Source of the DNA: Brevibacillus massiliensis
Lineage (GTDB): Bacteria > Bacillota > Bacilli > Brevibacillales > Brevibacillaceae
Direction of reading: 5' to 3'
Length of the DNA: 64,000 bases
NCBI RefSeq assembly: GCF_000311785.1
Contig: NZ_HE978536.1
Coordinates: forward strand, 54,287 to 118,286
Part shown: positions 1-64,000 of the stretch, piece by piece
Position numbering within the stretch: position 1 is the first letter of the stretch
How the letters are laid out: each line of letters begins with the position of its first letter
Translations under genes and position numbers: made by a program
The notes under the pieces: model-generated
The model's input: only the letters and a program-made list of their open reading frames with translations
Database searches by the model: none
What the model was told of the DNA's origin: nothing

Positions 1-3
1 AAG

Positions 4-36
4 AAAGAGAACGGCCGAAAAATCGACCGTTCTTTG
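4..36 (-). terminator. Probable intrinsic terminator of the ECF/nucleoside operon
   Basis: Read on the minus strand, an arm GAACGG (32-27) pairs with CCGTTC (14-9), with an inner CGA/TCG pair closing a T-rich loop. The stem is followed by TCTTTCTT. It lies about 30 bases after the shifted-frame stop codon of the phosphatase. That position supports the reading that the phosphatase gene really ends here rather than continuing past the window. Confidence 0.5.
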
Positions 37-64
37 TCACCATTTGTCACAAGTTTGCCACAGG

Positions 65-797
65 TTACTTTGTCTCCAGCGGACTGGCCAGATGGGAGGA
101 GACGATGATGATCTCGGGCCCCGGCCTGTTTCATTTGCGGCACGATTTTTTTCATCGCCTCTACCGGATCGCCGACGATGTTGTCCCCGACATCGGAAAT
201 GGCCGGCGTCTCCTCCGCAGTCAAACCGGTAAGCCCGATCTTGACGCCGTTCACCTCTTTGATGATAAACGGTTTGGCCCCTTCCGCTTCCGCGAACGTC
301 TTCCCGTTCTTGTCCGTGACATTGGCCGTGACCCAGGGGAAGGTGCTTGCCGCCACCAGTTTTTTCAGCTGCTCCGGCCCCATGTCGAAATCGTGGTTGC
401 CAAAGGTCTCGACATCGATTTTCATCGCATTGAACACGTCGATCATATGCTGTCCCTTGAATACAGTGGACAAGAGCGATGTCGCCGTGTCGTCGCCATT
501 GGCGATCGTCAGCGAATGGGGATGCTTCACGCGGATTTGCTGGATGAGGCCAAAGTAGTTGGCGATGTTTTTGGGGTCAGCCTCTGTGTAAAAATTGCCG
601 TGGAAGTGGGTATCGTGAATGATCGTTACGGTCGTGTCGGACAGGGGATGCCTGCTCATCTCGTAGTTCTCGCCGACAAAATTCAACTCACCCACCGCAG
701 CGGCAGTCGGGTGGGCCGCCGCCTGGCCTGCAATCGCTCCGATCATCAGCAGGCCCGCAGCCAGTGATGCGAGCCATTTTTTACATGTGTTGCGCAT
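65..797 (-). pseudogene. Truncated, frameshifted 5'-nucleotidase-like metallophosphatase
   Basis: Translation from ATG 797 gives a signal peptide (MRNTCKKW, then a hydrophobic stretch ending AGQAAA) and the N-terminal metal-binding motifs of the calcineurin-like 5'-nucleotidase family: HDTHFHG, NGDD and GNHDF. Around 119-122 (a run of four C on the plus strand) the conserved continuation PEIIIVSSHLA lies in another frame, reached by dropping one base. That frame meets TAA at 65-67. The unshifted frame stays open to the window edge with unconvincing sequence. Full-length family members are around 500 residues or more, so even a repaired product of about 244 residues would lack the C-terminal nucleotide-binding domain. 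The start overlaps the end of the upstream ATPase gene by 17 bases. An assembly indel could explain the shift but not the shortness. Confidence 0.65.
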
Positions 798-1614
798 TTG
801 TCTCCCTCCGTTCGCTGTTTTTTTGCTGCCATTCGATAAACTCCCGGGCCGTCAGGATCGTTTGCGGAATGCCCAGCCGCTCCGCAAGCTGCGTGATGTA
901 TGGCGTATCCAGACAAGCCTGCCGCAGCAGTTCCTTGTGCGAAAACACTTCCCGGGTCGATCCATCAAGCAGTACCCGCCCTTGGTTCAGCACGACCGTC
1001 CGCTCGAAATTTTCCGCGACAAAATCCATGTCGTGAATGATGGTCAGCACAAGCTTTCCTTCCGCCTTCAACGACTGGATGATCTCTTTGATCCGCTCCT
1101 TACCGGCAAAATCCTGGGCGATGGTCGGTTCATCCAAAATGAGAATGTCGGTATTCATCGCGAGAATCGATGCGATGCTGACCAGTTTTTTCTCGGACAA
1201 TCCCAGATCGTGCGGGTTGGCCTCCAGCTTGTCAGCGAGGCCGACTCGCTGCAGGGCTAAGACAGCGCTCTCACGTGCCGCATGTCTGTCTTGTTTCAGG
1301 TTGAGCGGCCCGAACATCACCTCATCCAGGACGGTGCGCTTGAATATCTGATCATTCGGATTTTGAAACACGAGTCCGACATGCCGGGACAGCTGCGCGA
1401 CCGTGACCTCCTTCGTGTTGATGCCGCGAATGAAGATGTCACCTGTGCTTGGTCTGAGCAGTCCTTTCAGCAATTTCACCAGCGTTGTTTTGCCTGCGCC
1501 GTTTTGGCCGATCAGCGCGGTGGAGCGGTGGTCAAATTCCAGGCTGAGCTGCTTGAGGATATCGCGGCCTGCTTCATAGGCAAACGACACGTTCTCGATC
1601 CGAATGTTACTCAC
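781..1614 (-). CDS. ECF transporter ATPase (second ATPase, EcfA2-like)
   Basis: A 277-residue ABC ATPase of the cobalt/ECF (CbiO) type. Walker A is GQNGAGKT near residue 37, the Q-loop is VFQNPNDQ and Walker B is LILDEPT. The signature motif is degenerate: LSEKKL in place of LSGGQ. ECF transporters use two ATPases bound to the T component, and an unequal pair is common in the family. The start overlaps the end of the first ATPase gene by eight bases, so the two are probably translationally coupled. It powers vitamin or nucleoside uptake through EcfT and the S component encoded upstream. Confidence 0.88.
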   Translation of the reverse strand: MSNIRIENVSFAYEAGRDILKQLSLEFDHRSTALIGQNGAGKTTLVKLLKGLLRPSTGDIFIRGINTKEVTVAQLSRHVGLVFQNPNDQIFKRTVLDEVMFGPLNLKQDRHAARESAVLALQRVGLADKLEANPHDLGLSEKKLVSIASILAMNTDILILDEPTIAQDFAGKERIKEIIQSLKAEGKLVLTIIHDMDFVAENFERTVVLNQGRVLLDGSTREVFSHKELLRQACLDTPYITQLAERLGIPQTILTAREFIEWQQKNSERRETNAQHM

Positions 1615-2452
1615 GTCGCATCACCAATGCTTTGCAGGCTTCATCCAACGTCGCCGGATAGTACGGCTCGCCCGCTATTTTCGCATCCAGCGCCTTGCAC
1701 ACCTCTGTATAGACGGGGGCGGCAATGCCGTACTGGTCCAGATCGTCTCTGGAAAACACCTTTTCGGGGCGGTCAAAATCGATGAGCCGGCCTTCGTGCA
1801 GCAGCAGGACGCGGTCCGCGTATTGGGCGACCTTCTCCATCTTGTGTTCAGCCATGATCACCGTCATCCCTTCGCGGCTTAAGCTCTGAATGGCGCGGAA
1901 AACCTCTTCCGAGCCCTGCGGATCAAGCTGGGACGTCGGTTCATCGAGCACGATGATCTTCGGCCGCATCGCGATGATACTGGCGATGGCCATGCGCTGC
2001 ATCTGCCCCCCGGACAGGTCGAACGGGGCGCGGTCTTTAAACGGGAGCATTTGCAAGAGGTCGAGCGCATGATCGATCCGATCGATCATCTCCGCCCGCG
2101 GAACTCCGAGATTTTCCAGGCCGAACGCAATCTCCTCGTAAACCGTCAGCTTGGAACCCGTCACCTGGGTAAACGGGTTCTGGAAGACGATGCCCACTTT
2201 CTTGCTGATCTCGTCGACCTGGCTCTTGCCTACTTCCAAGCCGTCGACGATGACTCTTCCGCCGTACCCCCCATGGTAAAAATGGGGAACCAGGCCGATC
2301 AGCGCCTGGCAGAGCGTGGATTTCCCCGCCAGATTTTTGCCGACGATCCCGATAAATTCCCCTTCCTCCACTTCAAAGGACAGCTCGTTAAGCGCCAGGG
2401 TTTGTGTCAGCGGGTAGCGGTACTTCAGCTGTTCTACGACAATGGTTTTCAT
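1607..2452 (-). CDS. ECF transporter ATPase (first ATPase, EcfA1-like)
   Basis: A 281-residue ABC ATPase. It has Walker A GKNLAGKS, Q-loop VFQNPFTQ, an intact signature LSGGQMQR and Walker B IVLDEPTSQLDPQG. The start is the ATG at 2452, which overlaps the TGA of ecfT in an ATGA arrangement. The open frame extends 17 codons further upstream but would run into ecfT. Together with the second ATPase it forms the energising module of an ECF transporter on the cytoplasmic face of the membrane. The intact signature contrasts with the degenerate one in its partner. Confidence 0.88.
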   Translation of the reverse strand: MKTIVVEQLKYRYPLTQTLALNELSFEVEEGEFIGIVGKNLAGKSTLCQALIGLVPHFYHGGYGGRVIVDGLEVGKSQVDEISKKVGIVFQNPFTQVTGSKLTVYEEIAFGLENLGVPRAEMIDRIDHALDLLQMLPFKDRAPFDLSGGQMQRMAIASIIAMRPKIIVLDEPTSQLDPQGSEEVFRAIQSLSREGMTVIMAEHKMEKVAQYADRVLLLHEGRLIDFDRPEKVFSRDDLDQYGIAAPVYTEVCKALDAKIAGEPYYPATLDEACKALVMRRE

Positions 2453-3216
2453 GACAAAATCCTCCAAATGACCACGATAATCACAACTCCGATCAGACCC
2501 CACTGCAGCACGGCGCTGTATTGATACGTTTGTTGTTCGTGCAAGAAGGTTTTTTCGCCGGTCGCGTTAAATCCCCTCACTTGCAGCGCCAAAGCACGTT
2601 CTTTGGTATTGAGCAAAGAGCTGAGCACGACAGGACCCAGCAGTGGAAAAAAGGCCCTGATGCGCACCAGCAAATTCCCCTCTGTTTCCATTCCCCGCGA
2701 GCGCTGCGCATCGGTAATGGTGCCCATCGTCGCGACCATTTGCGGAATAATTTGAAACACGGAGCTGAGCACGTATCCGATGCGCGGAGACAGTCCCTTA
2801 CGGACAAGCGCTTCCACCAGATCGGACGGCTTCGTCGTCAATACGAGAATGGAAAAAGCGCAGACGATGTTCGTGGCACGGAAGCAAATTCCCAACGCAT
2901 ACCAAAATCCTTCCTGGTATACCCCGATTGAGCCGATATGGAACCAGGCCGTGGCATTGCCGGGGTGAAACAGCGATTGGATGACGATCACCGTGGCGAG
3001 CACGAAGGCGACGAAGCCGAGGATTGGCATTGCCCTGTGAAATACCCTGGCGATCAGAAGCAGGCTCACGCTAAGCAGCAGGCAGACCCAGGCTGCGTGG
3101 AACGAGGGCGCGATAAAGGGAACGACAATGGCTGCACCAATGTAGTACAGCTTGGTAATCGGGTCTACGCTGTGTACCAGCGAATGACGGTTAACGTATA
3201 AACTCATGGACTTCAA
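2449..3216 (-). CDS. ECF transporter transmembrane T component
   Basis: A 255-residue membrane protein of the CbiQ/EcfT family. It starts with the amphipathic region and hydrophobic helices (YIGAAIVVPFIAPS, LLLSVSLLLIA). A central cytoplasmic part carries the coupling-helix-like motifs AQRSRGME and ALQVRGF; these short Ala-Arg-Gly motifs contact the ATPases in this family. The frame can start at TTG 3216 or ATG 3207 and neither ribosome site is clearly better. It sits between the S component and the two ATPases, as expected for a dedicated (group I-like) ECF cassette. Confidence 0.85.
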   Translation of the reverse strand: MKSMSLYVNRHSLVHSVDPITKLYYIGAAIVVPFIAPSFHAAWVCLLLSVSLLLIARVFHRAMPILGFVAFVLATVIVIQSLFHPGNATAWFHIGSIGVYQEGFWYALGICFRATNIVCAFSILVLTTKPSDLVEALVRKGLSPRIGYVLSSVFQIIPQMVATMGTITDAQRSRGMETEGNLLVRIRAFFPLLGPVVLSSLLNTKERALALQVRGFNATGEKTFLHEQQTYQYSAVLQWGLIGVVIIVVIWRILS

Positions 3217-3251
3217 AGAACTTCACCGTCTTTCTTTCCGCTCGCGATGAT

Positions 3252-3857
3252 TTAAATCGATTCCGTTTTGTTGTTGTTTTTGTAAAGCATAGTCAAGCTC
3301 TGCGGCAAAATGCGATAAATCCCGTAAGCCGCCAGCACGGTAATCACTTTGTCCGGCAAATCGACGACCAGTTCATCCAGGAACGAAGCCAGCCAGGTGG
3401 AGCCGGTCTGCGACATGACGTAGGTAAACAGGGCATCCCCCCAGAAATTGCCCGTCTGGCCGCCCCAAAACCAGACATTGAGCGGCGTGGAGATCACGAC
3501 AGCCGTGATCCCGACCGCCAAACCGACAACGACCGCTTTTCCCCAACTGGAAATCCAGCCCTTAAACGCCATGTAACCGGCGACCAGCCCCATAAAGACG
3601 CTGGTCAGCGCGTAAATAAACGAAATCGGGTCAACGGTCAGGCCGTAGATGATGTTGTTTATCAAGCCGGACAACGCCCCGATGATCGGCCCTGCCAGCA
3701 TGCTGGACAGGACGGTGCCGATGGCGTCGAGCCATAGCGGCAGCTTTAGTGCACCTGCAAACAATTTGCCGATATAGTTAATGCCGACCGCGACCGGAAT
3801 CAAAACAATCGCGGCGACGGAGAAGCGGAAAGACCAGATGCTTTGGTTCGCGCTCAT
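3252..3857 (-). CDS. ECF transporter S component, possibly nucleoside-specific
   Basis: A protein of about 201 residues with about six hydrophobic segments and the small-residue-rich helices typical of ECF substrate-binding (S) components. The start is ATG 3857: AGGAGG lies nine bases upstream, and the ATG six codons earlier is part of that site. The substrate cannot be read from sequence. The uridine-phosphorylase-like gene ends one base upstream of this start and a nucleotidase-like gene ends the operon, so a pyrimidine or purine nucleoside is the favoured guess. Riboflavin or queuosine-type precursors remain possible. Confidence 0.75.
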   Translation of the reverse strand: MSANQSIWSFRFSVAAIVLIPVAVGINYIGKLFAGALKLPLWLDAIGTVLSSMLAGPIIGALSGLINNIIYGLTVDPISFIYALTSVFMGLVAGYMAFKGWISSWGKAVVVGLAVGITAVVISTPLNVWFWGGQTGNFWGDALFTYVMSQTGSTWLASFLDELVVDLPDKVITVLAAYGIYRILPQSLTMLYKNNNKTESI

Positions 3858-3858
3858 T

Positions 3859-4638
3859 TCACATAACCTCCTCACAAGTTGTTTCGTCGTTATGGACGCT
3901 CAGAATCGTCTCCAGTGCCACCAGAATTTCTCTCTCCTCGCCCTGTTTGCAGGCGGCACTGGCGTCTACATACTCGTTGATGCCCGTTTCCAGATCGCCG
4001 TCCGCCTCAACCACGACATTCAGGACGGAGGCGACCTTCAACCCTTTTATGCCGCCGATGACAAACAGAGCCGCGGTCTCCATATCAGCCGCCAAAATCC
4101 CCTTGTCAGACCAATAGCGGTCGATTTGTTCCTCCCTGTCCGTATAAAAACTGTCGTGGCTGCGCACTCTTCCGCATTGGTGGCGAATATTCAGTCGCTT
4201 TGCCGTCTGATAGAGGTACATCAGCAAGCGGTGATCGGGAATGGCGGGATACGATTTTTCCACATAGGTTGTCGAGGTTCCGTCATCCCGTACCGCCCCG
4301 GAGGCGATGACCAGATCCCCCGGCAGGAGCCCTCTTTGCAAGGCGCCGCAGCTGCCGATGCGGATCATCGTCTCGACGCCGATATTTCTCAATTCTTCCA
4401 CGGCGATTCCCATGGAGGGGCCGCCGATCCCGGTCGAGGTAACGAGTACCTTCACCCCTTTGTACAGACCGGATACGGTTCGAAACTCCCGGTTGTACAT
4501 CAACTCTTTCGGTTGCTCTAAAAAACGGGCGACCACGTCGACCCTTTGCGGATCTCCAGGCAGTATGGCGTATTTTGCGCTGTCAGCTGTGCCGATGCGA
4601 ATGTGGGGTTGGACCGAGTCTGCCACGAATGATGACAC
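3859..4638 (-). CDS. Nucleoside phosphorylase, uridine phosphorylase-like
   Basis: A 259-residue member of the PNP/UDP phosphorylase family, which splits a nucleoside with phosphate into base and (deoxy)ribose 1-phosphate in the cytoplasm. Visible motifs are LPGDPQRV (phosphate loop), TGIGGPSMG, RIGSCGAL and AADMETAALF, the last with the ribose-contacting Met-Glu. Uridine phosphorylase is preferred over DeoD because of the GAVRDDGTS segment, but purine specificity cannot be excluded. GTG 4638 is the longest start; GTG 4626 has better spacing from GGAAGG. It lies 25 bases after the Crp/Fnr gene and one base before the S component. Confidence 0.8.
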   Translation of the reverse strand: MSSFVADSVQPHIRIGTADSAKYAILPGDPQRVDVVARFLEQPKELMYNREFRTVSGLYKGVKVLVTSTGIGGPSMGIAVEELRNIGVETMIRIGSCGALQRGLLPGDLVIASGAVRDDGTSTTYVEKSYPAIPDHRLLMYLYQTAKRLNIRHQCGRVRSHDSFYTDREEQIDRYWSDKGILAADMETAALFVIGGIKGLKVASVLNVVVEADGDLETGINEYVDASAACKQGEEREILVALETILSVHNDETTCEEVM

Positions 4639-4663
4639 CTTCCTTCAAGCTGTGCAAGCCCAT

Positions 4664-5359
4664 TTACTGAAATTTGCTGGCTATTTTCTCTTCCTTTAAT
4701 TTTTCAACATCTCTTACGATAATACCCTGACTATGAATATCGATAATTCCTTTTTCCTTTAAGCTTTGCAAAATCCGGTTGACACTCCGCTGGGTTACGG
4801 CAAACTGGCTGCTGAGCTGCGTTTTGTTGACGTTTATCCGCGGCTCTTTTTCCGCTTTGCCGCCATGTTCCAGCGATTCGACCAAAAAACTGCATACGCG
4901 ATGGTATAAAGAATAAAGCGTGTCGTCCCCTACTTTTTGGGACAAATTATAAAACGCTTTAGACAAGTACTGGATCATCAGCCGATTCAGGTTCATGTCT
5001 AATTCCAGCCACCGAAAGAACTGCCCCCTTTCCAAACCAATCAGCTTCAGATCGGTAAGCGCCTTCACGTTGCAGACAAACGGTTTCCGCTCGAAGATTT
5101 CCAGCTCGCCGATGAGATCTCCCTTCTGGTAAACCGTCAGCGAGTACTCCCGGCCGTTCTCAGCCAAAATATGGATATCAGCCGAACCTTCCACGATGAT
5201 GTACAGGCAGTCCTGCACGTCTCCCTGCCGGAAGACGGTCGAACCGCGGGGATACTCGGCGAGCTTCCACTGCCGCAGGATGTCGTAGGGACAATGCTTC
5301 AGCAATTGATAAATCTTCGGGTCTTCTTCGATTAATCTGATAACAGCGCTTACATCCAT
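4664..5359 (-). CDS. Crp/Fnr-family transcriptional regulator
   Basis: A protein of about 231 residues. The N-terminal cyclic-nucleotide-binding-like beta-barrel (residues 20-130) includes FRQGDVQDCLYIIVEG and GDLIGELEIF. A C-terminal Crp-type winged helix contains LSSQFAVTQRSVNRILQSLK. No N-terminal cysteine cluster of the Fnr type is present, so it is unlikely to be an iron-sulfur oxygen sensor. ATG 5359 is chosen because GGGGGTG lies just upstream. As first gene of the operon it is probably the local regulator of nucleoside uptake and cleavage; the ligand is unknown. A palindrome just upstream may be its own operator. Confidence 0.85.
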   Translation of the reverse strand: MDVSAVIRLIEEDPKIYQLLKHCPYDILRQWKLAEYPRGSTVFRQGDVQDCLYIIVEGSADIHILAENGREYSLTVYQKGDLIGELEIFERKPFVCNVKALTDLKLIGLERGQFFRWLELDMNLNRLMIQYLSKAFYNLSQKVGDDTLYSLYHRVCSFLVESLEHGGKAEKEPRINVNKTQLSSQFAVTQRSVNRILQSLKEKGIIDIHSQGIIVRDVEKLKEEKIASKFQ

Positions 5360-5389
5360 CTGTTCACCCCCTATCATACAGGTTTCAAC

Positions 5390-5431
5390 GTTGGATCAAT
5401 AGGACGGCTGTCCCTGTCCAACAACATTATA
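5390..5431 (-). promoter_or_regulatory. Promoter -10 and nested palindrome ahead of the Crp/Fnr operon
   Basis: On the minus strand a TATAAT hexamer sits at 5431-5426, with no convincing -35 box. It is followed at once by a nested inverted repeat: GTTGGA (5390-5395) with TCCAAC (5417-5422), and inside it GGAC (5402-5405) with GTCC (5410-5413). The symmetry covers the expected transcription start, which suits an operator for the regulator encoded next or a short 5' RNA structure. Confidence 0.4.
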
Positions 5432-5509
5432 AGGCCATTTTGAACCGAATTTGCATCCGCTTTGGGAAATATGTCCCGATCGCGAGCTCCAAGTCCTTTT
5501 TTCGGGGCC

Positions 5510-6352
5510 TCACTCCGGTTTTTGCTGAAAGTACTTGCCATAAATCTCCTGCAGCTTGCCGTTTTCCTTGATCGTTTTGAGTCCTTGATTGATCTTGCCC
5601 AGAAACTCGGTATTTCCCTTCCGCACCATTATCCCGTAATACTCTTTGTCAAACGAATCATCCCGCAATAGTTTATACTTCTTCTCTTTCATTTTCGGCA
5701 AAAAGTACTGCAGAAATCCGTTGTCCGCGATCACCGCGTCCACCCGGCCGTTAAAAAAGTCATCGATTGCTCCCAAAAAGTCATCGTAGCCCCGCAGACC
5801 CTCGTATGTCTTGCCAAACGCCTTCTGCAGAACGACCTCCCCTGTGGTGGCCGACTGTACGGCGATTTGCTTCCCCTTTAAATCAGCCAGCCCGGAAGCA
5901 GGCGAATCCTCCGGTACCATGATCAGCTGGGTCGCTTCAAAATACGGGTCGGAGAAGTCAAATTTCTTTTTCCGCTCTTCCGTGATCGTAATGGCGTCAA
6001 TACCGGCGTCGATCGAGCCTTTCTCAATTCCGTCAAACAGCGGGTCCCAGCCGGTAGGCATGATCTCGATCTGAAAGCCGGCCGCTTCCGCGATCGCGGT
6101 AATCACATCCACATCGAAGCCCGTCACCTTGTTTCCGTCCATCATCTCAAACGGCGGAAAAGTCACCTCCATGGCGACGACGTATTTTTTCTCCGGTACG
6201 GCTTCCTGCTGTGTCCCTGCCCCCTTGCCCGGCTCCTGCGCCGCTTCCTTGCCTGCCGTCTGATCGGCCGTGCCGCATCCGACAGCAAGCAACGAGAGCA
6301 GCAGCACCGCCATCAGCGCTTGCAGCCAGTTCCTGTAGTGCTTCACACTCAT
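5510..6352 (-). CDS. Amino-acid ABC transporter substrate-binding lipoprotein (orphan)
   Basis: A 280-residue extracytoplasmic binding protein of the polar amino acid family (SBP_bac_3). A lipoprotein signal ends LLAVGC around residue 26, followed by a charged linker. The mature fold has the family motifs TFPPFEMMDG, GFDVDVI and DAGIDAITIT. The start is ATG 6352 with AGGAGG six bases upstream; a GTG one codon earlier is less likely. No permease or ATPase lies beside it, so it must work with a transporter elsewhere or be a ligand sensor. It is convergent with nothing and divergent from the 64-residue protein. Confidence 0.85.
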   Translation of the reverse strand: MSVKHYRNWLQALMAVLLLSLLAVGCGTADQTAGKEAAQEPGKGAGTQQEAVPEKKYVVAMEVTFPPFEMMDGNKVTGFDVDVITAIAEAAGFQIEIMPTGWDPLFDGIEKGSIDAGIDAITITEERKKKFDFSDPYFEATQLIMVPEDSPASGLADLKGKQIAVQSATTGEVVLQKAFGKTYEGLRGYDDFLGAIDDFFNGRVDAVIADNGFLQYFLPKMKEKKYKLLRDDSFDKEYYGIMVRKGNTEFLGKINQGLKTIKENGKLQEIYGKYFQQKPE

Positions 6353-6389
6353 CACACTCCTCCTGTGCGTTATAGTATGAGGGTATTTT

Positions 6390-6450
6390 CGTTAGAATAT
6401 TTTGTCAATTGTATTTTTACCTGCTCCTCCCCCCTTCTGATACTCTAACG
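6390..6450. promoter_or_regulatory. Inverted repeat between divergent genes
   Basis: CGTTAGAATAT (6390-6400) is repeated inverted, with one mismatch, as ATACTCTAACG (6440-6450). The arms lie between the start of the binding protein (6352, minus) and the small protein (6471, plus). A TTGACA-like -35 (TGTCAA on the plus strand, near 6404) lies between the arms for the leftward gene. A shared operator is plausible but no regulator can be assigned. Confidence 0.35.
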
Positions 6451-6470
6451 AACGGAAGGAGGTGAGAGTG

Positions 6471-6665
6471 ATGGATAAGCATCTGTACTTTTTTGTCAGC
6501 CTGAAAGATGCTGTACGGCTCAACAGTGAACTGCTTCGGCGCGGGATTACCCGCTACTATCTCCAGCCTCACGGCGAGGGAGTGGCATTCGTCTTCGAAA
6601 AAGTATCCCGTTTTCGGCGAGTCACGTTGCAACACCTCTTCGGTACAGATGGCGAACTCCAGTAG
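6471..6665 (+). CDS. Uncharacterised 64-residue protein
   Basis: A small open frame with an excellent ribosome site (AGGAGGTGA, five bases before ATG 6471), which is the main reason to accept it. The product begins MDKHLYFFVS, is moderately charged and has no membrane segment or cysteine. A start beta-strand, a helix (LKDAVRLNSELLRRG) and further strands suggest a small alpha/beta fold. I do not recognise it. The helix is faintly like the N-terminus of DUF3343-type small proteins, but their cysteine is missing. Confidence 0.6.
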   Translation: MDKHLYFFVSLKDAVRLNSELLRRGITRYYLQPHGEGVAFVFEKVSRFRRVTLQHLFGTDGELQ

Positions 6666-6673
6666 AACGACGG

Positions 6674-6698
6674 CCAGCCCCTCCTAGCGGGGGGCTGG
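6674..6698. terminator. GC-rich hairpin after the small gene
   Basis: CCAGCCCC (6674-6681) pairs with GGGGCTGG (6691-6698) around a nine-base loop, just after the stop of the 64-residue gene. There is no T-run on either strand, so termination is uncertain. It could equally be an mRNA-stabilising stem. Confidence 0.35.
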
Positions 6699-6800
6699 TC
6701 AATCCCAAGCAGGGCCGGGACTTGATTCGCTGCAGATACTGCCAGGGTGCAAAGCCGCTGACCATTTGCCTTGCAGCCATGCGGCAAAGCGGTTTTCCCG

Positions 6801-7625
6801 TCAGCTCAGCGCTCCGGCTATTGTGATCAGGCTGCGAATATACCGGTACGCCGCGACAAAATCATCCGTTTCAAAACGATGGGTAGTCGGATTTACCCGT
6901 TCTACGATAGGAAGAATTCCCGCTGCGTCAGCCAGCCCCGAATGAAGGTAGGTTACCTCTACGCGAAAAGGGCCTTGCACCACGACAGGCGACATCTCGC
7001 GGAGACGTGAAAGCGCTTCGACCGTTTTTTGTTTGATCAGGTTTTTTGCCTTTTGCGGGCTGGCATGTTTTGCTGTTTGCCGATTGATGGTCTGTTTGAC
7101 GACGGCTGTTTCGATCATCGGCATGAACTCCAGCGCCTCGTTGGCGGCATGCTGGCAGCCCGTGACGAGGACGACCGGCACCCCGAACACTCCCGCGATA
7201 CATGCGTTCAATCCGATCTCCCCCATATCCCTGTGATTGATTTTGATATTTTGGATTACGCCGCCGTGGAAGGTATGATTCAAAATGCCGTCATTCCCCA
7301 TTCTTGCGTGGTAGCCCAAAAAAATCGCCGCATCAAAGCCGGCAGCAATCCCTTCCATCATGGCGAGCATCTTCGGGGAACCGGTGATGTACTCTGCCTC
7401 CGGGTGCATCGCTTCCGGTATCAGATTGCGCATCGTTCCGTGCGAATCATTGACCACCACTTCTGTGGCCCCTGCCATCAGCGCACCCTCGATGCAAGCG
7501 TTCACTTCACCCGTCATCAGCATTCTGGCACGATCGTGTTCCCTCCCTTCCCGCGCAGTATGCTCCCGATGGACGACCCCTGCTACTCCTTCGATATCGG
7601 CGGATATAAATACTCTCAAACTCAT
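6801..7625 (-). CDS. dppA: D-aminopeptidase, M55 family (DppA-like)
   Basis: About 274 residues of the M55 zinc peptidase family, whose Bacillus member DppA releases N-terminal D-amino acids from short peptides such as D-Ala-D-Ala. Metal and catalytic motifs are visible: SADIEGVAGV (Asp and Glu), VNDSHGTMRN (His), FLGYHARMG (His) and MGEIGLNA (Glu). The frame extends upstream, but GGGAGG lies just before ATG 7625. That spacing is short, and TTG 7619 is eight bases from the site, so the true start may be two codons later. It is transcribed divergently from the asparaginase-Opp operon, suggesting it processes peptides imported there. Confidence 0.85.
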   Translation of the reverse strand: MSLRVFISADIEGVAGVVHREHTAREGREHDRARMLMTGEVNACIEGALMAGATEVVVNDSHGTMRNLIPEAMHPEAEYITGSPKMLAMMEGIAAGFDAAIFLGYHARMGNDGILNHTFHGGVIQNIKINHRDMGEIGLNACIAGVFGVPVVLVTGCQHAANEALEFMPMIETAVVKQTINRQTAKHASPQKAKNLIKQKTVEALSRLREMSPVVVQGPFRVEVTYLHSGLADAAGILPIVERVNPTTHRFETDDFVAAYRYIRSLITIAGALS

Positions 7626-7705
7626 TACCTCCCAATAAAACCTATTTTCACCCTTAAAACAATATTCCACATCTTTCATTTATTCACCTTCTTCTAAAAA
7701 ACAGG

Positions 7706-7734
7706 TTGAAATAGGTTGTATCATGAGATAATAT
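7706..7734 (+). promoter_or_regulatory. Sigma-A promoter of the module 1 operon
   Basis: TTGAAA (7706-7711), a 17-base spacer and TAATAT (7729-7734) precede the asparaginase_II gene, placing the transcription start near 7741. No -24/-12 sigma-54 element was found in this gap. That contrasts with module 2, whose operon has one. Confidence 0.5.
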
Positions 7735-7783
7735 AATCCCTATAATTCGAAAAATAGAAATCACGGAAAAGGGCTGAAATTTT

Positions 7784-8794
7784 GTGCAAATGGAAAAACT
7801 TGTCGATGTCTGCCGCGGAGGCAGGGTAGAAAGTTCTCACTATGGCCACATAGCTGTCGTCGCTTCCGATGGAAAATTGCTGTTTTCGCTGGGCGACCCC
7901 TATCGGAAAACCTATGCCCGTTCATCAGTAAAGCCGCTTCAAGCGATTCCGGTAGTAGAAACCGGAGCAGCGGACCGCTACGAATTAAGCGACGCCGATT
8001 TATCGCTATGCTGCGCTTCCCACAGCGGCGAAGCCCAGCACACGGAAAGGGTTTTGGCCATTCTAGGCCGGGCGGGAATCGGGGAAGACGCACTGCAGTG
8101 CGGGACGCATATTCCACATTCCCAGGATGCCTATCAGAAGCTGATTGCGGCGGGAAAAAAGCTTACTCCCCTGTACAGCAATTGTTCCGGAAAGCATACG
8201 GGAATGCTGATCACCGCCAAGCATATGGGGGAATCGCTGGAAGATTACTACAAACCGGATCATCCGGTGCAGCAGCGCATTCTTCAGGTGATCGCTGAGA
8301 TGGCGGATTATCCGATTGAACAGATTGAAATGGGGACGGATGGCTGCGGCGTGCCTGTCCATGCCCTTCCCCTGGAACGGCTGGCATACGCCTTTGCCAG
8401 GATGGCCCACCCGGATGATCTGGGGGAAAAACGGGCCAATACTGCAAACCGGATTACCGCTGCCATGATGAAGCATCCGGAAATGGTTGGCGGAACAGGC
8501 CGCTTCTGCACCGATTTTATGAAAGCTGCCAGAGGGCGCTTATTCGGCAAAGCAGGGGCCGAATCCGTCTACTTGATCGGCGACAGGCAAACAGGAGTCG
8601 GCATCGCCATCAAAGTAGAGGATGGAAACGGACGGGCCGCGTATCCGACCGCCCTTGAGACCCTTAGACAATTGGGGTTGCTGGATAAGTCACAGCTCGA
8701 CGAACTGGCACATCACTATCGGCCGATTGTAAAGAACGCCCGGCAGGAAAATGTCGGCGAACTGGTACCATCTTTTACGTTGCATAAGTGTTAA
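7784..8794 (+). CDS. Asparaginase_II family protein, copy 1
   Basis: 336 residues of the asparaginase_II family (PF06089), the Rhizobium etli inducible type, unrelated to the classic bacterial enzyme. All residues known for that active site are present: the Ser-x-x-Lys pair at S47 and K50, S79 in CASHSGE, the zinc-site Cys134 and Lys137 in NCSGKH, Cys188 in DGCGVP, and K277 in IAIKVEDG. Family enzymes hydrolyse L-asparagine; isoaspartyl substrates are conceivable but not shown by sequence. GTG 7784 is favoured because AAAAGGG lies ten bases upstream; ATG 7790 is the alternative. It leads an operon with an Opp transporter and has a paralogue at 24759-25781 in the same kind of context. Confidence 0.85.
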   Translation: MQMEKLVDVCRGGRVESSHYGHIAVVASDGKLLFSLGDPYRKTYARSSVKPLQAIPVVETGAADRYELSDADLSLCCASHSGEAQHTERVLAILGRAGIGEDALQCGTHIPHSQDAYQKLIAAGKKLTPLYSNCSGKHTGMLITAKHMGESLEDYYKPDHPVQQRILQVIAEMADYPIEQIEMGTDGCGVPVHALPLERLAYAFARMAHPDDLGEKRANTANRITAAMMKHPEMVGGTGRFCTDFMKAARGRLFGKAGAESVYLIGDRQTGVGIAIKVEDGNGRAAYPTALETLRQLGLLDKSQLDELAHHYRPIVKNARQENVGELVPSFTLHKC

Positions 8795-8832
8795 AACACT
8801 TTATGTAGATAAAAATGAAGGGGGAAAAAAAG

Positions 8833-10452
8833 ATGTTTAAACGAAAGTGCCTGTCTTCCGTTCTCATCTGCCTGATGGCTGCAAGCCTGGCCCTTGCAGG
8901 CTGTTCAGGCCAATCCAGTTCATCTGATGCAAGCCAGAAGCCGGTCGAAGGAACCTCGCAGGAAGCTCAGCCGCTGGCGAAAAAGGAAGGGAACAAGCTG
9001 ACGATCGCGGTGAAGGATAACTTTATCAGCATGGACCCGCACGACACCAACGATACTTTGTCCGGTTCCGTGCAAGCTACCATGTACGAAGGGCTGCTTG
9101 GCTTTGACAAGGATATGAAGATGATCCCTGTTCTCGCCGAGAGCTATGAAGCAAGTCCTGACGCGAAAGTATTCACCTTCAAACTGCGCAAGGGCGTCAA
9201 GTTTCACGACGGAACCCCGTTTAATGCGGAAGCCGTCAAGGTAAACATCGACAGATTGGCCAATCCGGACAACAAATTGAAACGGCACAGCCTGTTTGCC
9301 CTCGTCGACAAGACAGAGGCGGTAGACGAATACACCTTCAGGGTGACGTTGAAGGAACCATTTGGCGCCATGCTGAACAACTTCGCCCACCCGGCAGCGA
9401 GGATCATCAGTCCGCAAGCTTTGCAGAAATACGGGAAAGAAGTGTCCAAACATCCCGACGGAACGGGTCCGTTCAAATTTGTCGAGTGGGACCCGAGCGA
9501 TCACCTGACGGTCGAGAAGAATCCGGACTACTGGCAGCCGGGCCTGCCAAAGGTGGATGGCATCACGTTCAAGCCGGTGCCGGAAAACGGAGCCCGCGTA
9601 GCGATGCTGCAGACCGGCGAAGCCGATTTCATCTATCCGCTTCCGACCGAACAGGCGGAGTCGATCAACGGAAAAAACGGCATCGTTGTGGAGAACAACC
9701 CTTCCATCGTGATCCGCTACATGTCGATGAACACCATGAAGAAACCGTTTGACGATGTCCGTGTTCGTCAGGCGATTAACTACGCGATTAACAAAGAAGC
9801 TTTCTTAAAGGTCGTCTACCGCGGTTACGGCAGCGTGCTGGATTCGATCATCCCGCCGAAGCTGGCGTTCTACTCCCAGCAAACTCCGTACGAGTACAAT
9901 CCGGAGAAGGCGAAGCAGCTGTTAAAAGAAGCAGGTTATGAAAATGGCTTTGAAACAAACATCTGGGGAGCCAACAACTCCGATGCGATGAAAGCGATGG
10001 AATTCCTGCAGCAGCAATTGGGACAAGTAGGGATTAAGGTGAATGTGCTGCCGATGGAAGCCGGCACGCTAAGCGATAAGATCTGGTCCGTGCAAAATCC
10101 GCAGGATGCCGGAGTAGAGCTCTACTATGGCGGCTGGTCCTCTTCCACCGGAGATGCAGACTGGGGCATTCGCCCATTATTGGCCGGAGAATCGATTCCA
10201 CCGAAGTCCTACAACACGGCCTACTATCAGAATCCCGAGGTGGATAAACTGATTCAGGCAGCTCTGCAAACGGTAGATCCGGAAAAGCGCAAGCAGGCTT
10301 ATGCTGACATTCAGAAGCGCATTTGGGACGACGCGCCATGGGTGGGCCTCGTCGTCGAAGATACGATCTCGGGTAAAAAGAACTATCTGGAGGGCGTTTA
10401 CCTGCAGCCGGATGGTGCGCTGAATGTAACGAACGCAGAAATCAAAAGGTAA
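8833..10452 (+). CDS. Peptide ABC transporter binding lipoprotein, module 1
   Basis: A 539-residue SBP_bac_5 family protein (DppA/OppA type). The lipoprotein signal ends LALAGC near residue 23. Family motifs include [18 protein letters not shown] and the [12 protein letters not shown] segment. ATG 8833 follows GGGGG and an eight-base spacer. It captures peptides outside the membrane for the permease pair encoded downstream. The peptide specificity is not readable. A perfect hairpin separates it from oppB, so it is probably made in excess over the permeases. Confidence 0.9.
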
Positions 10453-10462
10453 AAAATGGAGA

Positions 10463-10490
10463 CAGAGCGCTAATGACGATTAGCGCTCTG
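10463..10490 (+). promoter_or_regulatory. Perfect intercistronic hairpin between oppA and oppB
   Basis: CAGAGCGCTAAT (10463-10474) and ATTAGCGCTCTG (10479-10490) form a 12-base-pair perfect stem with a GACG loop. There is no T-run after it, so it is likely an mRNA-protecting or processing stem that raises binding protein over permease. Module 2 has a different hairpin in exactly the same place. Confidence 0.6.
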
Positions 10491-10517
10491 CTCATCTTGG
10501 CAGACAGGAGGCGGGTT

Positions 10518-11438
10518 ATGTTTACGTATTTGATGAGACGATTGCTAGGTGTTGTCCCGATTTTACTGATCGTTTCCATCTTTGTCTTTTTGTTCGTTCA
10601 TTTAATCCCCGGAGACCCCGCGCGTCTGGTGGCCGGTCCTGATGCCAGCCAACAGGATGTGGAGCTGGTGCGCGAACAGCTCGGTTTGGACAAACCGCTC
10701 GCAGTACAGTACATCGCCTTCGTCGGGAAACTGTTACAAGGCGACTTGGGAACTTCGATGAAAACCAATCGGCCTGTATTTGATGAAATTGCGGCAAGAT
10801 TTATGCCTACCTTTTGGTTGACGGTGTGGAGCATGGCCTGGGCAATCATTTTTGGACTGCTGATCGGCGTGATCTCAGCGACAAAGCGAAACAAGTGGCA
10901 GGATTATGCCGGAATGTTTGGAGCGGTATCGGGCATCTCGCTGCCTTCCTTCTGGCTCGGCTTGATGCTGATCCAATTATTTTCGGTCAAGCTGGGGCTC
11001 TTCCCCACCGGGGGCAATGACACGTGGAAAGGATATGTGCTGCCCTCGCTGACCTTGGGCGCGGGAGTGGCTGCTGTGATCGCCCGGTTTGCCCGCTCCT
11101 CCCTGATGGATATTTTAAAGGAAGACTATATCCGTACAGGCAGGGCAAAAGGACTGAAAGAAAATATCGTCGTCTGGAAGCACGCCCTGAAAAACGCGAT
11201 GATTCCCGTCATCACCATGACGGGTTTGCAGTTCGGATTCTTATTGGGCGGTTCCATCGTCGTAGAGACCGTGTTCAGTTGGCCGGGATTGGGACGGTTA
11301 TTGATCGATTCTGTGTCGTTCCGCGACTATCCGGTGATCCAGGCAGAGCTGCTGCTTTTTGCGCTGGAATTCATTTTGATCAACTTGATTGTGGACATCT
11401 TGTACGCGGTGATGAATCCACAAATTCGATACGAATAA
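10518..11438 (+). CDS. Peptide ABC transporter permease, OppB/DppB type, module 1
   Basis: 306 residues with about six membrane helices. The N-terminal signature is [20 protein letters not shown] with HLIPGDPA, and the cytoplasmic EAA loop contains [13 protein letters not shown] 10518 follows AGGAGGCGGGTT; the open frame upstream of it includes the oppA-oppB hairpin and is not coding. The length is normal for the family. It pairs with the OppC-type protein next door to form the channel. Confidence 0.9.
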
Positions 11439-11456
11439 CGCAAGGGGGAAAAGGCG

Positions 11457-12365
11457 TTGGCAAACAACAGTGTAGTTGTACAACCTGATGGACGCGTCGT
11501 TCCGCAAGATGCGGAAAAAGCACGCACCCCGTTTTCAGAGTTTTGGCGGAAATTTAAAAAACAGCGATTGGCCGTGGTTGCCGGCTGCTTTATCATTTTG
11601 CTGTTCATTATCAGTCTGATCGGACCTTACATTACCCCCTATTCCGCCATTGAGCCGGACTACGACAATATATTGAGTCCCCCCACTTTGAAACATCTGG
11701 CGGGAACTGACGCATACGGACGGGATATTTTCAGCCGGATTATCGAAGGAACGCGGATCTCCTTGTTTGTCGGGTTAACCTCTGTTCTCGTGGGAGCGAT
11801 CGGGGGGACGTTCCTCGGATTAATCAGCGGGTTCTATGGCAAGTGGGTGGACAGTGTCATCATGAGATTCTGCGACGTCTTGTTTGCGTTCCCGGGAATC
11901 CTGCTCGCCATCGGGATTATTGCGATTTTAGGGCCGGGATTGGAAAATGTGATCATTGCCGTGGCCATTTTCAGCATTCCGATTTTTGCCAGGATTGTCC
12001 GCAGCAGCACCCTCTCCCTCAAGGCGACGATGTATGTAGAGGCCGCCCGCTCGATCGGCGCCTCCCCTCGGCGGATCATTTTCAAACACATCTTCCCGGG
12101 AACGCTGTCGAGCATTATCGTCTATTTTACCATGCGGATCGGCACTTCGATTTTGACAGCCGCCAGCCTTAGCTTTCTCGGTTTGGGCGCACAGCCGCCG
12201 TCGCCGGAATGGGGGGCGATGCTCAGTTCAGGGAGGGACTTTTTAAACACAGCCCCGCATGTCACCTTCTTTCCTGGATTTGCCATTTTCTTGACCGTGC
12301 TCGCTTTCAATCTGCTGGGTGACGGTTTGCGGGACGCCCTCGATCCCAAAATGAAAGACGAATAG
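11457..12365 (+). CDS. Peptide ABC transporter permease, OppC/DppC type, module 1
   Basis: 302 residues with the usual OppC pattern: a cytoplasmic N-terminus, helix 1 ([18 protein letters not shown]), a short outer loop of about 45 residues, then [13 protein letters not shown] and five further helices with the EAA loop [13 protein letters not shown]. The start is TTG 11457 with AAGGGGG eight bases upstream. Its short first outer loop is the reference for the greatly expanded loop in the module 2 counterpart. Confidence 0.9.
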
Positions 12366-12381
12366 CCAAAGGAGCGGTGTT

Positions 12382-13371
12382 ATGGACAACAAGCTATTGG
12401 AAATCGAAAATCTGAAAACGTACTTCTTCACCGACAGCGGCCGGGTCCCTGCCGTAAACGGCGTCGATCTGTTTATACGCGAAGGAGAGACACTGGGGAT
12501 CGTAGGCGAATCCGGCTGCGGTAAAAGCGTCACTTCGCTTTCCGTTATGCGCCTGCTTGCCCATACCCCCGGCAGAGTGGTCGACGGATCGATTCGCTTC
12601 GCGGGAATGGATCTGCTCTCGCTTCCGGAAAGCAAGATGCGGGAGATTCGCGGGAACGAAATCGCCATGATTTTTCAGGAGCCGATGACCTCCCTGAACC
12701 CGGTGTACAAAATCGGCGACCAGATCGGAGAAGCAGTGCGGCTTCACCTGAAATACGACAAGAAAAAAGCCCGCGAACGCGTGATTCAGATGCTGAAGCT
12801 GGTAGGTATCCCGCGTGCCGAAGAGATCGTGGACGAGTATCCGCACCAGCTGTCCGGCGGCATGAGACAGCGGATTATGATTGCGATGGCCATGTCTTGC
12901 GAGCCCAAGCTGCTGATCGCCGATGAGCCGACAACCGCGCTTGACGTGACGATTCAAGCGCAGATTCTCGATTTGATGCGAAAGCTCAAGGAAGAAAGAG
13001 GGACAGCCATCATGCTGATCACCCACGATTTGGGAGTTGTCGCCGAAATGTGCGATCGCGTCGTGGTCATGTATGCAGGGAAAGTGGTAGAGGAAGCCGA
13101 TGTTTTTGATATCTTTGAAAATCCCAAACATCCCTATACGCAAGGACTGCTTCACTCCATTCCAAAGCTGCGCCGGAAAACAGAGCGGCTGCAGTCGATT
13201 CCCGGCAATGTGCCCACCCCTGGCAATATGCCGAGCGGCTGCAAATTCGCTCCGCGGTGCTCGCATGCGATGGATGTATGCCGGGAACAAGAGCCTGATT
13301 TGCTGCAAATCGCCAGCGGTCATCGCTGCCGCTGTTTCCTGTATCAGAACGACTTGGCAAAGGAGGCCTGA
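12382..13371 (+). CDS. Peptide ABC transporter ATPase, OppD/DppD type, module 1
   Basis: 329 residues. Walker A is GESGCGKS, the Q-loop is [11 protein letters not shown], the signature is LSGGMRQRI and Walker B is [12 protein letters not shown]. The family's C-terminal extension carries the cysteine motif CKFAPRC.HAMDVC, which binds an iron-sulfur cluster in related Opp/Dpp ATPases. AAGGAG precedes the ATG. It works as a heterodimer with the OppF protein encoded four bases downstream. Confidence 0.92.
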
Positions 13372-13374
13372 AGC

Positions 13375-14343
13375 ATGGCAGAACAGCTGATAGAAGCAAA
13401 GAATCTGAAGAAGTACTTTCCCGTAAACAAAGGATTGTTTGGTCGGAAAAAATCGTATGTCCGCGCTGTCGACGGAGTCTCCTTCTCTATTTTTAAGGGG
13501 GAAACACTGGGTTTGGTGGGAGAGAGTGGTTGTGGAAAATCGACTACCGGACGTATAATTATGAGGTTATTGGCTCCCACTGAAGGGGAAATTAGATTTA
13601 ATGGGAAGGACATCAGCAGATTACCCGATCATCAATTGCGCGAACTCAGAAAAGAACTGCAGATGGTTTTTCAAGACCCTTACGCCTCGCTCAATCCGCG
13701 GATGACAGTAGGCGAAATCATCGCGGAGCCGTTGGTGGTCCATCGCACGGCAACGGGAAAAGAGCGGGACAAACGCGTTCAGGAACTTTTGGAACTGGTC
13801 GGCCTGTCTTCCTACCATGCGAACCGCTATGCCCATGAATTCAGCGGCGGCCAGCGGCAGCGCATCGGGATTGCCAGAGCTCTCGCGTTGCATCCGAAAT
13901 TGATTGTCGCTGATGAACCCGTTTCCGCATTGGATGTTTCGATTCAGTCGCAGGTGCTCAACCTGATGCAGGATTTGCAAAAAGAATTGGGGTTGGCGTA
14001 TCTCTTCATTTCCCATGATTTGAGCGTCGTCGAGCATATCAGTGATCGCGTAGGCGTAATGTACCTGGGCCGAATCGTCGAAATCGCGGAAAAAGACGAT
14101 TTGTATGACAAACCGCTGCACCCGTATACGCAGGCATTATTGTCCGCCGTTCCCGTAGCCGATCCGCGGATACGCAAAGAGCGGATTATCCTGGAAGGCG
14201 ATATTCCCAGCCCGTCCAATCCCCCGCAAGGATGTTCGTTTCATCCCCGGTGCAAGTCGTGCATGGACATTTGCAAAACTACGGTTCCCGAGTTGAAGGA
14301 GAGCGAGCCTGGTCATTTCACAGCCTGTCATTTGTATGGATGA
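13375..14343 (+). CDS. Peptide ABC transporter ATPase, OppF/DppF type, module 1
   Basis: 322 residues. Walker A is GESGCGKS, the Q-loop is [11 protein letters not shown], the signature is FSGGQRQRI and Walker B is [12 protein letters not shown]. The C-terminal oligopeptide-transport extension has [22 protein letters not shown] precedes the ATG, which is three bases after the oppD stop. It completes a full five-component importer. Confidence 0.92.
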
Positions 14344-14376
14344 TTCATGGTCGGTTTGCATAGGAGTGAAAAAACT

Positions 14377-16119
14377 TTGAGTGAAAAGATCTTAACAATC
14401 ATTTCCATACAAGACGAATTCTTGTCAATCATCTCAAAGCAACTGGCAGAGATAGCCGGAGATCAAGTCAGGATCCGTCCGATTTCGGTCAAACATCTGG
14501 CGAAAGAAACGATTGCTGAAGGAGAAACCGTCCTTGTGCCCTCCTCTTTTCTGCTGCCGCTGATCCGTCCTTTCCTGCCGCAAGGAGTTGCGTGTATCGT
14601 TGCCAAGCGCGGGCTCAACTTCGTAAACATGCGGGAACTGTTGGCCAGCGGGAAAGGAAAGAATATTTTGGTCGTAAACGACACCAAACTGCACACCGAT
14701 GAAACCGTTGCGGCGCTGCGGGAGATCGTATTTGAGCATAACTATTACGCGTATGATCCAGGCTCGCCGATTCCGGAGCAGATCGACTTTGTGGTTACCC
14801 CGGGAGAACGGCAGCTTGTGCCCGAGGGACCGATGAAAGTGATCGACATCGGCTACCGCATCCTTTCATTTGAAACGATTTGCGAAATTTTAGAGGCTTT
14901 GGGTTTGGGTTACGAATTATTTGTGATGGTCAATCGCTATATGAAATCGCTTGTTGCCTTGTCCAATGAGAGTACAACCTTCAAGATTGACTCGACGTTC
15001 GGCAAGCGGGCAGAGCATACGGACGGGAAAACCGCAAAATACTATTTTGAAGACGTGATAGCACACAGCCAGGCCATGAAAGATGTACTGCGGATTGCCA
15101 AAAAGCTGGCAAAAACACATAAACCCGTCCATATCTTTGGTGAAACCGGAACGGGCAAACGCATGCTGGCCCAGGCGATCCACAACGACTCTCCTGTCAA
15201 AGCGGGCCCGTACCTCAACATCAACTGTGCAGCAAGACCTGTGGACGTGCTGGAGAGGGAATTGTTCGGGATCGAACAGGAGGGGCGAATCTCCCCCGGC
15301 CTGTTTGAACTGGCGAATGGCGGTACGCTGTGTATTGAGGAAATTGACGAACTGCCCGTTTCCTTGCAGGGCCGCCTGCTGCAGGCTCTTGTGGAAGGAC
15401 AAATCATCAGGACAGGCGGGCATACACCGGTCCCGGTACATGTGCGAATCATCACCACCAGCAATATCGATCTCTCCGCGCAGATGGACGAAAGCAAATT
15501 TCGTAAGGATTTATTCTACTATCTGGCCGCATTAACCTGTGAAGTCCCCTCCTTGTCAAAGCGGATGGAGGATTTTGAGCCTCTGATCAATACGTATCTG
15601 CAATCCTCTTTGCAGCGGGCTGATCTGGTCATACCCTCAGAGGTGATTCAGCTTTTGAAGCGCTACCCCTGGCCGGGAAATGTAAGGGAATTGTTTAACG
15701 CCGTCTCCTACATGGCTTGTTTAGAAGAAAAAGTAATTAATGCTGACTTTTTGCCGTTCTATATTAAAGGAAGACTGCAGAACACTACTGATCTCCCGTT
15801 GCAGCAAGAGATGGACGAGCACGAACAAAACGAGCTGATCAAGCGAATTGAAGAACACGGTTTTTTGGAAGAAAGCTTGGCGATTCTCGAGGTTTTTGTC
15901 CAGGGCAAAAAGCAGCACGAGTCTTATGGCCGCAACATGGTGAGGAAGCTGCTGAAAGAAAAAAAAGTGATTTTATCGGAACAGCAGCTCAGGCTGCGGT
16001 TGGAAGTCCTCAATGAACTAGCGCTGTTAAACGTCCGTCAGGGTCGTTCGGGAACCACCATATCAAGAAAAGGCGAAGTGTTTTTGCAAAAGCTGCAGTT
16101 GAAAAATGGCGTACATTGA
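14377..16119 (+). CDS. Degenerate sigma-54-activator-like AAA+ regulator (lacks GAFTGA)
   Basis: About 580 residues from TTG 14377 (AGGAG ten bases upstream); ATG 14347 has no ribosome site. Residues 1-210 form an uncharacterised sensor-like domain shared with the module 2 activator. The AAA+ domain starts near 220 with Walker A GETGTGK (255-261). The loop that should read GAFTGA reads EQEGRISPG (about 299-307). Walker B is LCIEEIDEL, with Glu replacing Asp, and the arginine-finger region FRKDLFYYL has lost the second Arg. No PAS domain is present. The C-terminus (about 500-580) looks like a winged helix, not a Fis-type helix-turn-helix. It probably cannot open sigma-54 promoters and may act as a repressor or sigma-70-type regulator, as TyrR does. 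Confidence 0.8.
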   Translation: MSEKILTIISIQDEFLSIISKQLAEIAGDQVRIRPISVKHLAKETIAEGETVLVPSSFLLPLIRPFLPQGVACIVAKRGLNFVNMRELLASGKGKNILVVNDTKLHTDETVAALREIVFEHNYYAYDPGSPIPEQIDFVVTPGERQLVPEGPMKVIDIGYRILSFETICEILEALGLGYELFVMVNRYMKSLVALSNESTTFKIDSTFGKRAEHTDGKTAKYYFEDVIAHSQAMKDVLRIAKKLAKTHKPVHIFGETGTGKRMLAQAIHNDSPVKAGPYLNINCAARPVDVLERELFGIEQEGRISPGLFELANGGTLCIEEIDELPVSLQGRLLQALVEGQIIRTGGHTPVPVHVRIITTSNIDLSAQMDESKFRKDLFYYLAALTCEVPSLSKRMEDFEPLINTYLQSSLQRADLVIPSEVIQLLKRYPWPGNVRELFNAVSYMACLEEKVINADFLPFYIKGRLQNTTDLPLQQEMDEHEQNELIKRIEEHGFLEESLAILEVFVQGKKQHESYGRNMVRKLLKEKKVILSEQQLRLRLEVLNELALLNVRQGRSGTTISRKGEVFLQKLQLKNGVH

Positions 16120-16132
16120 AAAGGATCTGGTG

Positions 16133-17221
16133 ATGTTGACAATGAACAGAGTACGGCTTCGCGACCTTGGCCTTTCAATTGGAAGGTATGAAACAGGCAA
16201 ATACAATGCGATCACGGACATTCCCGGCGTCATGGTCGGACATGTCACCCTGTCCGAACAAATCGCAGAAGATCGCGCCATTCGCACCGGCGTGACAGCC
16301 ATCCTCCCGCATCCGGACAACCTCTTCCGGGAAAAGGTGCTGGGAAGCTGCCATGTGATCAACGGATTTGGCAAAACGGTTGGAACCATCCAGCTGCAAG
16401 AGCTGGGCACGATCGAAAGTCCGATCCTCTTGACCAATACCCTATCCGTCCCTGCCGTTCTGGAAGGCACGATTCGCTACCTCCTCGACCAAAATCTTGA
16501 AATTGGCGACACGACGGGAACCGTGAATGTCATCGTGGGAGAATGCAACGACGGATACCTCAACGATATACGCGGGCTGCATGTAAGACCGGGACACGCC
16601 CGCCAAGCGATTCAATCCGCGAAGTCCGGCGTGGTGGAAGAGGGCTGCGTCGGGGCGGGTACCGGGATGTCCTGTTTGGGGTATAAGGGCGGGATTGGAA
16701 CCAGCTCGAGAATCGCCGCCTTCGGACAGCGGCAGTACACCATCGGGGCGCTGGTGCTGAGCAATTTTGGCAAGAAGGCGGATTTGCGCCTGCCCGGCGG
16801 CGGAGTGCTGCCTGTTTCATCGCCTGATCCCGATAAGGAAAAAACCCCGGATGGGTCGATCATGATCATTCTCGCGACAGACGCTCCGCTGAGCGAGAGA
16901 CAGCTCGGGCGAATCGCCAAACGGGCCGCCTTCGGTCTGTCCCGTACCGGGTCTTACGCGGCCCACGGCAGCGGCGACATCGTCATCGCCTTCTCTACGG
17001 CGCACCGCATTCCCCACCGCCCCGAGCCGCATCAAGACACCCTCCCCTACGCCTTCCTCAGAGAGGACGGGGAATGGATGTCCCGCCTGTTCGAGATGAC
17101 GGCGGAAGCCGTGGAAGAAGCGATCTGGAATTCCCTGTGCATGGCATCTACCACGGTGGGACAGAAAGGCCGGGTTCGGGAGGCGATTCCGTATCACATC
17201 CTGCTGGCGGGGAGAGTTTGA
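16133..17221 (+). CDS. P1/S58-family aminopeptidase (DmpA-like)
   Basis: About 362 residues of the DmpA/BapA family, N-terminal nucleophile enzymes that remove L-, D- or beta-amino acids from peptides and amides after autocatalytic cleavage. Visible landmarks are TDIPGVMVGH, TNTLSVPAV, VGECNDG, VGAGTGM and the Gly-Ser at DGSIMIILATDA. The new N-terminal serine is about residue 242. ATG 16133 has AAGGAT upstream; ATG 16106 overlaps the regulator gene and is less likely. It is the last gene of module 1. Its specificity complements the D-aminopeptidase at the other end of the module. Confidence 0.85.
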   Translation: MLTMNRVRLRDLGLSIGRYETGKYNAITDIPGVMVGHVTLSEQIAEDRAIRTGVTAILPHPDNLFREKVLGSCHVINGFGKTVGTIQLQELGTIESPILLTNTLSVPAVLEGTIRYLLDQNLEIGDTTGTVNVIVGECNDGYLNDIRGLHVRPGHARQAIQSAKSGVVEEGCVGAGTGMSCLGYKGGIGTSSRIAAFGQRQYTIGALVLSNFGKKADLRLPGGGVLPVSSPDPDKEKTPDGSIMIILATDAPLSERQLGRIAKRAAFGLSRTGSYAAHGSGDIVIAFSTAHRIPHRPEPHQDTLPYAFLREDGEWMSRLFEMTAEAVEEAIWNSLCMASTTVGQKGRVREAIPYHILLAGRV

Positions 17222-17261
17222 CGGCCTTCTCCCCCTGCTGAAACTCTCACAAAGAGAAAGA

Positions 17262-17316
17262 CGTGAGGAAAAGCCTCCCTGCCACAGCCGGGTAGGAGGT
17301 TCAACTCACGGTTTTT
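17262..17316 (+). terminator. Possible intrinsic terminator of the module 1 operon
   Basis: CGTGAG (17262-17267) pairs with CTCACG (17305-17310), and an inner CCTCC pairs with GGAGG. The stem is followed by GTTTTT. The long, imperfect loop lowers confidence, but it lies 40 bases after the DmpA stop and before the convergent recQ. Confidence 0.4.
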
Positions 17317-17383
17317 GCAGGGGAACGACCAATTTTCCGGCTTCGGTCACCCTGCCGTCCTGGCCCAGGACTACCTGCAAGCT

Positions 17384-19519
17384 CTAAGTCCGCTCCGGCG
17401 CACCCGCGTACTTGGCAATCACCGCTTTGATCGCCATGTAATCGACTTCCTCCGGCAGCTGCTCCTTGATCGGCCTGAGCTTTTCAGAACCAAGTTCACG
17501 AACGGCGGCCAGAATCGCCGCTTCGTGGGCTGCGGGGATAAACGCACCCCAGTCCACGTCATGCCCTTCCCGGCCGCAGCGGAGGAGATGATCCTGAATC
17601 GTCACAAGCCCCAGCTTTCTTTCGGCGGCGATCTCTTTCAGCGTTTTTCCCGCTTGATACATTTGCAGCGTCAGCAGATGACTGGGAACCTTTTTCGCTT
17701 CGCCTGCAGCCTCTGTCTGCTCCGGCTCGCCGGCAGCGCGGGACGATCCGTGCTCTGCCACATATTGACGGATCGCCGCCAAAAACGGGGGGCCGTATTT
17801 TTTCGCCTTTTGTTCGCCTACCCCTTTTACCTGCAAAAATTCCGCTTCGCTCATTGGGCAGCTTTGGCTCATCTCCCGCAAGGCGCTGTCTGCGAAGATG
17901 ATGTAAGGCGGAACCTTGTCACGCTGGGCAAGCTCGCGGCGAAGCTGGCGAAGCTGTTCAAACAGCGCGTCGTCACCGCTTTGCCGGAGCTGCCTCATCC
18001 ACACGCGCTGGTAGACCCGCTCCTCGCCGCTAAGCACTGGAAAAGCCTTCGGCAGCAGGGAGAGCACCGGATACTGACTGTCCGTCATCCGAATGTACTC
18101 TTCGGCGATCAGCAGATGGATGAACCCGCTGATCTGGTCCTCCGTGTACTCTGCCATAATCCCGTATGTCGACAACTGCTCAAACTTGAACTGGCGCACC
18201 TTCTGGGTGTTGGCTCCTTTCAGCACCTGGGCCACCAGCTTCACGCCAAAGCGCTCGTTCATCCGCCGGATGCAGGAGAAGATCTTCTGGGCAATCGTCG
18301 TCATGTCCGTCAGCACCGCCTCGCTACTGCAATTGCTGCAAACGCCGCACTCCAGCAAGTCCTGTTCGCCAAAATACTGCAGCATGTACTGCTGCAGACA
18401 GCGGGTCGTATGGCAGTAGCCCACCATGCTCTGCAGTTTTTCGTATTCCAGCGGCTTGCGGTCTGCCGCCTCCACCGATTGCTCGATCAGGTACTTCTGG
18501 ATCTGCACGTCCTGCGGCGCGAAGAGCAGGATGCACTCGCTCGGTTCGCCGTCCCGGCCGGCGCGGCCCGCCTCCTGAAAATACGCTTCCATATTTTTCG
18601 GCAGATTGTAGTGGATGACGAAGCGCACATTGGATTTGTCGATTCCCATGCCAAATGCGTTGGTCGCAACGATCAGCCGGATTTCGTCAAAGAGGAACGC
18701 CTCCTGGCTGGCAGTCCGCTCCGCGTCGCTCATGCCGGCATGGTATTTGCCGGCAGCGTACCCATTCTTGCGCAGAAACGCATACAGGTTGTCCACTTCC
18801 TTCCGGGTCGCGGCGTAAATGATGCCCGCCTGCTCCGGATGGGCGCTGAGGTACTTCAAGACAAACCCAGACTTATTCCCGCTTTTCACCACTGAAAACG
18901 CGAGATTTTCCCGATAAAACCCCGTGACAAACACTTCCGGGGCTGATAGCGCCAGCCGCTCCAGAATGTCGGCCTGCACCTCGGGAGTCGCCGTCGCCGT
19001 AAATGCCGCCATGATCGGTCGGGCCAGAAGTTTTTCCATAAAAGCGGCGATTGCCAGATAGCTGGGGCGAAAATCATGACCCCACTGGGAGACGCAGTGG
19101 GCTTCGTCTACGGCGACCAGGGAAATCGGCAGATGATCCGCGAGTGAGCAAAAGCTGTCCGTCTCCAGGCGCTCCGGAGCCACGTAGATCAGCTTGAACG
19201 CCCCTTTTCTTGCCCGGGAAATCCGCTCGGCCGCCTCCCGAGAGTCCAGCGAACTGTTGATGTAGGTTGCCGGGATGCCGACGCTGTGCAGGGCATCTAC
19301 TTGATCTTTCATCAGCGAAATCAGCGGAGAGATGACCAGGGTAACGCCTGGCAGCAGCAGGGCGGGGATCTGGTAGCAAATCGACTTGCCGCCGCCCGTC
19401 GGCATGACGGCAAGCGTGTCTTTTCCGCGCAGGATGCTGGTGATCACAGGTTTCTGCCCTTCCCGAAAGGTCTGATAGCCGTAGTACCGCTGCAATGCTT
19501 TCTCTGCTTCATGGAGCAT
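17384..19519 (-). CDS. recQ: ATP-dependent DNA helicase RecQ
   Basis: 711 residues. The helicase core has FREGQKPVI, Walker A MPTGGGKS, DEAH in VDEAHCVSQWGHDFRP, and motif VI EAGRAGRDGE. A zinc-binding region follows with cysteines at CHTTRC and CGVCSNC, then a winged-helix RQC domain, an HRDC domain (REMSQSCP...FLQVKGVG) and a C-terminal helix-turn-helix segment (YQAGKTLKEIAAERKLGLVT). The architecture and length match full Bacillales RecQ. ATG 19519 has GAGGT seven bases upstream. It acts in recombinational repair and is downstream of a HAD phosphatase gene. Confidence 0.95.
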   Translation of the reverse strand: MLHEAEKALQRYYGYQTFREGQKPVITSILRGKDTLAVMPTGGGKSICYQIPALLLPGVTLVISPLISLMKDQVDALHSVGIPATYINSSLDSREAAERISRARKGAFKLIYVAPERLETDSFCSLADHLPISLVAVDEAHCVSQWGHDFRPSYLAIAAFMEKLLARPIMAAFTATATPEVQADILERLALSAPEVFVTGFYRENLAFSVVKSGNKSGFVLKYLSAHPEQAGIIYAATRKEVDNLYAFLRKNGYAAGKYHAGMSDAERTASQEAFLFDEIRLIVATNAFGMGIDKSNVRFVIHYNLPKNMEAYFQEAGRAGRDGEPSECILLFAPQDVQIQKYLIEQSVEAADRKPLEYEKLQSMVGYCHTTRCLQQYMLQYFGEQDLLECGVCSNCSSEAVLTDMTTIAQKIFSCIRRMNERFGVKLVAQVLKGANTQKVRQFKFEQLSTYGIMAEYTEDQISGFIHLLIAEEYIRMTDSQYPVLSLLPKAFPVLSGEERVYQRVWMRQLRQSGDDALFEQLRQLRRELAQRDKVPPYIIFADSALREMSQSCPMSEAEFLQVKGVGEQKAKKYGPPFLAAIRQYVAEHGSSRAAGEPEQTEAAGEAKKVPSHLLTLQMYQAGKTLKEIAAERKLGLVTIQDHLLRCGREGHDVDWGAFIPAAHEAAILAAVRELGSEKLRPIKEQLPEEVDYMAIKAVIAKYAGAPERT

Positions 19520-19616
19520 ATGCGAGACCTCGCTTTTTCTGTATTACTTTTATTATACAAAAAGACTGGACAAATCTCCTAACTGCCTTTGCCCAGGATG
19601 GGCGAGCCTCGCCAAC

Positions 19617-20270
19617 TCAGGCCAGTATGATTTCCCTGATGCCTTGGATGTCTGACACAAGATACGTCGGATTTTCCCGGAGCAGTTCTTCCCTCGAACC
19701 ATATCCATACGTGACGGCGATCGAGTCGATCCCCGTTTTGTTTGCCCCGATCACGTCGTACTTTCTGTCGCCGATCATGACGAAGTCGCGTTTTTCCCTA
19801 TCGGAATACTGATCCAGTGCGTACTCGATCACCTCTGTCTTCGCGAGCCGGGTGCCGTCCAGATTGCTGCCGGCCACCAGATCAAAGTACCCGTCAATCT
19901 GAAAATAGCGTAAAATCTCCTCGGCAAACGGCGTCGGCTTTGAGGTGGCCACCACCAGCTGCCGACCGGATCGCTTCAACTCCTGCAGCAGCCCGGGAAT
20001 CTCCGGAAACAGGACGTTTTCGTACATCCCCTTCTCCTTGAAGTACTCTCTGTAGTACCGGACGGCCCGGTCCGTCTCCTCCGCGTCAAGCCCGTACCAC
20101 TCGGGAAAGGAATCCTGCAGCGGCGGCCCAATAAACGGCTCCAGCTTGTCCAGATCAGGCTCGTCAATCCCCAGCTTTTTCAAGGCGTACTGCACTGATT
20201 TGGTAATGCCGATCTTCGGGTCCGACAGCGTGCCGTCCAGGTCGAATAGAATCACTTGATAGCTGCGCAT
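19617..20270 (-). CDS. HAD-superfamily phosphatase, phosphoglycolate phosphatase-like
   Basis: 217 residues of the Gph/PpaX-type HAD family. Motif I is LFDLDGTLSDP, motif II is the Ser in VVATSKP, motif III is the Lys in RLAKTEVI, and motif IV is MIGDRKYDVIGA. An alpha-helical cap (residues 16-80) lies between motifs I and II. Members hydrolyse small phosphate esters such as phosphoglycolate, nucleoside monophosphates or pyrophosphate; the substrate cannot be picked. It lies about 100 bases upstream of recQ on the same strand. Confidence 0.85.
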   Translation of the reverse strand: MRSYQVILFDLDGTLSDPKIGITKSVQYALKKLGIDEPDLDKLEPFIGPPLQDSFPEWYGLDAEETDRAVRYYREYFKEKGMYENVLFPEIPGLLQELKRSGRQLVVATSKPTPFAEEILRYFQIDGYFDLVAGSNLDGTRLAKTEVIEYALDQYSDREKRDFVMIGDRKYDVIGANKTGIDSIAVTYGYGSREELLRENPTYLVSDIQGIREIILA

Positions 20271-20401
20271 GTTGATCCCCCTGACTGTATTGTGTGTACA
20301 TCCGCCATTTTAACATAGATGGGCGGGGCAAACGCGTACCCGGTTTCCGCTCGTGCCATATACATAGTCTAACGAAATGCCAATGTCAGGAGGAAAATGT
20401 C

Positions 20402-21325
20402 ATGGCGATCGCGCCACCTATCCTGCGGCAGGGAGATACCATCGGCATCGTCACACTCGGCAGCCCGCTTTCAGCCGATACGATCGCGGCGCGGGTCAAC
20501 ACGCTGCGGGACATGGGATTTGAGGTCGTATTCGGTCAATACGTCTTTGGCAACCTCGGGCTTGTCTCCGCCACGAAAGAACAACGGGCCTACGACCTGA
20601 TGAACATGTTTGCAAACAAGGACGTGAAGATGATTCTCCCCTCCCGCGGCGGAGTCGGAGTAGCCGATATCCTGCCCTACCTGGACTATCGCGTGATTCG
20701 GGAAAACCCCAAGATCGTAACCGGCTACAGCGACATTACGGTGCTGTTGAACGTACTGGCCCAGTTCAGCGGGCTGATCACCTTTCAAAGCCTGATGCTG
20801 ATCGACTTTCGGCCAACCACTCCCGCCTACAACTTCGACCAGTTCTTTGCCGCCACCTCTACGGTTACCGCCCCCCGGCCCATTCAGAACCCGCCGGGAA
20901 TGCCGCAGATCAGCAAAGTGCCGGGAAACGTCACCGGCCCCATCGTCGGCGGCAACCTTACCTCCTTTGTCGACACCTTGGGAACACCGTATGAGATCGA
21001 CACCAGAGGAACCATTCTGCTGCTCGAAGAGACCCACGAGCCTTCCAATCACGTCTACCGCATGCTGGAGCACCTGTGGCTGGCGGGAAAATTGGACGAT
21101 TGCCTGGGCATTGTCATGGGGGAATGCACCAACTGCGAAGTATCCTACCGAACGTCTTACGATGATTTGATCAATGAAGTACTCGTCCCGCTGGGCAAGC
21201 CGCTGATGACGAACGTGGCCACTGCACACGGGCTGTACAAGGCGGCGATCCCGATCGGCGCCAGGGTAAACCTGAACACGTTCACCAATACCCTGACGGT
21301 GCTGGAGCCGACCGTTACTCCTTAG
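20402..21325 (+). CDS. S66-family LD-carboxypeptidase
   Basis: 307 residues of the S66 family, serine peptidases that cut L-D bonds in murein tetrapeptides; MccF relatives cut microcin C-like conjugates. The catalytic triad can be placed: Ser in GYSDIT, Glu in LLLEETHEP, and His in ATAHGLYK. There is no signal peptide, so it acts in the cytoplasm. ATG 20402 follows AGGAGG with eight bases; the longer open frame upstream is not needed. Its end overlaps the convergent LysR gene by 11 bases. A role in recycling imported wall peptides would fit the peptide transporters on both sides. Confidence 0.88.
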   Translation: MAIAPPILRQGDTIGIVTLGSPLSADTIAARVNTLRDMGFEVVFGQYVFGNLGLVSATKEQRAYDLMNMFANKDVKMILPSRGGVGVADILPYLDYRVIRENPKIVTGYSDITVLLNVLAQFSGLITFQSLMLIDFRPTTPAYNFDQFFAATSTVTAPRPIQNPPGMPQISKVPGNVTGPIVGGNLTSFVDTLGTPYEIDTRGTILLLEETHEPSNHVYRMLEHLWLAGKLDDCLGIVMGECTNCEVSYRTSYDDLINEVLVPLGKPLMTNVATAHGLYKAAIPIGARVNLNTFTNTLTVLEPTVTP

Positions 21326-22223
21326 CCCTTGCCCCCCTTTTTCGCGAGAGCAAGTCCCGGGTGAAGCGGAGCCATTCCCGTGCCGCAAAGGACAAGTAGC
21401 GGTCTTTGTGCCAGATCACCGCCAGATGCCAGGGGATTTCCGGGTCGACCAGGCGAAGCGTGCAGACGCGGGCCTCGTCCAACTCCCGGCAGATCGTCTC
21501 CGGCAAGAGCGCAATGCCCAGATTGGCCGCCACCATCTCGCTGATGAAGTCCCACTGCGAGCTCTCGTAGACGACACGGGGCCCGAAGCCGGCGCGAATG
21601 CATTCGGCGAGGATCCGGTCGTGCAGGGCGAAGTCCTCCCGGAACAAGATAAACGACTCCCCCGACAGCTCCGGCAGAGCAACCTGCGACCGGCCGGCCA
21701 GCGGGTGGGACGGGTGGACAAGCAGTCTCAGCTTTTCGTTGACAAAGGAGAAATGGTGGAAGATCTCGCTCTTTGTCGGCAGAACGACGACGCCCAAATC
21801 GAGCGTCCCGTTTTCCACGTCAGCCTCTACCTTTTTCGCCCCGTCCTCGACGAGTTGAATCGTCACGTCCGGGTACTTCTCGTGAAAGCTTCCAATCACC
21901 CGGGGAAAAAAGCTGGCACCTACCATCGGCGGCAGTCCGATGCGCAGGTGGCCCCGCTTCAGGTTCATCAGGTCGCCCAGCTCCGCTGACAAATGCTCAA
22001 ACGCCGAGACGATGGGCTGGGCCTGGGAAAAAATCACCTGACCGGCATCCGTCAGCTCCACTTGTTTGCCCGACCGGTCAAACAGGACAACCCCCAGCTC
22101 CGCTTCGATGCTTTTGATCATTTTGCTGATCGTCGGCTGCGTGATGTGCAAAGCCTGTGCCGCCTTGGTAAAGCTCTTGCTGCGGGCAACCTCGAGAAAA
22201 TACTGCAGATGACGTATATCCAT
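21315..22223 (-). CDS. LysR-family regulator, CidR/AlsR-like
   Basis: 302 residues. The N-terminal winged helix is typical (MDIRHLQYFLEVARSKSFTK, with ALHITQPTISKMIKSIE), followed by the two-lobed effector domain. It is transcribed divergently from cidAB/lrgAB-like genes, the layout of CidR in Staphylococcus and of its Bacillus homologue, which respond to overflow metabolism and acetate. That link is inferred from position. Inverted repeats in the gap with cidA are candidate binding sites. Confidence 0.88.
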   Translation of the reverse strand: MDIRHLQYFLEVARSKSFTKAAQALHITQPTISKMIKSIEAELGVVLFDRSGKQVELTDAGQVIFSQAQPIVSAFEHLSAELGDLMNLKRGHLRIGLPPMVGASFFPRVIGSFHEKYPDVTIQLVEDGAKKVEADVENGTLDLGVVVLPTKSEIFHHFSFVNEKLRLLVHPSHPLAGRSQVALPELSGESFILFREDFALHDRILAECIRAGFGPRVVYESSQWDFISEMVAANLGIALLPETICRELDEARVCTLRLVDPEIPWHLAVIWHKDRYLSFAAREWLRFTRDLLSRKRGARAKE

Positions 22224-22244
22224 GACGCTTCAGCCTCCAAACCG

Positions 22245-22310
22245 ATAGATAAAATGAATCGAGATGATTCCATATATGTATTTTACCTATGATCACAGTT
22301 GGCGTACACT
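22245..22310 (+). promoter_or_regulatory. cidAB promoter with LysR-type inverted repeat
   Basis: ATAGATAAAAT (22245-22255) and ATTTTACCTAT (22280-22290) form an inverted repeat with one mismatch, and GAATC/GATTC forms a smaller one inside it. A candidate sigma-A promoter TTTACC (22282-22287), 17 bases, TACACT (22305-22310) overlaps the right arm. This matches LysR activator sites reaching into the -35 region. TTTACCTA recurs at 22310-22317. Confidence 0.5.
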
Positions 22311-22333
22311 TTACCTAGAGAGGAGAGAAAACT

Positions 22334-22705
22334 GTGTCCACTGTGATAAAAAGAATCTGGCAGATCAGCCTGTTGATTGTCATCACGATGGCGATGAACG
22401 GGCTGGTCCGCATTTTTCACCTTCCTATACCCGGCAGCATCCTGGGTATGATCGCCGTCTACCTGCTGCTGCAGGCAAAAATGATCAAGCTGGAGTGGCT
22501 CGAGACGGGCGGCAGTTGGCTGTTGTCGGAACTGCTGCTGTTTTTTATTCCCCCAGCCGTCGGCGTCATCCAATTTACCCATGTACTCAAGGCGGATGGG
22601 GAGCACCTCTTGTTGGCTGTCATTCTGAGTACGGCTGTCGTCATGGCCTGCGCCGGCCTGAGTGTACAGTATATCGCCAAGCGAAAGGAGAAGGGACGGA
22701 CATGA
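22334..22705 (+). CDS. cidA: CidA/LrgA-family holin-like protein
   Basis: 123 residues with four hydrophobic segments and the family motif LPIPGSILGM near residue 30. The start is GTG 22334, with GGAG nine bases upstream. CidA/LrgA proteins are small holin-like membrane proteins linked to murein hydrolase control, cell lysis and, in Bacillus, transport of overflow metabolites. Its stop overlaps the start of cidB (ATGA), so the pair is translationally coupled. Assignment to Cid rather than Lrg rests only on the divergent LysR gene. Confidence 0.88.
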   Translation: MSTVIKRIWQISLLIVITMAMNGLVRIFHLPIPGSILGMIAVYLLLQAKMIKLEWLETGGSWLLSELLLFFIPPAVGVIQFTHVLKADGEHLLLAVILSTAVVMACAGLSVQYIAKRKEKGRT

Positions 22706-23385
22706 TAACCGGCCTCATCAGTTTTTTTCTGACGATCATCATTTACTACGGCGCGAAGTGGTGTTACGCCCGCAGACCGAAAGTGTACCTGTCGCCCCTC
22801 TTGGTCACACCGATCCTGTTGGTCGCGATTTTGAGCTGGACTCATCTTTCCTATCAAGAGTACCATGCGGGCACCGAACTACTGAGTTATCTGCTCCAGC
22901 CGGCGACGGTGGCGTTTGCCATCCCGCTGTACAAGTACTCCGCTGTCTTAAAAAGGCACGCTGTCGAAATCGCCGCCGGGGTGCTGTCCGGCTCTGTCGC
23001 CGCGGTGTTCTCGACCGCGCTGCTGGGCGGCTGGCTGCACGTAAATCCGCAGATGATCCACAGCCTGATCCCCCACTCGGTAACGACACCAATCGCGATG
23101 GGGGTATCGGAGCGAATCGGCGGAGTTCCCACGCTTACCGCCGTGTTTGTGATCATCACCGGGCTGGCTGGCGCATTTATCGGCCCCTGGCTCATCCGCC
23201 TGCTTGGCATTCACAGCGAAGTTGCCCGCGGTGTGCTTCTCGGCACGAGCGCACACGGGGCCGGGACGTCGAAAGCATTTGAGATCAGTCAAGTCGCAGG
23301 GACCATCTCCAGCATCTCGATGATCCTCGCCGCGCTGATTACGCTGTGCGCCGCGCCGTGGATGGATTCCATTCCCATACCGTAG
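22702..23385 (+). CDS. cidB: CidB/LrgB-family membrane protein
   Basis: 227 residues with about seven hydrophobic segments. Family motifs are visible: SLIPHSVTTPIAMGVSE and the C-terminal GTSAHGAGTSKAFE. ATG 22702 overlaps the cidA stop by four bases. The open frame extends upstream through cidA in another phase but is not coding there. It is the membrane partner of CidA/LrgA. A strong terminator follows six bases after the stop. Confidence 0.9.
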   Translation: MITGLISFFLTIIIYYGAKWCYARRPKVYLSPLLVTPILLVAILSWTHLSYQEYHAGTELLSYLLQPATVAFAIPLYKYSAVLKRHAVEIAAGVLSGSVAAVFSTALLGGWLHVNPQMIHSLIPHSVTTPIAMGVSERIGGVPTLTAVFVIITGLAGAFIGPWLIRLLGIHSEVARGVLLGTSAHGAGTSKAFEISQVAGTISSISMILAALITLCAAPWMDSIPIP

Positions 23386-23390
23386 AGAGA

Positions 23391-23439
23391 AAAAGCTCCC
23401 GCGTCACGCTGTACCCCATCATGACGCGGGAGCTTTTTT
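23391..23439. terminator. Strong bidirectional terminator between cidB and the cyanophycinase gene
   Basis: AAAAGCTCCCGCGTCA (23391-23406) and TGACGCGGGAGCTTTT (23422-23437) form a 16-base-pair perfect stem, flanked by an A-run on the left and a T-run on the right. It serves the convergent cidAB operon (plus) and the module 2 operon (minus). Confidence 0.92.
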
Positions 23440-23455
23440 GATGATTGCCGGCGGA

Positions 23456-24712
23456 TTATTTTTTGGGCAAGTGCTCCAGTTCTTTTACCTGCACTTCGAT
23501 CGGGATGATATCCATGTTGACATGCAACGCGGTCGAAGCGTACTCATCGCTGTCGTAGTACCCTTTCGTCTGTGCGGTCTTGCTGAACACGACGGTGAAG
23601 CCGCTGCCTTTGCCGTTCTTCTGGTCAAGGGCAAAAGTCAGGCCCCGTGCCTCCCTGGCCGTATTGTCCATCAGATCGTCCAAAAGAGCGGTCTTGGCAG
23701 CGTCACTTCCAAAGATGTTGGTATTCAGCTCATTGCCCTCGTAGTATTCCTGTCCAGGCCGGATCAGCGTCTTCGAGGAGTGGACCGTAAACTCCTTCGT
23801 GGCAAAATTGTACTTGTCGCCTTTTTCCAGGTAGGATACGTCTATACCGAGATAGGCTCCTTTCTTGGTGTATTCAGCCTTTGACGCGTCGACCAAAAAC
23901 ATCCCGCTGGCTCCGATGACCTCAATCTCATTGCCGCTGACGACCATTGCCGAGTTTTCGTCAATCCCGAACCCGTAATTGATTTTTTCGTGGACCAATG
24001 CGACGACCAGACGGCCGAGCCTCCCCCGCTTGCTGAAGTGCTGGTCGGTAATCCCCGCCTCAAAGAAACCGAGTCCCTTCGTCACCCAGAGACCGGGCTT
24101 TTGCTCGTCATATGTGACGCCTTTTTGCAGCGCTTCCAGCGAGGTGGCATTCAGGATCATCGGATCAGACATGATCGCGGCGCCCGCGGAAGAGCCTGCA
24201 ATCAGCCCGCCCTCCCTGTACACGTCCCAGACGGCGTCAAGCGCTTTGGAGTTGGAGCCGTCCGCATTGTAGAACGCTTTGGTAACCCGCGACTGGTCGC
24301 CGCCTACGAAGTAAAGTGCCGTACATTCGGATATGGCCTTGACGATCTCGTCGTTATTCACTTGATCCTTGTAGTTTTTCTCGGTAATTTCGATGATCCG
24401 GACATTCTCTGCCGGCACGCCGTAATCCTCAAAATCCTGCTTCATGCTCCGCGATGAAGACATGGATGCGCTCGCTGTCGGAAAAATGCCGATGACCGCA
24501 TCCTCCTTGCCGCCGGCCAATTCGATCATTTTATTGTAAATCTCGGCGTTGCCAGTCTCCAACCCCCCGCCGATGATGACGAGGCTCCCCTTGACAGATG
24601 CATCGGCTATCTCATCTTCCGCGGCAGCGGACGACATGTCGGCAGTCAACATCGAAACGAGCAGCAAAGCGGTCAAACAGGAAGAAAAAATCGATCGCAG
24701 CTTGTTTTTCAT
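23456..24712 (-). CDS. Secreted cyanophycinase-like S51 peptidase
   Basis: 418 residues from ATG 24712 (GGGGGAAT upstream). A signal peptide of about 30 residues has no lipobox. The S51/cyanophycinase core follows: VIIGGGLE, FVGGDQSR, the nucleophile serine in GSSAGAA (about S175), and DQHFSKRGRLGRL. About 150 further residues lie C-terminal to the core. Secreted cyanophycinases cut multi-L-arginyl-poly-L-aspartate into beta-Asp-Arg dipeptides. It is the last gene of the sigma-54-controlled module 2, after an Opp importer and an asparaginase_II enzyme, which would suit uptake and splitting of such dipeptides. S51 members also include alpha-aspartyl dipeptidases, so the substrate is inferred. 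Confidence 0.82.
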   Translation of the reverse strand: MKNKLRSIFSSCLTALLLVSMLTADMSSAAAEDEIADASVKGSLVIIGGGLETGNAEIYNKMIELAGGKEDAVIGIFPTASASMSSSRSMKQDFEDYGVPAENVRIIEITEKNYKDQVNNDEIVKAISECTALYFVGGDQSRVTKAFYNADGSNSKALDAVWDVYREGGLIAGSSAGAAIMSDPMILNATSLEALQKGVTYDEQKPGLWVTKGLGFFEAGITDQHFSKRGRLGRLVVALVHEKINYGFGIDENSAMVVSGNEIEVIGASGMFLVDASKAEYTKKGAYLGIDVSYLEKGDKYNFATKEFTVHSSKTLIRPGQEYYEGNELNTNIFGSDAAKTALLDDLMDNTAREARGLTFALDQKNGKGSGFTVVFSKTAQTKGYYDSDEYASTALHVNMDIIPIEVQVKELEHLPKK

Positions 24713-24758
24713 TTGATAGATTCCCCCTCTCATCTTGTCGTTGTTTTTTCGCGTTCCC

Positions 24759-25781
24759 TTACATCTCCGGACACTTCACTCCTTTCAATTGAAAGACCGG
24801 CTCGAGCCTGCCGACGGTCTCTCCCCTTCTGTTTGTAATCTTAGGAAGGCGATATGCACTCAGCATCTCTTCCTCCTGTGGGGTCAGCACTCCCAGTTGT
24901 CTGAGCGCCTCAGCGGCAGCAGGATAGGAAGCACGCGGTGCCCCGTCCTCTACCTTGATCGCGATCCCGATGCCTCTATCAAGCAATCCCAGACAATAGA
25001 CGCCTTCTGCTCCGCCTTTGGCCAGGACCTTCCCCCCGCACGTTCGCATGACATCTGTGCAAAACTCATTGGTACCGCTGACCATTTCCGGGTACCGCAC
25101 CATTGCTTGGGTGATTCTTTTGACCGCCTGTCTCGTCGAGTGCCCCAGGCTTGCAGGATTGGAGAGCCGGGCGTACAGGTAGGCCAGCTTGTCCAAAGGC
25201 AGGGCAAATGTGGGTACCCCGCAGCCGTCGATCGCCGTCTCCAGCTCTTCTGCAGCCACTCCAGACAGTTCGCTCACAGCCTCTGCTACCTTCCGCTGTA
25301 CCGGATGGTCCGCGTGATGGTACAGAGCTGCATCGCTTTGCAGATGAAGGGCCAGCGCCAGCATTCCCGCGTGCTTTCCGGAACAGTTGTTGTGCAGCGG
25401 CGTCGGTTCCCCTCCCCTTTTCAACAGGGCGGCGTAGCTCTCATGGCTGTACGGCGGATGTGTGCCGCACTGCAGATGCTCTGCCCCGAGTCCAAGCCGG
25501 AACAGGATCGACTCCACCACTTGCGTATGCTGCTCTTCGCCGTTGTGGGAAGCACAGCACACCGCGATCTCTTTCTCGTTGAACAGGTAACGTTCCGCCG
25601 CGCCGGATTGGATCAAAGGGATCGCCTGAACCGGTTTTAGCGACGAGCGGCTAAACGTCAATCTTTGGACGTCGCCGACCCCGTACAACAGGTTTCCTTT
25701 CTCGTCCACGACGGCAATGCTGCCCGTGTGTCTGCTCTCAATATGCTCTCCGCGCTTTGCTACTACGATGGTTTCGGCCAT
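24759..25781 (-). CDS. Asparaginase_II family protein, copy 2
   Basis: 340 residues, the same PF06089 family as the protein at 7784-8794. All known active-site positions are kept: S46 and K49 in SRSSLKP, S78 in CASHNGE, C133 and K136 in NCSGKH, C187 in DGCGVP, K276 in IAIKVEDG. ATG 25781 has AAGGAGT nine bases upstream and lies 13 bases after the oppF stop. The retention of a full active site in both copies argues against decay and for distinct substrates or regulation. No signal peptide is present, so it acts on imported material. Confidence 0.85.
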   Translation of the reverse strand: MAETIVVAKRGEHIESRHTGSIAVVDEKGNLLYGVGDVQRLTFSRSSLKPVQAIPLIQSGAAERYLFNEKEIAVCCASHNGEEQHTQVVESILFRLGLGAEHLQCGTHPPYSHESYAALLKRGGEPTPLHNNCSGKHAGMLALALHLQSDAALYHHADHPVQRKVAEAVSELSGVAAEELETAIDGCGVPTFALPLDKLAYLYARLSNPASLGHSTRQAVKRITQAMVRYPEMVSGTNEFCTDVMRTCGGKVLAKGGAEGVYCLGLLDRGIGIAIKVEDGAPRASYPAAAEALRQLGVLTPQEEEMLSAYRLPKITNRRGETVGRLEPVFQLKGVKCPEM

Positions 25782-25794
25782 GGATATCTACTCC

Positions 25795-26763
25795 TTATCG
25801 CAAGAGATGACATGCTGCGTAATGGTCTTCTGCCGCTTTTTGCAGCGCTGGCCTCTCGGTTCTGCAGATGTCGAGCGCTTTCGGGCAGCGCGTGACAAAA
25901 GCGCAGCCCTGCGGCGGATCAACGGGAGAGGGAACATCCCCGCGCAGGATGATTCTTTCCTTTTTGACCCGCGGATCACAGACCGGGATCGCCGAGAGCA
26001 GGGTCTCTGTATAGGGATGGAGAGGCCTCGCGTAAATCTTCTCCGCCGAACCGATTTCCGCCAGCCGGCCGAGGTACATCACCCCTACCCGGCTGCACAG
26101 ATGTTTAACCACTCCCAAATCATGAGAGATGAATAAGTAGGTAAGCCCAAACTCCTCTTGCAGGTCCTGGAGCAAATTGAGGATTTGCGATTGAATGGAG
26201 ACGTCCAGGGCCGATACAGGTTCGTCGGCCACGATGAGCTGCGGCTTGAGAATCAACGCCCTGGCAATGCAGATGCGCTGCCTCTGCCCGCCGGAAAATT
26301 CATGGGCATACCGCTTCAGGCAGCTGCTGCTGAGGCCGCAGACTTCCATGATCTCGGCGATCCTCTGCCGCCGTTCGTCCGGGTCCCCCACGTGATGCGC
26401 CTGCAACGGCTCGGACAGAATCTGCTCAACGGTCAGGCGGGGGTTTAGCGAGGCGAAGGGATCCTGAAAGACCATTTGCAAATCTTTGCGCTTTTTCCGC
26501 AGTTCTTCTCCAGACAGCGCCGCCAAGTCTGCTCCGGCGAAGATGACCTGGCCGGAAGTCGGTTTAAGCAGGTGCAGAATGGCTCTTCCCGTCGTAGACT
26601 TTCCGCAGCCCGATTCGCCGACCAGCCCCAGCGTTTCCCCGCGAAAGATCTCAAAGGAAACATCGTCCACTGCTTTGACGAATGACCTGCTGCGGCGAAA
26701 CAGGCTGCTTTTCACCGGAAAATGCACCTTCAGATTATGTACTTCCAACAGTGGTTTTGCCAT
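25795..26763 (-). CDS. Peptide ABC transporter ATPase, OppF/DppF type, module 2
   Basis: 322 residues from ATG 26763 (GGGAGGAG upstream); the open frame reaches further but overlaps oppD. Motifs are Walker [29 protein letters not shown] and [12 protein letters not shown]. The C-terminal extension carries CAFVTRCPKALDIC. It partners the OppD protein encoded just upstream. It is clearly homologous to the module 1 OppF but not a recent duplicate, judging from the many differences in the linker regions. Confidence 0.92.
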   Translation of the reverse strand: MAKPLLEVHNLKVHFPVKSSLFRRSRSFVKAVDDVSFEIFRGETLGLVGESGCGKSTTGRAILHLLKPTSGQVIFAGADLAALSGEELRKKRKDLQMVFQDPFASLNPRLTVEQILSEPLQAHHVGDPDERRQRIAEIMEVCGLSSSCLKRYAHEFSGGQRQRICIARALILKPQLIVADEPVSALDVSIQSQILNLLQDLQEEFGLTYLFISHDLGVVKHLCSRVGVMYLGRLAEIGSAEKIYARPLHPYTETLLSAIPVCDPRVKKERIILRGDVPSPVDPPQGCAFVTRCPKALDICRTERPALQKAAEDHYAACHLLR

Positions 26764-26776
26764 GACTCTCCTCCCA

Positions 26777-27748
26777 TTACTCTGCGTGCAGCCAGCAGCG
26801 GCAGGCGTGTTTTTCTTCGATGGAAAAGAGCTCTGGTGCTTCTTTGGCGCAGCGCTCCATGACAGAAGGGCATCTATCCCGAAACCGGCAGCCTCGAGCA
26901 ATCGATCCCGGCGCAGGCACCTGGCCGGATATCGAGTACAGCCGGCGTCTTTTTTCTTCGATCTTGGGGATGGATTGCAGCAATCCGCGTGTATAGGGAT
27001 GCTTTGGATTGTGGAACAGCGCGTCGACGTCCGCTTCCTCGACGATCTCCCCCGCGTACATGACCATCACCCGGTCGCACATCTCCGCTACCACACCCAG
27101 GTCGTGAGTGATAAACAGGATGGCTGTCTGCGTCTTCGCTTTCAAGCTTTTCATTAGATCCAGGATCTGCGCCTGAATCGTCACATCGAGCGCTGTCGTC
27201 GGCTCGTCGGCGATGAGCAGCCCGGGATCGCAGGCCAGACCGATGGCGATCATCACCCGCTGCCGCATCCCTCCCGACAATTCGTGCGGATAGCTGGCAT
27301 ATATCTGTTCGGCTCTGGAGATCCCGACCCGCTTCAGCATTTCAATCGATCTCGCTTTCGCCTGTTTTTTTGACAGGTTGGTGTGCAGGCGAATCACTTC
27401 GTCCAACTGCCTCCCGATCGTAAAGACAGGCGTGAGGGAGGTCATCGGCTCCTGAAAAATCATCGAAATCTCGTTGCCGCGGATTTTATTCCAATCTTTC
27501 TCTTTTAGTGCCAGCAGATTGGCGCCGTTGTAGCGAATTTCCCCTTCGACGATCCTGCCCGGCGGCGACGGAACGAGTCCCATGATGGACAGGGACGTGA
27601 TGCTTTTTCCGCAGCCCGATTCGCCGACCAGCCCGAGCGTCTCTCCTTTACGGATATGGAAGGAAATGTTATTGACGACCGTATATTCCTTGCCTTCATT
27701 GCGAAAATTCACTTTGAGATTTTTTACATCCAATACGATTTCCGCCAC
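26777..27748 (-). CDS. Peptide ABC transporter ATPase, OppD/DppD type, module 2
   Basis: 323 residues starting at GTG 27748 with TAGGTGG upstream. It has Walker [29 protein letters not shown] and [12 protein letters not shown]. The C-terminal extension includes [14 protein letters not shown]. The length is standard. It lies 12 bases after oppC and 13 before oppF. Confidence 0.92.
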
Positions 27749-27760
27749 GATTCACACCAC

Positions 27761-29314
27761 CTAATCCTTTAATTTGGGGTCCAGCGCATCCCGCAGTCCG
27801 TCGCCCAGCAGATTGAAACTGAGCACGGTCACGACGATGGCAAGGCCGGGAAAAAAGGTGGGATGAAACAAATTGCGGCTGTTGTCCTTGGCTGCGCTCA
27901 GCATGGCTCCCCACTCCGGTGCGGTAATGTCGCCGCCGAGTCCCAGGAAGCTGAGCGAAGCCCCGATCAGGATCGCTGTGCCGATCCGCATGGTCAGGTA
28001 TACCATGACGATCGATAACGTTCCGGGAAAGATGTGGCGCATGAGGATCACCCGATCCTTTACGCCAATCGACTTGGCTGCCTCCACATAGGTCATTTGT
28101 TTTACAGAGAGCGTGCTTCCCCGGACGATCCGGATGAAGATGGGAACAGTAAACACCGCGACGGCAAAAATGATGTTGACGATGCCCGGCCCGAGTAGAG
28201 CGATGACGGCGATCGCCAGCAAAATCCCGGGAAACGCCAGCAGCACATCCGTGCATCTCATAATCAGCGCATCCAGCCAACGGCCATAGTAACCGGCCAG
28301 CAAGCCGAGAAACGTTCCGATGGCAGCCCCGATCGACACGGAGACAAATCCGATCAACAGCGTCTCCCTCGTTCCGACCAGGACGCGGCTGAAGATATCC
28401 CGGTTCTGATGATCCGTACCAAACAGGTGCATGCCGGAAGGCGGTTGGTGCTTGTACCTATTGATCAGGTCTATCGCCAGCTCCTCCGGCACCAATCTGG
28501 TCACGATCGGCTTGGACAGCGGCTGGTTGACCGCAAGCGGGATGAGCGTGGAAACGCCGTCCAAAGACACCTTTACTGCCGTTTCTCCTGCTCCGACGGC
28601 TTTGATTGCGCCATCACTGCCCACCTGCACCACATCTGGCTCTAAGGAAGTAAAGGTCAAACCATGGCTGTCATCTGTCACTCTTGTATTTCCAAAACCG
28701 TCATTGGCCGCCGGTTTTATCGCCGGCATGGCTGCGTTCTTCTCGACATAGGCGGCGATTTCGTTCATGCCGGCCAGTTCGGTGCCGTCAGTTAAAACAG
28801 CTTTCACCTTTGCTGTTTGTTCGGCGCCAAGCTCCAGCGAATGCTGCTGAACGTCGGCAATCAGTTGGGAGACGTACGCCTGACCGTTGTCCTCCCCCGA
28901 GACGATCACCTTAAAGCGGGACGCTGCCTCGCCAGCTGAGAGGAGGATCGCAGTCGAACCGTCTCCATTCGCGTTGACAATGACATTCTCCCCCGCTTTT
29001 CTCGCGGAAGCGATCTGTCTGTCAGCGCTGTCAAGGGTAAGATGGCCGAGCTCCTTTGCGCGTTTTATCGTCCCGTCGCTCATCACCGCTTCCACCTTCA
29101 CGCTCGCACTGGTCAGCCGCCCTGCTTCAATTCCTTTGGCCGCGTATTGGTCCGTCACCGGCCGATAGGGATCATAGGGAGCAAGCCAGGGAGCGAGCAG
29201 TGCCACAGCGATGATGCAGAGGATGAGACCCAAGGAGATGACGGCAAACCGCTGCCTTAAAAACTTCTGTAAAAAGACCCGAAAAGGAGATGGCGATTTT
29301 TGCTGATTCATCAT
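27761..29314 (-). CDS. OppC/DppC-type permease with a large inserted Ig-like extracytoplasmic region
   Basis: 517 residues against about 300 for the family. Residues 1-50 hold the normal N-terminus and helix 1 ([20 protein letters not shown]). Residues from about 296 onward are an ordinary OppC core ([13 protein letters not shown], five helices, [13 protein letters not shown]). Between them lie about 235 extra residues in the first outer loop. Two parts resemble bacterial Ig-like Big_2 domains: [11 protein letters not shown] (72-82) to about 137, and [11 protein letters not shown] (168-178) to about 262 with [19 protein letters not shown]. The frame is continuous and ATG 29314 has AAGGAG seven bases upstream. 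It may dock the binding protein or wall material; that is inference. Confidence 0.88.
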
Positions 29315-29328
29315 AATGGTTCTCCTTC

Positions 29329-30252
29329 TTACTCGTAGCGAATTTGCGGATTCAACAGGCCGTAGCTGACATCGACCAGCAGATTCACGACCAAAAACTG
29401 GACGGAAAACAGCAGGATGAGCGCCTGGATGACCGGGTAATCGCGGGTCAGGATCGAGTCGATCAGGTACGACCCCAACCCCGGCCAGGCAAACACCTGC
29501 TCGACCACAACCGCACCGCCCAGCAAAATGCCGAATTGCAGTCCGGTCATCGTCACCACCGGGATGAGCGCGCTGCGCAGGACGTGTGTCATCACGATGA
29601 CCCAGCCCCTCTGCCCTTTGGCCCGGGCCGTCCGCACGTAGTCCTCGCGAAGCACATCAAGGACGCTCGACCTGGTAAATCGCGCGACAATCGCAGCCAC
29701 TCCCAGCCCCAAAGTCAAGGAAGGCAGGATGAGATGCTCCAGCCCTCCGCTGCCGCTGGTCGGCAGCCATCCGAGCTGTACGGCAAAGATCTGCATCAGC
29801 ATCAGGCCAAACCAGAACTCGGGGATACTCAGCGCCGTGATCGTCGTGACCATGCCCAGCCTGTCCCAAATGGTATTGCGCTTCGTCGCCGAGATGATGC
29901 CTACGGCAAGTCCGATCACCACGGCCCACAGCATGCTGGCCAGCGTGAGAACGAGGGTATAGCAAAGCCGCCTCACGATCTCCTCTGATACGTTTGACTT
30001 CGTCCGATAGGAGATGCCAAAGTCGCCCTGTGTCACGATCTTTTTGATGTAACGGCCATACTGCACGTACAGGGGATCATTCAACCCCTCTTTTTGCTTC
30101 AGCATTTCGTATGCAGCCGGACTGATCTCCGTCCCGTACAGCACGCGGATCGGATCTCCCGGCGTCAGGTGAACAAATAGAAAGGAGATGATCGAAACGA
30201 CAATCAAGAGCGGAATCATTCCGGCGACCCGTCTGACAATGAAGCTGAACAA
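29329..30252 (-). CDS. Peptide ABC transporter permease, OppB/DppB type, module 2
   Basis: 307 residues from TTG 30252, with GAGGTGG five bases upstream; the open frame upstream contains the oppA-oppB hairpin and is not coding. It has the N-terminal signature [30 protein letters not shown], and an EAA loop with [13 protein letters not shown]. The length is normal, unlike its OppC partner. About six membrane helices are visible. Confidence 0.9.
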
Positions 30253-30287
30253 CCCGTCCACCTCTTCTCGTGTAAACGTGAGCCAAC

Positions 30288-30311
30288 GGGGCTGCTCTGG
30301 GGAGCAACCCC
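30288..30311 (-). promoter_or_regulatory. Intercistronic hairpin between oppA and oppB, module 2
   Basis: Read on the minus strand, GGGGTTGCTC (30311-30302) pairs with GAGCAGCCCC (30297-30288) over ten positions with one G-T pair and a four-base loop. No T-run follows. Its sequence differs from the module 1 hairpin, but its position between oppA and oppB is the same. Confidence 0.5.
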
Positions 30312-30329
30312 TGCCGGCTCTTTTATCCG

Positions 30330-31952
30330 TTAGTTCTTTTCCGCATCGTTGACGAGCACAGTGTCGCTTGGCAGCACGGTTACGCCCGTAACGTCCTTGG
30401 ATTTGGCCACGACGTTGTCCGGGACGTGCAGGAATACCCATGGTGCATCCTCATAGATGATCTGTTGGGCCTGCGCGTATTTTTTCAGTGCCTCTTCCTG
30501 GTTGGGCGTGACCAGTGCGTCGTCCAGCAGCTTATCTACTTCTTTGTTGCTGTAGAACCCGGAGTTGTTGAAGCTCGGCGCGAAGCTGGCGGTGTGGAAG
30601 TTGGGACGCAGCCCATAGTCCGCTTCCCCTGTACCCGGTGACCAGCGGCCAATCCAGAGATCTGTCCCTTTTTCATGGTCCAGCATGTCGAACAGCGTGC
30701 CGCTCTCATACGGCTGCACCTTCGCTTTTATACCAATTTTTTCAAGCTGGATTGTCACATTTTCCGCAATCGCGATGAATTCGCTTGAGTTTCTCGTCCA
30801 GAGCACCGCGTCAAAGCCGTCTTTGTAGCCCGCTTCCGCCAGCAGCTGTTTGGCTTGCTCCGGGTTGTACTCGTAGACTTTTTGCTGGCTGTAGCCGAAG
30901 GTATGGGGTGCAATCGCGGAGTCGGCCACCTGGGCGTAGCCGTCTACCACTCCAGCGATCAAGTCGTCCTTGTTGATGGCGTAATTCATCGCCTGCCTGA
31001 CCCGCTTGTCCTGGTACTTTTTCAGCTTCAGATTCATGCCGACGTAGTACACATTCAGCGACGGCGCTGTAAAGAGGTTGAAGCTGCTGTCCTGGCTGAT
31101 CTCTTTGGCGCTCTGTGTCGGCAGTTTGGAGATGACGTCCGCTTCCCCGGCCTTCAGCATGTTAATTCGCGTGCCCGCTTCAATCACCGGCTTGTAGACG
31201 ATGCTCTCCACCTTGGCTTTATGCGCCTGATCCCAGTAGTTCTCATACGGGACGACTTTGACGTACTGGTTGTCCTTCCATTCGGCAAACTTGAACGGCC
31301 CGGTGCCGACAGGATTGCGGTCCAGGTTGAAGCCGGGATCGGCCTTCTTTTTGTTCAACGACTCGAGAGATTTGAATGCGGCGGATGGATGAGCCAGGTA
31401 CGATACCATCGCCGAGTTGGGTTCGGCAGAGACGATCGTGACATGGGTCGGGTCTTTGACGATAACCTCTTTGATAAAGGAGAAATAATTATTGCGGGCC
31501 AGCCCGTTCTTCTCGTCGCGGACGAAGTCCAGATTCGCTTTTACCACATCTGCGTTAAACGGCGAACCGTCGTGAAACGTGACCCCTTCGCGCAGGGTAA
31601 ACGTCACTTCTGTCGCATTGTCGTTAAACTTGTACTCGGTCGCGAGCAGCGGGACCGGCTTCATCTGATCATTGAACGTCATCAGCCCTTCGAACATCGG
31701 CCGCTGTACCGTGAGCGAGTTGCCGTCCGTCACGTTTTGCGGGTCCAGCGAGACCGGTTCCGCTTCCACTGCGACGGTGATCGTTTTCGGCTCCGCGCTT
31801 TGCTTTGTCTGGCTGCCCTCCGCCGCCGGTGCCGCGCCGGTATTGGCCGGCTCCGTTTTGGTTTCAGTCGGTGCCGGCGAACACCCGGCGAACAGTCCGG
31901 CCGCCAGCATGATACCAAGTCCTAACCGCAGTCTCTTCCACTTTGCCAACAA
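30330..31952 (-). CDS. Peptide ABC transporter binding lipoprotein, module 2
   Basis: 540 residues of the SBP_bac_5 family. The start is TTG 31952 with AGGGGGT nine bases upstream; a second TTG follows directly. The lipoprotein signal ends AAGLFAGC near residue 23. Family segments include FTLREGVTFHDGSPFNAD and VRQAMNYAINKDD. It is the first gene after the sigma-54 promoter, so it is the most strongly induced product of module 2. The ligand is unknown; beta-Asp-Arg or other isoaspartyl peptides are suggested by the genes downstream. Confidence 0.9.
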   Translation of the reverse strand: MLAKWKRLRLGLGIMLAAGLFAGCSPAPTETKTEPANTGAAPAAEGSQTKQSAEPKTITVAVEAEPVSLDPQNVTDGNSLTVQRPMFEGLMTFNDQMKPVPLLATEYKFNDNATEVTFTLREGVTFHDGSPFNADVVKANLDFVRDEKNGLARNNYFSFIKEVIVKDPTHVTIVSAEPNSAMVSYLAHPSAAFKSLESLNKKKADPGFNLDRNPVGTGPFKFAEWKDNQYVKVVPYENYWDQAHKAKVESIVYKPVIEAGTRINMLKAGEADVISKLPTQSAKEISQDSSFNLFTAPSLNVYYVGMNLKLKKYQDKRVRQAMNYAINKDDLIAGVVDGYAQVADSAIAPHTFGYSQQKVYEYNPEQAKQLLAEAGYKDGFDAVLWTRNSSEFIAIAENVTIQLEKIGIKAKVQPYESGTLFDMLDHEKGTDLWIGRWSPGTGEADYGLRPNFHTASFAPSFNNSGFYSNKEVDKLLDDALVTPNQEEALKKYAQAQQIIYEDAPWVFLHVPDNVVAKSKDVTGVTVLPSDTVLVNDAEKN

Positions 31953-32008
31953 ATTGCATCGACCCCCTGATGATTTTTTTTGTAAACGAGCTTGCACGAT
32001 TAAGCAGT

Positions 32009-32024
32009 AGCAATCCTTGTGCCA
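32009..32024 (-). promoter_or_regulatory. Sigma-54 (-24/-12) promoter of the module 2 operon
   Basis: The minus strand reads TGGCACAAGGATTGCT, matching the consensus TGGCAC-N5-TTGC in every fixed position. The GG (-24) and GC (-12) elements have the required spacing. Transcription would start near 31998, about 45 bases before the oppA start. A sigma-54 activator gene is divergent and begins 158 bases away. Confidence 0.88.
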
Positions 32025-32100
32025 ATGGGGCAGCGGGCCAGGCCGGGCAGAAATGACCCAAAACAAGTCTATTTATTCCGAATTTTCCTATTAAAATGAC

Positions 32101-32156
32101 GGTTTAATGGTTATAATCGTGTAAAAAAGACCACGCAAAAACAACCATTAAAAACC
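32101..32156. promoter_or_regulatory. Candidate upstream activator site for the sigma-54 regulator
   Basis: GGTTTAATGGTT (32101-32112) is repeated inverted, with a small length difference, as AACCATTAAAAACC (32143-32156). The arm centres are about 43 bases apart, close to four helical turns. They lie about 105-160 bases upstream of the predicted start site, the usual place for activator binding, and just before the activator's own gene. They could serve activation and autoregulation together. Confidence 0.55.
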
Positions 32157-32181
32157 ATAAAAAGAAAGGACATTTTCCCAC

Positions 32182-34239
32182 ATGCCTGTAAAAGAGATTA
32201 TCCTCCTCACCGGGACGAAGGAAACGAGAAAAACCCTGGTCAAACAGCTGGAAGAAGTGATCGGAGATTTTGTCCGCATTCATCACGAATCGCTTGAGGA
32301 GAACATTTCCGGTGTCTTTTCAAACAAATTGATCATCCTGTCCTCACCCGAGATCACGGAGGAGACTGCTCCCTACATCGGCGTGGGCTGCAAAGTGCTG
32401 GTAGCCAAGCGCACCGTGAATTTTGAACATATCGACAAGCTGCTGTTTCTTGCGTCCAAAACCAAAGCACTCTACGTCAACGACGGTCCTGACACCGTCT
32501 ACGAATCGGTCGAAACGCTGCTGCAGCTGGGCATTAATCACATCGAGTACATCCCCTGTTACCCGGGGAAGAAAAACATCCCCGAGGTGGAGTTCGCGAT
32601 AACGCCGGGAGAGGTGGATTTGGTTCCTCCCTTTGTCAAAGAAGTGGTGAACATCGGCCCGCGATTGATCGATATCACGACGGTCATGACGATCCTGCAG
32701 GAGCTTGACCTGCTGAAACAAAAGGGGGATATCGTCTCGGACAAGTACATCCGCAAGATCATCGACCTGAGCAAGAAATTGTCGATCACCAGCCGCCAAT
32801 CCGACCAGCTAAACAGGCATTTGAAGCACGTGCTTGACGGGGTGAACGACGGGATTCTGGCCGTCAACAGCAAGGCGATGATCACGGTATGCAACGAGAA
32901 CCTGACGAACATGCTGGGCCTCTCCTCGGGAAAAACCGTCGGCCGAAACCTGCAGGACGTTTTGCGGAATGCCGAGTTGGCATCGTTCATTTTGACCGAC
33001 TCGGAGGAAGAGACCGGGTGGTTTTCGCTTCACTCCGGAGATGTGCTCGTCCATCGCTTCCACCTCAAGACAGAGGATACCATCGTCGCTACCTTTCAGA
33101 ATGCGCATGAAACGATCGAGTTGGAAAAATCCTATCGCCGCGAGCTGTTGAAAAAGGGATACATCGCCAAATTTACCTTTCAGGATATCAAGGGCGTCAG
33201 CAGCAGCATCGAAAAAACCAAGGAAATCGCCAGGAAGATCGCCAAAACCAATCTGACCGTGCTGATCGAAGGGGAAAGCGGAACGGGAAAGGAATTGTAC
33301 GCGAGCGCGATTCACAACGCTTCCCTGCGGCAGGAAGGGCCGTTTCTCGCCGTAAACTTCAGCGCTCTGCCGGAAGATCTGGTCGAGAGCGAACTGTTCG
33401 GATACGAAGAAGGGGCTTTTACCGGGGCGAAAAAAGGCGGAAAAATCGGGCTATTTGAACAGGCCAGCGGCGGGACGATCTTTCTTGACGAAATCGGCGA
33501 TATCAGCTTGAAGCTGCAGGCCAGGCTGCTGCGGGTGCTGCAGGAAAAAGAGATCATGCGGGTCGGCGGCAACAAGATCATCCCCGTAGACGTACGGGTG
33601 ATCGCAGCCACCAACAAGGATCTGCTGAAAATGATCGAGGCGGGCACTTTTCGCGAAGACCTGTACCATCGCCTGAAAATCCTCTACATCCGCCTGCCGG
33701 AGCTGAGAACCCGCAAAGAGGACATCCATCCGCTCATTCGCCACTTTATGTTTCAGAGCGGCCGCAGCCAGATCGAGATCAAGCCGGATGTCCTGGAACA
33801 GCTCATGTGCTATCAGTGGTACGGCAATGTGCGGGAATTGAAAAACACCATCGACTACATGCTTGCAGTCTGCGACGGCAACGTCATCACCATCGACGAT
33901 ATCCCCAACGAGAGCTTCTTTCAGCGCAAATCGCGGGAAAACAGGGAAGTGCAGCCAATTGCCGAGGAGCTTCCCGCCGATCGCGAGGAAGCACTGTTTA
34001 TCCTGGAGGCTGCTTTTCACGCAAACGATGCAGGGCAGCCCATCGGCAGAAAAAAGCTGGCAGAGAAAAGTGCACATTGGCGAAGGCCTCTCAGCGAGCA
34101 GCAGATTCGCAAGCGCTTGGCTCTTCTTGAGGAGAGCGGGTATATTGCCACCAGCAGGGGCCGCACCGGGATCAAACTGACCCGGCTGGGGGTTGATTAC
34201 CTGTTGGCAAATCGGCCCGATTTGATCGGGAAGCTGTGA
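32182..34239 (+). CDS. Sigma-54-dependent transcriptional activator with winged-helix C-terminus
   Basis: 685 residues. Residues 1-180 form an uncharacterised sensor-like domain shared with the module 1 regulator, and 210-310 a PAS-like domain. An intact AAA+ domain follows: Walker A GESGTGK (364-370), GAFTGA (411-416), Walker B FLDEIGD (434-440) and FREDLYHRL (490-498). Where most family members end in a Fis-type helix-turn-helix, residues 600-675 read as a winged helix ([30 protein letters not shown]). AAAGAAAGGA precedes ATG 32182. It is divergent from the operon with the sigma-54 promoter and is the obvious activator; the signal is probably a peptide or amino acid. Confidence 0.88.
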
Positions 34240-34263
34240 ATGTCCATGACAAGGGGGAAAACA

Positions 34264-34374
34264 ATGAAAAACGCTCCTAACAGGCTGTTATACTTAGGCT
34301 ATGGCTTGGTCATTTTTCTTGGCCTGTTCATATTAATCGGTTTGATCAATTTTGTGATCACTTCCTTCAGATAG
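34264..34374 (+). CDS. 36-residue single-pass membrane peptide
   Basis: ATG 34264 is preceded by AAGGGGG with six bases spacing and lies 25 bases after the activator stop. The product starts MKNAPNRLLYLGYG, then has one hydrophobic helix of about 21 residues and a short tail ending FR. Both the ribosome site and the clean amphipathic-to-hydrophobic pattern favour a real gene. It may be co-transcribed with the activator. I know no family for it. A membrane anchor or modulator for the regulator or the transporter is possible but unproven. Confidence 0.5.
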   Translation: MKNAPNRLLYLGYGLVIFLGLFILIGLINFVITSFR

Positions 34375-34410
34375 TCAGCCACAGTCAGCCTCGTCTTTTT
34401 GAATCGAATC

Positions 34411-34632
34411 TCATTTCATTGGCCGCAAATCATTTGCTGAAATGGAGCAAACAACCGTGAATGCCTCATTCGGACAGTAGATTGAAGAGAGCATCTGCGC
34501 GGTCAGATGCTCCGCCTGTACGGCAGGGGCCGGGTCATACTGCCGGCGCCGCCTGAACGGGACGAATGGATCAAACACTTCGATCCGCTTTCGGTCGCGC
34601 GGCAGAATCTTGGCGGACATCCATGAAGTCAA
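34411..34632 (-). CDS. Weak hypothetical frame, 73 residues
   Basis: An open frame from TTG 34632 with coding-like GC-rich third positions in its first two-thirds (PRDRKRIEVFDPFVPF). No convincing ribosome site is present and the start falls inside a palindrome. It may be the remnant of a longer gene. I do not recognise it. It is listed because the stretch 34375-34823 otherwise holds no gene. Confidence 0.25.
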   Translation of the reverse strand: MTSWMSAKILPRDRKRIEVFDPFVPFRRRRQYDPAPAVQAEHLTAQMLSSIYCPNEAFTVVCSISANDLRPMK

Positions 34633-34804
34633 GACTTCATGCGAAATGAGCGTGCCGTTCTTTTCTTATACGGTGGAGCGGGACGCCCTGCACAAGTGGG
34701 CCGACGCCATGGGCGAGCAAGGTCTTGAAGCCTATCATTACAAGAAAAACCGGATCAGCATGGACGGAATCGTGACTCCCATCGGTCAAAAATGGAAAGA
34801 CTAG
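34610..34804 (+). CDS. Weak hypothetical frame, 64 residues
   Basis: An open frame from TTG 34610, or ATG 34646 without the first 12 codons. The product is soluble, with a helix-like segment DALHKWADAMGEQGLEAYHY and the C-terminus IGQKWKD. No ribosome site supports either start. It overlaps the opposite weak frame by 23 bases, so at most one of the two is likely real. It ends 20 bases before a strong bidirectional terminator, which is some support for transcription in this direction. Confidence 0.3.
   Translation: MADIHEVKTSCEMSVPFFSYTVERDALHKWADAMGEQGLEAYHYKKNRISMDGIVTPIGQKWKD
34622..34641. repeat. Perfect 9-base inverted repeat with two-base centre
   Basis: CATGAAGTC (34622-34630), AA, GACTTCATG (34633-34641). 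It lies at the junction of the two weak opposite frames and is too tight for an RNA hairpin loop, so a protein-binding palindrome is more likely than an RNA structure. Confidence 0.4.
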
Positions 34805-34823
34805 CAGTAAATTACAAAATTTC

Positions 34824-34860
34824 AGTCCAAAACCCAGCCTGCGGGTTTTGGACTGTTTTC
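34824..34860. terminator. Bidirectional terminator after cysC
   Basis: AGTCCAAAACCC (34824-34835) and GGGTTTTGGACT (34843-34854) make a 12-base-pair stem with a seven-base loop. GTTTTC follows on the plus strand, and GAAATTTTG on the minus strand after the cysC stop at 34867. It closes the sulfate assimilation operon. Confidence 0.85.
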
Positions 34861-34866
34861 TCTGCG

Positions 34867-35484
34867 CTAGTCCTGTTCGGGAATCACGCCTCGCTGTGTC
34901 AAATACGCCAGGATAAGGCGAACCGACTCTTCAACGGACATCGCTCCGCTTTCGATTACCAGCTCTGGGGCTGCCGGCTCCTCGTACGGTGAGGTGATGC
35001 CGGTGAATTCGCCGATCTCCCCGCTCCTCGCCTTCTTGTACAGCCCTTTGGGATCGCGCCGCTCGCACTCCTCTAGCGGGCAGCGGACGTAAATCTCTAC
35101 AAACTCGCCTGGTTCGAGCAAGCCGCGGGCAAGCTCGCGGTCTTCGCGATAAGGCGAAATGAATGCCGTCAGCGTAATGACGCCGGCGTCGACAAACAGT
35201 TTGGCCACCTCGGCGATCCGCCTGATGTTTTCTTTGCGGTCTTCCGGGGTAAAGCCAAGCCCGCGGTTTAACCCCTGCCGGATGTTGTCGCCGTCCAGCA
35301 CATAGCTGTGCAGGCCGCGTTCGTGCAGCTGCTGTTCGACGGCGTTGGCCAGGGTGGATTTTCCCGCACCCGAGAGCCCGGTAAACCACAAGACGCAGCT
35401 CTTGTGGCCGTAAAGCCGCTGCCGGTCATGCTTGGTGACGGCGGCGGGATGCCAGACGAGATGAGGTACGGTTTTACTGGTCAT
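34867..35484 (-). CDS. cysC: Adenylylsulfate kinase
   Basis: 205 residues. It phosphorylates APS with ATP to give PAPS in sulfate assimilation. Walker A is GLSGAGKST (residues 36-44). [20 protein letters not shown] is the substrate region, followed by ISPYREDRE and [20 protein letters not shown]. It is the last gene of the operon. Whether PAPS is needed here is not obvious, since the CysH nearby has the cysteine pattern of APS reductases. Confidence 0.95.
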
Positions 35485-35505
35485 CTGATTCTCTCCTCTC
35501 CGCTG

Positions 35506-36648
35506 TCATCGGGGCAAGGCTTGCAGCCCGGCAATCAGTACCTGGGCTACCTCCGGTCGGCTGAATTCCGGCGGGGGCGCTTCCCCTCTTGACAGCATCT
35601 CCCTTACTTTTGTCCCGGACAGGGCGACGTGGTGCGCTGTGTCATGCGGACAGGTCTTGCTCGAGGCCATGTTTCCACAGCTCCGGCAGTAGAAACTGTT
35701 CTCAAAGAACAGCGGCGTAATTCCCAGTTCGTCAGGACTGAAGCGGCGGAAGATGTGCTGAGCATCGTACGTGCCGTAGTAGCTGCCCACACCGGCGTGG
35801 TCGCGGCCGACGATAAAGTGGGTGCAGCCGTAGTTTTTTCGCACCAAGGCGTGGAAGATCGCTTCCCGGGGACCGGCGTAGCGCATGGCGGCGGGAAAAA
35901 CGGCAAGCTGTACGCGGCTGGCCGGGTAGTAGTGGCGCAGCAGAACCTGATAGCTCTCCATGCGGACGGCGGCCGGGATATCGTCCGCTTTGGTCTCACC
36001 GACGAGCGGATTGAGAAAGAGTCCGTCGACGATTTCCAATGCCGCCTTTTGAATGTACTCGTGGGCGCGGTGTACCGGATTGCGCGTCTGAAAGCCGACC
36101 ACCGTCTTCCAGCCCCGCTCGGAAAACAGCCGCCTGGTCTCGGCCGGATCGAAATAGTGCGAAGCAAACGCTCCCTTGTCCGGCCGCTTCAGCAGGGTAA
36201 CCGGTCCGCCAAGGTATACACCGGGGCGTTCCAGCAGCTTTTTTACTCCCGGGTGATTGATGTCGTCCGTACCATATACCTGCCGGGCTTCACGCGACTT
36301 GTCCGGCCGATAGATATCGGTGATCTGCAGCAGACCGTACACCTTCCCTTGATGCGACAGCCTGACCTGATCCCCTATGGCTAGTTCGGCGGCAGCTTCT
36401 TCCGACACCGGCAGGGTAATCGGAAGGCTCCACACCTGCCCGCCGGCAAGCCGCATCTGCTCCACGACCGAGTCGTAATCGGCCCGGTCCATAAAACCGC
36501 TGATCGGGCTGTACGCTCCGATGGCGATCAACTCCAAGTCAGAGAGCGCGAACGCATCCAGCTCCACTTGCCGCGATGCCCGTGACAGATCGGCAGATGG
36601 ATCGAAGCGGTTGATCAATGTACCGCCGTGTGGTTGGCTTGTGCTCAT
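35506..36648 (-). CDS. sat: Sulfate adenylyltransferase
   Basis: 380 residues of the single-chain Sat/MET3-type ATP sulfurylase, which makes APS from sulfate and ATP. Active-site motifs are [12 protein letters not shown] and [12 protein letters not shown], and a C-terminal [16 protein letters not shown] cluster may bind zinc, as in thermophile-type Sat. It is 20 bases upstream of cysC. The length equals that of Bacillus Sat. Confidence 0.95.
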
Positions 36649-36666
36649 CGAGATTCGTCCTTTCTA

Positions 36667-37392
36667 CTATTTCGTTGACGCGGGCGGCAGATGCAGGCCG
36701 CATTCCGTTTTGCCGCTGAACGCCCACCGTCCGGCCCTCGCGTCCTCTCCTGTCTGAACCGCTCGGGTGCAGGGCTGGCAACCGATGCTGGGATAGCCAC
36801 GGTCGTGCAGGGGATTGTAGGGCAGCCCGAAAGCGTGCAGGTAATCCCAGATCTCCTGCCACGTCCAGTGGATCAGCGGACAGATTTTCAACGAGCGGAA
36901 CTTCTCGTCCCGGTTGACGAACTGTACATCGGCACGCGTCGGCGACTGCTCCCGCCGCAGACCGGACATCCAGGCCCGAGCGCCTTCCAGCACGCCGGCC
37001 AAAGGGTTCACTTTGCGCAGCTGGCAGCAAAGGTCGGGCTGGCGCTGCCACAGCTGCTCCCCGTACGCGGCTGCTTGATCGGCCAGCGTCAGCTCTGGCT
37101 GAATCATGGTGATGCGCAGGGCGGGGTACCGTTCGCGTACACGCTTGATCAGTTCGTAGGTTTCGGCAAAGTGGAGATGCGTGTCCAGAAAAAACACTCG
37201 CGCATCCGATTTCACCTGACTGATGTGGTCCAATAACACGATCCCTTCTGCTCCAAAGCTGCAGGCGTAGACCAGCTCATCGCCAAATGCGGCGTATGCC
37301 CACTTGATCACGCCCAGCGTGTCTTTGGCCGACAACTCTGCGTTGACAGCAGCGAGGTGTTCGTCCGTTGCCGATTCATAACGGATACTCAT
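36667..37392 (-). CDS. cysH: Phosphoadenylyl/adenylyl-sulfate reductase
   Basis: 241 residues. It reduces APS or PAPS to sulfite using thioredoxin. The P-loop-like SFGAEGIVLLDH binds the nucleotide. Four cysteines for a [4Fe-4S] cluster are present as CC (PDLCCQLRK) and CxxC (GCQPCTR), with the catalytic Cys in TECGLH at the C-terminus. That cluster is the hallmark of APS-using or dual enzymes, as in Bacillus CysH, rather than the PAPS-only enterobacterial enzyme. It lies 18 bases before sat. Confidence 0.93.
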   Translation of the reverse strand: MSIRYESATDEHLAAVNAELSAKDTLGVIKWAYAAFGDELVYACSFGAEGIVLLDHISQVKSDARVFFLDTHLHFAETYELIKRVRERYPALRITMIQPELTLADQAAAYGEQLWQRQPDLCCQLRKVNPLAGVLEGARAWMSGLRREQSPTRADVQFVNRDEKFRSLKICPLIHWTWQEIWDYLHAFGLPYNPLHDRGYPSIGCQPCTRAVQTGEDARAGRWAFSGKTECGLHLPPASTK

Positions 37393-37410
37393 GTTCCCCC
37401 TCCTCGGCTG

Positions 37411-37647
37411 TTAAAATTGGGAAGTTTCAATCACATATCCGACTCCTTGCCGGCCCAGCGGTTTCTTTTCCACCAGACTGAGCTGTTTGATCGCCGCCGG
37501 AGCGACCGTGTGGCGCAGGATGTTGTTTTCCGCCGAACTGAATGCTCTTTCGTCGGATGACGCCACGACCACGACCGTCAGCAGCCGCTCCTGTTCCAAC
37601 ACAGCCTCCAGCTTGTACAGGTACGTCTCTGTTTGTTGTTCCCCCAT
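37411..37647 (-). CDS. 78-residue protein inside the sulfate assimilation operon
   Basis: A small soluble protein with no cysteine or membrane segment, beginning MGEQQTETYLYKLEAVLEQE. Valine-rich strands (LLTVVVVASSDE) alternate with helices. It has tight spacing to cysH (18 bases) and to the sulfite reductase (25 bases), which makes it a real operon member. I do not recognise the family. A role as a regulator or partner of the reductases is possible, based only on position. Confidence 0.7.
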   Translation of the reverse strand: MGEQQTETYLYKLEAVLEQERLLTVVVVASSDERAFSSAENNILRHTVAPAAIKQLSLVEKKPLGRQGVGYVIETSQF

Positions 37648-37672
37648 GTTTTCCTCCCTCTGTATGCGTTCC

Positions 37673-39289
37673 TCAAGCTGTTTGCAGGATCGAATCCACC
37701 TGCCGCTGTATAGCCTCCAGGCCGACGCGCTCCACGTAGCGCCAGTACGGTTCGCCGGCCTGCCGCTCTTCTTTGTAGATCGCGATCAGCTGCGCCAGGA
37801 ACGGTCCCAGTTCGTCAGCGGTGATCCGCGCTTTCAGCTTTTGATTGAACCGCGCCTCTTCCAGCGTGCCCCCGACGTAAATGTCAAAGGCGTCAACCAT
37901 GCCGTTTGGCGTTTTGACTAAAGCCCCCTGCAAGCCAATATCGGCAATCTGCCGCTGTCCGCACGAATTGGGGCAGCCTACCATGTGAATCCGCAGCGGC
38001 GTGTCGAGCGCCACCGTCTGGTCGAGGTACTCCGCCAACGAGCGCATCCGCTCCTTTGTCTCGACGACAGCCAGATTGCAGTACTCGATCCCTGTGCAGG
38101 AGACGGCGTAGCCGACAAACGTCTGGGGAGCGAGTTTGAAGCGGGTTGCGATGAGCGGTTCGGCGCGGAAGGCCTCCAGCTTTTCCTCGGGAATATGGCG
38201 GATCAACACGTTTTGCGAGTTGCAGGTGCCGATTGTCCCGTCTCCGTACTCGTCCGCCAACCGGGCCAATTCGGACAGTTCGTCCGCATCCATCCGCCCT
38301 ACGGGAACGGACAGGCCGGCGTAGTAGAAGCCTTTTTGCCGCTGTTCGTGAAGGCCGTAAAAATATCCGGCATTCCACCCCTTAAGCAAGTCTTCCCCCC
38401 GCGTCTCCAGCGGGCCGGTCAGCTTCACCAGCTCCTCGCGAAACTTCTCCGCGCCCCAATCGGCGACGAGGAACTTCAGGCGGGCGTGTGTCCGTTTTTG
38501 CCGGTAGCCAAAATCGCGGAACAACGTGGTTACGCCAGCCGCTACCTTTACCACCTCTTCCGGGCGGCAGAAGACGTCCAGCTGCTGTGCCAGATACGGT
38601 TTGGCTGACAGGCCTCCGCCGACCCAGACGTGAAAGCCGACCACTTCTTCTCCGCCGATCGTCTTCTTGGCCGGAGTAAAGGCCAGGTCGTTGATCTGGG
38701 CATGGGCCGCATTGTAGACATTGGCTGAGATCGACATCTTGTACTTGCGCGGCAGATTGGAAAAGTCCCGGTTCAGCAGGAAAAACTGCTCCAATTCCTT
38801 TATGATCGGGCGCGTATCCAGCACTTCATGCGGGTCAATCCCGGCCAGCGGATTGCCCACGATGGTCCGCGGACAGTCCCCGCAAGCCTCAAACGAGGAC
38901 AGCCCCACTTCCGACAGCCGCGAAAAGATGTCGGCCAATGATTCTACCGTCAGCCAGTGAAACTGCACCGCTTGCCGCGTCGTCACATCCACCAGATCGC
39001 GGCCGTAGTCTTTAGCGATCCCCGCCAGCGTCCGCGCCTGCCGGCTGGTCAGGATGCCGCCGGGAATGCGGACGCGCATCATGAAGTGGCCGTCTTTCGG
39101 GCGCTGCTGGTAGATGCCCGCCCATTTAAACCGGTCGAAATCGGATGGCTCAATCGAGGCATACCCTTCTTTCGAGTAGGTATTGACAATCGTCTCGATC
39201 ACGTCCAACCCGTCTTTTTCCAGCTTGGTCAACTCCATTTTGTTCAGATTGGGATCATCTGCCCACTTCCATTTTTTTTGCTCGGCCAT
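37673..39289 (-). CDS. Ferredoxin-type assimilatory sulfite (or nitrite) reductase
   Basis: 538 residues with two repeats of the nitrite/sulfite reductase half-domain. The siroheme-[4Fe-4S] cysteines appear as SCTGIEYC and GCPNSCG. Substrate-binding arginines and lysines are in VRIPGGILTSRQ and TTRQAVQFHW. There is no flavodoxin or CysJ partner nearby, so ferredoxin is the likely electron donor. As first gene of an operon with cysH, sat and cysC, sulfite rather than nitrite is the substrate. It starts at ATG 39289 after a 5' leader of about 95 bases. Confidence 0.88.
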   Translation of the reverse strand: MAEQKKWKWADDPNLNKMELTKLEKDGLDVIETIVNTYSKEGYASIEPSDFDRFKWAGIYQQRPKDGHFMMRVRIPGGILTSRQARTLAGIAKDYGRDLVDVTTRQAVQFHWLTVESLADIFSRLSEVGLSSFEACGDCPRTIVGNPLAGIDPHEVLDTRPIIKELEQFFLLNRDFSNLPRKYKMSISANVYNAAHAQINDLAFTPAKKTIGGEEVVGFHVWVGGGLSAKPYLAQQLDVFCRPEEVVKVAAGVTTLFRDFGYRQKRTHARLKFLVADWGAEKFREELVKLTGPLETRGEDLLKGWNAGYFYGLHEQRQKGFYYAGLSVPVGRMDADELSELARLADEYGDGTIGTCNSQNVLIRHIPEEKLEAFRAEPLIATRFKLAPQTFVGYAVSCTGIEYCNLAVVETKERMRSLAEYLDQTVALDTPLRIHMVGCPNSCGQRQIADIGLQGALVKTPNGMVDAFDIYVGGTLEEARFNQKLKARITADELGPFLAQLIAIYKEERQAGEPYWRYVERVGLEAIQRQVDSILQTA

Positions 39290-39391
39290 GGGTAAACACG
39301 CTCCTTTGTAACGAAAATTTCGTACCTCAGTTCACAGATTGAGACGCCTGCGGGATGGTTATAAACAATAATTCCTATATGTTTAGTATGA

Positions 39392-39420
39392 ATTATAGTC
39401 AGGTTATTTTTCTCTGTCAA
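39392..39420 (-). promoter_or_regulatory. Consensus sigma-A promoter of the sulfate assimilation operon
   Basis: On the minus strand TTGACA (39420-39415), 17 bases, TATAAT (39397-39392). This is a perfect match in both boxes and spacing. The leader of about 95 bases to the sulfite reductase contains a near-palindrome around 39321-39334 but no recognisable SAM or T-box riboswitch. So strong a core promoter is probably held down by a repressor. Confidence 0.8.
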
Positions 39421-39529
39421 TGAGAAAAAATTCCGAAAATACTAAGGCCAGACTTTATGGTTCAGCAGGAATGAAACCTGTCGGCAGCAAATATAAGTTC
39501 TTGTCTGATCAAATGAAAGGGTGAGCAGG

Positions 39530-39966
39530 ATGAATCCCGCACAGGAACATCAATTTCTGCAGGTAAATAAACAGACCTGGAATCAAGAGGCACATCGTTT
39601 CTTCGGCAGAACGCCGCTCCCTGATTACGGTCCGTTTGCACCTGGTGAAGAAGAACTTCGGCTGCTGGGTGATGTAGAGAACAAGAAAGTCTTGGACATC
39701 GGCTGCGGCAGCGGCCATTCGCTGCAGTACATGGCTTCACGAACGAAAAATGGCCCGCACCGGCCGTTATGCATCAGTACAAACTGAGTACATACGTAAA
39801 TGAGCTGATAGGTGCGGGCTTTCAGATAGAAAAAGTGATCGAAGAAGTCTCTCTCTCCGGTGATTCGAGTGAAAACTAGGCAAACGCATGGTATTTTGCG
39901 GAGAAAGCAAAGCTCGTTCCTGCTACGTTGATTATGAAAAGCAGCAAGCCTGGTGAGAACTTTTGA
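39530..39966 (+). pseudogene. Decayed SAM-dependent methyltransferase
   Basis: From ATG 39530 the frame encodes a methyltransferase N-terminus, including motif I VLDIGCGSGHSLQYMA (near residue 57), then ends at 39787. Immediately after motif I comes unrelated-looking sequence. From about 39770, in another frame, a typical methyltransferase C-terminus appears: HQYKLSTYVNELIGAGF ... ANAWYFAEKAKLVPATL. It is interrupted by an in-frame TAG and ends at TGA 39964-39966. The middle of the gene, probably several hundred bases, is missing. So there is an internal deletion, a frame change and a stop. Confidence 0.75.
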
Positions 39967-40007
39967 TCCGAACAAATTTCCCGGTTCTGCAGCGGAATCA
40001 AGACGTT

Positions 40008-40952
40008 TCAAGCCGGGAAAGCTTGATGCGGTTCATCCAGATAAAGTTCCCCGGAACCGATGATGACGCAACTCCCCCCGATCTTTACTTCCTTGTATGC
40101 GTCCCCTTCCTTGACGATCGTGATATCAATATAACTGGGTCTTCCCATTTCAATTCCCTGTTCGCTTCTCATGAGATGCACCCCGTTATCAATCGGCTGT
40201 ATAACAGCATGCTCGACTAAATATGCCCCTAACGGACCGCTTGCTGCCCCGGTTGCCGGATCTTCCGGAATCCCCATTGCAGGCGCAAACATCCTGCTGT
40301 GAACGGTAGATTGGGCCTCTTCGGTTTCCCTCGTAAACGTAAAAATATGTTTTGTATCTGGATTGCCGCTAAAATACTTCTCCCAAATATCCATACGGAA
40401 TTGTATGTTTTGAATGGCCGCAAGTGAGCGGACTGGGATAAACAAAAACGGCACTCCAGAGGACACTGTCTGAATCGGAAGGGCAGGATCCAGGTCTTCG
40501 GCGGATAGAGACAGCAAGTTCGCTGCGAGCTCAGTCTCCCTGTACTTCTCGCCGAAAACAGGAAGCGGCTGTTTCATTTCCACTTTGGAGATTTGAGCAT
40601 GTTCCTTATAAACGGTTACAGGGATATCCCCTACCCCCTCCTCTATGATCCATTCGTTCGCACCTTCTTTCGTTCCCAAAAAGCCTTTTTCGGCCAAAAC
40701 GTATGCTGCCCCGATGGTGGGATGTCCGGCCATCGGCAGTTCAACCTTTGGCGTGAAGATTCGAAAACGCTTTGTCTTTTTCGGATCAATTGCCGGTCGG
40801 ATAAAGACTGTTTCCGAAAGGTTTAGTTCCCTGGCTATTTTTTGCATGGTCTCTGTTTCCAAAGCTGCATCTTCTTGAAAAACGGCCAGTTGATTGCCGC
40901 CAAAGGGCGCGGCGGTAAATACGTCGACCAACGTGTAATGCAAGGTTTTCAT
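40008..40952 (-). CDS. PhzF-family isomerase/epimerase-like protein
   Basis: 314 residues of the PhzF/diaminopimelate-epimerase fold. The N-terminal VDVFTAAPFGGNQLAVF, the catalytic Glu in NLSETVFI, GHPTIGAAYVL and DPATGAASGPLGAYL are all recognisable. No phenazine genes lie nearby, so it is one of the many PhzF-like proteins of unknown substrate found in Bacillales. It is divergent from a LysR gene that probably controls it. Confidence 0.88.
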   Translation of the reverse strand: MKTLHYTLVDVFTAAPFGGNQLAVFQEDAALETETMQKIARELNLSETVFIRPAIDPKKTKRFRIFTPKVELPMAGHPTIGAAYVLAEKGFLGTKEGANEWIIEEGVGDIPVTVYKEHAQISKVEMKQPLPVFGEKYRETELAANLLSLSAEDLDPALPIQTVSSGVPFLFIPVRSLAAIQNIQFRMDIWEKYFSGNPDTKHIFTFTRETEEAQSTVHSRMFAPAMGIPEDPATGAASGPLGAYLVEHAVIQPIDNGVHLMRSEQGIEMGRPSYIDITIVKEGDAYKEVKIGGSCVIIGSGELYLDEPHQAFPA

Positions 40953-41046
40953 ACAGATCCTCCCTGCTTTTTTCTTTCATCATATTCCGGTTCTTTACAT
41001 TAATCAAATGAATGTTCATAATTATTACCATGAAAATAATTCATAA

Positions 41047-41949
41047 TTGGAGTTGGTGGCTATCACATTGCTGCAATATGAGATTTTTCGGGCGGTTGTC
41101 GATTCGGGAAGCTTTACGAAAGCCGGAGACAAGCTAGGCCTGTCCCAATCTGCTGTCAGCCATGCCATCAAAGGTCTGGAAGCCGAACTGAACCTGACGC
41201 TTTTACATAGGGGGCGTTCTGGCATTTCACTCACTTCCGAAGGTGAAGTCATGATTGATTATGCAAGGCAAATACTGAATCTGGCAGAAGAAATGAAACA
41301 AGAGGCCGGCCGTTTGAATGGTTTGGAAGTCGGTACACTGCGAATTGGGACATTTCCCAGTGTTTCAGCGTACTTGCTGCCTTCCGTCTTGGAAAAGTTT
41401 CACGCTGCGTACCCTGGGATCCATGTTGAATTCCATGAAGGTGGTTACATGGAACTCAAGCAAATGGTATCATCAAATATCATCGACATTGGTTTTCTGA
41501 CTTCAGACGATGCCGGGAACCTCGACTTCATCCCGTTGTTTGAGGATTATTTGCAAGTGATCCTGCCGGGAAACCACCCCTTGCGAACGAAAAAACAGAT
41601 TAGTGTTCGGGACATCGCATCCTACCCGTTCATTATGCCAAAAGGCGGATGTGACGATTTGATCAAGCAGCTGTTTGCAAGACATCATCTGAAGCCAAAG
41701 GTTTATTGTGAAATTGCAGACAATCAGGCGATAATCGCAATGGTGCAAAAAAACCTGGGCATCAGCATCATTCCGGAATTAGTGGCGCATGGACATCACG
41801 ATGGTCTAAGCAGAGCGCGGTTAAAGGAAGAGTGTTTTCGCACGGTAGGATTGGCTCTTCCGGCACATAAGCAGGTTTCTCCTGCCGTTTCCGCCTTTAT
41901 CACCTTGACCAAATCCGTGGTCGGCGACCATAAATCAAGATGGTCGTGA
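41047..41949 (+). CDS. LysR-family transcriptional regulator
   Basis: About 300 residues. The N-terminal helix-turn-helix is clear (SFTKAGDKLGLSQSAVSHAI), followed by the two-lobed sensor domain. The start is uncertain: TTG 41047 gives the longest frame, GGAG at 41049-41052 lies inside it, and GTG 41056 or TTG 41068 are alternatives. The gap to the divergent phzF-like gene is AT-rich and short (94 bases), typical for a LysR-target pair. The stop is followed 36 bases later by the aldo/keto reductase gene. Confidence 0.88.
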   Translation: MELVAITLLQYEIFRAVVDSGSFTKAGDKLGLSQSAVSHAIKGLEAELNLTLLHRGRSGISLTSEGEVMIDYARQILNLAEEMKQEAGRLNGLEVGTLRIGTFPSVSAYLLPSVLEKFHAAYPGIHVEFHEGGYMELKQMVSSNIIDIGFLTSDDAGNLDFIPLFEDYLQVILPGNHPLRTKKQISVRDIASYPFIMPKGGCDDLIKQLFARHHLKPKVYCEIADNQAIIAMVQKNLGISIIPELVAHGHHDGLSRARLKEECFRTVGLALPAHKQVSPAVSAFITLTKSVVGDHKSRWS

Positions 41950-41985
41950 ATAGAGTAACCCAAAAAAAGAACGGAGGAATCTTGC

Positions 41986-42906
41986 ATGAAATATCGCAGA
42001 TTAGGCAAAACGGAAATGAAAGTTTCGGTGATCGGACTGGGCACCTGGCAATTTGGCGGCGAATGGGGCATGGATTTTTCCCAGGAGGAGGCAGACCGGG
42101 TCTTGCACCGGGCAAAGGAACTGGGAATCAACCTGATCGATACGGCGGAATGCTACGGGGATCACCTGTCGGAGCAGTTGATCGGGAACTTCCTCAAAAA
42201 AGACCGCCGGGAAGACTGGGTCGTCGCCACCAAATTCGGCCACCAGTTTCACGACAAATTTAAACGGACTGACAAGTACGGGGCACAGGACGTGCAAAAG
42301 CAGCTGGAAGACTCGCTGCGCGCGCTGCAAACGGATTACATCGACCTGTATCAATTCCATTCCGGCCCGGATCAGGCATTTGACAACGACGACCTCTGGA
42401 CCTATCTCGACAAGCAGGTGCAGGCAGGCAAAATTCGCTACCTGGGCCTCTCTTTGAACAAGCAAGCCAGCATGCATCAGACCGGGTCGGCGTCAAAGGT
42501 GAAGGCCAGTACGATTCAAGTGGTGTACAACCGCCTGGATCGAAAACCGGAAGCGGAGGTATTCCCCTCCTGCCAAGAGCAGGATTTGGGCGTATTGGCC
42601 CGCGTGCCTTTGGCGAGCGGCTATCTGAGCGGCAAATACAAGCCAGGCTCCGTCTTTGCGGCAAATGATGTACGGCATAACCACGACCGGGAGCAGGTGG
42701 AACAGATGCTGAAGGAAGTGGAGCAGATCAAGCAAAACGAAGTGCCGCCGGGGATAGACATGGCGCAGTGGGCATTGGCCTGGTGCTTGCGGCATCCGGC
42801 AGTGACGACGGTCATCCCGGGTTGCAAAAATCCGGCGCAGGTGGAAGCAAACGCGAAGGCGGCTGCGTACGTGGAGGAAGATCATCCCCAGGCTTGGCGA
42901 GGATAG
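41986..42906 (+). CDS. Aldo/keto reductase
   Basis: 306 residues. The catalytic tetrad is visible: Asp in LIDTAECYGD, Tyr in the same segment, Lys in VVATKFGHQF, and His in LYQFHSGPD. A C-terminal NADPH-binding part includes VIPGCKNPAQVEANAKAA. The N-terminus (LGKTEMKVSVIGLGTWQFGG) resembles the AKR11/AKR12-type oxidoreductases of Bacillus. ACGGAGGA precedes the ATG. It may share the LysR transcript. Its substrate is unknown. Confidence 0.9.
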   Translation: MKYRRLGKTEMKVSVIGLGTWQFGGEWGMDFSQEEADRVLHRAKELGINLIDTAECYGDHLSEQLIGNFLKKDRREDWVVATKFGHQFHDKFKRTDKYGAQDVQKQLEDSLRALQTDYIDLYQFHSGPDQAFDNDDLWTYLDKQVQAGKIRYLGLSLNKQASMHQTGSASKVKASTIQVVYNRLDRKPEAEVFPSCQEQDLGVLARVPLASGYLSGKYKPGSVFAANDVRHNHDREQVEQMLKEVEQIKQNEVPPGIDMAQWALAWCLRHPAVTTVIPGCKNPAQVEANAKAAAYVEEDHPQAWRG

Positions 42907-42943
42907 CCGTTGTTTATTATTGGAAACGAGCAGCGGGTAATAC

Positions 42944-42973
42944 GCAGGGGGAAAAGCCCCCTGCTTTTTCTTT
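42944..42973 (+). terminator. Intrinsic terminator after the aldo/keto reductase
   Basis: GCAGGGGG (42944-42951) pairs with CCCCCTGC (42957-42964) over a five-base AAAAG loop, followed by TTTTTCTTT. It sits about 40 bases after the stop codon. Confidence 0.88.
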
Positions 42974-43063
42974 GGGGAACATTGGTCATGGAAACCGAAA
43001 AAAAATGGGCTCGCTCCGTTCGCGGCACGCCTACTGGGAAGCTGAACTGTCCGTCTCCACTGC

Positions 43064-43140
43064 AAAAAACGGCACGTCGACCAAAAATGACTGGAAGCAA
43101 ATCAACGTAGAATTTGGTCGACAAGCGTGTGCCGTTTTTT
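43064..43140. terminator. Long two-part hairpin with A- and T-tails, downstream of rhaB
   Basis: AAAAAACGGCAC (43064-43075) pairs with GTGCCGTTTTTT (43129-43140), and GTCGACCAAA (43076-43085) pairs with TTTGGTCGAC (43113-43122). A six-base bulge AAGCGT lies on the right and the loop is 27 bases. It can terminate the rha operon (minus strand) and transcription from the left. The size and perfect halves are unusual for a terminator, so a small mobile palindrome is an alternative. The rest of the 42974-43212 gap holds nothing recognisable. Confidence 0.5.
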
Positions 43141-43212
43141 CCGTTCCGACTGGGTGGGCGTCGCCAAGGCCTCTGCTCGCTCCATTTTTTTCTGTTTCTC
43201 GAAGCTTTTCTT

Positions 43213-44685
43213 TTAATGACACGCTGTCACCTGCCGAAACAATCCGTATGCTTCGTTCCACAGCGCCGCTTCCTGTGGTTCATAGCTCTTGATCGCCAGC
43301 GATTCGCTCAGGAGCGCTCTGGCCTCGCGGATGTCGCGGATTTGGCCGTGGGCGATCAGTTGGACGGCGAGGTTGCCCAGCGCGGTCGCTTCGGCGGGGC
43401 CGGCCCAGACTGGACGGCCGATGGCATTGGCGGTGCATTGGCACAACAAGGCGTTATTTACTCCGCCGCCGACCAGGTGCAGGCCGGAGAATCGCTTCCC
43501 GCTTAGCATCTCTGTGCGCTCCAGGACGAGGCGGTACTTCATCGCCAGACTCTCCAGCACACAGCGCAGGATCTCGCCCGCCGATTCGGGAACAGACTGC
43601 CCGGTGTCCCGGCAGTACTGCTGAATCTGCTTTGGCATATGAGCCGGATGCAAAAACATCGGATCGTCCGGTTCGATAAAGCGCTGAAACGGCTTGGCGC
43701 CATGAGCCAACGCGACCATCTCGTCGTAGCGCAGACGGGTCCCGCCGACCGCCCAGCAGCGCCGGCACTCTTCGAACAGCCACAGCCCCATGATGTTTTT
43801 AAGCAGCCGAAACGTCCGGTTGACGCCGCCTTCGTTGGTAAAATTCCACTCCAACGCCTGATCGTTGAGCACCGGCTGCGGCACTTCCGTCCCCAGCAGC
43901 GACCAGGTGCCGCAGCTCAAATAGGCAAAGTCCGGGGTGAGCGCGGGGATCGCCGCCACAGCCGAAGCGGTATCGTGCTCACCTACGGCGACCACGGGCA
44001 GCGACGGACACTCCAGCTCGGTACACAGGGAGGGCTGCAGCACGCCGACGACCTGCCCGGGCTCGACAGCATCAGCGAACATTTCTGCAGGCAGGCCCAA
44101 GCTTTGCAACATGTATTCGTCCCATGAACGGGTCAGCGGATTGTACAGTTGGGTCGTGGAAGCATTGGTCCATTCGCTCTTCTTTTCTCCCGTCAGGAAA
44201 TACCGCAAGAGGTCGGGCATCATCAAAAAGCTCGCTGCCTGCTCGAGCAGCGGGGAGCCCGACTGCTTCAGCGCATACAGCCGATAGAGACTGTTGATCG
44301 GCATAAACTGGATTCCGGTCCGCGCAAAAATCTCCCGCTTTGGCAGGATGGCGCAGACCTCTTCCAGTTTGCCGTCGATCAGGCTGTCGCGGTAGTGGTA
44401 GGGATTGCCCAACAGCTCCCCGTGTGCGCCGATCAGGCCAAAATCGACTCCCCAGGTGTCGATGCCCACGCTGTGCAATTCTGAAAAGCCTGTCTGGCGG
44501 GCTTTTAGCAACCCCTGTTTCATTTCATGAAACAATCGCAGGACATCCCAGTACAGCCGCTCCCCTACCCGCACCGGGCTATTTTCAAATCGGTGAATCT
44601 CCCAAAACGCCAGCCTGTTGCCATCCACTCGCCCGGCAACCGCTCTGCCGCTGCTTGCGCCCAAGTCAAACGCGAGTACATTCAC
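43213..44685 (-). CDS. rhaB: L-rhamnulokinase
   Basis: 490 residues of the FGGY carbohydrate kinase family. It has DLGASSGRAV at the N-terminus, VGEHDTASAVAAIP, YLSCGTWSLLG and the C-terminal VGGGVNNALLCQ. It phosphorylates L-rhamnulose to rhamnulose 1-phosphate. GTG 44685 overlaps the TGA of the isomerase gene (GTGA), so translation is coupled. It is the last gene of the rhamnose operon. Confidence 0.92.
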   Translation of the reverse strand: MNVLAFDLGASSGRAVAGRVDGNRLAFWEIHRFENSPVRVGERLYWDVLRLFHEMKQGLLKARQTGFSELHSVGIDTWGVDFGLIGAHGELLGNPYHYRDSLIDGKLEEVCAILPKREIFARTGIQFMPINSLYRLYALKQSGSPLLEQAASFLMMPDLLRYFLTGEKKSEWTNASTTQLYNPLTRSWDEYMLQSLGLPAEMFADAVEPGQVVGVLQPSLCTELECPSLPVVAVGEHDTASAVAAIPALTPDFAYLSCGTWSLLGTEVPQPVLNDQALEWNFTNEGGVNRTFRLLKNIMGLWLFEECRRCWAVGGTRLRYDEMVALAHGAKPFQRFIEPDDPMFLHPAHMPKQIQQYCRDTGQSVPESAGEILRCVLESLAMKYRLVLERTEMLSGKRFSGLHLVGGGVNNALLCQCTANAIGRPVWAGPAEATALGNLAVQLIAHGQIRDIREARALLSESLAIKSYEPQEAALWNEAYGLFRQVTACH

Positions 44686-45902
44686 CAGCCCGCCCCACCT
44701 TTGCCGCGGCTAAGAATTTGATCGGCATAGCCGCTCTCCAAATACGCTTTCATCGGATCGGCGGGCAGCCCCATTTCCTCCCGCACGACGCGAAGCAAGG
44801 GACGGACGTCGCACTCGAACGCTTCCCGGACGATATTTTCTGCGGCGAGGACGTCCTGGGCCTCCTGGGCCCGCCCAAGCTCCTCCAGGTTGACCAGCAG
44901 CGCCTTGGCATACTGGGTCTGCACATTCAGAACGGAGCGGATCATCGCCGGAATCTTCGGTTCAATCGCGTAGCTCTGATCGATCATGTAGGCGATCCGC
45001 TCTGCCGTGCGCCGAACGCCGGGGTTTTCGTCGGCCGACGCGGCGATGATTTGGTGAAAGATCAGAAACAGCTCGTACGGATTGATCGCCCCGGCGATCA
45101 GGTCGTCATCTCCGTACTTTCGGCTGTTAAAGTGAAATCCGCCCAGTTTTTGTTCATCCAGGAGATAAGCGACGATGTGCTCCACATTCGTCCCCTGCGG
45201 ATGATGGCCTGTGTCTACCAGCACCTGGGCCTGTTCCCCCAGCTTTACGGCCGCGTTGAACGCCATGCCCCAATCGGTCAGGTCGGTGTGGTAAAAGGCA
45301 GGTTCGTAAAATTTGTACTCGATCATCATGCGCATGTCGGGCGGCATCGCTTGGCAGGTCTCGGCCAATGCCTGCATCAGCCAGTGCTTACGCTTTCGCA
45401 AATCCGCCTGTCCGGGGTAATTGGTTCCATCGGCCAGCCAAATGCTGATGACCCCGGAGCCAACCGTTTTGGCGATCTCCACGCACTCCAGCAGATGCGC
45501 AAGCGCTTTTCTGCGAACGCGGGGGTCGACGCTGCAGACACTGCCGAAGATATAATCGTCTTCCTGAAACAGGTTGGGGTTGACCGCTCCGATCGCGATA
45601 CCCAAATCCTCGGCGTGCTGTTTCAGCCTGGCGTAATCCTCCACCTTGTCCCAAGGGATGTGAATCGCCACTGACGGGCAGGCGCCTGTCACCCGATGCA
45701 CTTCGGCGGCATCGGCCAGTTTTTCATAGGGGTCCCGGGGGACGCCCGGCTGCGCAAACACCTTGAATCTCGTGCCGGAATCAGCGTATCCCCAGGACGG
45801 CGTCTCCAGCTTGAGTGCTTTTATTTTGGCCTTTACCTGTTCAACATCGATTCCCCGATCCTGCTGTTGCTGTGCAAACAGCAGGTAGGCGCGGTCACTC
45901 AT
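44682..45902 (-). CDS. rhaA: L-rhamnose isomerase (RhaI/Pseudomonas type)
   Basis: 406 residues of the TIM-barrel sugar isomerase type found in Pseudomonas stutzeri and in Bacillus, shorter than and distinct from enterobacterial RhaA. Metal-site segments VDTGHHPQGTNVEHIV, GGFHFNSRKYGDDDL and MIEYKFYEPAFYHTD are present. It converts L-rhamnose to L-rhamnulose. ATG 45902 has GGGAGGAG upstream. It is 33 bases downstream of the aldolase reading frame. Confidence 0.88.
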   Translation of the reverse strand: MSDRAYLLFAQQQQDRGIDVEQVKAKIKALKLETPSWGYADSGTRFKVFAQPGVPRDPYEKLADAAEVHRVTGACPSVAIHIPWDKVEDYARLKQHAEDLGIAIGAVNPNLFQEDDYIFGSVCSVDPRVRRKALAHLLECVEIAKTVGSGVISIWLADGTNYPGQADLRKRKHWLMQALAETCQAMPPDMRMMIEYKFYEPAFYHTDLTDWGMAFNAAVKLGEQAQVLVDTGHHPQGTNVEHIVAYLLDEQKLGGFHFNSRKYGDDDLIAGAINPYELFLIFHQIIAASADENPGVRRTAERIAYMIDQSYAIEPKIPAMIRSVLNVQTQYAKALLVNLEELGRAQEAQDVLAAENIVREAFECDVRPLLRVVREEMGLPADPMKAYLESGYADQILSRGKGGAGW

Positions 45903-45935
45903 GAATTCTCCTCCCTTCCTCTGCCTGCTGGCGGC

Positions 45936-48009
45936 TCACCGGGTAAATGCCGCCGGGATCCCGCCGTCAACCGTAATCATGCAGCCGGTCGTCTTCTTTG
46001 CCCTGGACGAAGCCAAAAACGCGATCGCTTCGGCTATATCCTGCGGATAGACGTTCACTCCCAGCGTCGTCCGGTTGCGGTAGTGCTCTTCCAATTGATC
46101 CGGCGAAATGCCGTAAGCCGCCGCCCGTTCGTTGCGCCATTCGGAATTCCAGATCGCCGAGCCCTGCAGGACGGCGTCGGGCAGGACGACGTTGACGCGA
46201 ATCCCGGCGGCTCCCCCCTCTGCTGCGATGCACCGGGCCAGATGAACCTCGGCCGCCTTGGCGGCGCTGTAGGCGGCCGCGTTTTTTCCCGCGTAAAGCG
46301 AATTTTTTTGAGCCGACAAAGACCATGCTTCCTCCGGTTTCCTGCTGTTTCATCACTTTGTAGGCCTCACGGGCAACGAGGAAGTACCCCGTCCCGAGCA
46401 CGTTCATGTTCACTTCCCATTCGTCCAGCGTCGTCTCCTCAAACGGGCTGGACGTCGCCAATCCGGCGTTGTTGACCAGAATGTCGATGCCGCCGTATGT
46501 CAAGACCGCCTGGCGAATCGCCTCCTTGACCTCTTGTTCCCGGGTGACATCCAGCTTCAGCGCCAGCGCCCTGCCCTCCCCGTACGCCTGGTTGATTTCC
46601 CTGGAAACCTCCTCGGCACCTTCCAGGTTCAGGTCCGCGACGACCACATGAAGTCCCTCTGCTGCCAGCCGTTTGCAGGTGGCGCTGCCGATTCCGCCAG
46701 CCCCGCCGGTAACGAAGCCGACCTTGCGGGAAAACTCGGCCTCCGGCGGAGCCAGGCTCAACTTGTACAGCTCCAACGGCCAGTATTCTACGGCGTAAGC
46801 CTCTTGTTCGCTCAGGGAGACAAATTGTCCGATCGCAGAAGCCCCCCGCATGACGGCGATGGCGCGGTGGTACAATTGGCCGCTTACCTTGGCCATTTGG
46901 AGGGATTTCCCCGAATTGACCATCCCGATCCCGGGAATCAGCATGACCCGCGGTGCCGGGTCTCCCATCTTGTCCTGCTGGTCTCGGTTTCGCTCGAAGT
47001 AGCTCCGGTATTCCTGCTCAAAGCGGGCGATCCCCGCTCGCAAGGCTTGCTTGAGCAGACCGGCGTCCCGGCCTGCCGGGTCCCACTCCACGAACAAAGG
47101 AACGCGTTTGGTGTGCACCAGATGATCCGGGCAGGCCGCCCCTATCTGTGAGAGCCGCTGCGCATCACGGCTGTTGACAAACGCCAGCACCTCCTCGGAA
47201 TCGTCACAGGTGAGCAGCATGTTTCGCTCTTTGCCCAAAATCCCGCGAATCACCGGCATCACCTCGGCGAGCAGTTCCCTGCGCTCTGCGGGCGGGAGGG
47301 CTTGATGGCTAGCGCCGCCAAACACTTCCGCCTCTTCCGTTCGGGAGTCAAGGTACTCCTCCGCCTCCCGGATGACCGCGATCGTCTTGGCGTAGCACGC
47401 TTCCGCTGTATCGCCCCAGGTGACCAAACCGTGCTTTTCCATCAGCACCAGTTCGGCAAGCGGGCTGTTTTCCACTGCTTTCGCGATCAGCTTGGACAGG
47501 GTGAAGCCGGGGCGGACATAGGGAACCCAGACAAAGCGCCGGCCGTATATCCTCTCGGCCACCTGCCGGCCGTTGTCGGCGCAGCACAGGCTGATAATCG
47601 CGTCAGGATGGGTATGGTCGACGTGGGCAAACGGCAAGAAGGCGTGCAGCAGCGTCTCGATGGACGGGCGCGGATGACGGCTGTCGATCATGCAGTGGCG
47701 CAAGTATTCCACCATCTCATCGTCAGACATCTCTTCGCGCTCGATCAGCGAGCGAATATCGTTCAGGCGCAAACCGGTAAACTGTTGTGCCTGCATGGTC
47801 GCCAAGTCCGATCCGCTTCCTTTCACCCACATGACCTCGATTTCACGGCCGCGAAAGTCGGTTTCCACGGTTTTCAATGAGGTATTGCCGCCGCCCCAAT
47901 TGGCTACCGAACGGTCCGCGCCCAGCAGGTTGGAACGGTAGACCAATTCGTCCAAACCGCCGGATCTTCGCTTCGCTTCGGCTGGATCCCAGAGATTTTT
48001 GACCACCAT
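45936..48009 (-). pseudogene. rhaD: Bifunctional rhamnulose-1-phosphate aldolase/lactaldehyde dehydrogenase with a frameshift
   Basis: Residues 1-430 are a class II aldolase (HTHPD and MEKHGLVTWGD), and from about 436 a short-chain dehydrogenase (GGAGGIGSATCKRL). This is the fusion known from Bacillus YuxG/RhaEW. The frame breaks in GSKK after a run of seven A (plus strand 46302-46308, seven T). Beyond it the original frame is nonsense, while the next frame continues with SLYAGKNAAAYSAAKAAEVH, holding the Tyr-x3-Lys catalytic pair, to a stop at 45936. Removing one A restores about 690 residues, the normal length. A sequencing indel, transcript slippage or true mutation cannot be told apart here. 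The aldolase half is intact. Confidence 0.85.
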
Positions 48010-48058
48010 ATGCGCCTCCTGTCAAAATTTTTGGCAAAAAACGGATTCCTCTTGCGGC

Positions 48059-48101
48059 AAAAAGGAAGCAAGGTATCCCCTCAGGGGATGAACCCTGCTT
48101 C
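48059..48101 (-). terminator. Hairpin with T-run between rhaS and rhaD
   Basis: On the minus strand GAAGCAGGGT..ATCCCC pairs with GGGGAT..ACCTTGCTTC across a three-base loop, with small mismatches. It is followed by CTTTTTGCC. It would lower transcription of the catabolic genes relative to the binding protein gene upstream, a common arrangement. Confidence 0.55.
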
Positions 48102-48134
48102 AATTTTCCGGACCATGACCTGGCGACAGATTTG

Positions 48135-49217
48135 CTAAAATTTGTAATCTCCGGCGTTTTCCTTGGTGAAGTCGGTGGGAGGGCCCATGATAATGGTCTT
48201 CCCGTCGGATTTCACCTGGATTTTGCCTACGCCCGGCACATCCTGCCCATCGGTGAGCTTCTTGCCCTCAACCAGGTCCTTTGCCACTGCAACGGCCAGA
48301 TACCCTAGTTTTTCCGGGTCCCACAGCGTCGCTACATCGAGCGAACCGTCATCGAGAAAAGGCTTCGAATCGGTCGGCAGGGCCGTGCCGACGACGGCAA
48401 TTTTATCCTGCAGGCCTTTTTCCTGCACCGCCTGTGCCGCTCCGAGCGGGGCTGGAGTAGAGAAGGCCATGATCCCCTTTACGTCGGGGTTGGCTTTGAT
48501 CAGATCCAGCGTCTTCTGGTACGCTACCTGCTGTTTTTCATCGGAAGCGATCTTGTCGCCGACAAACTTCAAGTTCGGGTATTTTTCCTGTGCCTGCTTT
48601 GTCGCCCAGTCGATCCAGGTGTTCAGGTTGGCTGCCGACAGCCCGCCGGTGAGAACCGCGATTTGCGCCGAGTCGGTTCCCATTTTTTCGACGAGCAGGT
48701 CGGTGACATGCCGTCCGTACACCTCGTCGTCAATCTGGTGGACAGAGTACTCGACGAGCGACTGGTCTGCCGGCGTATCCCAATCGATCACGCGGATTCC
48801 CTGTTCCTTGGCCTTCTTCAAAACAGGGGTCAACGATGCCGGGTCGTTGGGAGCCACGGCGATCACATCCACCTTTTGGGCGATCAAATCTTCGATCACT
48901 TTCACCTGTTGAGCCGCATCCGCTTGGGTAGGTCCGGTATAAATCACATCCACGCCGAGCTCTTCACCCGCTTTTTTCGCTCCCCTCTCCGACGCGTTAA
49001 AGTAGGGAATGCCGATCAGCTTCGGGACGACGGCGATTTTCAGCTTGGCATTCCCCTTGGGCGCTTCCGGCTGGGCTGCCGGCTGCTTAGCGGGAGCGCC
49101 GGACGAAGAGCCGGAAGAAGTGCCGGACGGGGCGCTGGATGGCGCATTGGCGCCGCAGGCGGCCAACATCCCGATCGATAAGATCAGCGATAGCAATCCG
49201 GACCATTTCTTATTCAT
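48135..49217 (-). CDS. rhaS: Rhamnose ABC transporter substrate-binding lipoprotein
   Basis: 360 residues of the periplasmic binding protein type I family, close to RhaS and LsrB. The lipobox is GMLAAC near residue 21, followed by a Ser/Pro/Ala-rich linker. Against the AI-2 receptor LsrB, the Lys of VPKLIG and Asp of APNDP are kept. The Asp-Gln pair is replaced (NLNTW in place of DQNQW) and the Pro is not kept. So sugar, not AI-2, is the likely ligand. ATG 49217 is the start. It lies between permease and catabolic genes. Confidence 0.85.
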   Translation of the reverse strand: MNKKWSGLLSLILSIGMLAACGANAPSSAPSGTSSGSSSGAPAKQPAAQPEAPKGNAKLKIAVVPKLIGIPYFNASERGAKKAGEELGVDVIYTGPTQADAAQQVKVIEDLIAQKVDVIAVAPNDPASLTPVLKKAKEQGIRVIDWDTPADQSLVEYSVHQIDDEVYGRHVTDLLVEKMGTDSAQIAVLTGGLSAANLNTWIDWATKQAQEKYPNLKFVGDKIASDEKQQVAYQKTLDLIKANPDVKGIMAFSTPAPLGAAQAVQEKGLQDKIAVVGTALPTDSKPFLDDGSLDVATLWDPEKLGYLAVAVAKDLVEGKKLTDGQDVPGVGKIQVKSDGKTIIMGPPTDFTKENAGDYKF

Positions 49218-49328
49218 GCATTTTTCCCCCTTACTGTTTTCTTTTTCAGCTAAGCGTTGGATTCACCGACCTTGTCTCCCCCAAGCACTCCCCCTTTTGC
49301 TGTCCTTGAGCGGCTAAAGTCCCTGTCG

Positions 49329-50285
49329 TCAGATCACCCCCCGCTCCGCCACGCGCTTCTGCCGCGCTTTTGCGGACAGGAAGTTGAGGACGAGAACGAG
49401 GATGAGGATGAGTCCCATCATCATGTCGACGACGGTCCTCGGCACGCCCAGCAGGTTGAGGCCGTTGGACAACACCTGAAAGACGCCGACGGCAAAGACG
49501 GTGCCCATCACTTTCCCGTATCCCCCGGCGATCTCGGTGCCGCCCAGCACGGCAGCGGCGACGCTTTGCAGCAGGTAGGACGACCCCAAATCCACTTTGG
49601 CGGAATTGTACCTGGAGATCATGATGATCGACGCGACAGATGCCAACAGGGCAGAAAACAGATAGACTCGCAGCAGCACGCGCCGGGTATTGATCCCGGA
49701 GAACAGCGTTGCCAGCGGGTTGCTGCCGACCATGAAGACGCAGCGGCCCCATTTCGTCTTGTTGAGCAGAATCGAGGTGCAAAGCGCGATCGCAAAGAAG
49801 TTCAAGATCGGAACCGGGACGGAAGCGATCGATCCGTTCCCGATCACGGCGAAGGCGTCGGGAAACCCCGAGATGGCATTCCCTTTGGTGATGCCGAGGA
49901 TCAACCCTTCAAACAGCACCATCGAGCCCAGCGTCACCAATATCGGCGAAACGCCGATTACCGCCACAAAAAAACCGTTCAGCAACCCGCACAGGGCTGC
50001 TGCCGCCACGCCTGCCAGTACGGCGACGAGTATCGGGCTCCCCTTGGACAGCAAGAGGGCGATCACGACACCGGACAGCGCAGCCGTAAAGGTCAGAGAG
50101 AGGTCAATGCCCGCCGAGATGATGACGACCATCATGGCAAGCGCCAAAATGCCCAGCTCAGGCAGTTGGAACATCATGTTGCCCAGGTTGTAGGCATCGA
50201 GAAAGCCTGGCGCGCACAGCGCCATCAAGGCAAACAGCACCGCGAAAATCATCCCCAACACGGCTTCCTTGGAAAAGCTTCTCAC
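49329..50285 (-). CDS. rhaQ: Rhamnose ABC transporter permease 2
   Basis: About 318 residues of the RbsC-type permease family with around eight to ten hydrophobic helices. Motifs are SAGIDLSLTFTAALSG and AAAVLGGTEIAGGYG. GTG 50285 overlaps the TGA of the preceding permease gene (GTGA) and has GGAGGGGG upstream; the open frame extends further but would overlap that gene. With RhaP it forms the heterodimeric channel. Confidence 0.85.
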   Translation of the reverse strand: MRSFSKEAVLGMIFAVLFALMALCAPGFLDAYNLGNMMFQLPELGILALAMMVVIISAGIDLSLTFTAALSGVVIALLLSKGSPILVAVLAGVAAAALCGLLNGFFVAVIGVSPILVTLGSMVLFEGLILGITKGNAISGFPDAFAVIGNGSIASVPVPILNFFAIALCTSILLNKTKWGRCVFMVGSNPLATLFSGINTRRVLLRVYLFSALLASVASIIMISRYNSAKVDLGSSYLLQSVAAAVLGGTEIAGGYGKVMGTVFAVGVFQVLSNGLNLLGVPRTVVDMMMGLILILVLVLNFLSAKARQKRVAERGVI

Positions 50286-51280
50286 CACTGCACCCCCTCC
50301 CCTTCTACCTCCACTTTCATCAGCTTCTCTTCCGCCCGCTTGCGCTGCAGGTGGTCGTAGGAGACAGCCGCCAGAATCACCAGGCCGACGACGACTTTCT
50401 GCCAATAGGTATCGATATGCAGCAGAATCAGTCCGTTCTGCATCACGCCAAGCAGCAGCGCCCCGAGCAGCGAGCCTGCGACCGAGCCGCTGCCGCCCAG
50501 GATGTTGGCCCCGCCGATGACGACGGCGGCAATCACGGTCAGTTCAAATCCGAGCAGCCCGTTCGGATCGACAGCTTTGGTGTAGGCGGTCTGGGCAATC
50601 GCCGCTACGCCCGCCAAAAAACCCATGTACCCGTACACGAACAGCTGAATCCGGTCGAGGTTGATGCCCACTCTGCCCGCCGCCGTACGGTTTCCGCCGA
50701 TGGCGTAGACGAAGCGGCCCGCGACGGTGTGCTTTAAAATGAACCACGTCAAGAGCGCGACGGCGAACAGGATGTAGATCAGGATGGAGACGCCGAACAG
50801 TCTGCTGTCTGCAAAGCTGATAAAGACCTTGGGAAAATTGGTGCTGTTCAGGTACACCCCATTGGTAAAAAACAGGATGGAACCGTTAATGATGCTCATC
50901 GTCCCCAGGGTCACGACAATCGGGGGAATCTTTATCTTGGCGACGAGCAGACCGTTTAACAGTCCCAGCGCGATTCCGCACAGCGGGGCCAAAAGAAACA
51001 GCAGCATCAGCGAGAGAAAGCCGTCCGGGAGGCCGAGCATCACGTGCCCCAGGATGACGGCAACGGCGCTCGTCACGGCCGCGACCGACACGTCGATCCC
51101 GCCGGTGATGATCACAAGCGTCATTCCGATCGCCAGGATGCCCAGTACAGCGTTACCCTTGATGACATCGATCACGTTGTCAAAGCTTAAAAATACAGGG
51201 TTGATCAGGGAAATCACGCCACACAGCAGCAGGAGGACGACTGCGATCCCAAACTCTTTTTGCCTGAAAAGCTTGCCCAC
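50282..51280 (-). CDS. rhaP: Rhamnose ABC transporter permease 1
   Basis: About 332 residues, RbsC-type permease. Motifs are TGGIDVSVAAVTSAVAVILG and AVVIGGANILGGSGSVAG. GTG 51280 is chosen because AGGAGGTG lies upstream and spans the stop of the ATPase gene. Three further in-frame upstream codons are possible but would overlap the ATPase. The product is an integral membrane protein. Confidence 0.85.
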   Translation of the reverse strand: MGKLFRQKEFGIAVVLLLLCGVISLINPVFLSFDNVIDVIKGNAVLGILAIGMTLVIITGGIDVSVAAVTSAVAVILGHVMLGLPDGFLSLMLLFLLAPLCGIALGLLNGLLVAKIKIPPIVVTLGTMSIINGSILFFTNGVYLNSTNFPKVFISFADSRLFGVSILIYILFAVALLTWFILKHTVAGRFVYAIGGNRTAAGRVGINLDRIQLFVYGYMGFLAGVAAIAQTAYTKAVDPNGLLGFELTVIAAVVIGGANILGGSGSVAGSLLGALLLGVMQNGLILLHIDTYWQKVVVGLVILAAVSYDHLQRKRAEEKLMKVEVEGEGVQW

Positions 51281-51282
51281 TT

Positions 51283-52833
51283 CTACACCTCCTCCCCTGC
51301 CGCGGCAGGTCTTTCCGGGCATTCGCTCCCCGCCGCATGACTGCCTAACACAGCCAGGTTCATGATCGCTTCCTGGGTGGCCGACTCCGCCGACAGCTCC
51401 CCGACGATCCTGCCGTGCCGCATGACGGCAATGCGGTCGCTGACCGACAAGATTTCCGGCAGTTCAGACGAGATCATCACGATGCCCATCCCCGCCTGTG
51501 CCAGCTGGCGCAGCAGTCTGTGGATTTCCGTCTTCGCGCCGATATCAATGCCGTTGGTCGGCTCGTCGATCAGCAGTATTTTCGGGTCGGCAGCGAGCCA
51601 TTTGGCGATCACCACTTTCTGCTGATTGCCCCCGGAGAGCTGTTCGACCAGCATCTGCGGCAGCTGCGGACGGATGTCCAGTTTGTCGATGTACTCATTC
51701 GCCAGGCCGATCTCCTTTTTGCGCACCATGAGCGCCCACTTGTTTGTCAGTTTGTCGAGGATGGCAAGGGAGATGTTGTTGACGACCGACTGCCGCAGAA
51801 CGAGCCCCTGCAGCTGTCGGCTTTCCGGGACATAGGCAATGCCGTGCCGCACCGCATCCTCCGAAGTGCGGATGACCGTCCTCGCGCCGCGGATGAAAAC
51901 TTCCCCCTGATCCGGCTGGCCCAGCCCGAAGATGGCCTGTGCCAGCTCTGTGCGTCCCGAACCGACAAGTCCGGTGATCCCCAGTATCTCACCGGCGTGC
52001 AGGGTGAACGAGACATCCTTGAAATTCCCCTGTTTGCTCATCCCTTTTACGGTTAAGAGCGGTTCGCCGGAGCCCTGTCTGTCCCGCTTTACCTGTTCCA
52101 ATTTGCGCCCTACCATCAGCGAAATCAGCTGTTCCTCGTCGATCTGGTGTTTGGGGTACGTGCCTACGTATTTGCCGTCCCGCAGCACAGTGAAGCGATC
52201 GGCGACAGCGAATAGCTCCTTCAGCTTGTGGCTGATGAAAATGATGGCAATCCCTTTTTGCTTCAGGTCGGCGATGACGCGAAACAACAGCTCCACTTCA
52301 GCGGATGACAGTGAGGAAGTAGGTTCATCCATGACGATCAGCTTGGAGTCGAAGGCGAGCGCCCTGGCAATCGCGACTAGCTGCTGCCGGGCGATGCTCA
52401 ACCGGGCGATGGGAACCGTCACATCCAGTTCTACGCCCAGCTCCCGCAGGGCTCGCTGCGCCGCCTCCCGGGCACCTCGCCAATCCATCCTCTGCCACCA
52501 GCTTCCCGTACTGCTAAGCCCCATGACGATGTTCTCGGCCACCGACAGATTGGGAAAGAGGCTGAGATCCTGGTAGATGATCGAAATCCCTTTCAGGGCG
52601 GCATCCAGCGGCCGGCGGATGTTGGCAGGGGCCCCGTCAAAGGTAAATTCGGCCCCCGGATCCGGCTGTTCCACACCGGCGAGAATTTTCATCAGCGTCG
52701 ATTTTCCCGCCCCGTTTTCCCCGATGAGCGCGTGGACCTCGCCCCGGCTTACCGTCAGTTGAACGTCATCCAATGCCTTCACTCCGGGAAATGTCTTGCT
52801 GATGCGGCGCATCTTGAGCAAATGCTCCGACAT
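51283..52833 (-). CDS. rhaT: Rhamnose ABC transporter ATPase (two nucleotide-binding domains)
   Basis: 516 residues, the double-ATPase form used by sugar transporters of the Rbs/Rha/Lsr class. Domain 1 has Walker A GENGAGKST and Walker B LIVMDEPTSSLSSAE. Domain 2 has the degenerate P-loop GLVGSGRTE, the signature LSGGNQQKVVIAKWL and LLIDEPTNGIDIGAK. It energises uptake through RhaP and RhaQ. ATG 52833 has GGGGGTGG upstream. Confidence 0.9.
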   Translation of the reverse strand: MSEHLLKMRRISKTFPGVKALDDVQLTVSRGEVHALIGENGAGKSTLMKILAGVEQPDPGAEFTFDGAPANIRRPLDAALKGISIIYQDLSLFPNLSVAENIVMGLSSTGSWWQRMDWRGAREAAQRALRELGVELDVTVPIARLSIARQQLVAIARALAFDSKLIVMDEPTSSLSSAEVELLFRVIADLKQKGIAIIFISHKLKELFAVADRFTVLRDGKYVGTYPKHQIDEEQLISLMVGRKLEQVKRDRQGSGEPLLTVKGMSKQGNFKDVSFTLHAGEILGITGLVGSGRTELAQAIFGLGQPDQGEVFIRGARTVIRTSEDAVRHGIAYVPESRQLQGLVLRQSVVNNISLAILDKLTNKWALMVRKKEIGLANEYIDKLDIRPQLPQMLVEQLSGGNQQKVVIAKWLAADPKILLIDEPTNGIDIGAKTEIHRLLRQLAQAGMGIVMISSELPEILSVSDRIAVMRHGRIVGELSAESATQEAIMNLAVLGSHAAGSECPERPAAAGEEV

Positions 52834-52857
52834 GTTACCACCCCCTTCTGCCTGTCC

Positions 52858-53808
52858 CTAGGCCGAGTGATTCTCCAGCATGTAATGCGTCAGCCGCCGC
52901 TCGCGGCAGAAATCATTCACTTCCTGCAGCGTAGGAATCCCCGCTTGCGCTCCCATCCGCCCCACCTTCAGCGCCGCGGCAATCGTGGCAAAGCGGGCGG
53001 CGGCAAACAGGTCCTGGCCGTCCGCCAAAGCACAGGCGAGCGCTCCGGCGTAGACATCGCCTGCTCCCGAGGTGTCGACCGGGGTGATCGGGACTGCCTG
53101 GACGTGTTCCCAGACTCCGTCGACATAGACCAGCGACCCTCGCTCGCCCATTTTGATGATCGATTGCTTGACGCCCATACCGGCAAAATACCTGGCTGCG
53201 GCCAGGGCCGAATCGGCATCTACCGCGTCGATCCCGGTCAGGTGTCTGGCTTCCTGCCTGTTCGGAATGACTACATCAGCCAAATCCAGCGTCCTGACGG
53301 TCACCCCTTCTGCCGGGGCAGGATCGAGAATCACGTAAACTCCGGACGCGCGGGCCTTGGCCATGGCCTGAATCACCGCTTCTTCGGGGACTTCCATCTG
53401 GACCAGCATCACATGGCTTCGTTCAATCTCTGCGGCGCACTTGGCGATATCCTCTGCCGCCAGCGCATCGTTTGCCCCCTTGATGACCAGGATGGTGTTT
53501 TCCGCCGTCTCATCGATCGTGATCAGGGCGACGCCCGTGTGAATGTGGCCAGCCCGCTTGATCCGGCTGACGTCTACGCCGTTTCGCTGCAGGGTATCGA
53601 TCAATCTGTCGCCAAACACATCACTCCCGACGCAGCCGATCAACACCGCCTCTTTCCCCAGTTTGGCGCATGTCGTCGCCTGATTGGCTCCCATCCCTCC
53701 CGATAAAATCTCCACGGATCGGCCAACCATCTTGTCCCCGCGCCCCGGGTACTGGTCGGCCAATGCGACGATATCCGTATTGATACTGCCAACTACAGCG
53801 ATTTTCAT
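52858..53808 (-). CDS. PfkB/ribokinase-family sugar kinase
   Basis: 316 residues. The N-terminal GSINTDIVALADQYPGRGD and GGMGANQATTCAKLG and the C-terminal anion hole DTSGAGDVYAGAL are typical of ribokinases. It phosphorylates a sugar hydroxymethyl group. It is not part of the classical rhamnose pathway, which uses RhaB. Its place near the head of the operon, next to a pentose-phosphate-epimerase-like gene, suggests a second sugar (ribose, or a related pentose or hexose) enters through the same locus. Confidence 0.88.
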   Translation of the reverse strand: MKIAVVGSINTDIVALADQYPGRGDKMVGRSVEILSGGMGANQATTCAKLGKEAVLIGCVGSDVFGDRLIDTLQRNGVDVSRIKRAGHIHTGVALITIDETAENTILVIKGANDALAAEDIAKCAAEIERSHVMLVQMEVPEEAVIQAMAKARASGVYVILDPAPAEGVTVRTLDLADVVIPNRQEARHLTGIDAVDADSALAAARYFAGMGVKQSIIKMGERGSLVYVDGVWEHVQAVPITPVDTSGAGDVYAGALACALADGQDLFAAARFATIAAALKVGRMGAQAGIPTLQEVNDFCRERRLTHYMLENHSA

Positions 53809-53838
53809 GATAGAAGACCTCCAGTCAGGAGCGTGTGC

Positions 53839-54519
53839 CTACGTCTGCAGGCTTGCCCCCGTACGTATGAAACGACGCAGCTCACTTACGGCGGACCCCA
53901 CCTCCACCCCCGGCCGAAACAGGCTGGACGTGCCGCAGACCAGCATCGCTGCACCGTTTTGAAGCACTCGGGGGATCGTTTCGAAGCTGACGTTTCCGTC
54001 TACCTGGATGAGAATCTCTTCTCCGCTCTCTTCGATGATCCGTTTCAACCGCGCGATCTTCCCATAGATACTGGGAATAAACGTCTGTCCGGCAAAGCCC
54101 GGATTCACGGACATGACACAGACGTAATCCGTCACGTCCAGGACGTAGTCGAGCACGCAGAGCGGTGTGGAAGGATTAAGCGCCACGCCGGCCCTCAGTC
54201 CGTGACTGCGAATGCGCTGCAGGGTTCGCTGCAGATGCCCCTTCGCTTCCGCGTGGACACTGATCAGATCGGCTCCGGCCGCCGCGAACAGGTCGATGTG
54301 CCTCTCCGGTTCGTCTGCCATCAGGTGGACATCGAACGGCTTGTTCGTGTACGGTCGCAGCGCTTTCACCATGTCCGGCCCCATCGTAAAATTCGGGACG
54401 AAGCTTCCATCCATGATGTCGAAGTGATAAAAGTCAACTCCCGCCTGCTCCAACGCCTCCACCGTTTCTTTCAGTCTGCCGAGATCGGCGCACATCAGCG
54501 ACGGTCCTATCAGCGTCAC
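53839..54519 (-). CDS. Ribulose-phosphate 3-epimerase-family protein
   Basis: 226 residues with all family landmarks: the start GPSLMCADL, HFDIMDGSFVPNFTMGP with the metal His and Asp, VHLMADEPE, ALNPSTPL, MSVNPGFAGQTFIP and VDGNVSFETIP. It interconverts ribulose 5-phosphate and xylulose 5-phosphate, or allulose 6-phosphate and fructose 6-phosphate in AlsE-type members. Being first in a sugar operon suggests the AlsE-like role. GTG 54519 has AAGGAG upstream. Confidence 0.85.
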   Translation of the reverse strand: MTLIGPSLMCADLGRLKETVEALEQAGVDFYHFDIMDGSFVPNFTMGPDMVKALRPYTNKPFDVHLMADEPERHIDLFAAAGADLISVHAEAKGHLQRTLQRIRSHGLRAGVALNPSTPLCVLDYVLDVTDYVCVMSVNPGFAGQTFIPSIYGKIARLKRIIEESGEEILIQVDGNVSFETIPRVLQNGAAMLVCGTSSLFRPGVEVGSAVSELRRFIRTGASLQT

Positions 54520-54589
54520 ACTCCTTGCTCCTTTCCTCTGGCTGATTCGGTGCCAATATCAATGCCAACCCCGCTTATCGTTACCCCAG

Positions 54590-54603
54590 GGTAAAACGCT
54601 TTC
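54590..54603 (-). promoter_or_regulatory. Catabolite response element (cre)
   Basis: The minus strand reads TGAAAGCGTTTTAC, matching 12 of 14 positions of the cre consensus TGWAANCGNTNWCA. It lies about +11 to +24 relative to the start expected from the promoter at 54621-54649. A CcpA complex bound there would block elongation. Confidence 0.6.
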
Positions 54604-54620
54604 AATCATTATTCTGAATA

Positions 54621-54649
54621 TATTATAAATTCCATCTATTTTGTTTTCA
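54621..54649 (-). promoter_or_regulatory. Sigma-A promoter of the rhamnose operon
   Basis: On the minus strand TTGAAA (54649-54644), 17 bases, TATAAT (54626-54621), giving a start near 54614 and a leader of about 95 bases. The flanks are very AT-rich. The DeoR regulator gene ends 114 bases upstream. Confidence 0.75.
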
Positions 54650-54704
54650 ACATTAATTCTTCTTAAACAAAAATAAAACCAAATAAAGAAACAAAAAGAT
54701 TGCC

Positions 54705-54751
54705 AAAAAACAAGCCGGAATGCATTTAATCGCATTCCGGCTTGTTTTTTT
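54705..54751. terminator. Bidirectional terminator after the DeoR gene
   Basis: CAAGCCGGAATGC (54711-54723) pairs with GCATTCCGGCTTG (54732-54744), with AAAAAA on the left and TTTTTTT on the right. On the minus strand it insulates the rhamnose promoter from the regulator gene. Confidence 0.92.
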
Positions 54752-54762
54752 GAGGTCAGCCA

Positions 54763-55557
54763 TTACTCCGCCACCAGGATATTGACCCCTTTTTGTTTCA
54801 CTTCTTTTATACAGTTGACAGGCAGCTTGTTATCTGTGACCAGTTTGTCCACCTTTTCCAATCCAGTCAGGCGAACCAGGGATTTGCGGTTGTACTTGCT
54901 GCTGTCCGCCAGTAAAATCAGTTGTTCGGAAATCGAGATGAATCTTTTTTTCACCTGTGCCTGCAATTCGTCCGCTTCACTGACGCCTCTTCTCAAGTCA
55001 AATCCGTGGCAGGAGAAAAAATACTTGTCCACGTGGTACCCCTCGATCATGTTCTCCGTAGGAACACCCAACAGGGAAAGTGACTCCCGGCGAAAGTACC
55101 CCCCGGCCAGGATCACGTTGACATTCTCCCGGCTGGCCAGTTCCAGGACGACCGCGATCGAATTGGTCAGGACCGTCAGATGCAGATCAGGCAGATGCTT
55201 CGCCAGCTGCAGGCAGGTCGTGCTGGCATCCAGTGCGATAATTTCTCCGTCCTCGACCAGGGAAGCTGCGGTCACACCGATCGCCCGCTTTTCTTCCCTG
55301 TTCAAAGCCTCCCGCTGCAGAGCAGGGATTTCCAGTCCCTCCTTGCGGTTGCGCACGGCACCGCCATGTACCCGAAGCAGCGCCCCTTCGCCTTCCAATC
55401 GTTCCAAATCCCTGCGGATCGTCTCTTCTGTCACTTGAAATCGCTTGCTTAAGTCCGCGACCCTGAGCGTCCCGCGTTCTTCCAACAAATCGATGATGGC
55501 CCGGTGGCGATCTGACGCCAATCGGGTTTCAACCCTCGCATTGATATCGTTTGCCAT
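54763..55557 (-). CDS. rhaR: DeoR-family regulator of the rhamnose operon
   Basis: 264 residues. A DeoR-type winged helix at the N-terminus (RVADLSKRFQVTEETIRRDL) is followed by the ISOCOT-fold sugar-phosphate sensor domain with VLTNSIAVVLEL and VILAGGYFRRES. In Bacillus the rhamnose operon is controlled by a DeoR repressor responding to rhamnulose 1-phosphate. By position and family this is its counterpart. It is co-directional with the operon but has its own promoter and terminator. Confidence 0.85.
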   Translation of the reverse strand: MANDINARVETRLASDRHRAIIDLLEERGTLRVADLSKRFQVTEETIRRDLERLEGEGALLRVHGGAVRNRKEGLEIPALQREALNREEKRAIGVTAASLVEDGEIIALDASTTCLQLAKHLPDLHLTVLTNSIAVVLELASRENVNVILAGGYFRRESLSLLGVPTENMIEGYHVDKYFFSCHGFDLRRGVSEADELQAQVKKRFISISEQLILLADSSKYNRKSLVRLTGLEKVDKLVTDNKLPVNCIKEVKQKGVNILVAE

Positions 55558-55635
55558 ACGCTTCGCCTCGCGTTATCGTTTCCCAGCCAGCCGTTTTCTG
55601 TCAAATCACACAATAAAGTCGGCTTTTTCCATTCT

Positions 55636-55664
55636 ATTCTATTATTTTCAGACAAAATTTTCAA
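55636..55664 (-). promoter_or_regulatory. Sigma-A promoter of the DeoR regulator gene
   Basis: On the minus strand TTGAAA (55664-55659), 17 bases, TAGAAT (55641-55636). It lies about 80 bases upstream of the ATG at 55557 in AT-rich DNA. Confidence 0.6.
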
Positions 55665-55731
55665 TTTGAATTTTTGTTTCAATATTGGTTTGTTGCTGTT
55701 TTTGTGACTTCTGTTTGTATTCGCCTTGATA

Positions 55732-56418
55732 TCATCCCTGAACAAAAGAAAAGAATGCATCCGCATCACGTAAATCGCGCAGCAGCAAATCAGGCTCGGC
55801 CTTGAGCAGCTCTTCGGCACTGCTGCCTCCAGTCGCAACGGCAATCACGCGGGCGCCCATCCGCCTGGCAGCATCGATATCCCTGGTGGTATCCCCGATG
55901 ACGATGACATCTCTTGGCGCGAAGGCGACCCGGTAGTATTCCTCCGCCAGCCGAACGCCTTTTTGCAGTACAAGATGACGCTCCGCCTCCGCCTCGCAAA
56001 ACCCGCCAACCGGGAAAAACCGGTTGAGGTCAAACACCTGGAGCTTTATCCGCGCGCCACCCTCGACGTTGCCGGTTCCCAGCGCATGGAAAACCGACCG
56101 CTCCCGGACGCCTCTTTCGAGAATGTCCAGCACGCCCGGCAGCAGCTCTGTTCGCCCTTCTGCCACTTCATCCTCCAGCGCCTGAAAGTATGCCTCCAGG
56201 AATGTATCGATCCGGGGCTCTTTTGCCTGATGCTGGGCAAATACCGCTTCGATAAAGGCATAATCCAATCCGCCCGCCATGTCCTCGACCAGGTCGAACG
56301 CTTCGCTCACGCCGTAAAGCTGCAGAAAAGCCTTGTTCATCGCTCTCCTGCCCGCTCCCCTGCCGCTGATCAAGGTCCCGTCAATGTCCCACAAGAGCAA
56401 TGTAGAAATAGCAACCAA
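55732..56418 (-). CDS. HAD-superfamily hydrolase
   Basis: About 228 residues. Motif I is LLWDIDGTLISG, the cap domain spans about 20-85, motif II Thr is in ALGTGN, and motif IV is VIGDTTRDIDAA. The fold is that of phosphoglycolate-phosphatase-like enzymes. The start is unclear: TTG 56418 touches the GGAGG site, and ATT a few codons later has better spacing. The substrate cannot be read. It lies between the DeoR promoter and the molybdenum hydroxylase genes. Confidence 0.82.
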   Translation of the reverse strand: MVAISTLLLWDIDGTLISGRGAGRRAMNKAFLQLYGVSEAFDLVEDMAGGLDYAFIEAVFAQHQAKEPRIDTFLEAYFQALEDEVAEGRTELLPGVLDILERGVRERSVFHALGTGNVEGGARIKLQVFDLNRFFPVGGFCEAEAERHLVLQKGVRLAEEYYRVAFAPRDVIVIGDTTRDIDAARRMGARVIAVATGGSSAEELLKAEPDLLLRDLRDADAFFSFVQG

Positions 56419-56515
56419 CCTCCAAGTTCATTCATCTCCCCCTTAACTTCTGCAAAAGGGGAGGTTTCCCCTTCCCCTCTTTCCAATGCTGCGGCATTTC
56501 CCGTTTGATCATTTT

Positions 56516-56980
56516 TCAAGATTCGGTTTTCGCCAGCACCGACTTGATCGCCTCTTTGATTTCCTGGTAGCCCGTACAGCGGCAGATATTTGATTGAAGC
56601 CAATTTTCTACCAGCGGGTCGCTCGCATCGGGATGGATCTCGGTCAGCGCATGTCCGTTCATAATAAATCCGGAGGTGCAGTAGCCGCACTGAAATCCCC
56701 AATGCTCCAGGAACGCCTTCTGAACCGGGCTGTCTGTTAATCCCTCGATCGTGGTTATGCTCCGCCCATCCGCTTCGACAGCCAGCATCATGCATGACTT
56801 CGTCGGCCAGCCGTCGACCAGGACGGTACAGGCGCCGCAATCGCCGTTTTCACATCCCGGTTTTGCCCCGGTCAGTCCGAGCTGATCGCGCAGAGTATAG
56901 AGCAGGGTATCCGCTGAGCGGACCAGGACGTCCCGTCCTTCCCCGTTCACATGGATCCGAAACGAAGCTTTTTCGCTCAT
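56516..56980 (-). CDS. Molybdenum hydroxylase, [2Fe-2S] subunit
   Basis: 154 residues. The N-terminal plant-type ferredoxin domain has CENGDCGACTVLVDG and the C-terminal all-helical domain has CGYCTSGFIMNG and CRCTGY, giving two [2Fe-2S] clusters. This is the small (CoxS/XdhC-type) subunit passing electrons from molybdopterin to FAD. ATG 56980 overlaps the end of the FAD subunit gene (ATGA). It is last in the large-medium-small order. Confidence 0.92.
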   Translation of the reverse strand: MSEKASFRIHVNGEGRDVLVRSADTLLYTLRDQLGLTGAKPGCENGDCGACTVLVDGWPTKSCMMLAVEADGRSITTIEGLTDSPVQKAFLEHWGFQCGYCTSGFIMNGHALTEIHPDASDPLVENWLQSNICRCTGYQEIKEAIKSVLAKTES

Positions 56981-57816
56981 GTCTCCGCTCCTTCCAACGC
57001 TTCCAATGCATCAAATAGTGTATTACGCAGCACGAACCTGCGATACCCGGACGAACCGAGAAGATCGTCCAAAACAGGTGCAGGCAGCTGGCGCAACGCG
57101 TTGTCGACCCGTTCGGCCGCGGGACTCTCCCTGTGGTTCAAGTACCGCTCGATCGCCGCTTGGCGAAACGGAAAAGCGCACACCCCGCTCAGCGCAACCC
57201 TGATCTGGTCATCCACTTTGAGTGCGGCCAGCGTAAGCAAGGGATAGTCGATCTTGTCCAGCTTGGTCTTCTTTTCGCAGAAAAAAGGCTGATCGGCAAA
57301 TCTTTTCTCTGTGATGAGCTGAACGAGAAACTCCCCCTTCTTTACCTGCAGCTGTTGGTCAAATACCTCGTGAATCGAAACCTGCCGCAGGCCGTCTTCT
57401 CCGGCGATGACGACCTCGCTGTCCGTCAGGAGGGCTGGCAGGACAGCTTCCCGGTACATGATATTGCCGCAAATGTTGCCGCCAAGCGTAATTTTGCAGC
57501 GCGACGTGTGGTCGGCGATGTGGTGGCAGGCCTTGGCCAGCAAAGGAAACATTCCCGACTCCTCGATTTGCGCCAACGTGATGGCTCCGCCGAAGACGAG
57601 CTGCTCCCCCTGCTGTTCCAAAACATTGCATTCGGGAATGCCCTTAATGTCGACGACCGCCTCCGTGTATACCTGATTCAGTCTGGCCATCGTGATGATC
57701 TCGGTTCCGCCGCTGTAGTAGAGCGGCTGTTTGCCCCGATCGTGCAGCTCGAGAAACAGGGATACCGCTTCCTTGCAGGAAGCGGGTTTGTAGTATTCGA
57801 AGTCAAATGGAATCAC
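56977..57816 (-). CDS. Molybdenum hydroxylase, FAD-binding subunit
   Basis: 279 residues of the CoxM type. FAD-binding segments are YYSGGTEI (near residue 35) and TLGGNICGN. The N-terminal FEYYKPASCKEAVSLFLE is typical. It receives electrons from the [2Fe-2S] subunit. It overlaps both neighbours by ATGA junctions, so the three subunits are translationally coupled. Confidence 0.9.
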   Translation of the reverse strand: MIPFDFEYYKPASCKEAVSLFLELHDRGKQPLYYSGGTEIITMARLNQVYTEAVVDIKGIPECNVLEQQGEQLVFGGAITLAQIEESGMFPLLAKACHHIADHTSRCKITLGGNICGNIMYREAVLPALLTDSEVVIAGEDGLRQVSIHEVFDQQLQVKKGEFLVQLITEKRFADQPFFCEKKTKLDKIDYPLLTLAALKVDDQIRVALSGVCAFPFRQAAIERYLNHRESPAAERVDNALRQLPAPVLDDLLGSSGYRRFVLRNTLFDALEALEGAET

Positions 57817-60137
57817 GAATCTCCCTCCGTTTTCAACCTCCAGATACTCTCAGGTGTCAACGGCAGCTGATTGAGATTGACCTGTGCGGCTGTGGAGAGG
57901 CTGTTGGCCAGTGCTCCCGGCATCCCGATAATCCCGTGTTCGCCCACGCTGCGGGCGCCGTACGGGGAATCCAGCTTGGGCGTTTCAATGAACTTGACGA
58001 CATAGGCGGGATTTTCACCGAAGCGCATCAATTTGTAGGAGCGAAACTGCTGGTTTTTCACAGTGCCGTTGTCGTCGTAGAGAAAGCCTTCCCTGCTGGC
58101 GAGGCCAAGTCCCATGCACATCCCGCCCATTACCTGGCCTGCCGCCGTCTTTGGGTTCAACACCTTGCCCGCGTCGATCACCGACACCGCCGTCACAAGT
58201 TCGTAGGTACAGGTCCTGGGATCAAACTCCACCTCTACGGCTTGTGCCCCTACGGTCCACTCCGGACCGGGCACGCCGGTTCCGGCAGCCTGATCGATGT
58301 TGGTCAGATGCTTCATGATGTAACTCCCCCGCCCGATGACCTGTCCGCCGACCGCGTTCCCGTTGGCGTACATGTAGCCGTAGGCGATGTCCTTGAGCTT
58401 GACGAACACCTGGGGATCGTGCCTGAGAAAAGCTCTCTCCTCGGCGATCTCCACCTCTTCAGGGGCACAGCGAAGCGCGATCGAAGCCGTGCTCTGAAGC
58501 TGCCGAATCGCGTCATCAGCGGCCTGGAGCACGGCATTCCCGACCATGATCGCAGAACAGCTGGCAACCGTCTTCCAGTGTTCCGGATTGACATCGGTGT
58601 TCACATCCATCGTCACGTGGACCCTGTTTACGTCCATTTTCAATTTTTCTGCGAGCATTTGCGCCAGTACGGTTTTGGTGGCCTGGCCGATCTCCACTAC
58701 GCCGCAGTTGAGGTTGACGCTCCCGTCCTTGTTAAACGTGACAATCGCTCCCGAAGAGGCGTTGGTCGGGGTGATCGACGTTTTCCAGAGACAGCTGATC
58801 CCTTTGGCCCTGACCTTGCCCGATACCGTTTCCCTTCGGCGTCCCTCGTCCCAGTTCATCAATTCTTTGAGCCCCAGCAGGCACTTCTCCAAATCGCCGA
58901 TGGCGTTTTTTGTCAAGACCGCCTGAGACGGATTGGTGTCGCCCGGCTTGATGACATTTTTCAAGCGGAGCTCCAGTGGATCCATGTTCAGCTTTTCCGC
59001 CAGCATGTCCATTGTCCGTTCAATGGGAAAATTAAGCTCGACATGCCCGTAGCCGCGGAAAGCCGTGGCGTACGGGTGGTTGGTGTACATGCTGTAGGTG
59101 TCGCACTTGACGTTGTCGACCCGGTACGGTCCGGTACAATCCAGTGCGGCCACCTTGCTGATGTCCGCTCCTTCATCCGTATAGGCGCCGCCGTCAAAGT
59201 AACAGGTGATCTCCGCTGCCTTGAGGATGCCGTCCTTCGTGCAGCCGAGCTTTACCTTGGCATCCAATCCGATGTGTACAGGGGACGTGATCATGTCTTC
59301 TTCTCTGGAATTGACCAATTTGACCCGTCTGCCGCCGACTGCTTTGGAAGCCGCATACGCGATCAATTCAAGCTGGATCGCCGCCTTGCCGCCAAATCCT
59401 CCGCCGACCAGCGGCGTATGTACGGTAATTTTCCCCATATCGATCTGAAAGGTTTTGCTGATGGTTTTCTTCACGATAAACGGGCCTTGGCTTGAGGCGT
59501 GAATCGTCACGCAGCCATCGGGCAGGATTTCCGCCTGGACACAGCGAGTCTCCATCGCCGCGTGGTCCGTCTGCGGAAACGAAAAAGAGGCCTCGACGAC
59601 GACGTCGCACTCCGCCCACCCTTGTTTGATATCCCCTTTGTGGATCTTGGTGTGGTTGGCGATATTGGTGCCCGGCAGAGGAGAAACGGTTTTTACCTGT
59701 TTATACCTCGCCAGATGTTCATGCACCAAGGGAGCGTCCGGCAAAATCGCTTCGCTGGGAGAATTGACGACGGGCAGCGGTTCGTAATCCACTTTGATCT
59801 GGCTGCACGCCCGCATCGCCTCATGTTCGCTGTCGGCCACGACAACCGCAATCGGTTCGCCGTGATACCTGGTCTTGTCAATCGCCATGATGGGACGGTC
59901 TTCCAAAGGAGAGCCGGTCAAAATCGGGATATCCCTTCCCGTTACGATGGCGCGGACTCCCGGCATTTTCTTTGCCTCTGCCGTATCTATCGAAATGATC
60001 CTGGCGTGAGCGAAGGGGCTTGTCAACAGTTTGGCATGCAAAAGTCCCGGTACGGCCAAATCACCCGTATAGGTAGCCGCACCGGTAACCTTATTGGCTG
60101 CCTCTTTCCGCATCACGCTTAGACCGATTGCCTTCAC
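57813..60137 (-). CDS. Molybdenum hydroxylase, molybdopterin-binding subunit (xanthine dehydrogenase-like)
   Basis: About 774 residues from GTG 60137 (GGGGGAGG upstream); ATG 60173 has no ribosome site. An N-terminal a/b hammerhead domain (VTGAATYTGDLAVPG) precedes the cofactor domains with VGGGFGGKAA, ATAFRGYGHVE and the C-terminal GEHGIIGMP holding the catalytic Glu. It oxidises a heterocycle such as hypoxanthine, xanthine or nicotinate. The Arg in AFRGYG favours a purine-type site over CO dehydrogenase, which has a distinctive Cys loop not seen here. No XdhC-like maturation factor lies beside it. Confidence 0.88.
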   Translation of the reverse strand: MKAIGLSVMRKEAANKVTGAATYTGDLAVPGLLHAKLLTSPFAHARIISIDTAEAKKMPGVRAIVTGRDIPILTGSPLEDRPIMAIDKTRYHGEPIAVVVADSEHEAMRACSQIKVDYEPLPVVNSPSEAILPDAPLVHEHLARYKQVKTVSPLPGTNIANHTKIHKGDIKQGWAECDVVVEASFSFPQTDHAAMETRCVQAEILPDGCVTIHASSQGPFIVKKTISKTFQIDMGKITVHTPLVGGGFGGKAAIQLELIAYAASKAVGGRRVKLVNSREEDMITSPVHIGLDAKVKLGCTKDGILKAAEITCYFDGGAYTDEGADISKVAALDCTGPYRVDNVKCDTYSMYTNHPYATAFRGYGHVELNFPIERTMDMLAEKLNMDPLELRLKNVIKPGDTNPSQAVLTKNAIGDLEKCLLGLKELMNWDEGRRRETVSGKVRAKGISCLWKTSITPTNASSGAIVTFNKDGSVNLNCGVVEIGQATKTVLAQMLAEKLKMDVNRVHVTMDVNTDVNPEHWKTVASCSAIMVGNAVLQAADDAIRQLQSTASIALRCAPEEVEIAEERAFLRHDPQVFVKLKDIAYGYMYANGNAVGGQVIGRGSYIMKHLTNIDQAAGTGVPGPEWTVGAQAVEVEFDPRTCTYELVTAVSVIDAGKVLNPKTAAGQVMGGMCMGLGLASREGFLYDDNGTVKNQQFRSYKLMRFGENPAYVVKFIETPKLDSPYGARSVGEHGIIGMPGALANSLSTAAQVNLNQLPLTPESIWRLKTEGDS

Positions 60138-60210
60138 GGAACCTCCCCCTTTAAACGAGATACGTTTTTCCATTCGAGTAGTCTCCCCGGATGAGGGGGG
60201 ATTATGCGAC

Positions 60211-60242
60211 GATAAAAATAGCTTCCCTGTATGAGGGAAGCT
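60211..60242 (-). terminator. Terminator after the 73-residue gene
   Basis: AGCTTCCCT (60242-60234 on the minus strand) pairs with AGGGAAGCT (60228-60220) over a five-base loop, followed by ATTTTTATC. It separates the small gene from the molybdenum hydroxylase operon. Confidence 0.75.
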
Positions 60243-60263
60243 GGATATCCAACACTCGACGGA

Positions 60264-60485
60264 TCACATCACAGGGCGGTAATTTGTATCCTTTCCCCAC
60301 TGTTTGGTTAATTCGTCGATGATTTGTTCTCTGCTCAAATCTTTGCCTTCCAAGTTTTGATACAAATGTTCAAACTCTGACTTGCGAATACCGACTGTAC
60401 GTTGACCGATGATTCCCTTTATAATGAAAGCTACCGTGACGGCATTGATATCCTCGGGCGGCTTCCGTTGGATAGGTATAGCCAT
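60264..60485 (-). CDS. Hypothetical 73-residue protein
   Basis: A charged, mostly helical small protein beginning MAIPIQRKPPED, with KSEFEHLYQNLEGKDLSREQ in the middle and a hydrophilic C-terminus. It has no membrane segment or cysteine. The ribosome site is poor, but a proper terminator follows 20 bases after the stop. The local DNA is more AT-rich than the flanking operons. I do not recognise it. It may be the surviving end of a longer gene, since coding-like minus-strand frames continue upstream. Confidence 0.45.
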   Translation of the reverse strand: MAIPIQRKPPEDINAVTVAFIIKGIIGQRTVGIRKSEFEHLYQNLEGKDLSREQIIDELTKQWGKDTNYRPVM

Positions 60486-60895
60486 ACATTCATTGCTTCT
60501 TTCACTTCAGCGTATTCCGGCCTTTTCCACAATCGCTTGCTTTTTATCACGACTTCTACTTTCCCTCTGCTTTCTTGGCAGTTGGCCAACCGTGAAAATC
60601 CCGGGTGTCTTGTTGAGTGAAACTCCAAATATTCTGAACAACGACTTGCTCACGTTTCATCACACCCAGATCATGGATGATTACTTTATCACCGATAACC
60701 GCGCCAATCGGACTGATTTGGTGATGCAATACATTCCAAATGAGGGATACGGCAATCGTGCAAATGATTCTTCATCCAATCCCCCATAATGTCAAGCTCC
60801 TTTGGAAGGTTGTGTTTTCTATCCTTGAAGAGAATTTCCGTCAAAAGATTGTTTTGCCTGCACATGATCAGGGTAATAGTCCAGTGGTGATCATA
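60486..60895. other. Gap with gene remnants, no supported intact gene
   Basis: About 410 bases of relatively AT-rich DNA. On the minus strand, coding-like segments lie in different frames: EVVIKSKRLWKRPEYAEVKE near 60480-60550, VIGDKVIIHDLGVMKREQVV near 60620-60700, and LPKELDIMGDWMKNHLHD near 60760-60810. They are split by stops and frame changes. This pattern suggests one or two decayed genes of unknown type, perhaps acquired. No ribosome site or promoter stands out. Confidence 0.35.
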
Positions 60896-61210
60896 ATGAC
60901 AGAGAGAAACAAACTGCTGCTGGAACATCTTACAAACCGTCTCTACCAGCTTTTGTGGCAATACCGGCAAAAACCGTACCTTCCCGTCTGGGGGGAGCTG
61001 TTTGTCGCCCTTCGCGAAGTCAGCCAGTTGGCCATCGAGTCAAAACAAGACGTTACCCTGTACGATATCCACCCGACCGGCAAATTGACCTATCACGTGG
61101 AAAGAGGGAAATTTGTCGCCCAAATTCCGGAAGTCCACTTGTCCATTTCAATGGATGTGCATGAGTGCATCGAATCCTTGATGGAAGGCAGATTCTCTCC
61201 TTTCCCCTAA
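60896..61210 (+). CDS. Hypothetical 104-residue protein
   Basis: From ATG 60896 (weak GGTGAT upstream) the product begins MTERNKLLLEHLTNRLYQLL, a leucine-rich helix, and continues with strands such as DVTLYDIHPTGKLTYHVE. The frame is open for 52 more codons upstream, but that part is less coding-like and overlaps the remnants on the other strand. A good terminator lies 18 bases after the stop. It is soluble, with no cysteines. I do not recognise it. Confidence 0.5.
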   Translation: MTERNKLLLEHLTNRLYQLLWQYRQKPYLPVWGELFVALREVSQLAIESKQDVTLYDIHPTGKLTYHVERGKFVAQIPEVHLSISMDVHECIESLMEGRFSPFP

Positions 61211-61228
61211 AATAGCGGGATGAAGCGG

Positions 61229-61258
61229 AAGCGGGTAGAAAATAGCCCGCTTTATTCA
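61229..61258 (+). terminator. Intrinsic terminator
   Basis: AAGCGGG (61229-61235) pairs with CCCGCTT (61246-61252) over a ten-base loop, followed by TATTCATTT. An extra GCGGG copy at 61214-61218 could form an alternative stem. Confidence 0.6.
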
Positions 61259-61418
61259 TTTGGGTCATCAAAAAATTTGCAATACGGAAGTAGAATCCCG
61301 ATGACAGCTACAGTAAATACCAAGCATTCGATTGATAGAAGGTCCAATAATTCGTAATCCAAACAAGAAGCCCGGCTTCCCCCGACGCGGCGAACAGCCA
61401 GGCTTCCGCTCGTTCTTA

Positions 61419-61916
61419 TTATTCGATCAGAAGCAAATTTTCAATTGAGATTTTATCCTCTGACTTCTTGCCATCCGGCGTTGTCCAACCGGCATGGGCG
61501 AAGGAGCCCTGGACCATCTCGCGGATCGCACGTTCATCCAAGCCTCTGGCATCGAAGATAACGTAGTGCTCCGACACCGCGAAATCTTCCTGGCCCACGT
61601 TATTCTGCTCGAACGATCCAGCGCTGGCTGATCTGATCCGGTCGTAGTGGTCCACCTGGTAAACGAGGTTGGGCACTGTGATGTGCCGCTCTTTCATCCT
61701 CTTCGACTCATCGATCCTGATCATGACATAGAGCTTTTTGAAATCGTCGGCAGCCGCATCTGTATTTTTGATCTCCGCAATTTCATCCGGGGTGATGTTC
61801 GTTACTTTCACCTGCACCGTGACCGTCGGGTATTTTGTGACGCAGCCCGGCACCACGATTGCCAGAGTGGCAAGGATCAGCAGAAACAAGAAATGCCTTG
61901 TCTTTTTATCGCTCAT
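61419..61916 (-). CDS. Small lipoprotein of unknown function
   Basis: 165 residues from ATG 61916 (GGGAGG eight bases upstream). A lipoprotein signal with the lipobox VVPGC ends near residue 24. The mature part has strands TVTVQVKVTNITPDE and YVMIRIDESKRMKE, and continues soluble to the end. The extracytoplasmic location is clear, the role is not. It is divergent from the 85-residue gene. I do not know a family. Confidence 0.65.
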   Translation of the reverse strand: MSDKKTRHFLFLLILATLAIVVPGCVTKYPTVTVQVKVTNITPDEIAEIKNTDAAADDFKKLYVMIRIDESKRMKERHITVPNLVYQVDHYDRIRSASAGSFEQNNVGQEDFAVSEHYVIFDARGLDERAIREMVQGSFAHAGWTTPDGKKSEDKISIENLLLIE

Positions 61917-62034
61917 ACGCCACGCCTCCCTTCTTACTATCATAACCGATACGTCCCGTGCCATCACCCCTGTTCAGGATAGGAAGGCACGCTTTCGGCG
62001 AACCTAAGCGTATCTTTCTACAGGGAGGAAAGCC

Positions 62035-62292
62035 ATGATACCTGAAGATGTCAAACAACTTTTGCACGATATCAGGCTGATCGGCGGCGGTATGAAGCAG
62101 TACGAGCATCCCGATGACTGGCAGCTCATCCGCAACCTCATCGGAGATCAAATGGATGTCGATTTAATGGATGCCACCGCCGACTACTGGGAGCAGATGA
62201 AAAGCTGCCTGGAAAGCGAAAAGGCAAAAGCCCTGGAAAAGGCGGAAAAACGCTACTACCACGGACTCTACTATTACAACCCTTTCGTTTAG
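62035..62292 (+). CDS. Hypothetical 85-residue protein
   Basis: ATG 62035 has GGGAGG upstream at good spacing. The protein is acidic and helical, beginning MIPEDVKQLLHDIRLIGGG. It has a charged coiled-coil-like segment SEKAKALEKAEKRYYHG and ends in a tyrosine-rich YYYNPFV. It is soluble with one cysteine and unrecognised. A strong terminator follows at once, so it is probably monocistronic. Confidence 0.6.
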   Translation: MIPEDVKQLLHDIRLIGGGMKQYEHPDDWQLIRNLIGDQMDVDLMDATADYWEQMKSCLESEKAKALEKAEKRYYHGLYYYNPFV

Positions 62293-62298
62293 TTGAAG

Positions 62299-62340
62299 AC
62301 GGGCCGCGACTGTTTTTTCGTTCGCGGCCCGTTTATCGTT
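62299..62340 (+). terminator. Strong intrinsic terminator after the 85-residue gene
   Basis: ACGGGCCGCGA (62299-62309) and TCGCGGCCCGT (62322-62332) form an 11-base-pair GC-rich stem, followed by TTATCGTTT. The next 160 bases to dctM hold only a loosely self-complementary stretch (about 62395-62460) and no gene. Confidence 0.8.
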
Positions 62341-62500
62341 TATAACCAATACGGCTAGGTCCCGTCATCAGGAAAAATGCGACGAAAAGAGCCGTGGGTG
62401 ACGGCGTTTTGAGTTGCGCAGCGGCGCTTCTCAATCGTTACCTACGGTACGCCGCCCGCCGCCCAATCCATAACATCCTCCTCGATGGTGAGGGGTAAAC

Positions 62501-63772
62501 TCAAGCAAACAAGCTAGGAATGAAAAGTGTTAACTGCGGTACGAATAGAACCAGTAGATAGGCCAAAAGCATGATTCCTACGACATACAGGACATCCGGA
62601 AACGTTTCTTCTATTCGGATTCCGATAATTTTGGCAGATGTGAACAAACCGACAGCCAATGGCGGGGTAACACCGCCAATCGCTAGATTAAGCATCATAA
62701 TAACTCCGAAATGGATAGGGTCCAATCCAATACCCGTTGCAATGGGGAAAAGGATAGGAGTCATAATAATGATAATGGCGATGGTTTCCATAAATGTTCC
62801 TAATATTAGTAGAAGAATGCTTATGAGGATCATAATGATAACCTTGCTGTCAGTCAATCCAGTGATGAAACCTGACAGCATGACGGGAATTTTCTCCATG
62901 GTAAGGATCCAGCCAAAAGGAGCAGCGGTCGAGATAATAAACAAAATGATCGCACTAGTGATGGAGGAACGGGTTATGACCTCTATTAAATCCTTCCACT
63001 TCAATTCCCTGTAAACAAACATCGCCAAAATAAAGGCGTACACAACAGCAACAACGGCAGATTCGGTTGGAGTGAAAACACCCGACATGACTCCACCCAA
63101 GATAATGATGGGCAGCATGATCGGAAGAATCGCTGCGCGAACCGCTGCCGCGCATTCTTTCAAACTAAAGCTAACCCCCGTATCTCCATAGTTTCTTTTT
63201 CGAGAAACCCATATTCCGAAAAGAATAAGAAACAGAGAAGTGAGCAACCCAGGGATAATTCCGCCTAAAAACATGCCTCCGATCGATACACTTGCTGTAA
63301 CACCGAAAACCACCATGGGCATACTTGGCGGAATAATCATTCCAAGTACACCGCCACCCGCTGTAAGGGAAGCGGTAAAACCTTTTCCATAACCTTTTTT
63401 GACCATCTCCGGCTGAATCACTGATCCGATCGCAGCTACGGTTGCCACTCCGGAACCCGAGATAGCGCCGAAAAAGGCGGAAGAGGCAACATTTACCCCT
63501 GCTAGTCCGCCTCGTACAGTCCCGAGAAAGGCATTTGCCAATCGCATCAAGCGTGGTGTTGTTCCGTAGGCCATGAGATCCCCTGCCAAAATAAAGAAAG
63601 GAAGGGCCAGTAAAGGAAATGAATCAATGCCGAAAAACATTTTTTGCATTATAATATTGGGTGATACAGGTCCATTCGCGAACATGAGAAACAGGAAACA
63701 AGAAATTCCAATCGCAAAACCCACCGGAAGCCCCATGATCAGTAATAGAAAAAGCAATGAAAAGATTAACAT
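62501..63772 (-). CDS. dctM: TRAP transporter large permease (DctM)
   Basis: 423 residues with about twelve hydrophobic helices. Family motifs are LLLIMGLPVGFAIGIS at the start, FFGAISGSGVATVAAIGSV and MIIPPSMPMVVFGV. It moves an organic anion (dicarboxylate, sialic acid or similar) using the sodium or proton gradient with a DctQ and a DctP partner. The 7-base overlap with dctQ shows coupling. The DNA is clearly more AT-rich than the operons to the left, a hint of separate origin. Substrate unknown. Confidence 0.92.
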   Translation of the reverse strand: MLIFSLLFLLLIMGLPVGFAIGISCFLFLMFANGPVSPNIIMQKMFFGIDSFPLLALPFFILAGDLMAYGTTPRLMRLANAFLGTVRGGLAGVNVASSAFFGAISGSGVATVAAIGSVIQPEMVKKGYGKGFTASLTAGGGVLGMIIPPSMPMVVFGVTASVSIGGMFLGGIIPGLLTSLFLILFGIWVSRKRNYGDTGVSFSLKECAAAVRAAILPIMLPIIILGGVMSGVFTPTESAVVAVVYAFILAMFVYRELKWKDLIEVITRSSITSAIILFIISTAAPFGWILTMEKIPVMLSGFITGLTDSKVIIMILISILLLILGTFMETIAIIIIMTPILFPIATGIGLDPIHFGVIMMLNLAIGGVTPPLAVGLFTSAKIIGIRIEETFPDVLYVVGIMLLAYLLVLFVPQLTLFIPSLFA

Positions 63773-64000
63773 GCGATCTCCCCTTCTTTCTCAACGTTTT
63801 CAGGGCTTTTCCGAATCATGGAATAGATTTCTGCCAGGTAATAAAGAATCATGATGACACCGGAAATCGGCAAAATTAATTGAATGGCTCCCATGGGAAT
63901 TTCAAGGGCAGTACTCTTCATGATCATGGCCCTCGGAAAGAAATCAATCGCATAATACGTCAAGAAGCCGAGAAAGACGATACACAGAAGGCAATTAAAA
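63766..64000 (-). CDS. dctQ: TRAP transporter small permease (DctQ), partial
   Basis: The C-terminal 77 or so codons of a DctQ-type protein; the frame is open to the window edge, so the 5' end lies outside. Two hydrophobic segments are visible (NCLLCIVFLGFLTYYAIDFF and LILPISGVIMILYYLAEI). IPMGAIQLILPISG is the conserved late part of DctQ. It associates with DctM. The binding protein gene is presumably further right. Confidence 0.85.
   Translation of the reverse strand, partial: FNCLLCIVFLGFLTYYAIDFFPRAMIMKSTALEIPMGAIQLILPISGVIMILYYLAEIYSMIRKSPENVEKEGEIAC

Follow-up and report, generated by a model that had tools for sequence, protein, structure and literature searches.

The P2 domain of MalF is located between two helices that correspond to TM1 and TM2 in the permeases considered here. 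In MalFGK2-E this large extracytoplasmic domain, carried by one of the permease subunits, contacts the binding protein (PMC3150292). In the E. coli peptide importer DppABCDF, the receptor DppA caps DppB and DppC, and a scoop motif of DppB reaches into the cleft of the receptor; the TM1-TM2 regions face the periplasm (PMC12136057). E. coli DppC and OppC (of DppABCDF and OppBCDF; PDB 8z1v, 8z21) lack an Ig-like insert in their TM1-TM2 segment, the docking element of the E. coli system being the DppB scoop motif (PMC12136057). Domains of the Big_2 type, for their part, mostly occur in secreted or surface proteins, not in transporter permeases. Cyanophycin is a polymer in which nitrogen is stored. 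In the cyanophycin utilization locus of Ben Hania et al., as it is cited in PMC10206079, a cyanophycinase, a dipeptidase and a transporter cluster in genomes that have no CphA1. The isoaspartyl dipeptidases of Bacillota are stated to be still undiscovered (PMC10206079).

The window analyzed here, a 64,000-nucleotide stretch of DNA from Brevibacillus massiliensis, encodes a peptide importer that shares with the E. coli systems the permease core, TM1, a five-gene operon and separate D and F ATPases, and differs from them in a real, conserved domain insertion of single origin in its OppC-type subunit. We found no earlier description of Ig-like insertions in OppC in the literature searched, and one may exist elsewhere.

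An OppC-type permease with two Ig-like domains

The features of the permease are as follows (all on the minus strand; coordinates are those of the window):

27761..29314, minus: OppC/DppC-type permease with insert (P0001), 517 aa; ORF and translation, PF12911 and PF00528, PDB relatives DppC/OppC
29198..29251, minus: predicted transmembrane helix 1, residues 22-39; helix in the model, OppC_N match
28448..29146, minus: inserted region, residues 57-289; alignment with module 1 OppC and 22 insert-bearing relatives
28889..29119, minus: Ig-like domain 1, residues ~66-142; seven predicted strands, pLDDT mostly >90, homologous to domain 2
28517..28879, minus: Ig-like domain 2, Big_2 type, residues ~146-266; LigA 8gyr_A match, PF22359, Big_2 in relatives
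28664..28768, minus: extra helix and disordered loop in domain 2, with Gly206-Phe207; helix 183-194, low pLDDT 195-216, alignment
27764..28429, minus: permease core, residues 296-517; PF00528, VIA-align to E. coli DppC

The reading frame starts at an ATG and has no internal stops. PF12911 (OppC_N) matches residues 9-55 (47.3 bits against a cut-off of 23.9) and PF00528 (BPD_transp_1) residues 333-516 (105.2 bits against 26.4), and the OppC/DppC-type assignment agrees with the co-encoded OppB, two ATPases and family 5 solute-binding protein (SBP). The model of the whole protein aligns to E. coli DppC with a VIA-align Z of 25.8 over 272 residues; against the GsiD glutathione permease family (NF011662) the protein scores 353.8 bits, below the equivalog cut-off of 484.

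A second Opp operon of the window, module 1, encodes a 302-residue OppC (11457-12365). Since this protein aligns with the 517-residue one only at residues 3-56 (31% identity) and over the core at 290-517 (64% identity), an extra part of ~230 residues (~57-289) can be delimited between TM1 and the GTD motif, where the module 1 protein has a linker of ~15-20 residues. The original prediction had given both lengths correctly and had placed ~235 inserted residues between helix 1 and the GTD motif, outside the cell; the alignment bears out the position, and the solved DppC, through its topology, bears out the side. The insert would then be an extracytoplasmic TM1-TM2 segment, its position taken from alignment and model and its side from the solved relative.

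Structure prediction, which had been proposed beforehand as a check on the insert, yielded a beta-rich fold. For the whole 517-residue protein AlphaFold2 gave a mean pLDDT of 73 and values of mostly 80-89 across the insert; modeled alone, the insert reaches a pLDDT of 84.5 and a pTM of 0.80. From its N-terminal end the insert shows seven strands (residues 69-138), a second set of strands (148-181), a helix (183-194), a disordered loop (195-216), more strands (220-262) and a last hairpin. Among solved structures, the closest folds are found in LigA, in SbsC and Sap, both S-layer proteins, and in a Big_2-CBM56 protein from Paenibacillus. The match to LigA (8gyr_A; VIA-align Z 10.2, rmsd 2.0, 87 residues, 20% identity) lies wholly within domain 2. 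For domain 1 itself the VIA list contains no strong structural match, and its Ig-like fold is assigned solely from the predicted strands and from its homology to domain 2. That homology is above chance: the profiles of the two halves, in which the common 'DGT' pattern noticed at the outset recurs at residues 72-82 and 168-178, align with 97% probability (E 9e-11), as against 0.2% in a control with the permease core. Pfam Big_2 (PF02368, E <= 0.01) is matched by 16 of the 23 insert-bearing members, the best at 5.1e-7, and the insert of the window itself reaches 24.4 bits with the Big-like PF22359, below its cut-off of 27. A Rad52 match in a single member of the 23 (E 9e-4) was judged to be due to chance.

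Given the fold matches, the homology of the two domains and the breadth of the Big_2 matches, the insert is a tandem pair of Big_2-type domains; a resemblance to Big_2 domains had been noticed from the letters of the window. It shares fold and sequence pattern with the domains of LigA, SbsC and Sap, and departs from the usual Big_2 domain by its host protein and by the helix and loop added to domain 2. In this loop, Gly206-Phe207 are kept in 22 of 23 alignment rows, the mean weighted conservation of the loop around them being 0.36.

A single gain in one clade

Full-length, insert-bearing relatives are encoded at more than 20 loci, in Brevibacillus, Sutcliffiella, Salipaludibacillus, Alkalihalobacterium and one Saccharospirillum metagenome-assembled genome (MAG). 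Among 58 other genomes of the organism's own family and class, six were found to encode seven further full-length relatives; a wider genome collection gave 19 loci with the insert, partly from the same organisms, Sutcliffiella here including Bacillus horikoshii. The insert sits at the identical place in every full-length relative. Its carriers are few (nine of 399 sampled Bacilli genomes), and none of the relatives was found on a plasmid. In a tree computed from the core only (95 sequences, 20 with the insert), all carriers form one clade with support 100/100, and the module 1 OppC falls in the adjoining insert-free group. The absence of insert-free members from the clade is informative because the collection was scanned with core motifs ([LM]H[WL]FGTDH and [VT]NIIFAVA) and not with the insert. 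The insert was thus gained once, in the ancestor of the clade, and no loss is seen.

Recurrence of the same full-length architecture at more than 20 independent loci excludes the assembly join that had been named as a refutation of the inserted domains. An artefact of assembly, frameshift or gene calling, for which we found no point in favor, therefore has a negligible probability. The long N-termini of several further OppCs (L137, L103, L135, L112, L108, L114, L118, L109), and the 637-residue open frame of another (G034), come from over-extended ORF starts; none of these proteins has an insert.

A sigma54-controlled operon mostly linked to cyanophycinase

The genes around the permease form a run on one strand, in the order SBP, OppB, OppC, OppD, OppF, asparaginase II and cyanophycinase, with a divergent sigma54 activator:

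32182..34239, plus: divergent sigma54-dependent activator; PF00158 3.1e-68, conserved beside the operon
32009..32024, minus: sigma54 -24/-12 promoter TGGCACaaggaTTGCT; sole perfect match in 64 kb, conserved 5' of the SBP gene in sister operons
30330..32066, minus: family 5 solute-binding lipoprotein; PF00496 6.6e-91, GsiB-like, FAGC lipobox read from the sequence, true start probably downstream of the ORF start
29329..30441, minus: OppB-type permease; PF19300, PF00528, alignment, ORF start probably too early
26777..27748, minus: OppD-type ATPase; PF00005, PF08352
25795..26901, minus: OppF-type ATPase; PF00005, PF08352, ORF start probably too early
24759..25781, minus: asparaginase II family protein, candidate intracellular beta-aspartyl dipeptide hydrolase; PF06089 6.7e-126, position held by IadA in sister operons
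23456..24733, minus: cyanophycinase with signal-peptide-like N-terminus; TIGR02069 170 bits against a cut-off of 126.6, PF03575

SBP, OppB, OppC, OppD and OppF are common to all insert-bearing operons, and the activator adjoins every one of them except L075, whose available DNA stops at the SBP gene. A perfect match to the sigma54 promoter lies near the SBP start at 12 of 21 other loci scanned and a match with one mismatch at two more, against a background of 18 in 640 stretches of equal length with at most one mismatch. The genes downstream vary. One Brevibacillus group, including the window, has the asparaginase II protein and a cyanophycinase of 410-420 residues; Sutcliffiella, Alkalihalobacterium and the genome G362 have a long cyanophycinase (790-930 residues) and IadA; Salipaludibacillus has IadA alone; a second Brevibacillus group has an M20 peptidase; and Saccharospirillum has neither a cyanophycinase nor a dipeptidase gene. 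The IadA of the sister operons exceeds the TIGR01975 cut-off, the long cyanophycinases score below that of TIGR02069, and the cyanophycinases of the short- and long-type groups are only ~30% identical. The long secreted enzymes (793-928 aa; L080:12533-14914 and L092:12478-15264) have an N-terminal Cadherin-like beta-sandwich domain (PF12733) and an intervening stretch that gives no clear match. This context, sigma54-controlled, mostly cyanophycinase-linked and confined to one clade, was absent from the original prediction.

Of the nine insert carriers among the 399 Bacilli genomes, six have a cyanophycinase; of the remaining 390 genomes, 68 do (Fisher p 0.002). This association is to be taken as supportive only, the test ignoring relatedness and eight of the nine carriers being of one family. 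Stronger evidence is proximity: in all six carriers that have a cyanophycinase, it lies within ~5 kb of the insert-bearing gene. The genome of the window has no cyanophycin synthetase over the cut-off (TIGR02068, best 135 bits against 850), and a cyanophycinase and transporter without synthetase would fit the pattern of a scavenger (PMC10206079). The locus resembles that of Ben Hania et al. in this pairing; it differs in its transporter, an insert-bearing Opp system under sigma54 control, and in having an asparaginase II family protein where the dipeptidase would stand. Because this protein stands where IadA stands in sister operons, in a genome with no IadA over the cut-off and no IaaA match, we consider it a candidate new beta-aspartyl dipeptidase of Bacillota. 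The importer would take up beta-aspartyl or other short peptides, and the operon provides a candidate peptide importer for environmental cyanophycin together with a candidate dipeptidase. The assignment of this substrate fails for the clade as a whole because three insert-bearing Brevibacillus genomes (G026, G028, G031) have no detectable cyanophycinase; the same three rule out, as a general rule, that the insert is an obligate partner of that enzyme.

Possible role of the insert

We posit, with a probability of roughly 45%, that the insert is an extra docking arm for the receptor of a short-peptide importer; binding to the lipoprotein receptor, the other option of the original prediction, may thus apply. 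In this reading a heteromeric type I importer (SBP, OppB, OppC, OppD and OppF), to which the 517-residue protein contributes the OppC-type half, serves a scavenging operon that the sigma54 activator turns on for the uptake of short peptides. The most likely cargo in the lineage of the window would be beta-aspartyl dipeptides, which the secreted cyanophycinase would free extracellularly and the asparaginase II family enzyme would cleave within the cell. Having entered the TM1-TM2 segment of OppC a single time, in the clade ancestor, the two Big_2-type domains would lie outside the membrane, beside or under the SBP lipoprotein, and like the P2 loop of MalF would hold or orient it on the translocator. 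The arm would add to the OppB scoop motif and not replace it, and the disordered loop of domain 2 with its Gly-Phe pair is the best candidate contact.

What favors such an arm is the presence of the insert in every member of the clade, the near-invariant Gly-Phe pair in a poorly conserved loop of low pLDDT, the presumed position next to the receptor, the normal scoop and the MalF precedent. An insert in the TM1-TM2 segment of the C subunit should neighbor the receptor; the scoop-motif region of OppB has its normal form in all insert-bearing operons by alignment, which argues for an addition to the scoop; and MalF P2 is the closest functional precedent. MalF belongs to another transporter family, its chains match the whole model weakly (3puy_F E 6e-4, TM 0.26), and the present insert consists of two Big_2 domains of presumably separate origin. 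In a mirror-tree comparison the partial distance correlation of insert and SBP is 0.21, a value as high arising in one of 2000 permutations; this signal is weak and unspecific, since OppD and OppF give 0.18 and 0.15. Against docking, related insert-free operons work with an ordinary OppC, the Saccharospirillum copy has no Gly-Phe loop, and the insert evolves much faster than the core (mean distances of 1.09 and 0.22), as might be expected of a spacer under loose constraint. A true arm would give type I ABC importers a second docking device of independent construction, built from domains typical of adhesins and S-layers, and would be a test case for receptor specificity gained by insertion of a domain into a permease. 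The more specific version, namely an independently evolved MalF-P2-like arm from two adhesin-type Big_2 domains, its Gly-Phe loop engaging the substrate-loaded receptor, specialized for beta-aspartyl dipeptides of cyanophycin and working together with a new isoaspartyl dipeptidase of the asparaginase II type, we hold to be doubtful.

That same rapid divergence (identities of 27-54% for the insert and of 82-89% for the core), along with the existence of near insert-free relatives, would also suit a passive, lineage-specific decoration or spacer of little function, retained because it is harmless. We nonetheless think this unlikely: none of the 20 distinct clade sequences has lost the insert, the gammaproteobacterial and Bacillaceae copies included, and the reading frame, both domains, the near-invariant Gly-Phe pair and the flanks QY..G and KHQPPS have all been retained. 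The insert could alternatively recruit the secreted cyanophycinase, or cyanophycin itself, so that dipeptides are handed directly to the transporter, as the presence of the enzyme in the same operon in most carriers and the N-terminal beta-sandwich domain of the Sutcliffiella-type enzyme might suggest. The three Brevibacillus genomes that have the insert and not the enzyme, the M20 peptidase in its stead in the second operon type, and the low identity between the cyanophycinases of the two groups make this quite improbable. Anchoring of the importer beneath the wall by binding of a cell-wall polymer would draw on the kinship of the closest folds with S-layer protein and adhesin domains; but Big_2 domains serve as scaffolds quite generally, the analysis turned up no wall-binding motif, and the same architecture occurs in the Gram-negative Saccharospirillum MAG, where the SBP lacks a lipobox. 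Nothing was found in support of wall-polymer binding, which the original prediction had raised, and we rate its chance as slim. Wall binding and cyanophycinase docking are both weaker explanations than receptor docking.

Variant copies of the operon

Module 1 (7784-17221, plus strand) is a scavenging system of a related kind whose permease has no insert; it includes an asparaginase II protein of its own, a PrdR/PrpR-like sigma54 activator and a DmpA-type S58 aminopeptidase; an M55 D-aminopeptidase (6801-7679) is encoded near it on the opposite strand. The insert-bearing operon of the Saccharospirillum MAG (L088; Gammaproteobacteria) comes with activator and promoter, in DNA of 57% G+C whose flanking proteins we take, from reading them by eye, to be gammaproteobacterial, which suggests transfer between phyla. 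Brevibacillus fluminis (G004) has two insert-bearing Opp operons, one of each type (L038 and L039), ~63 kb apart, pointing to duplication and specialization.
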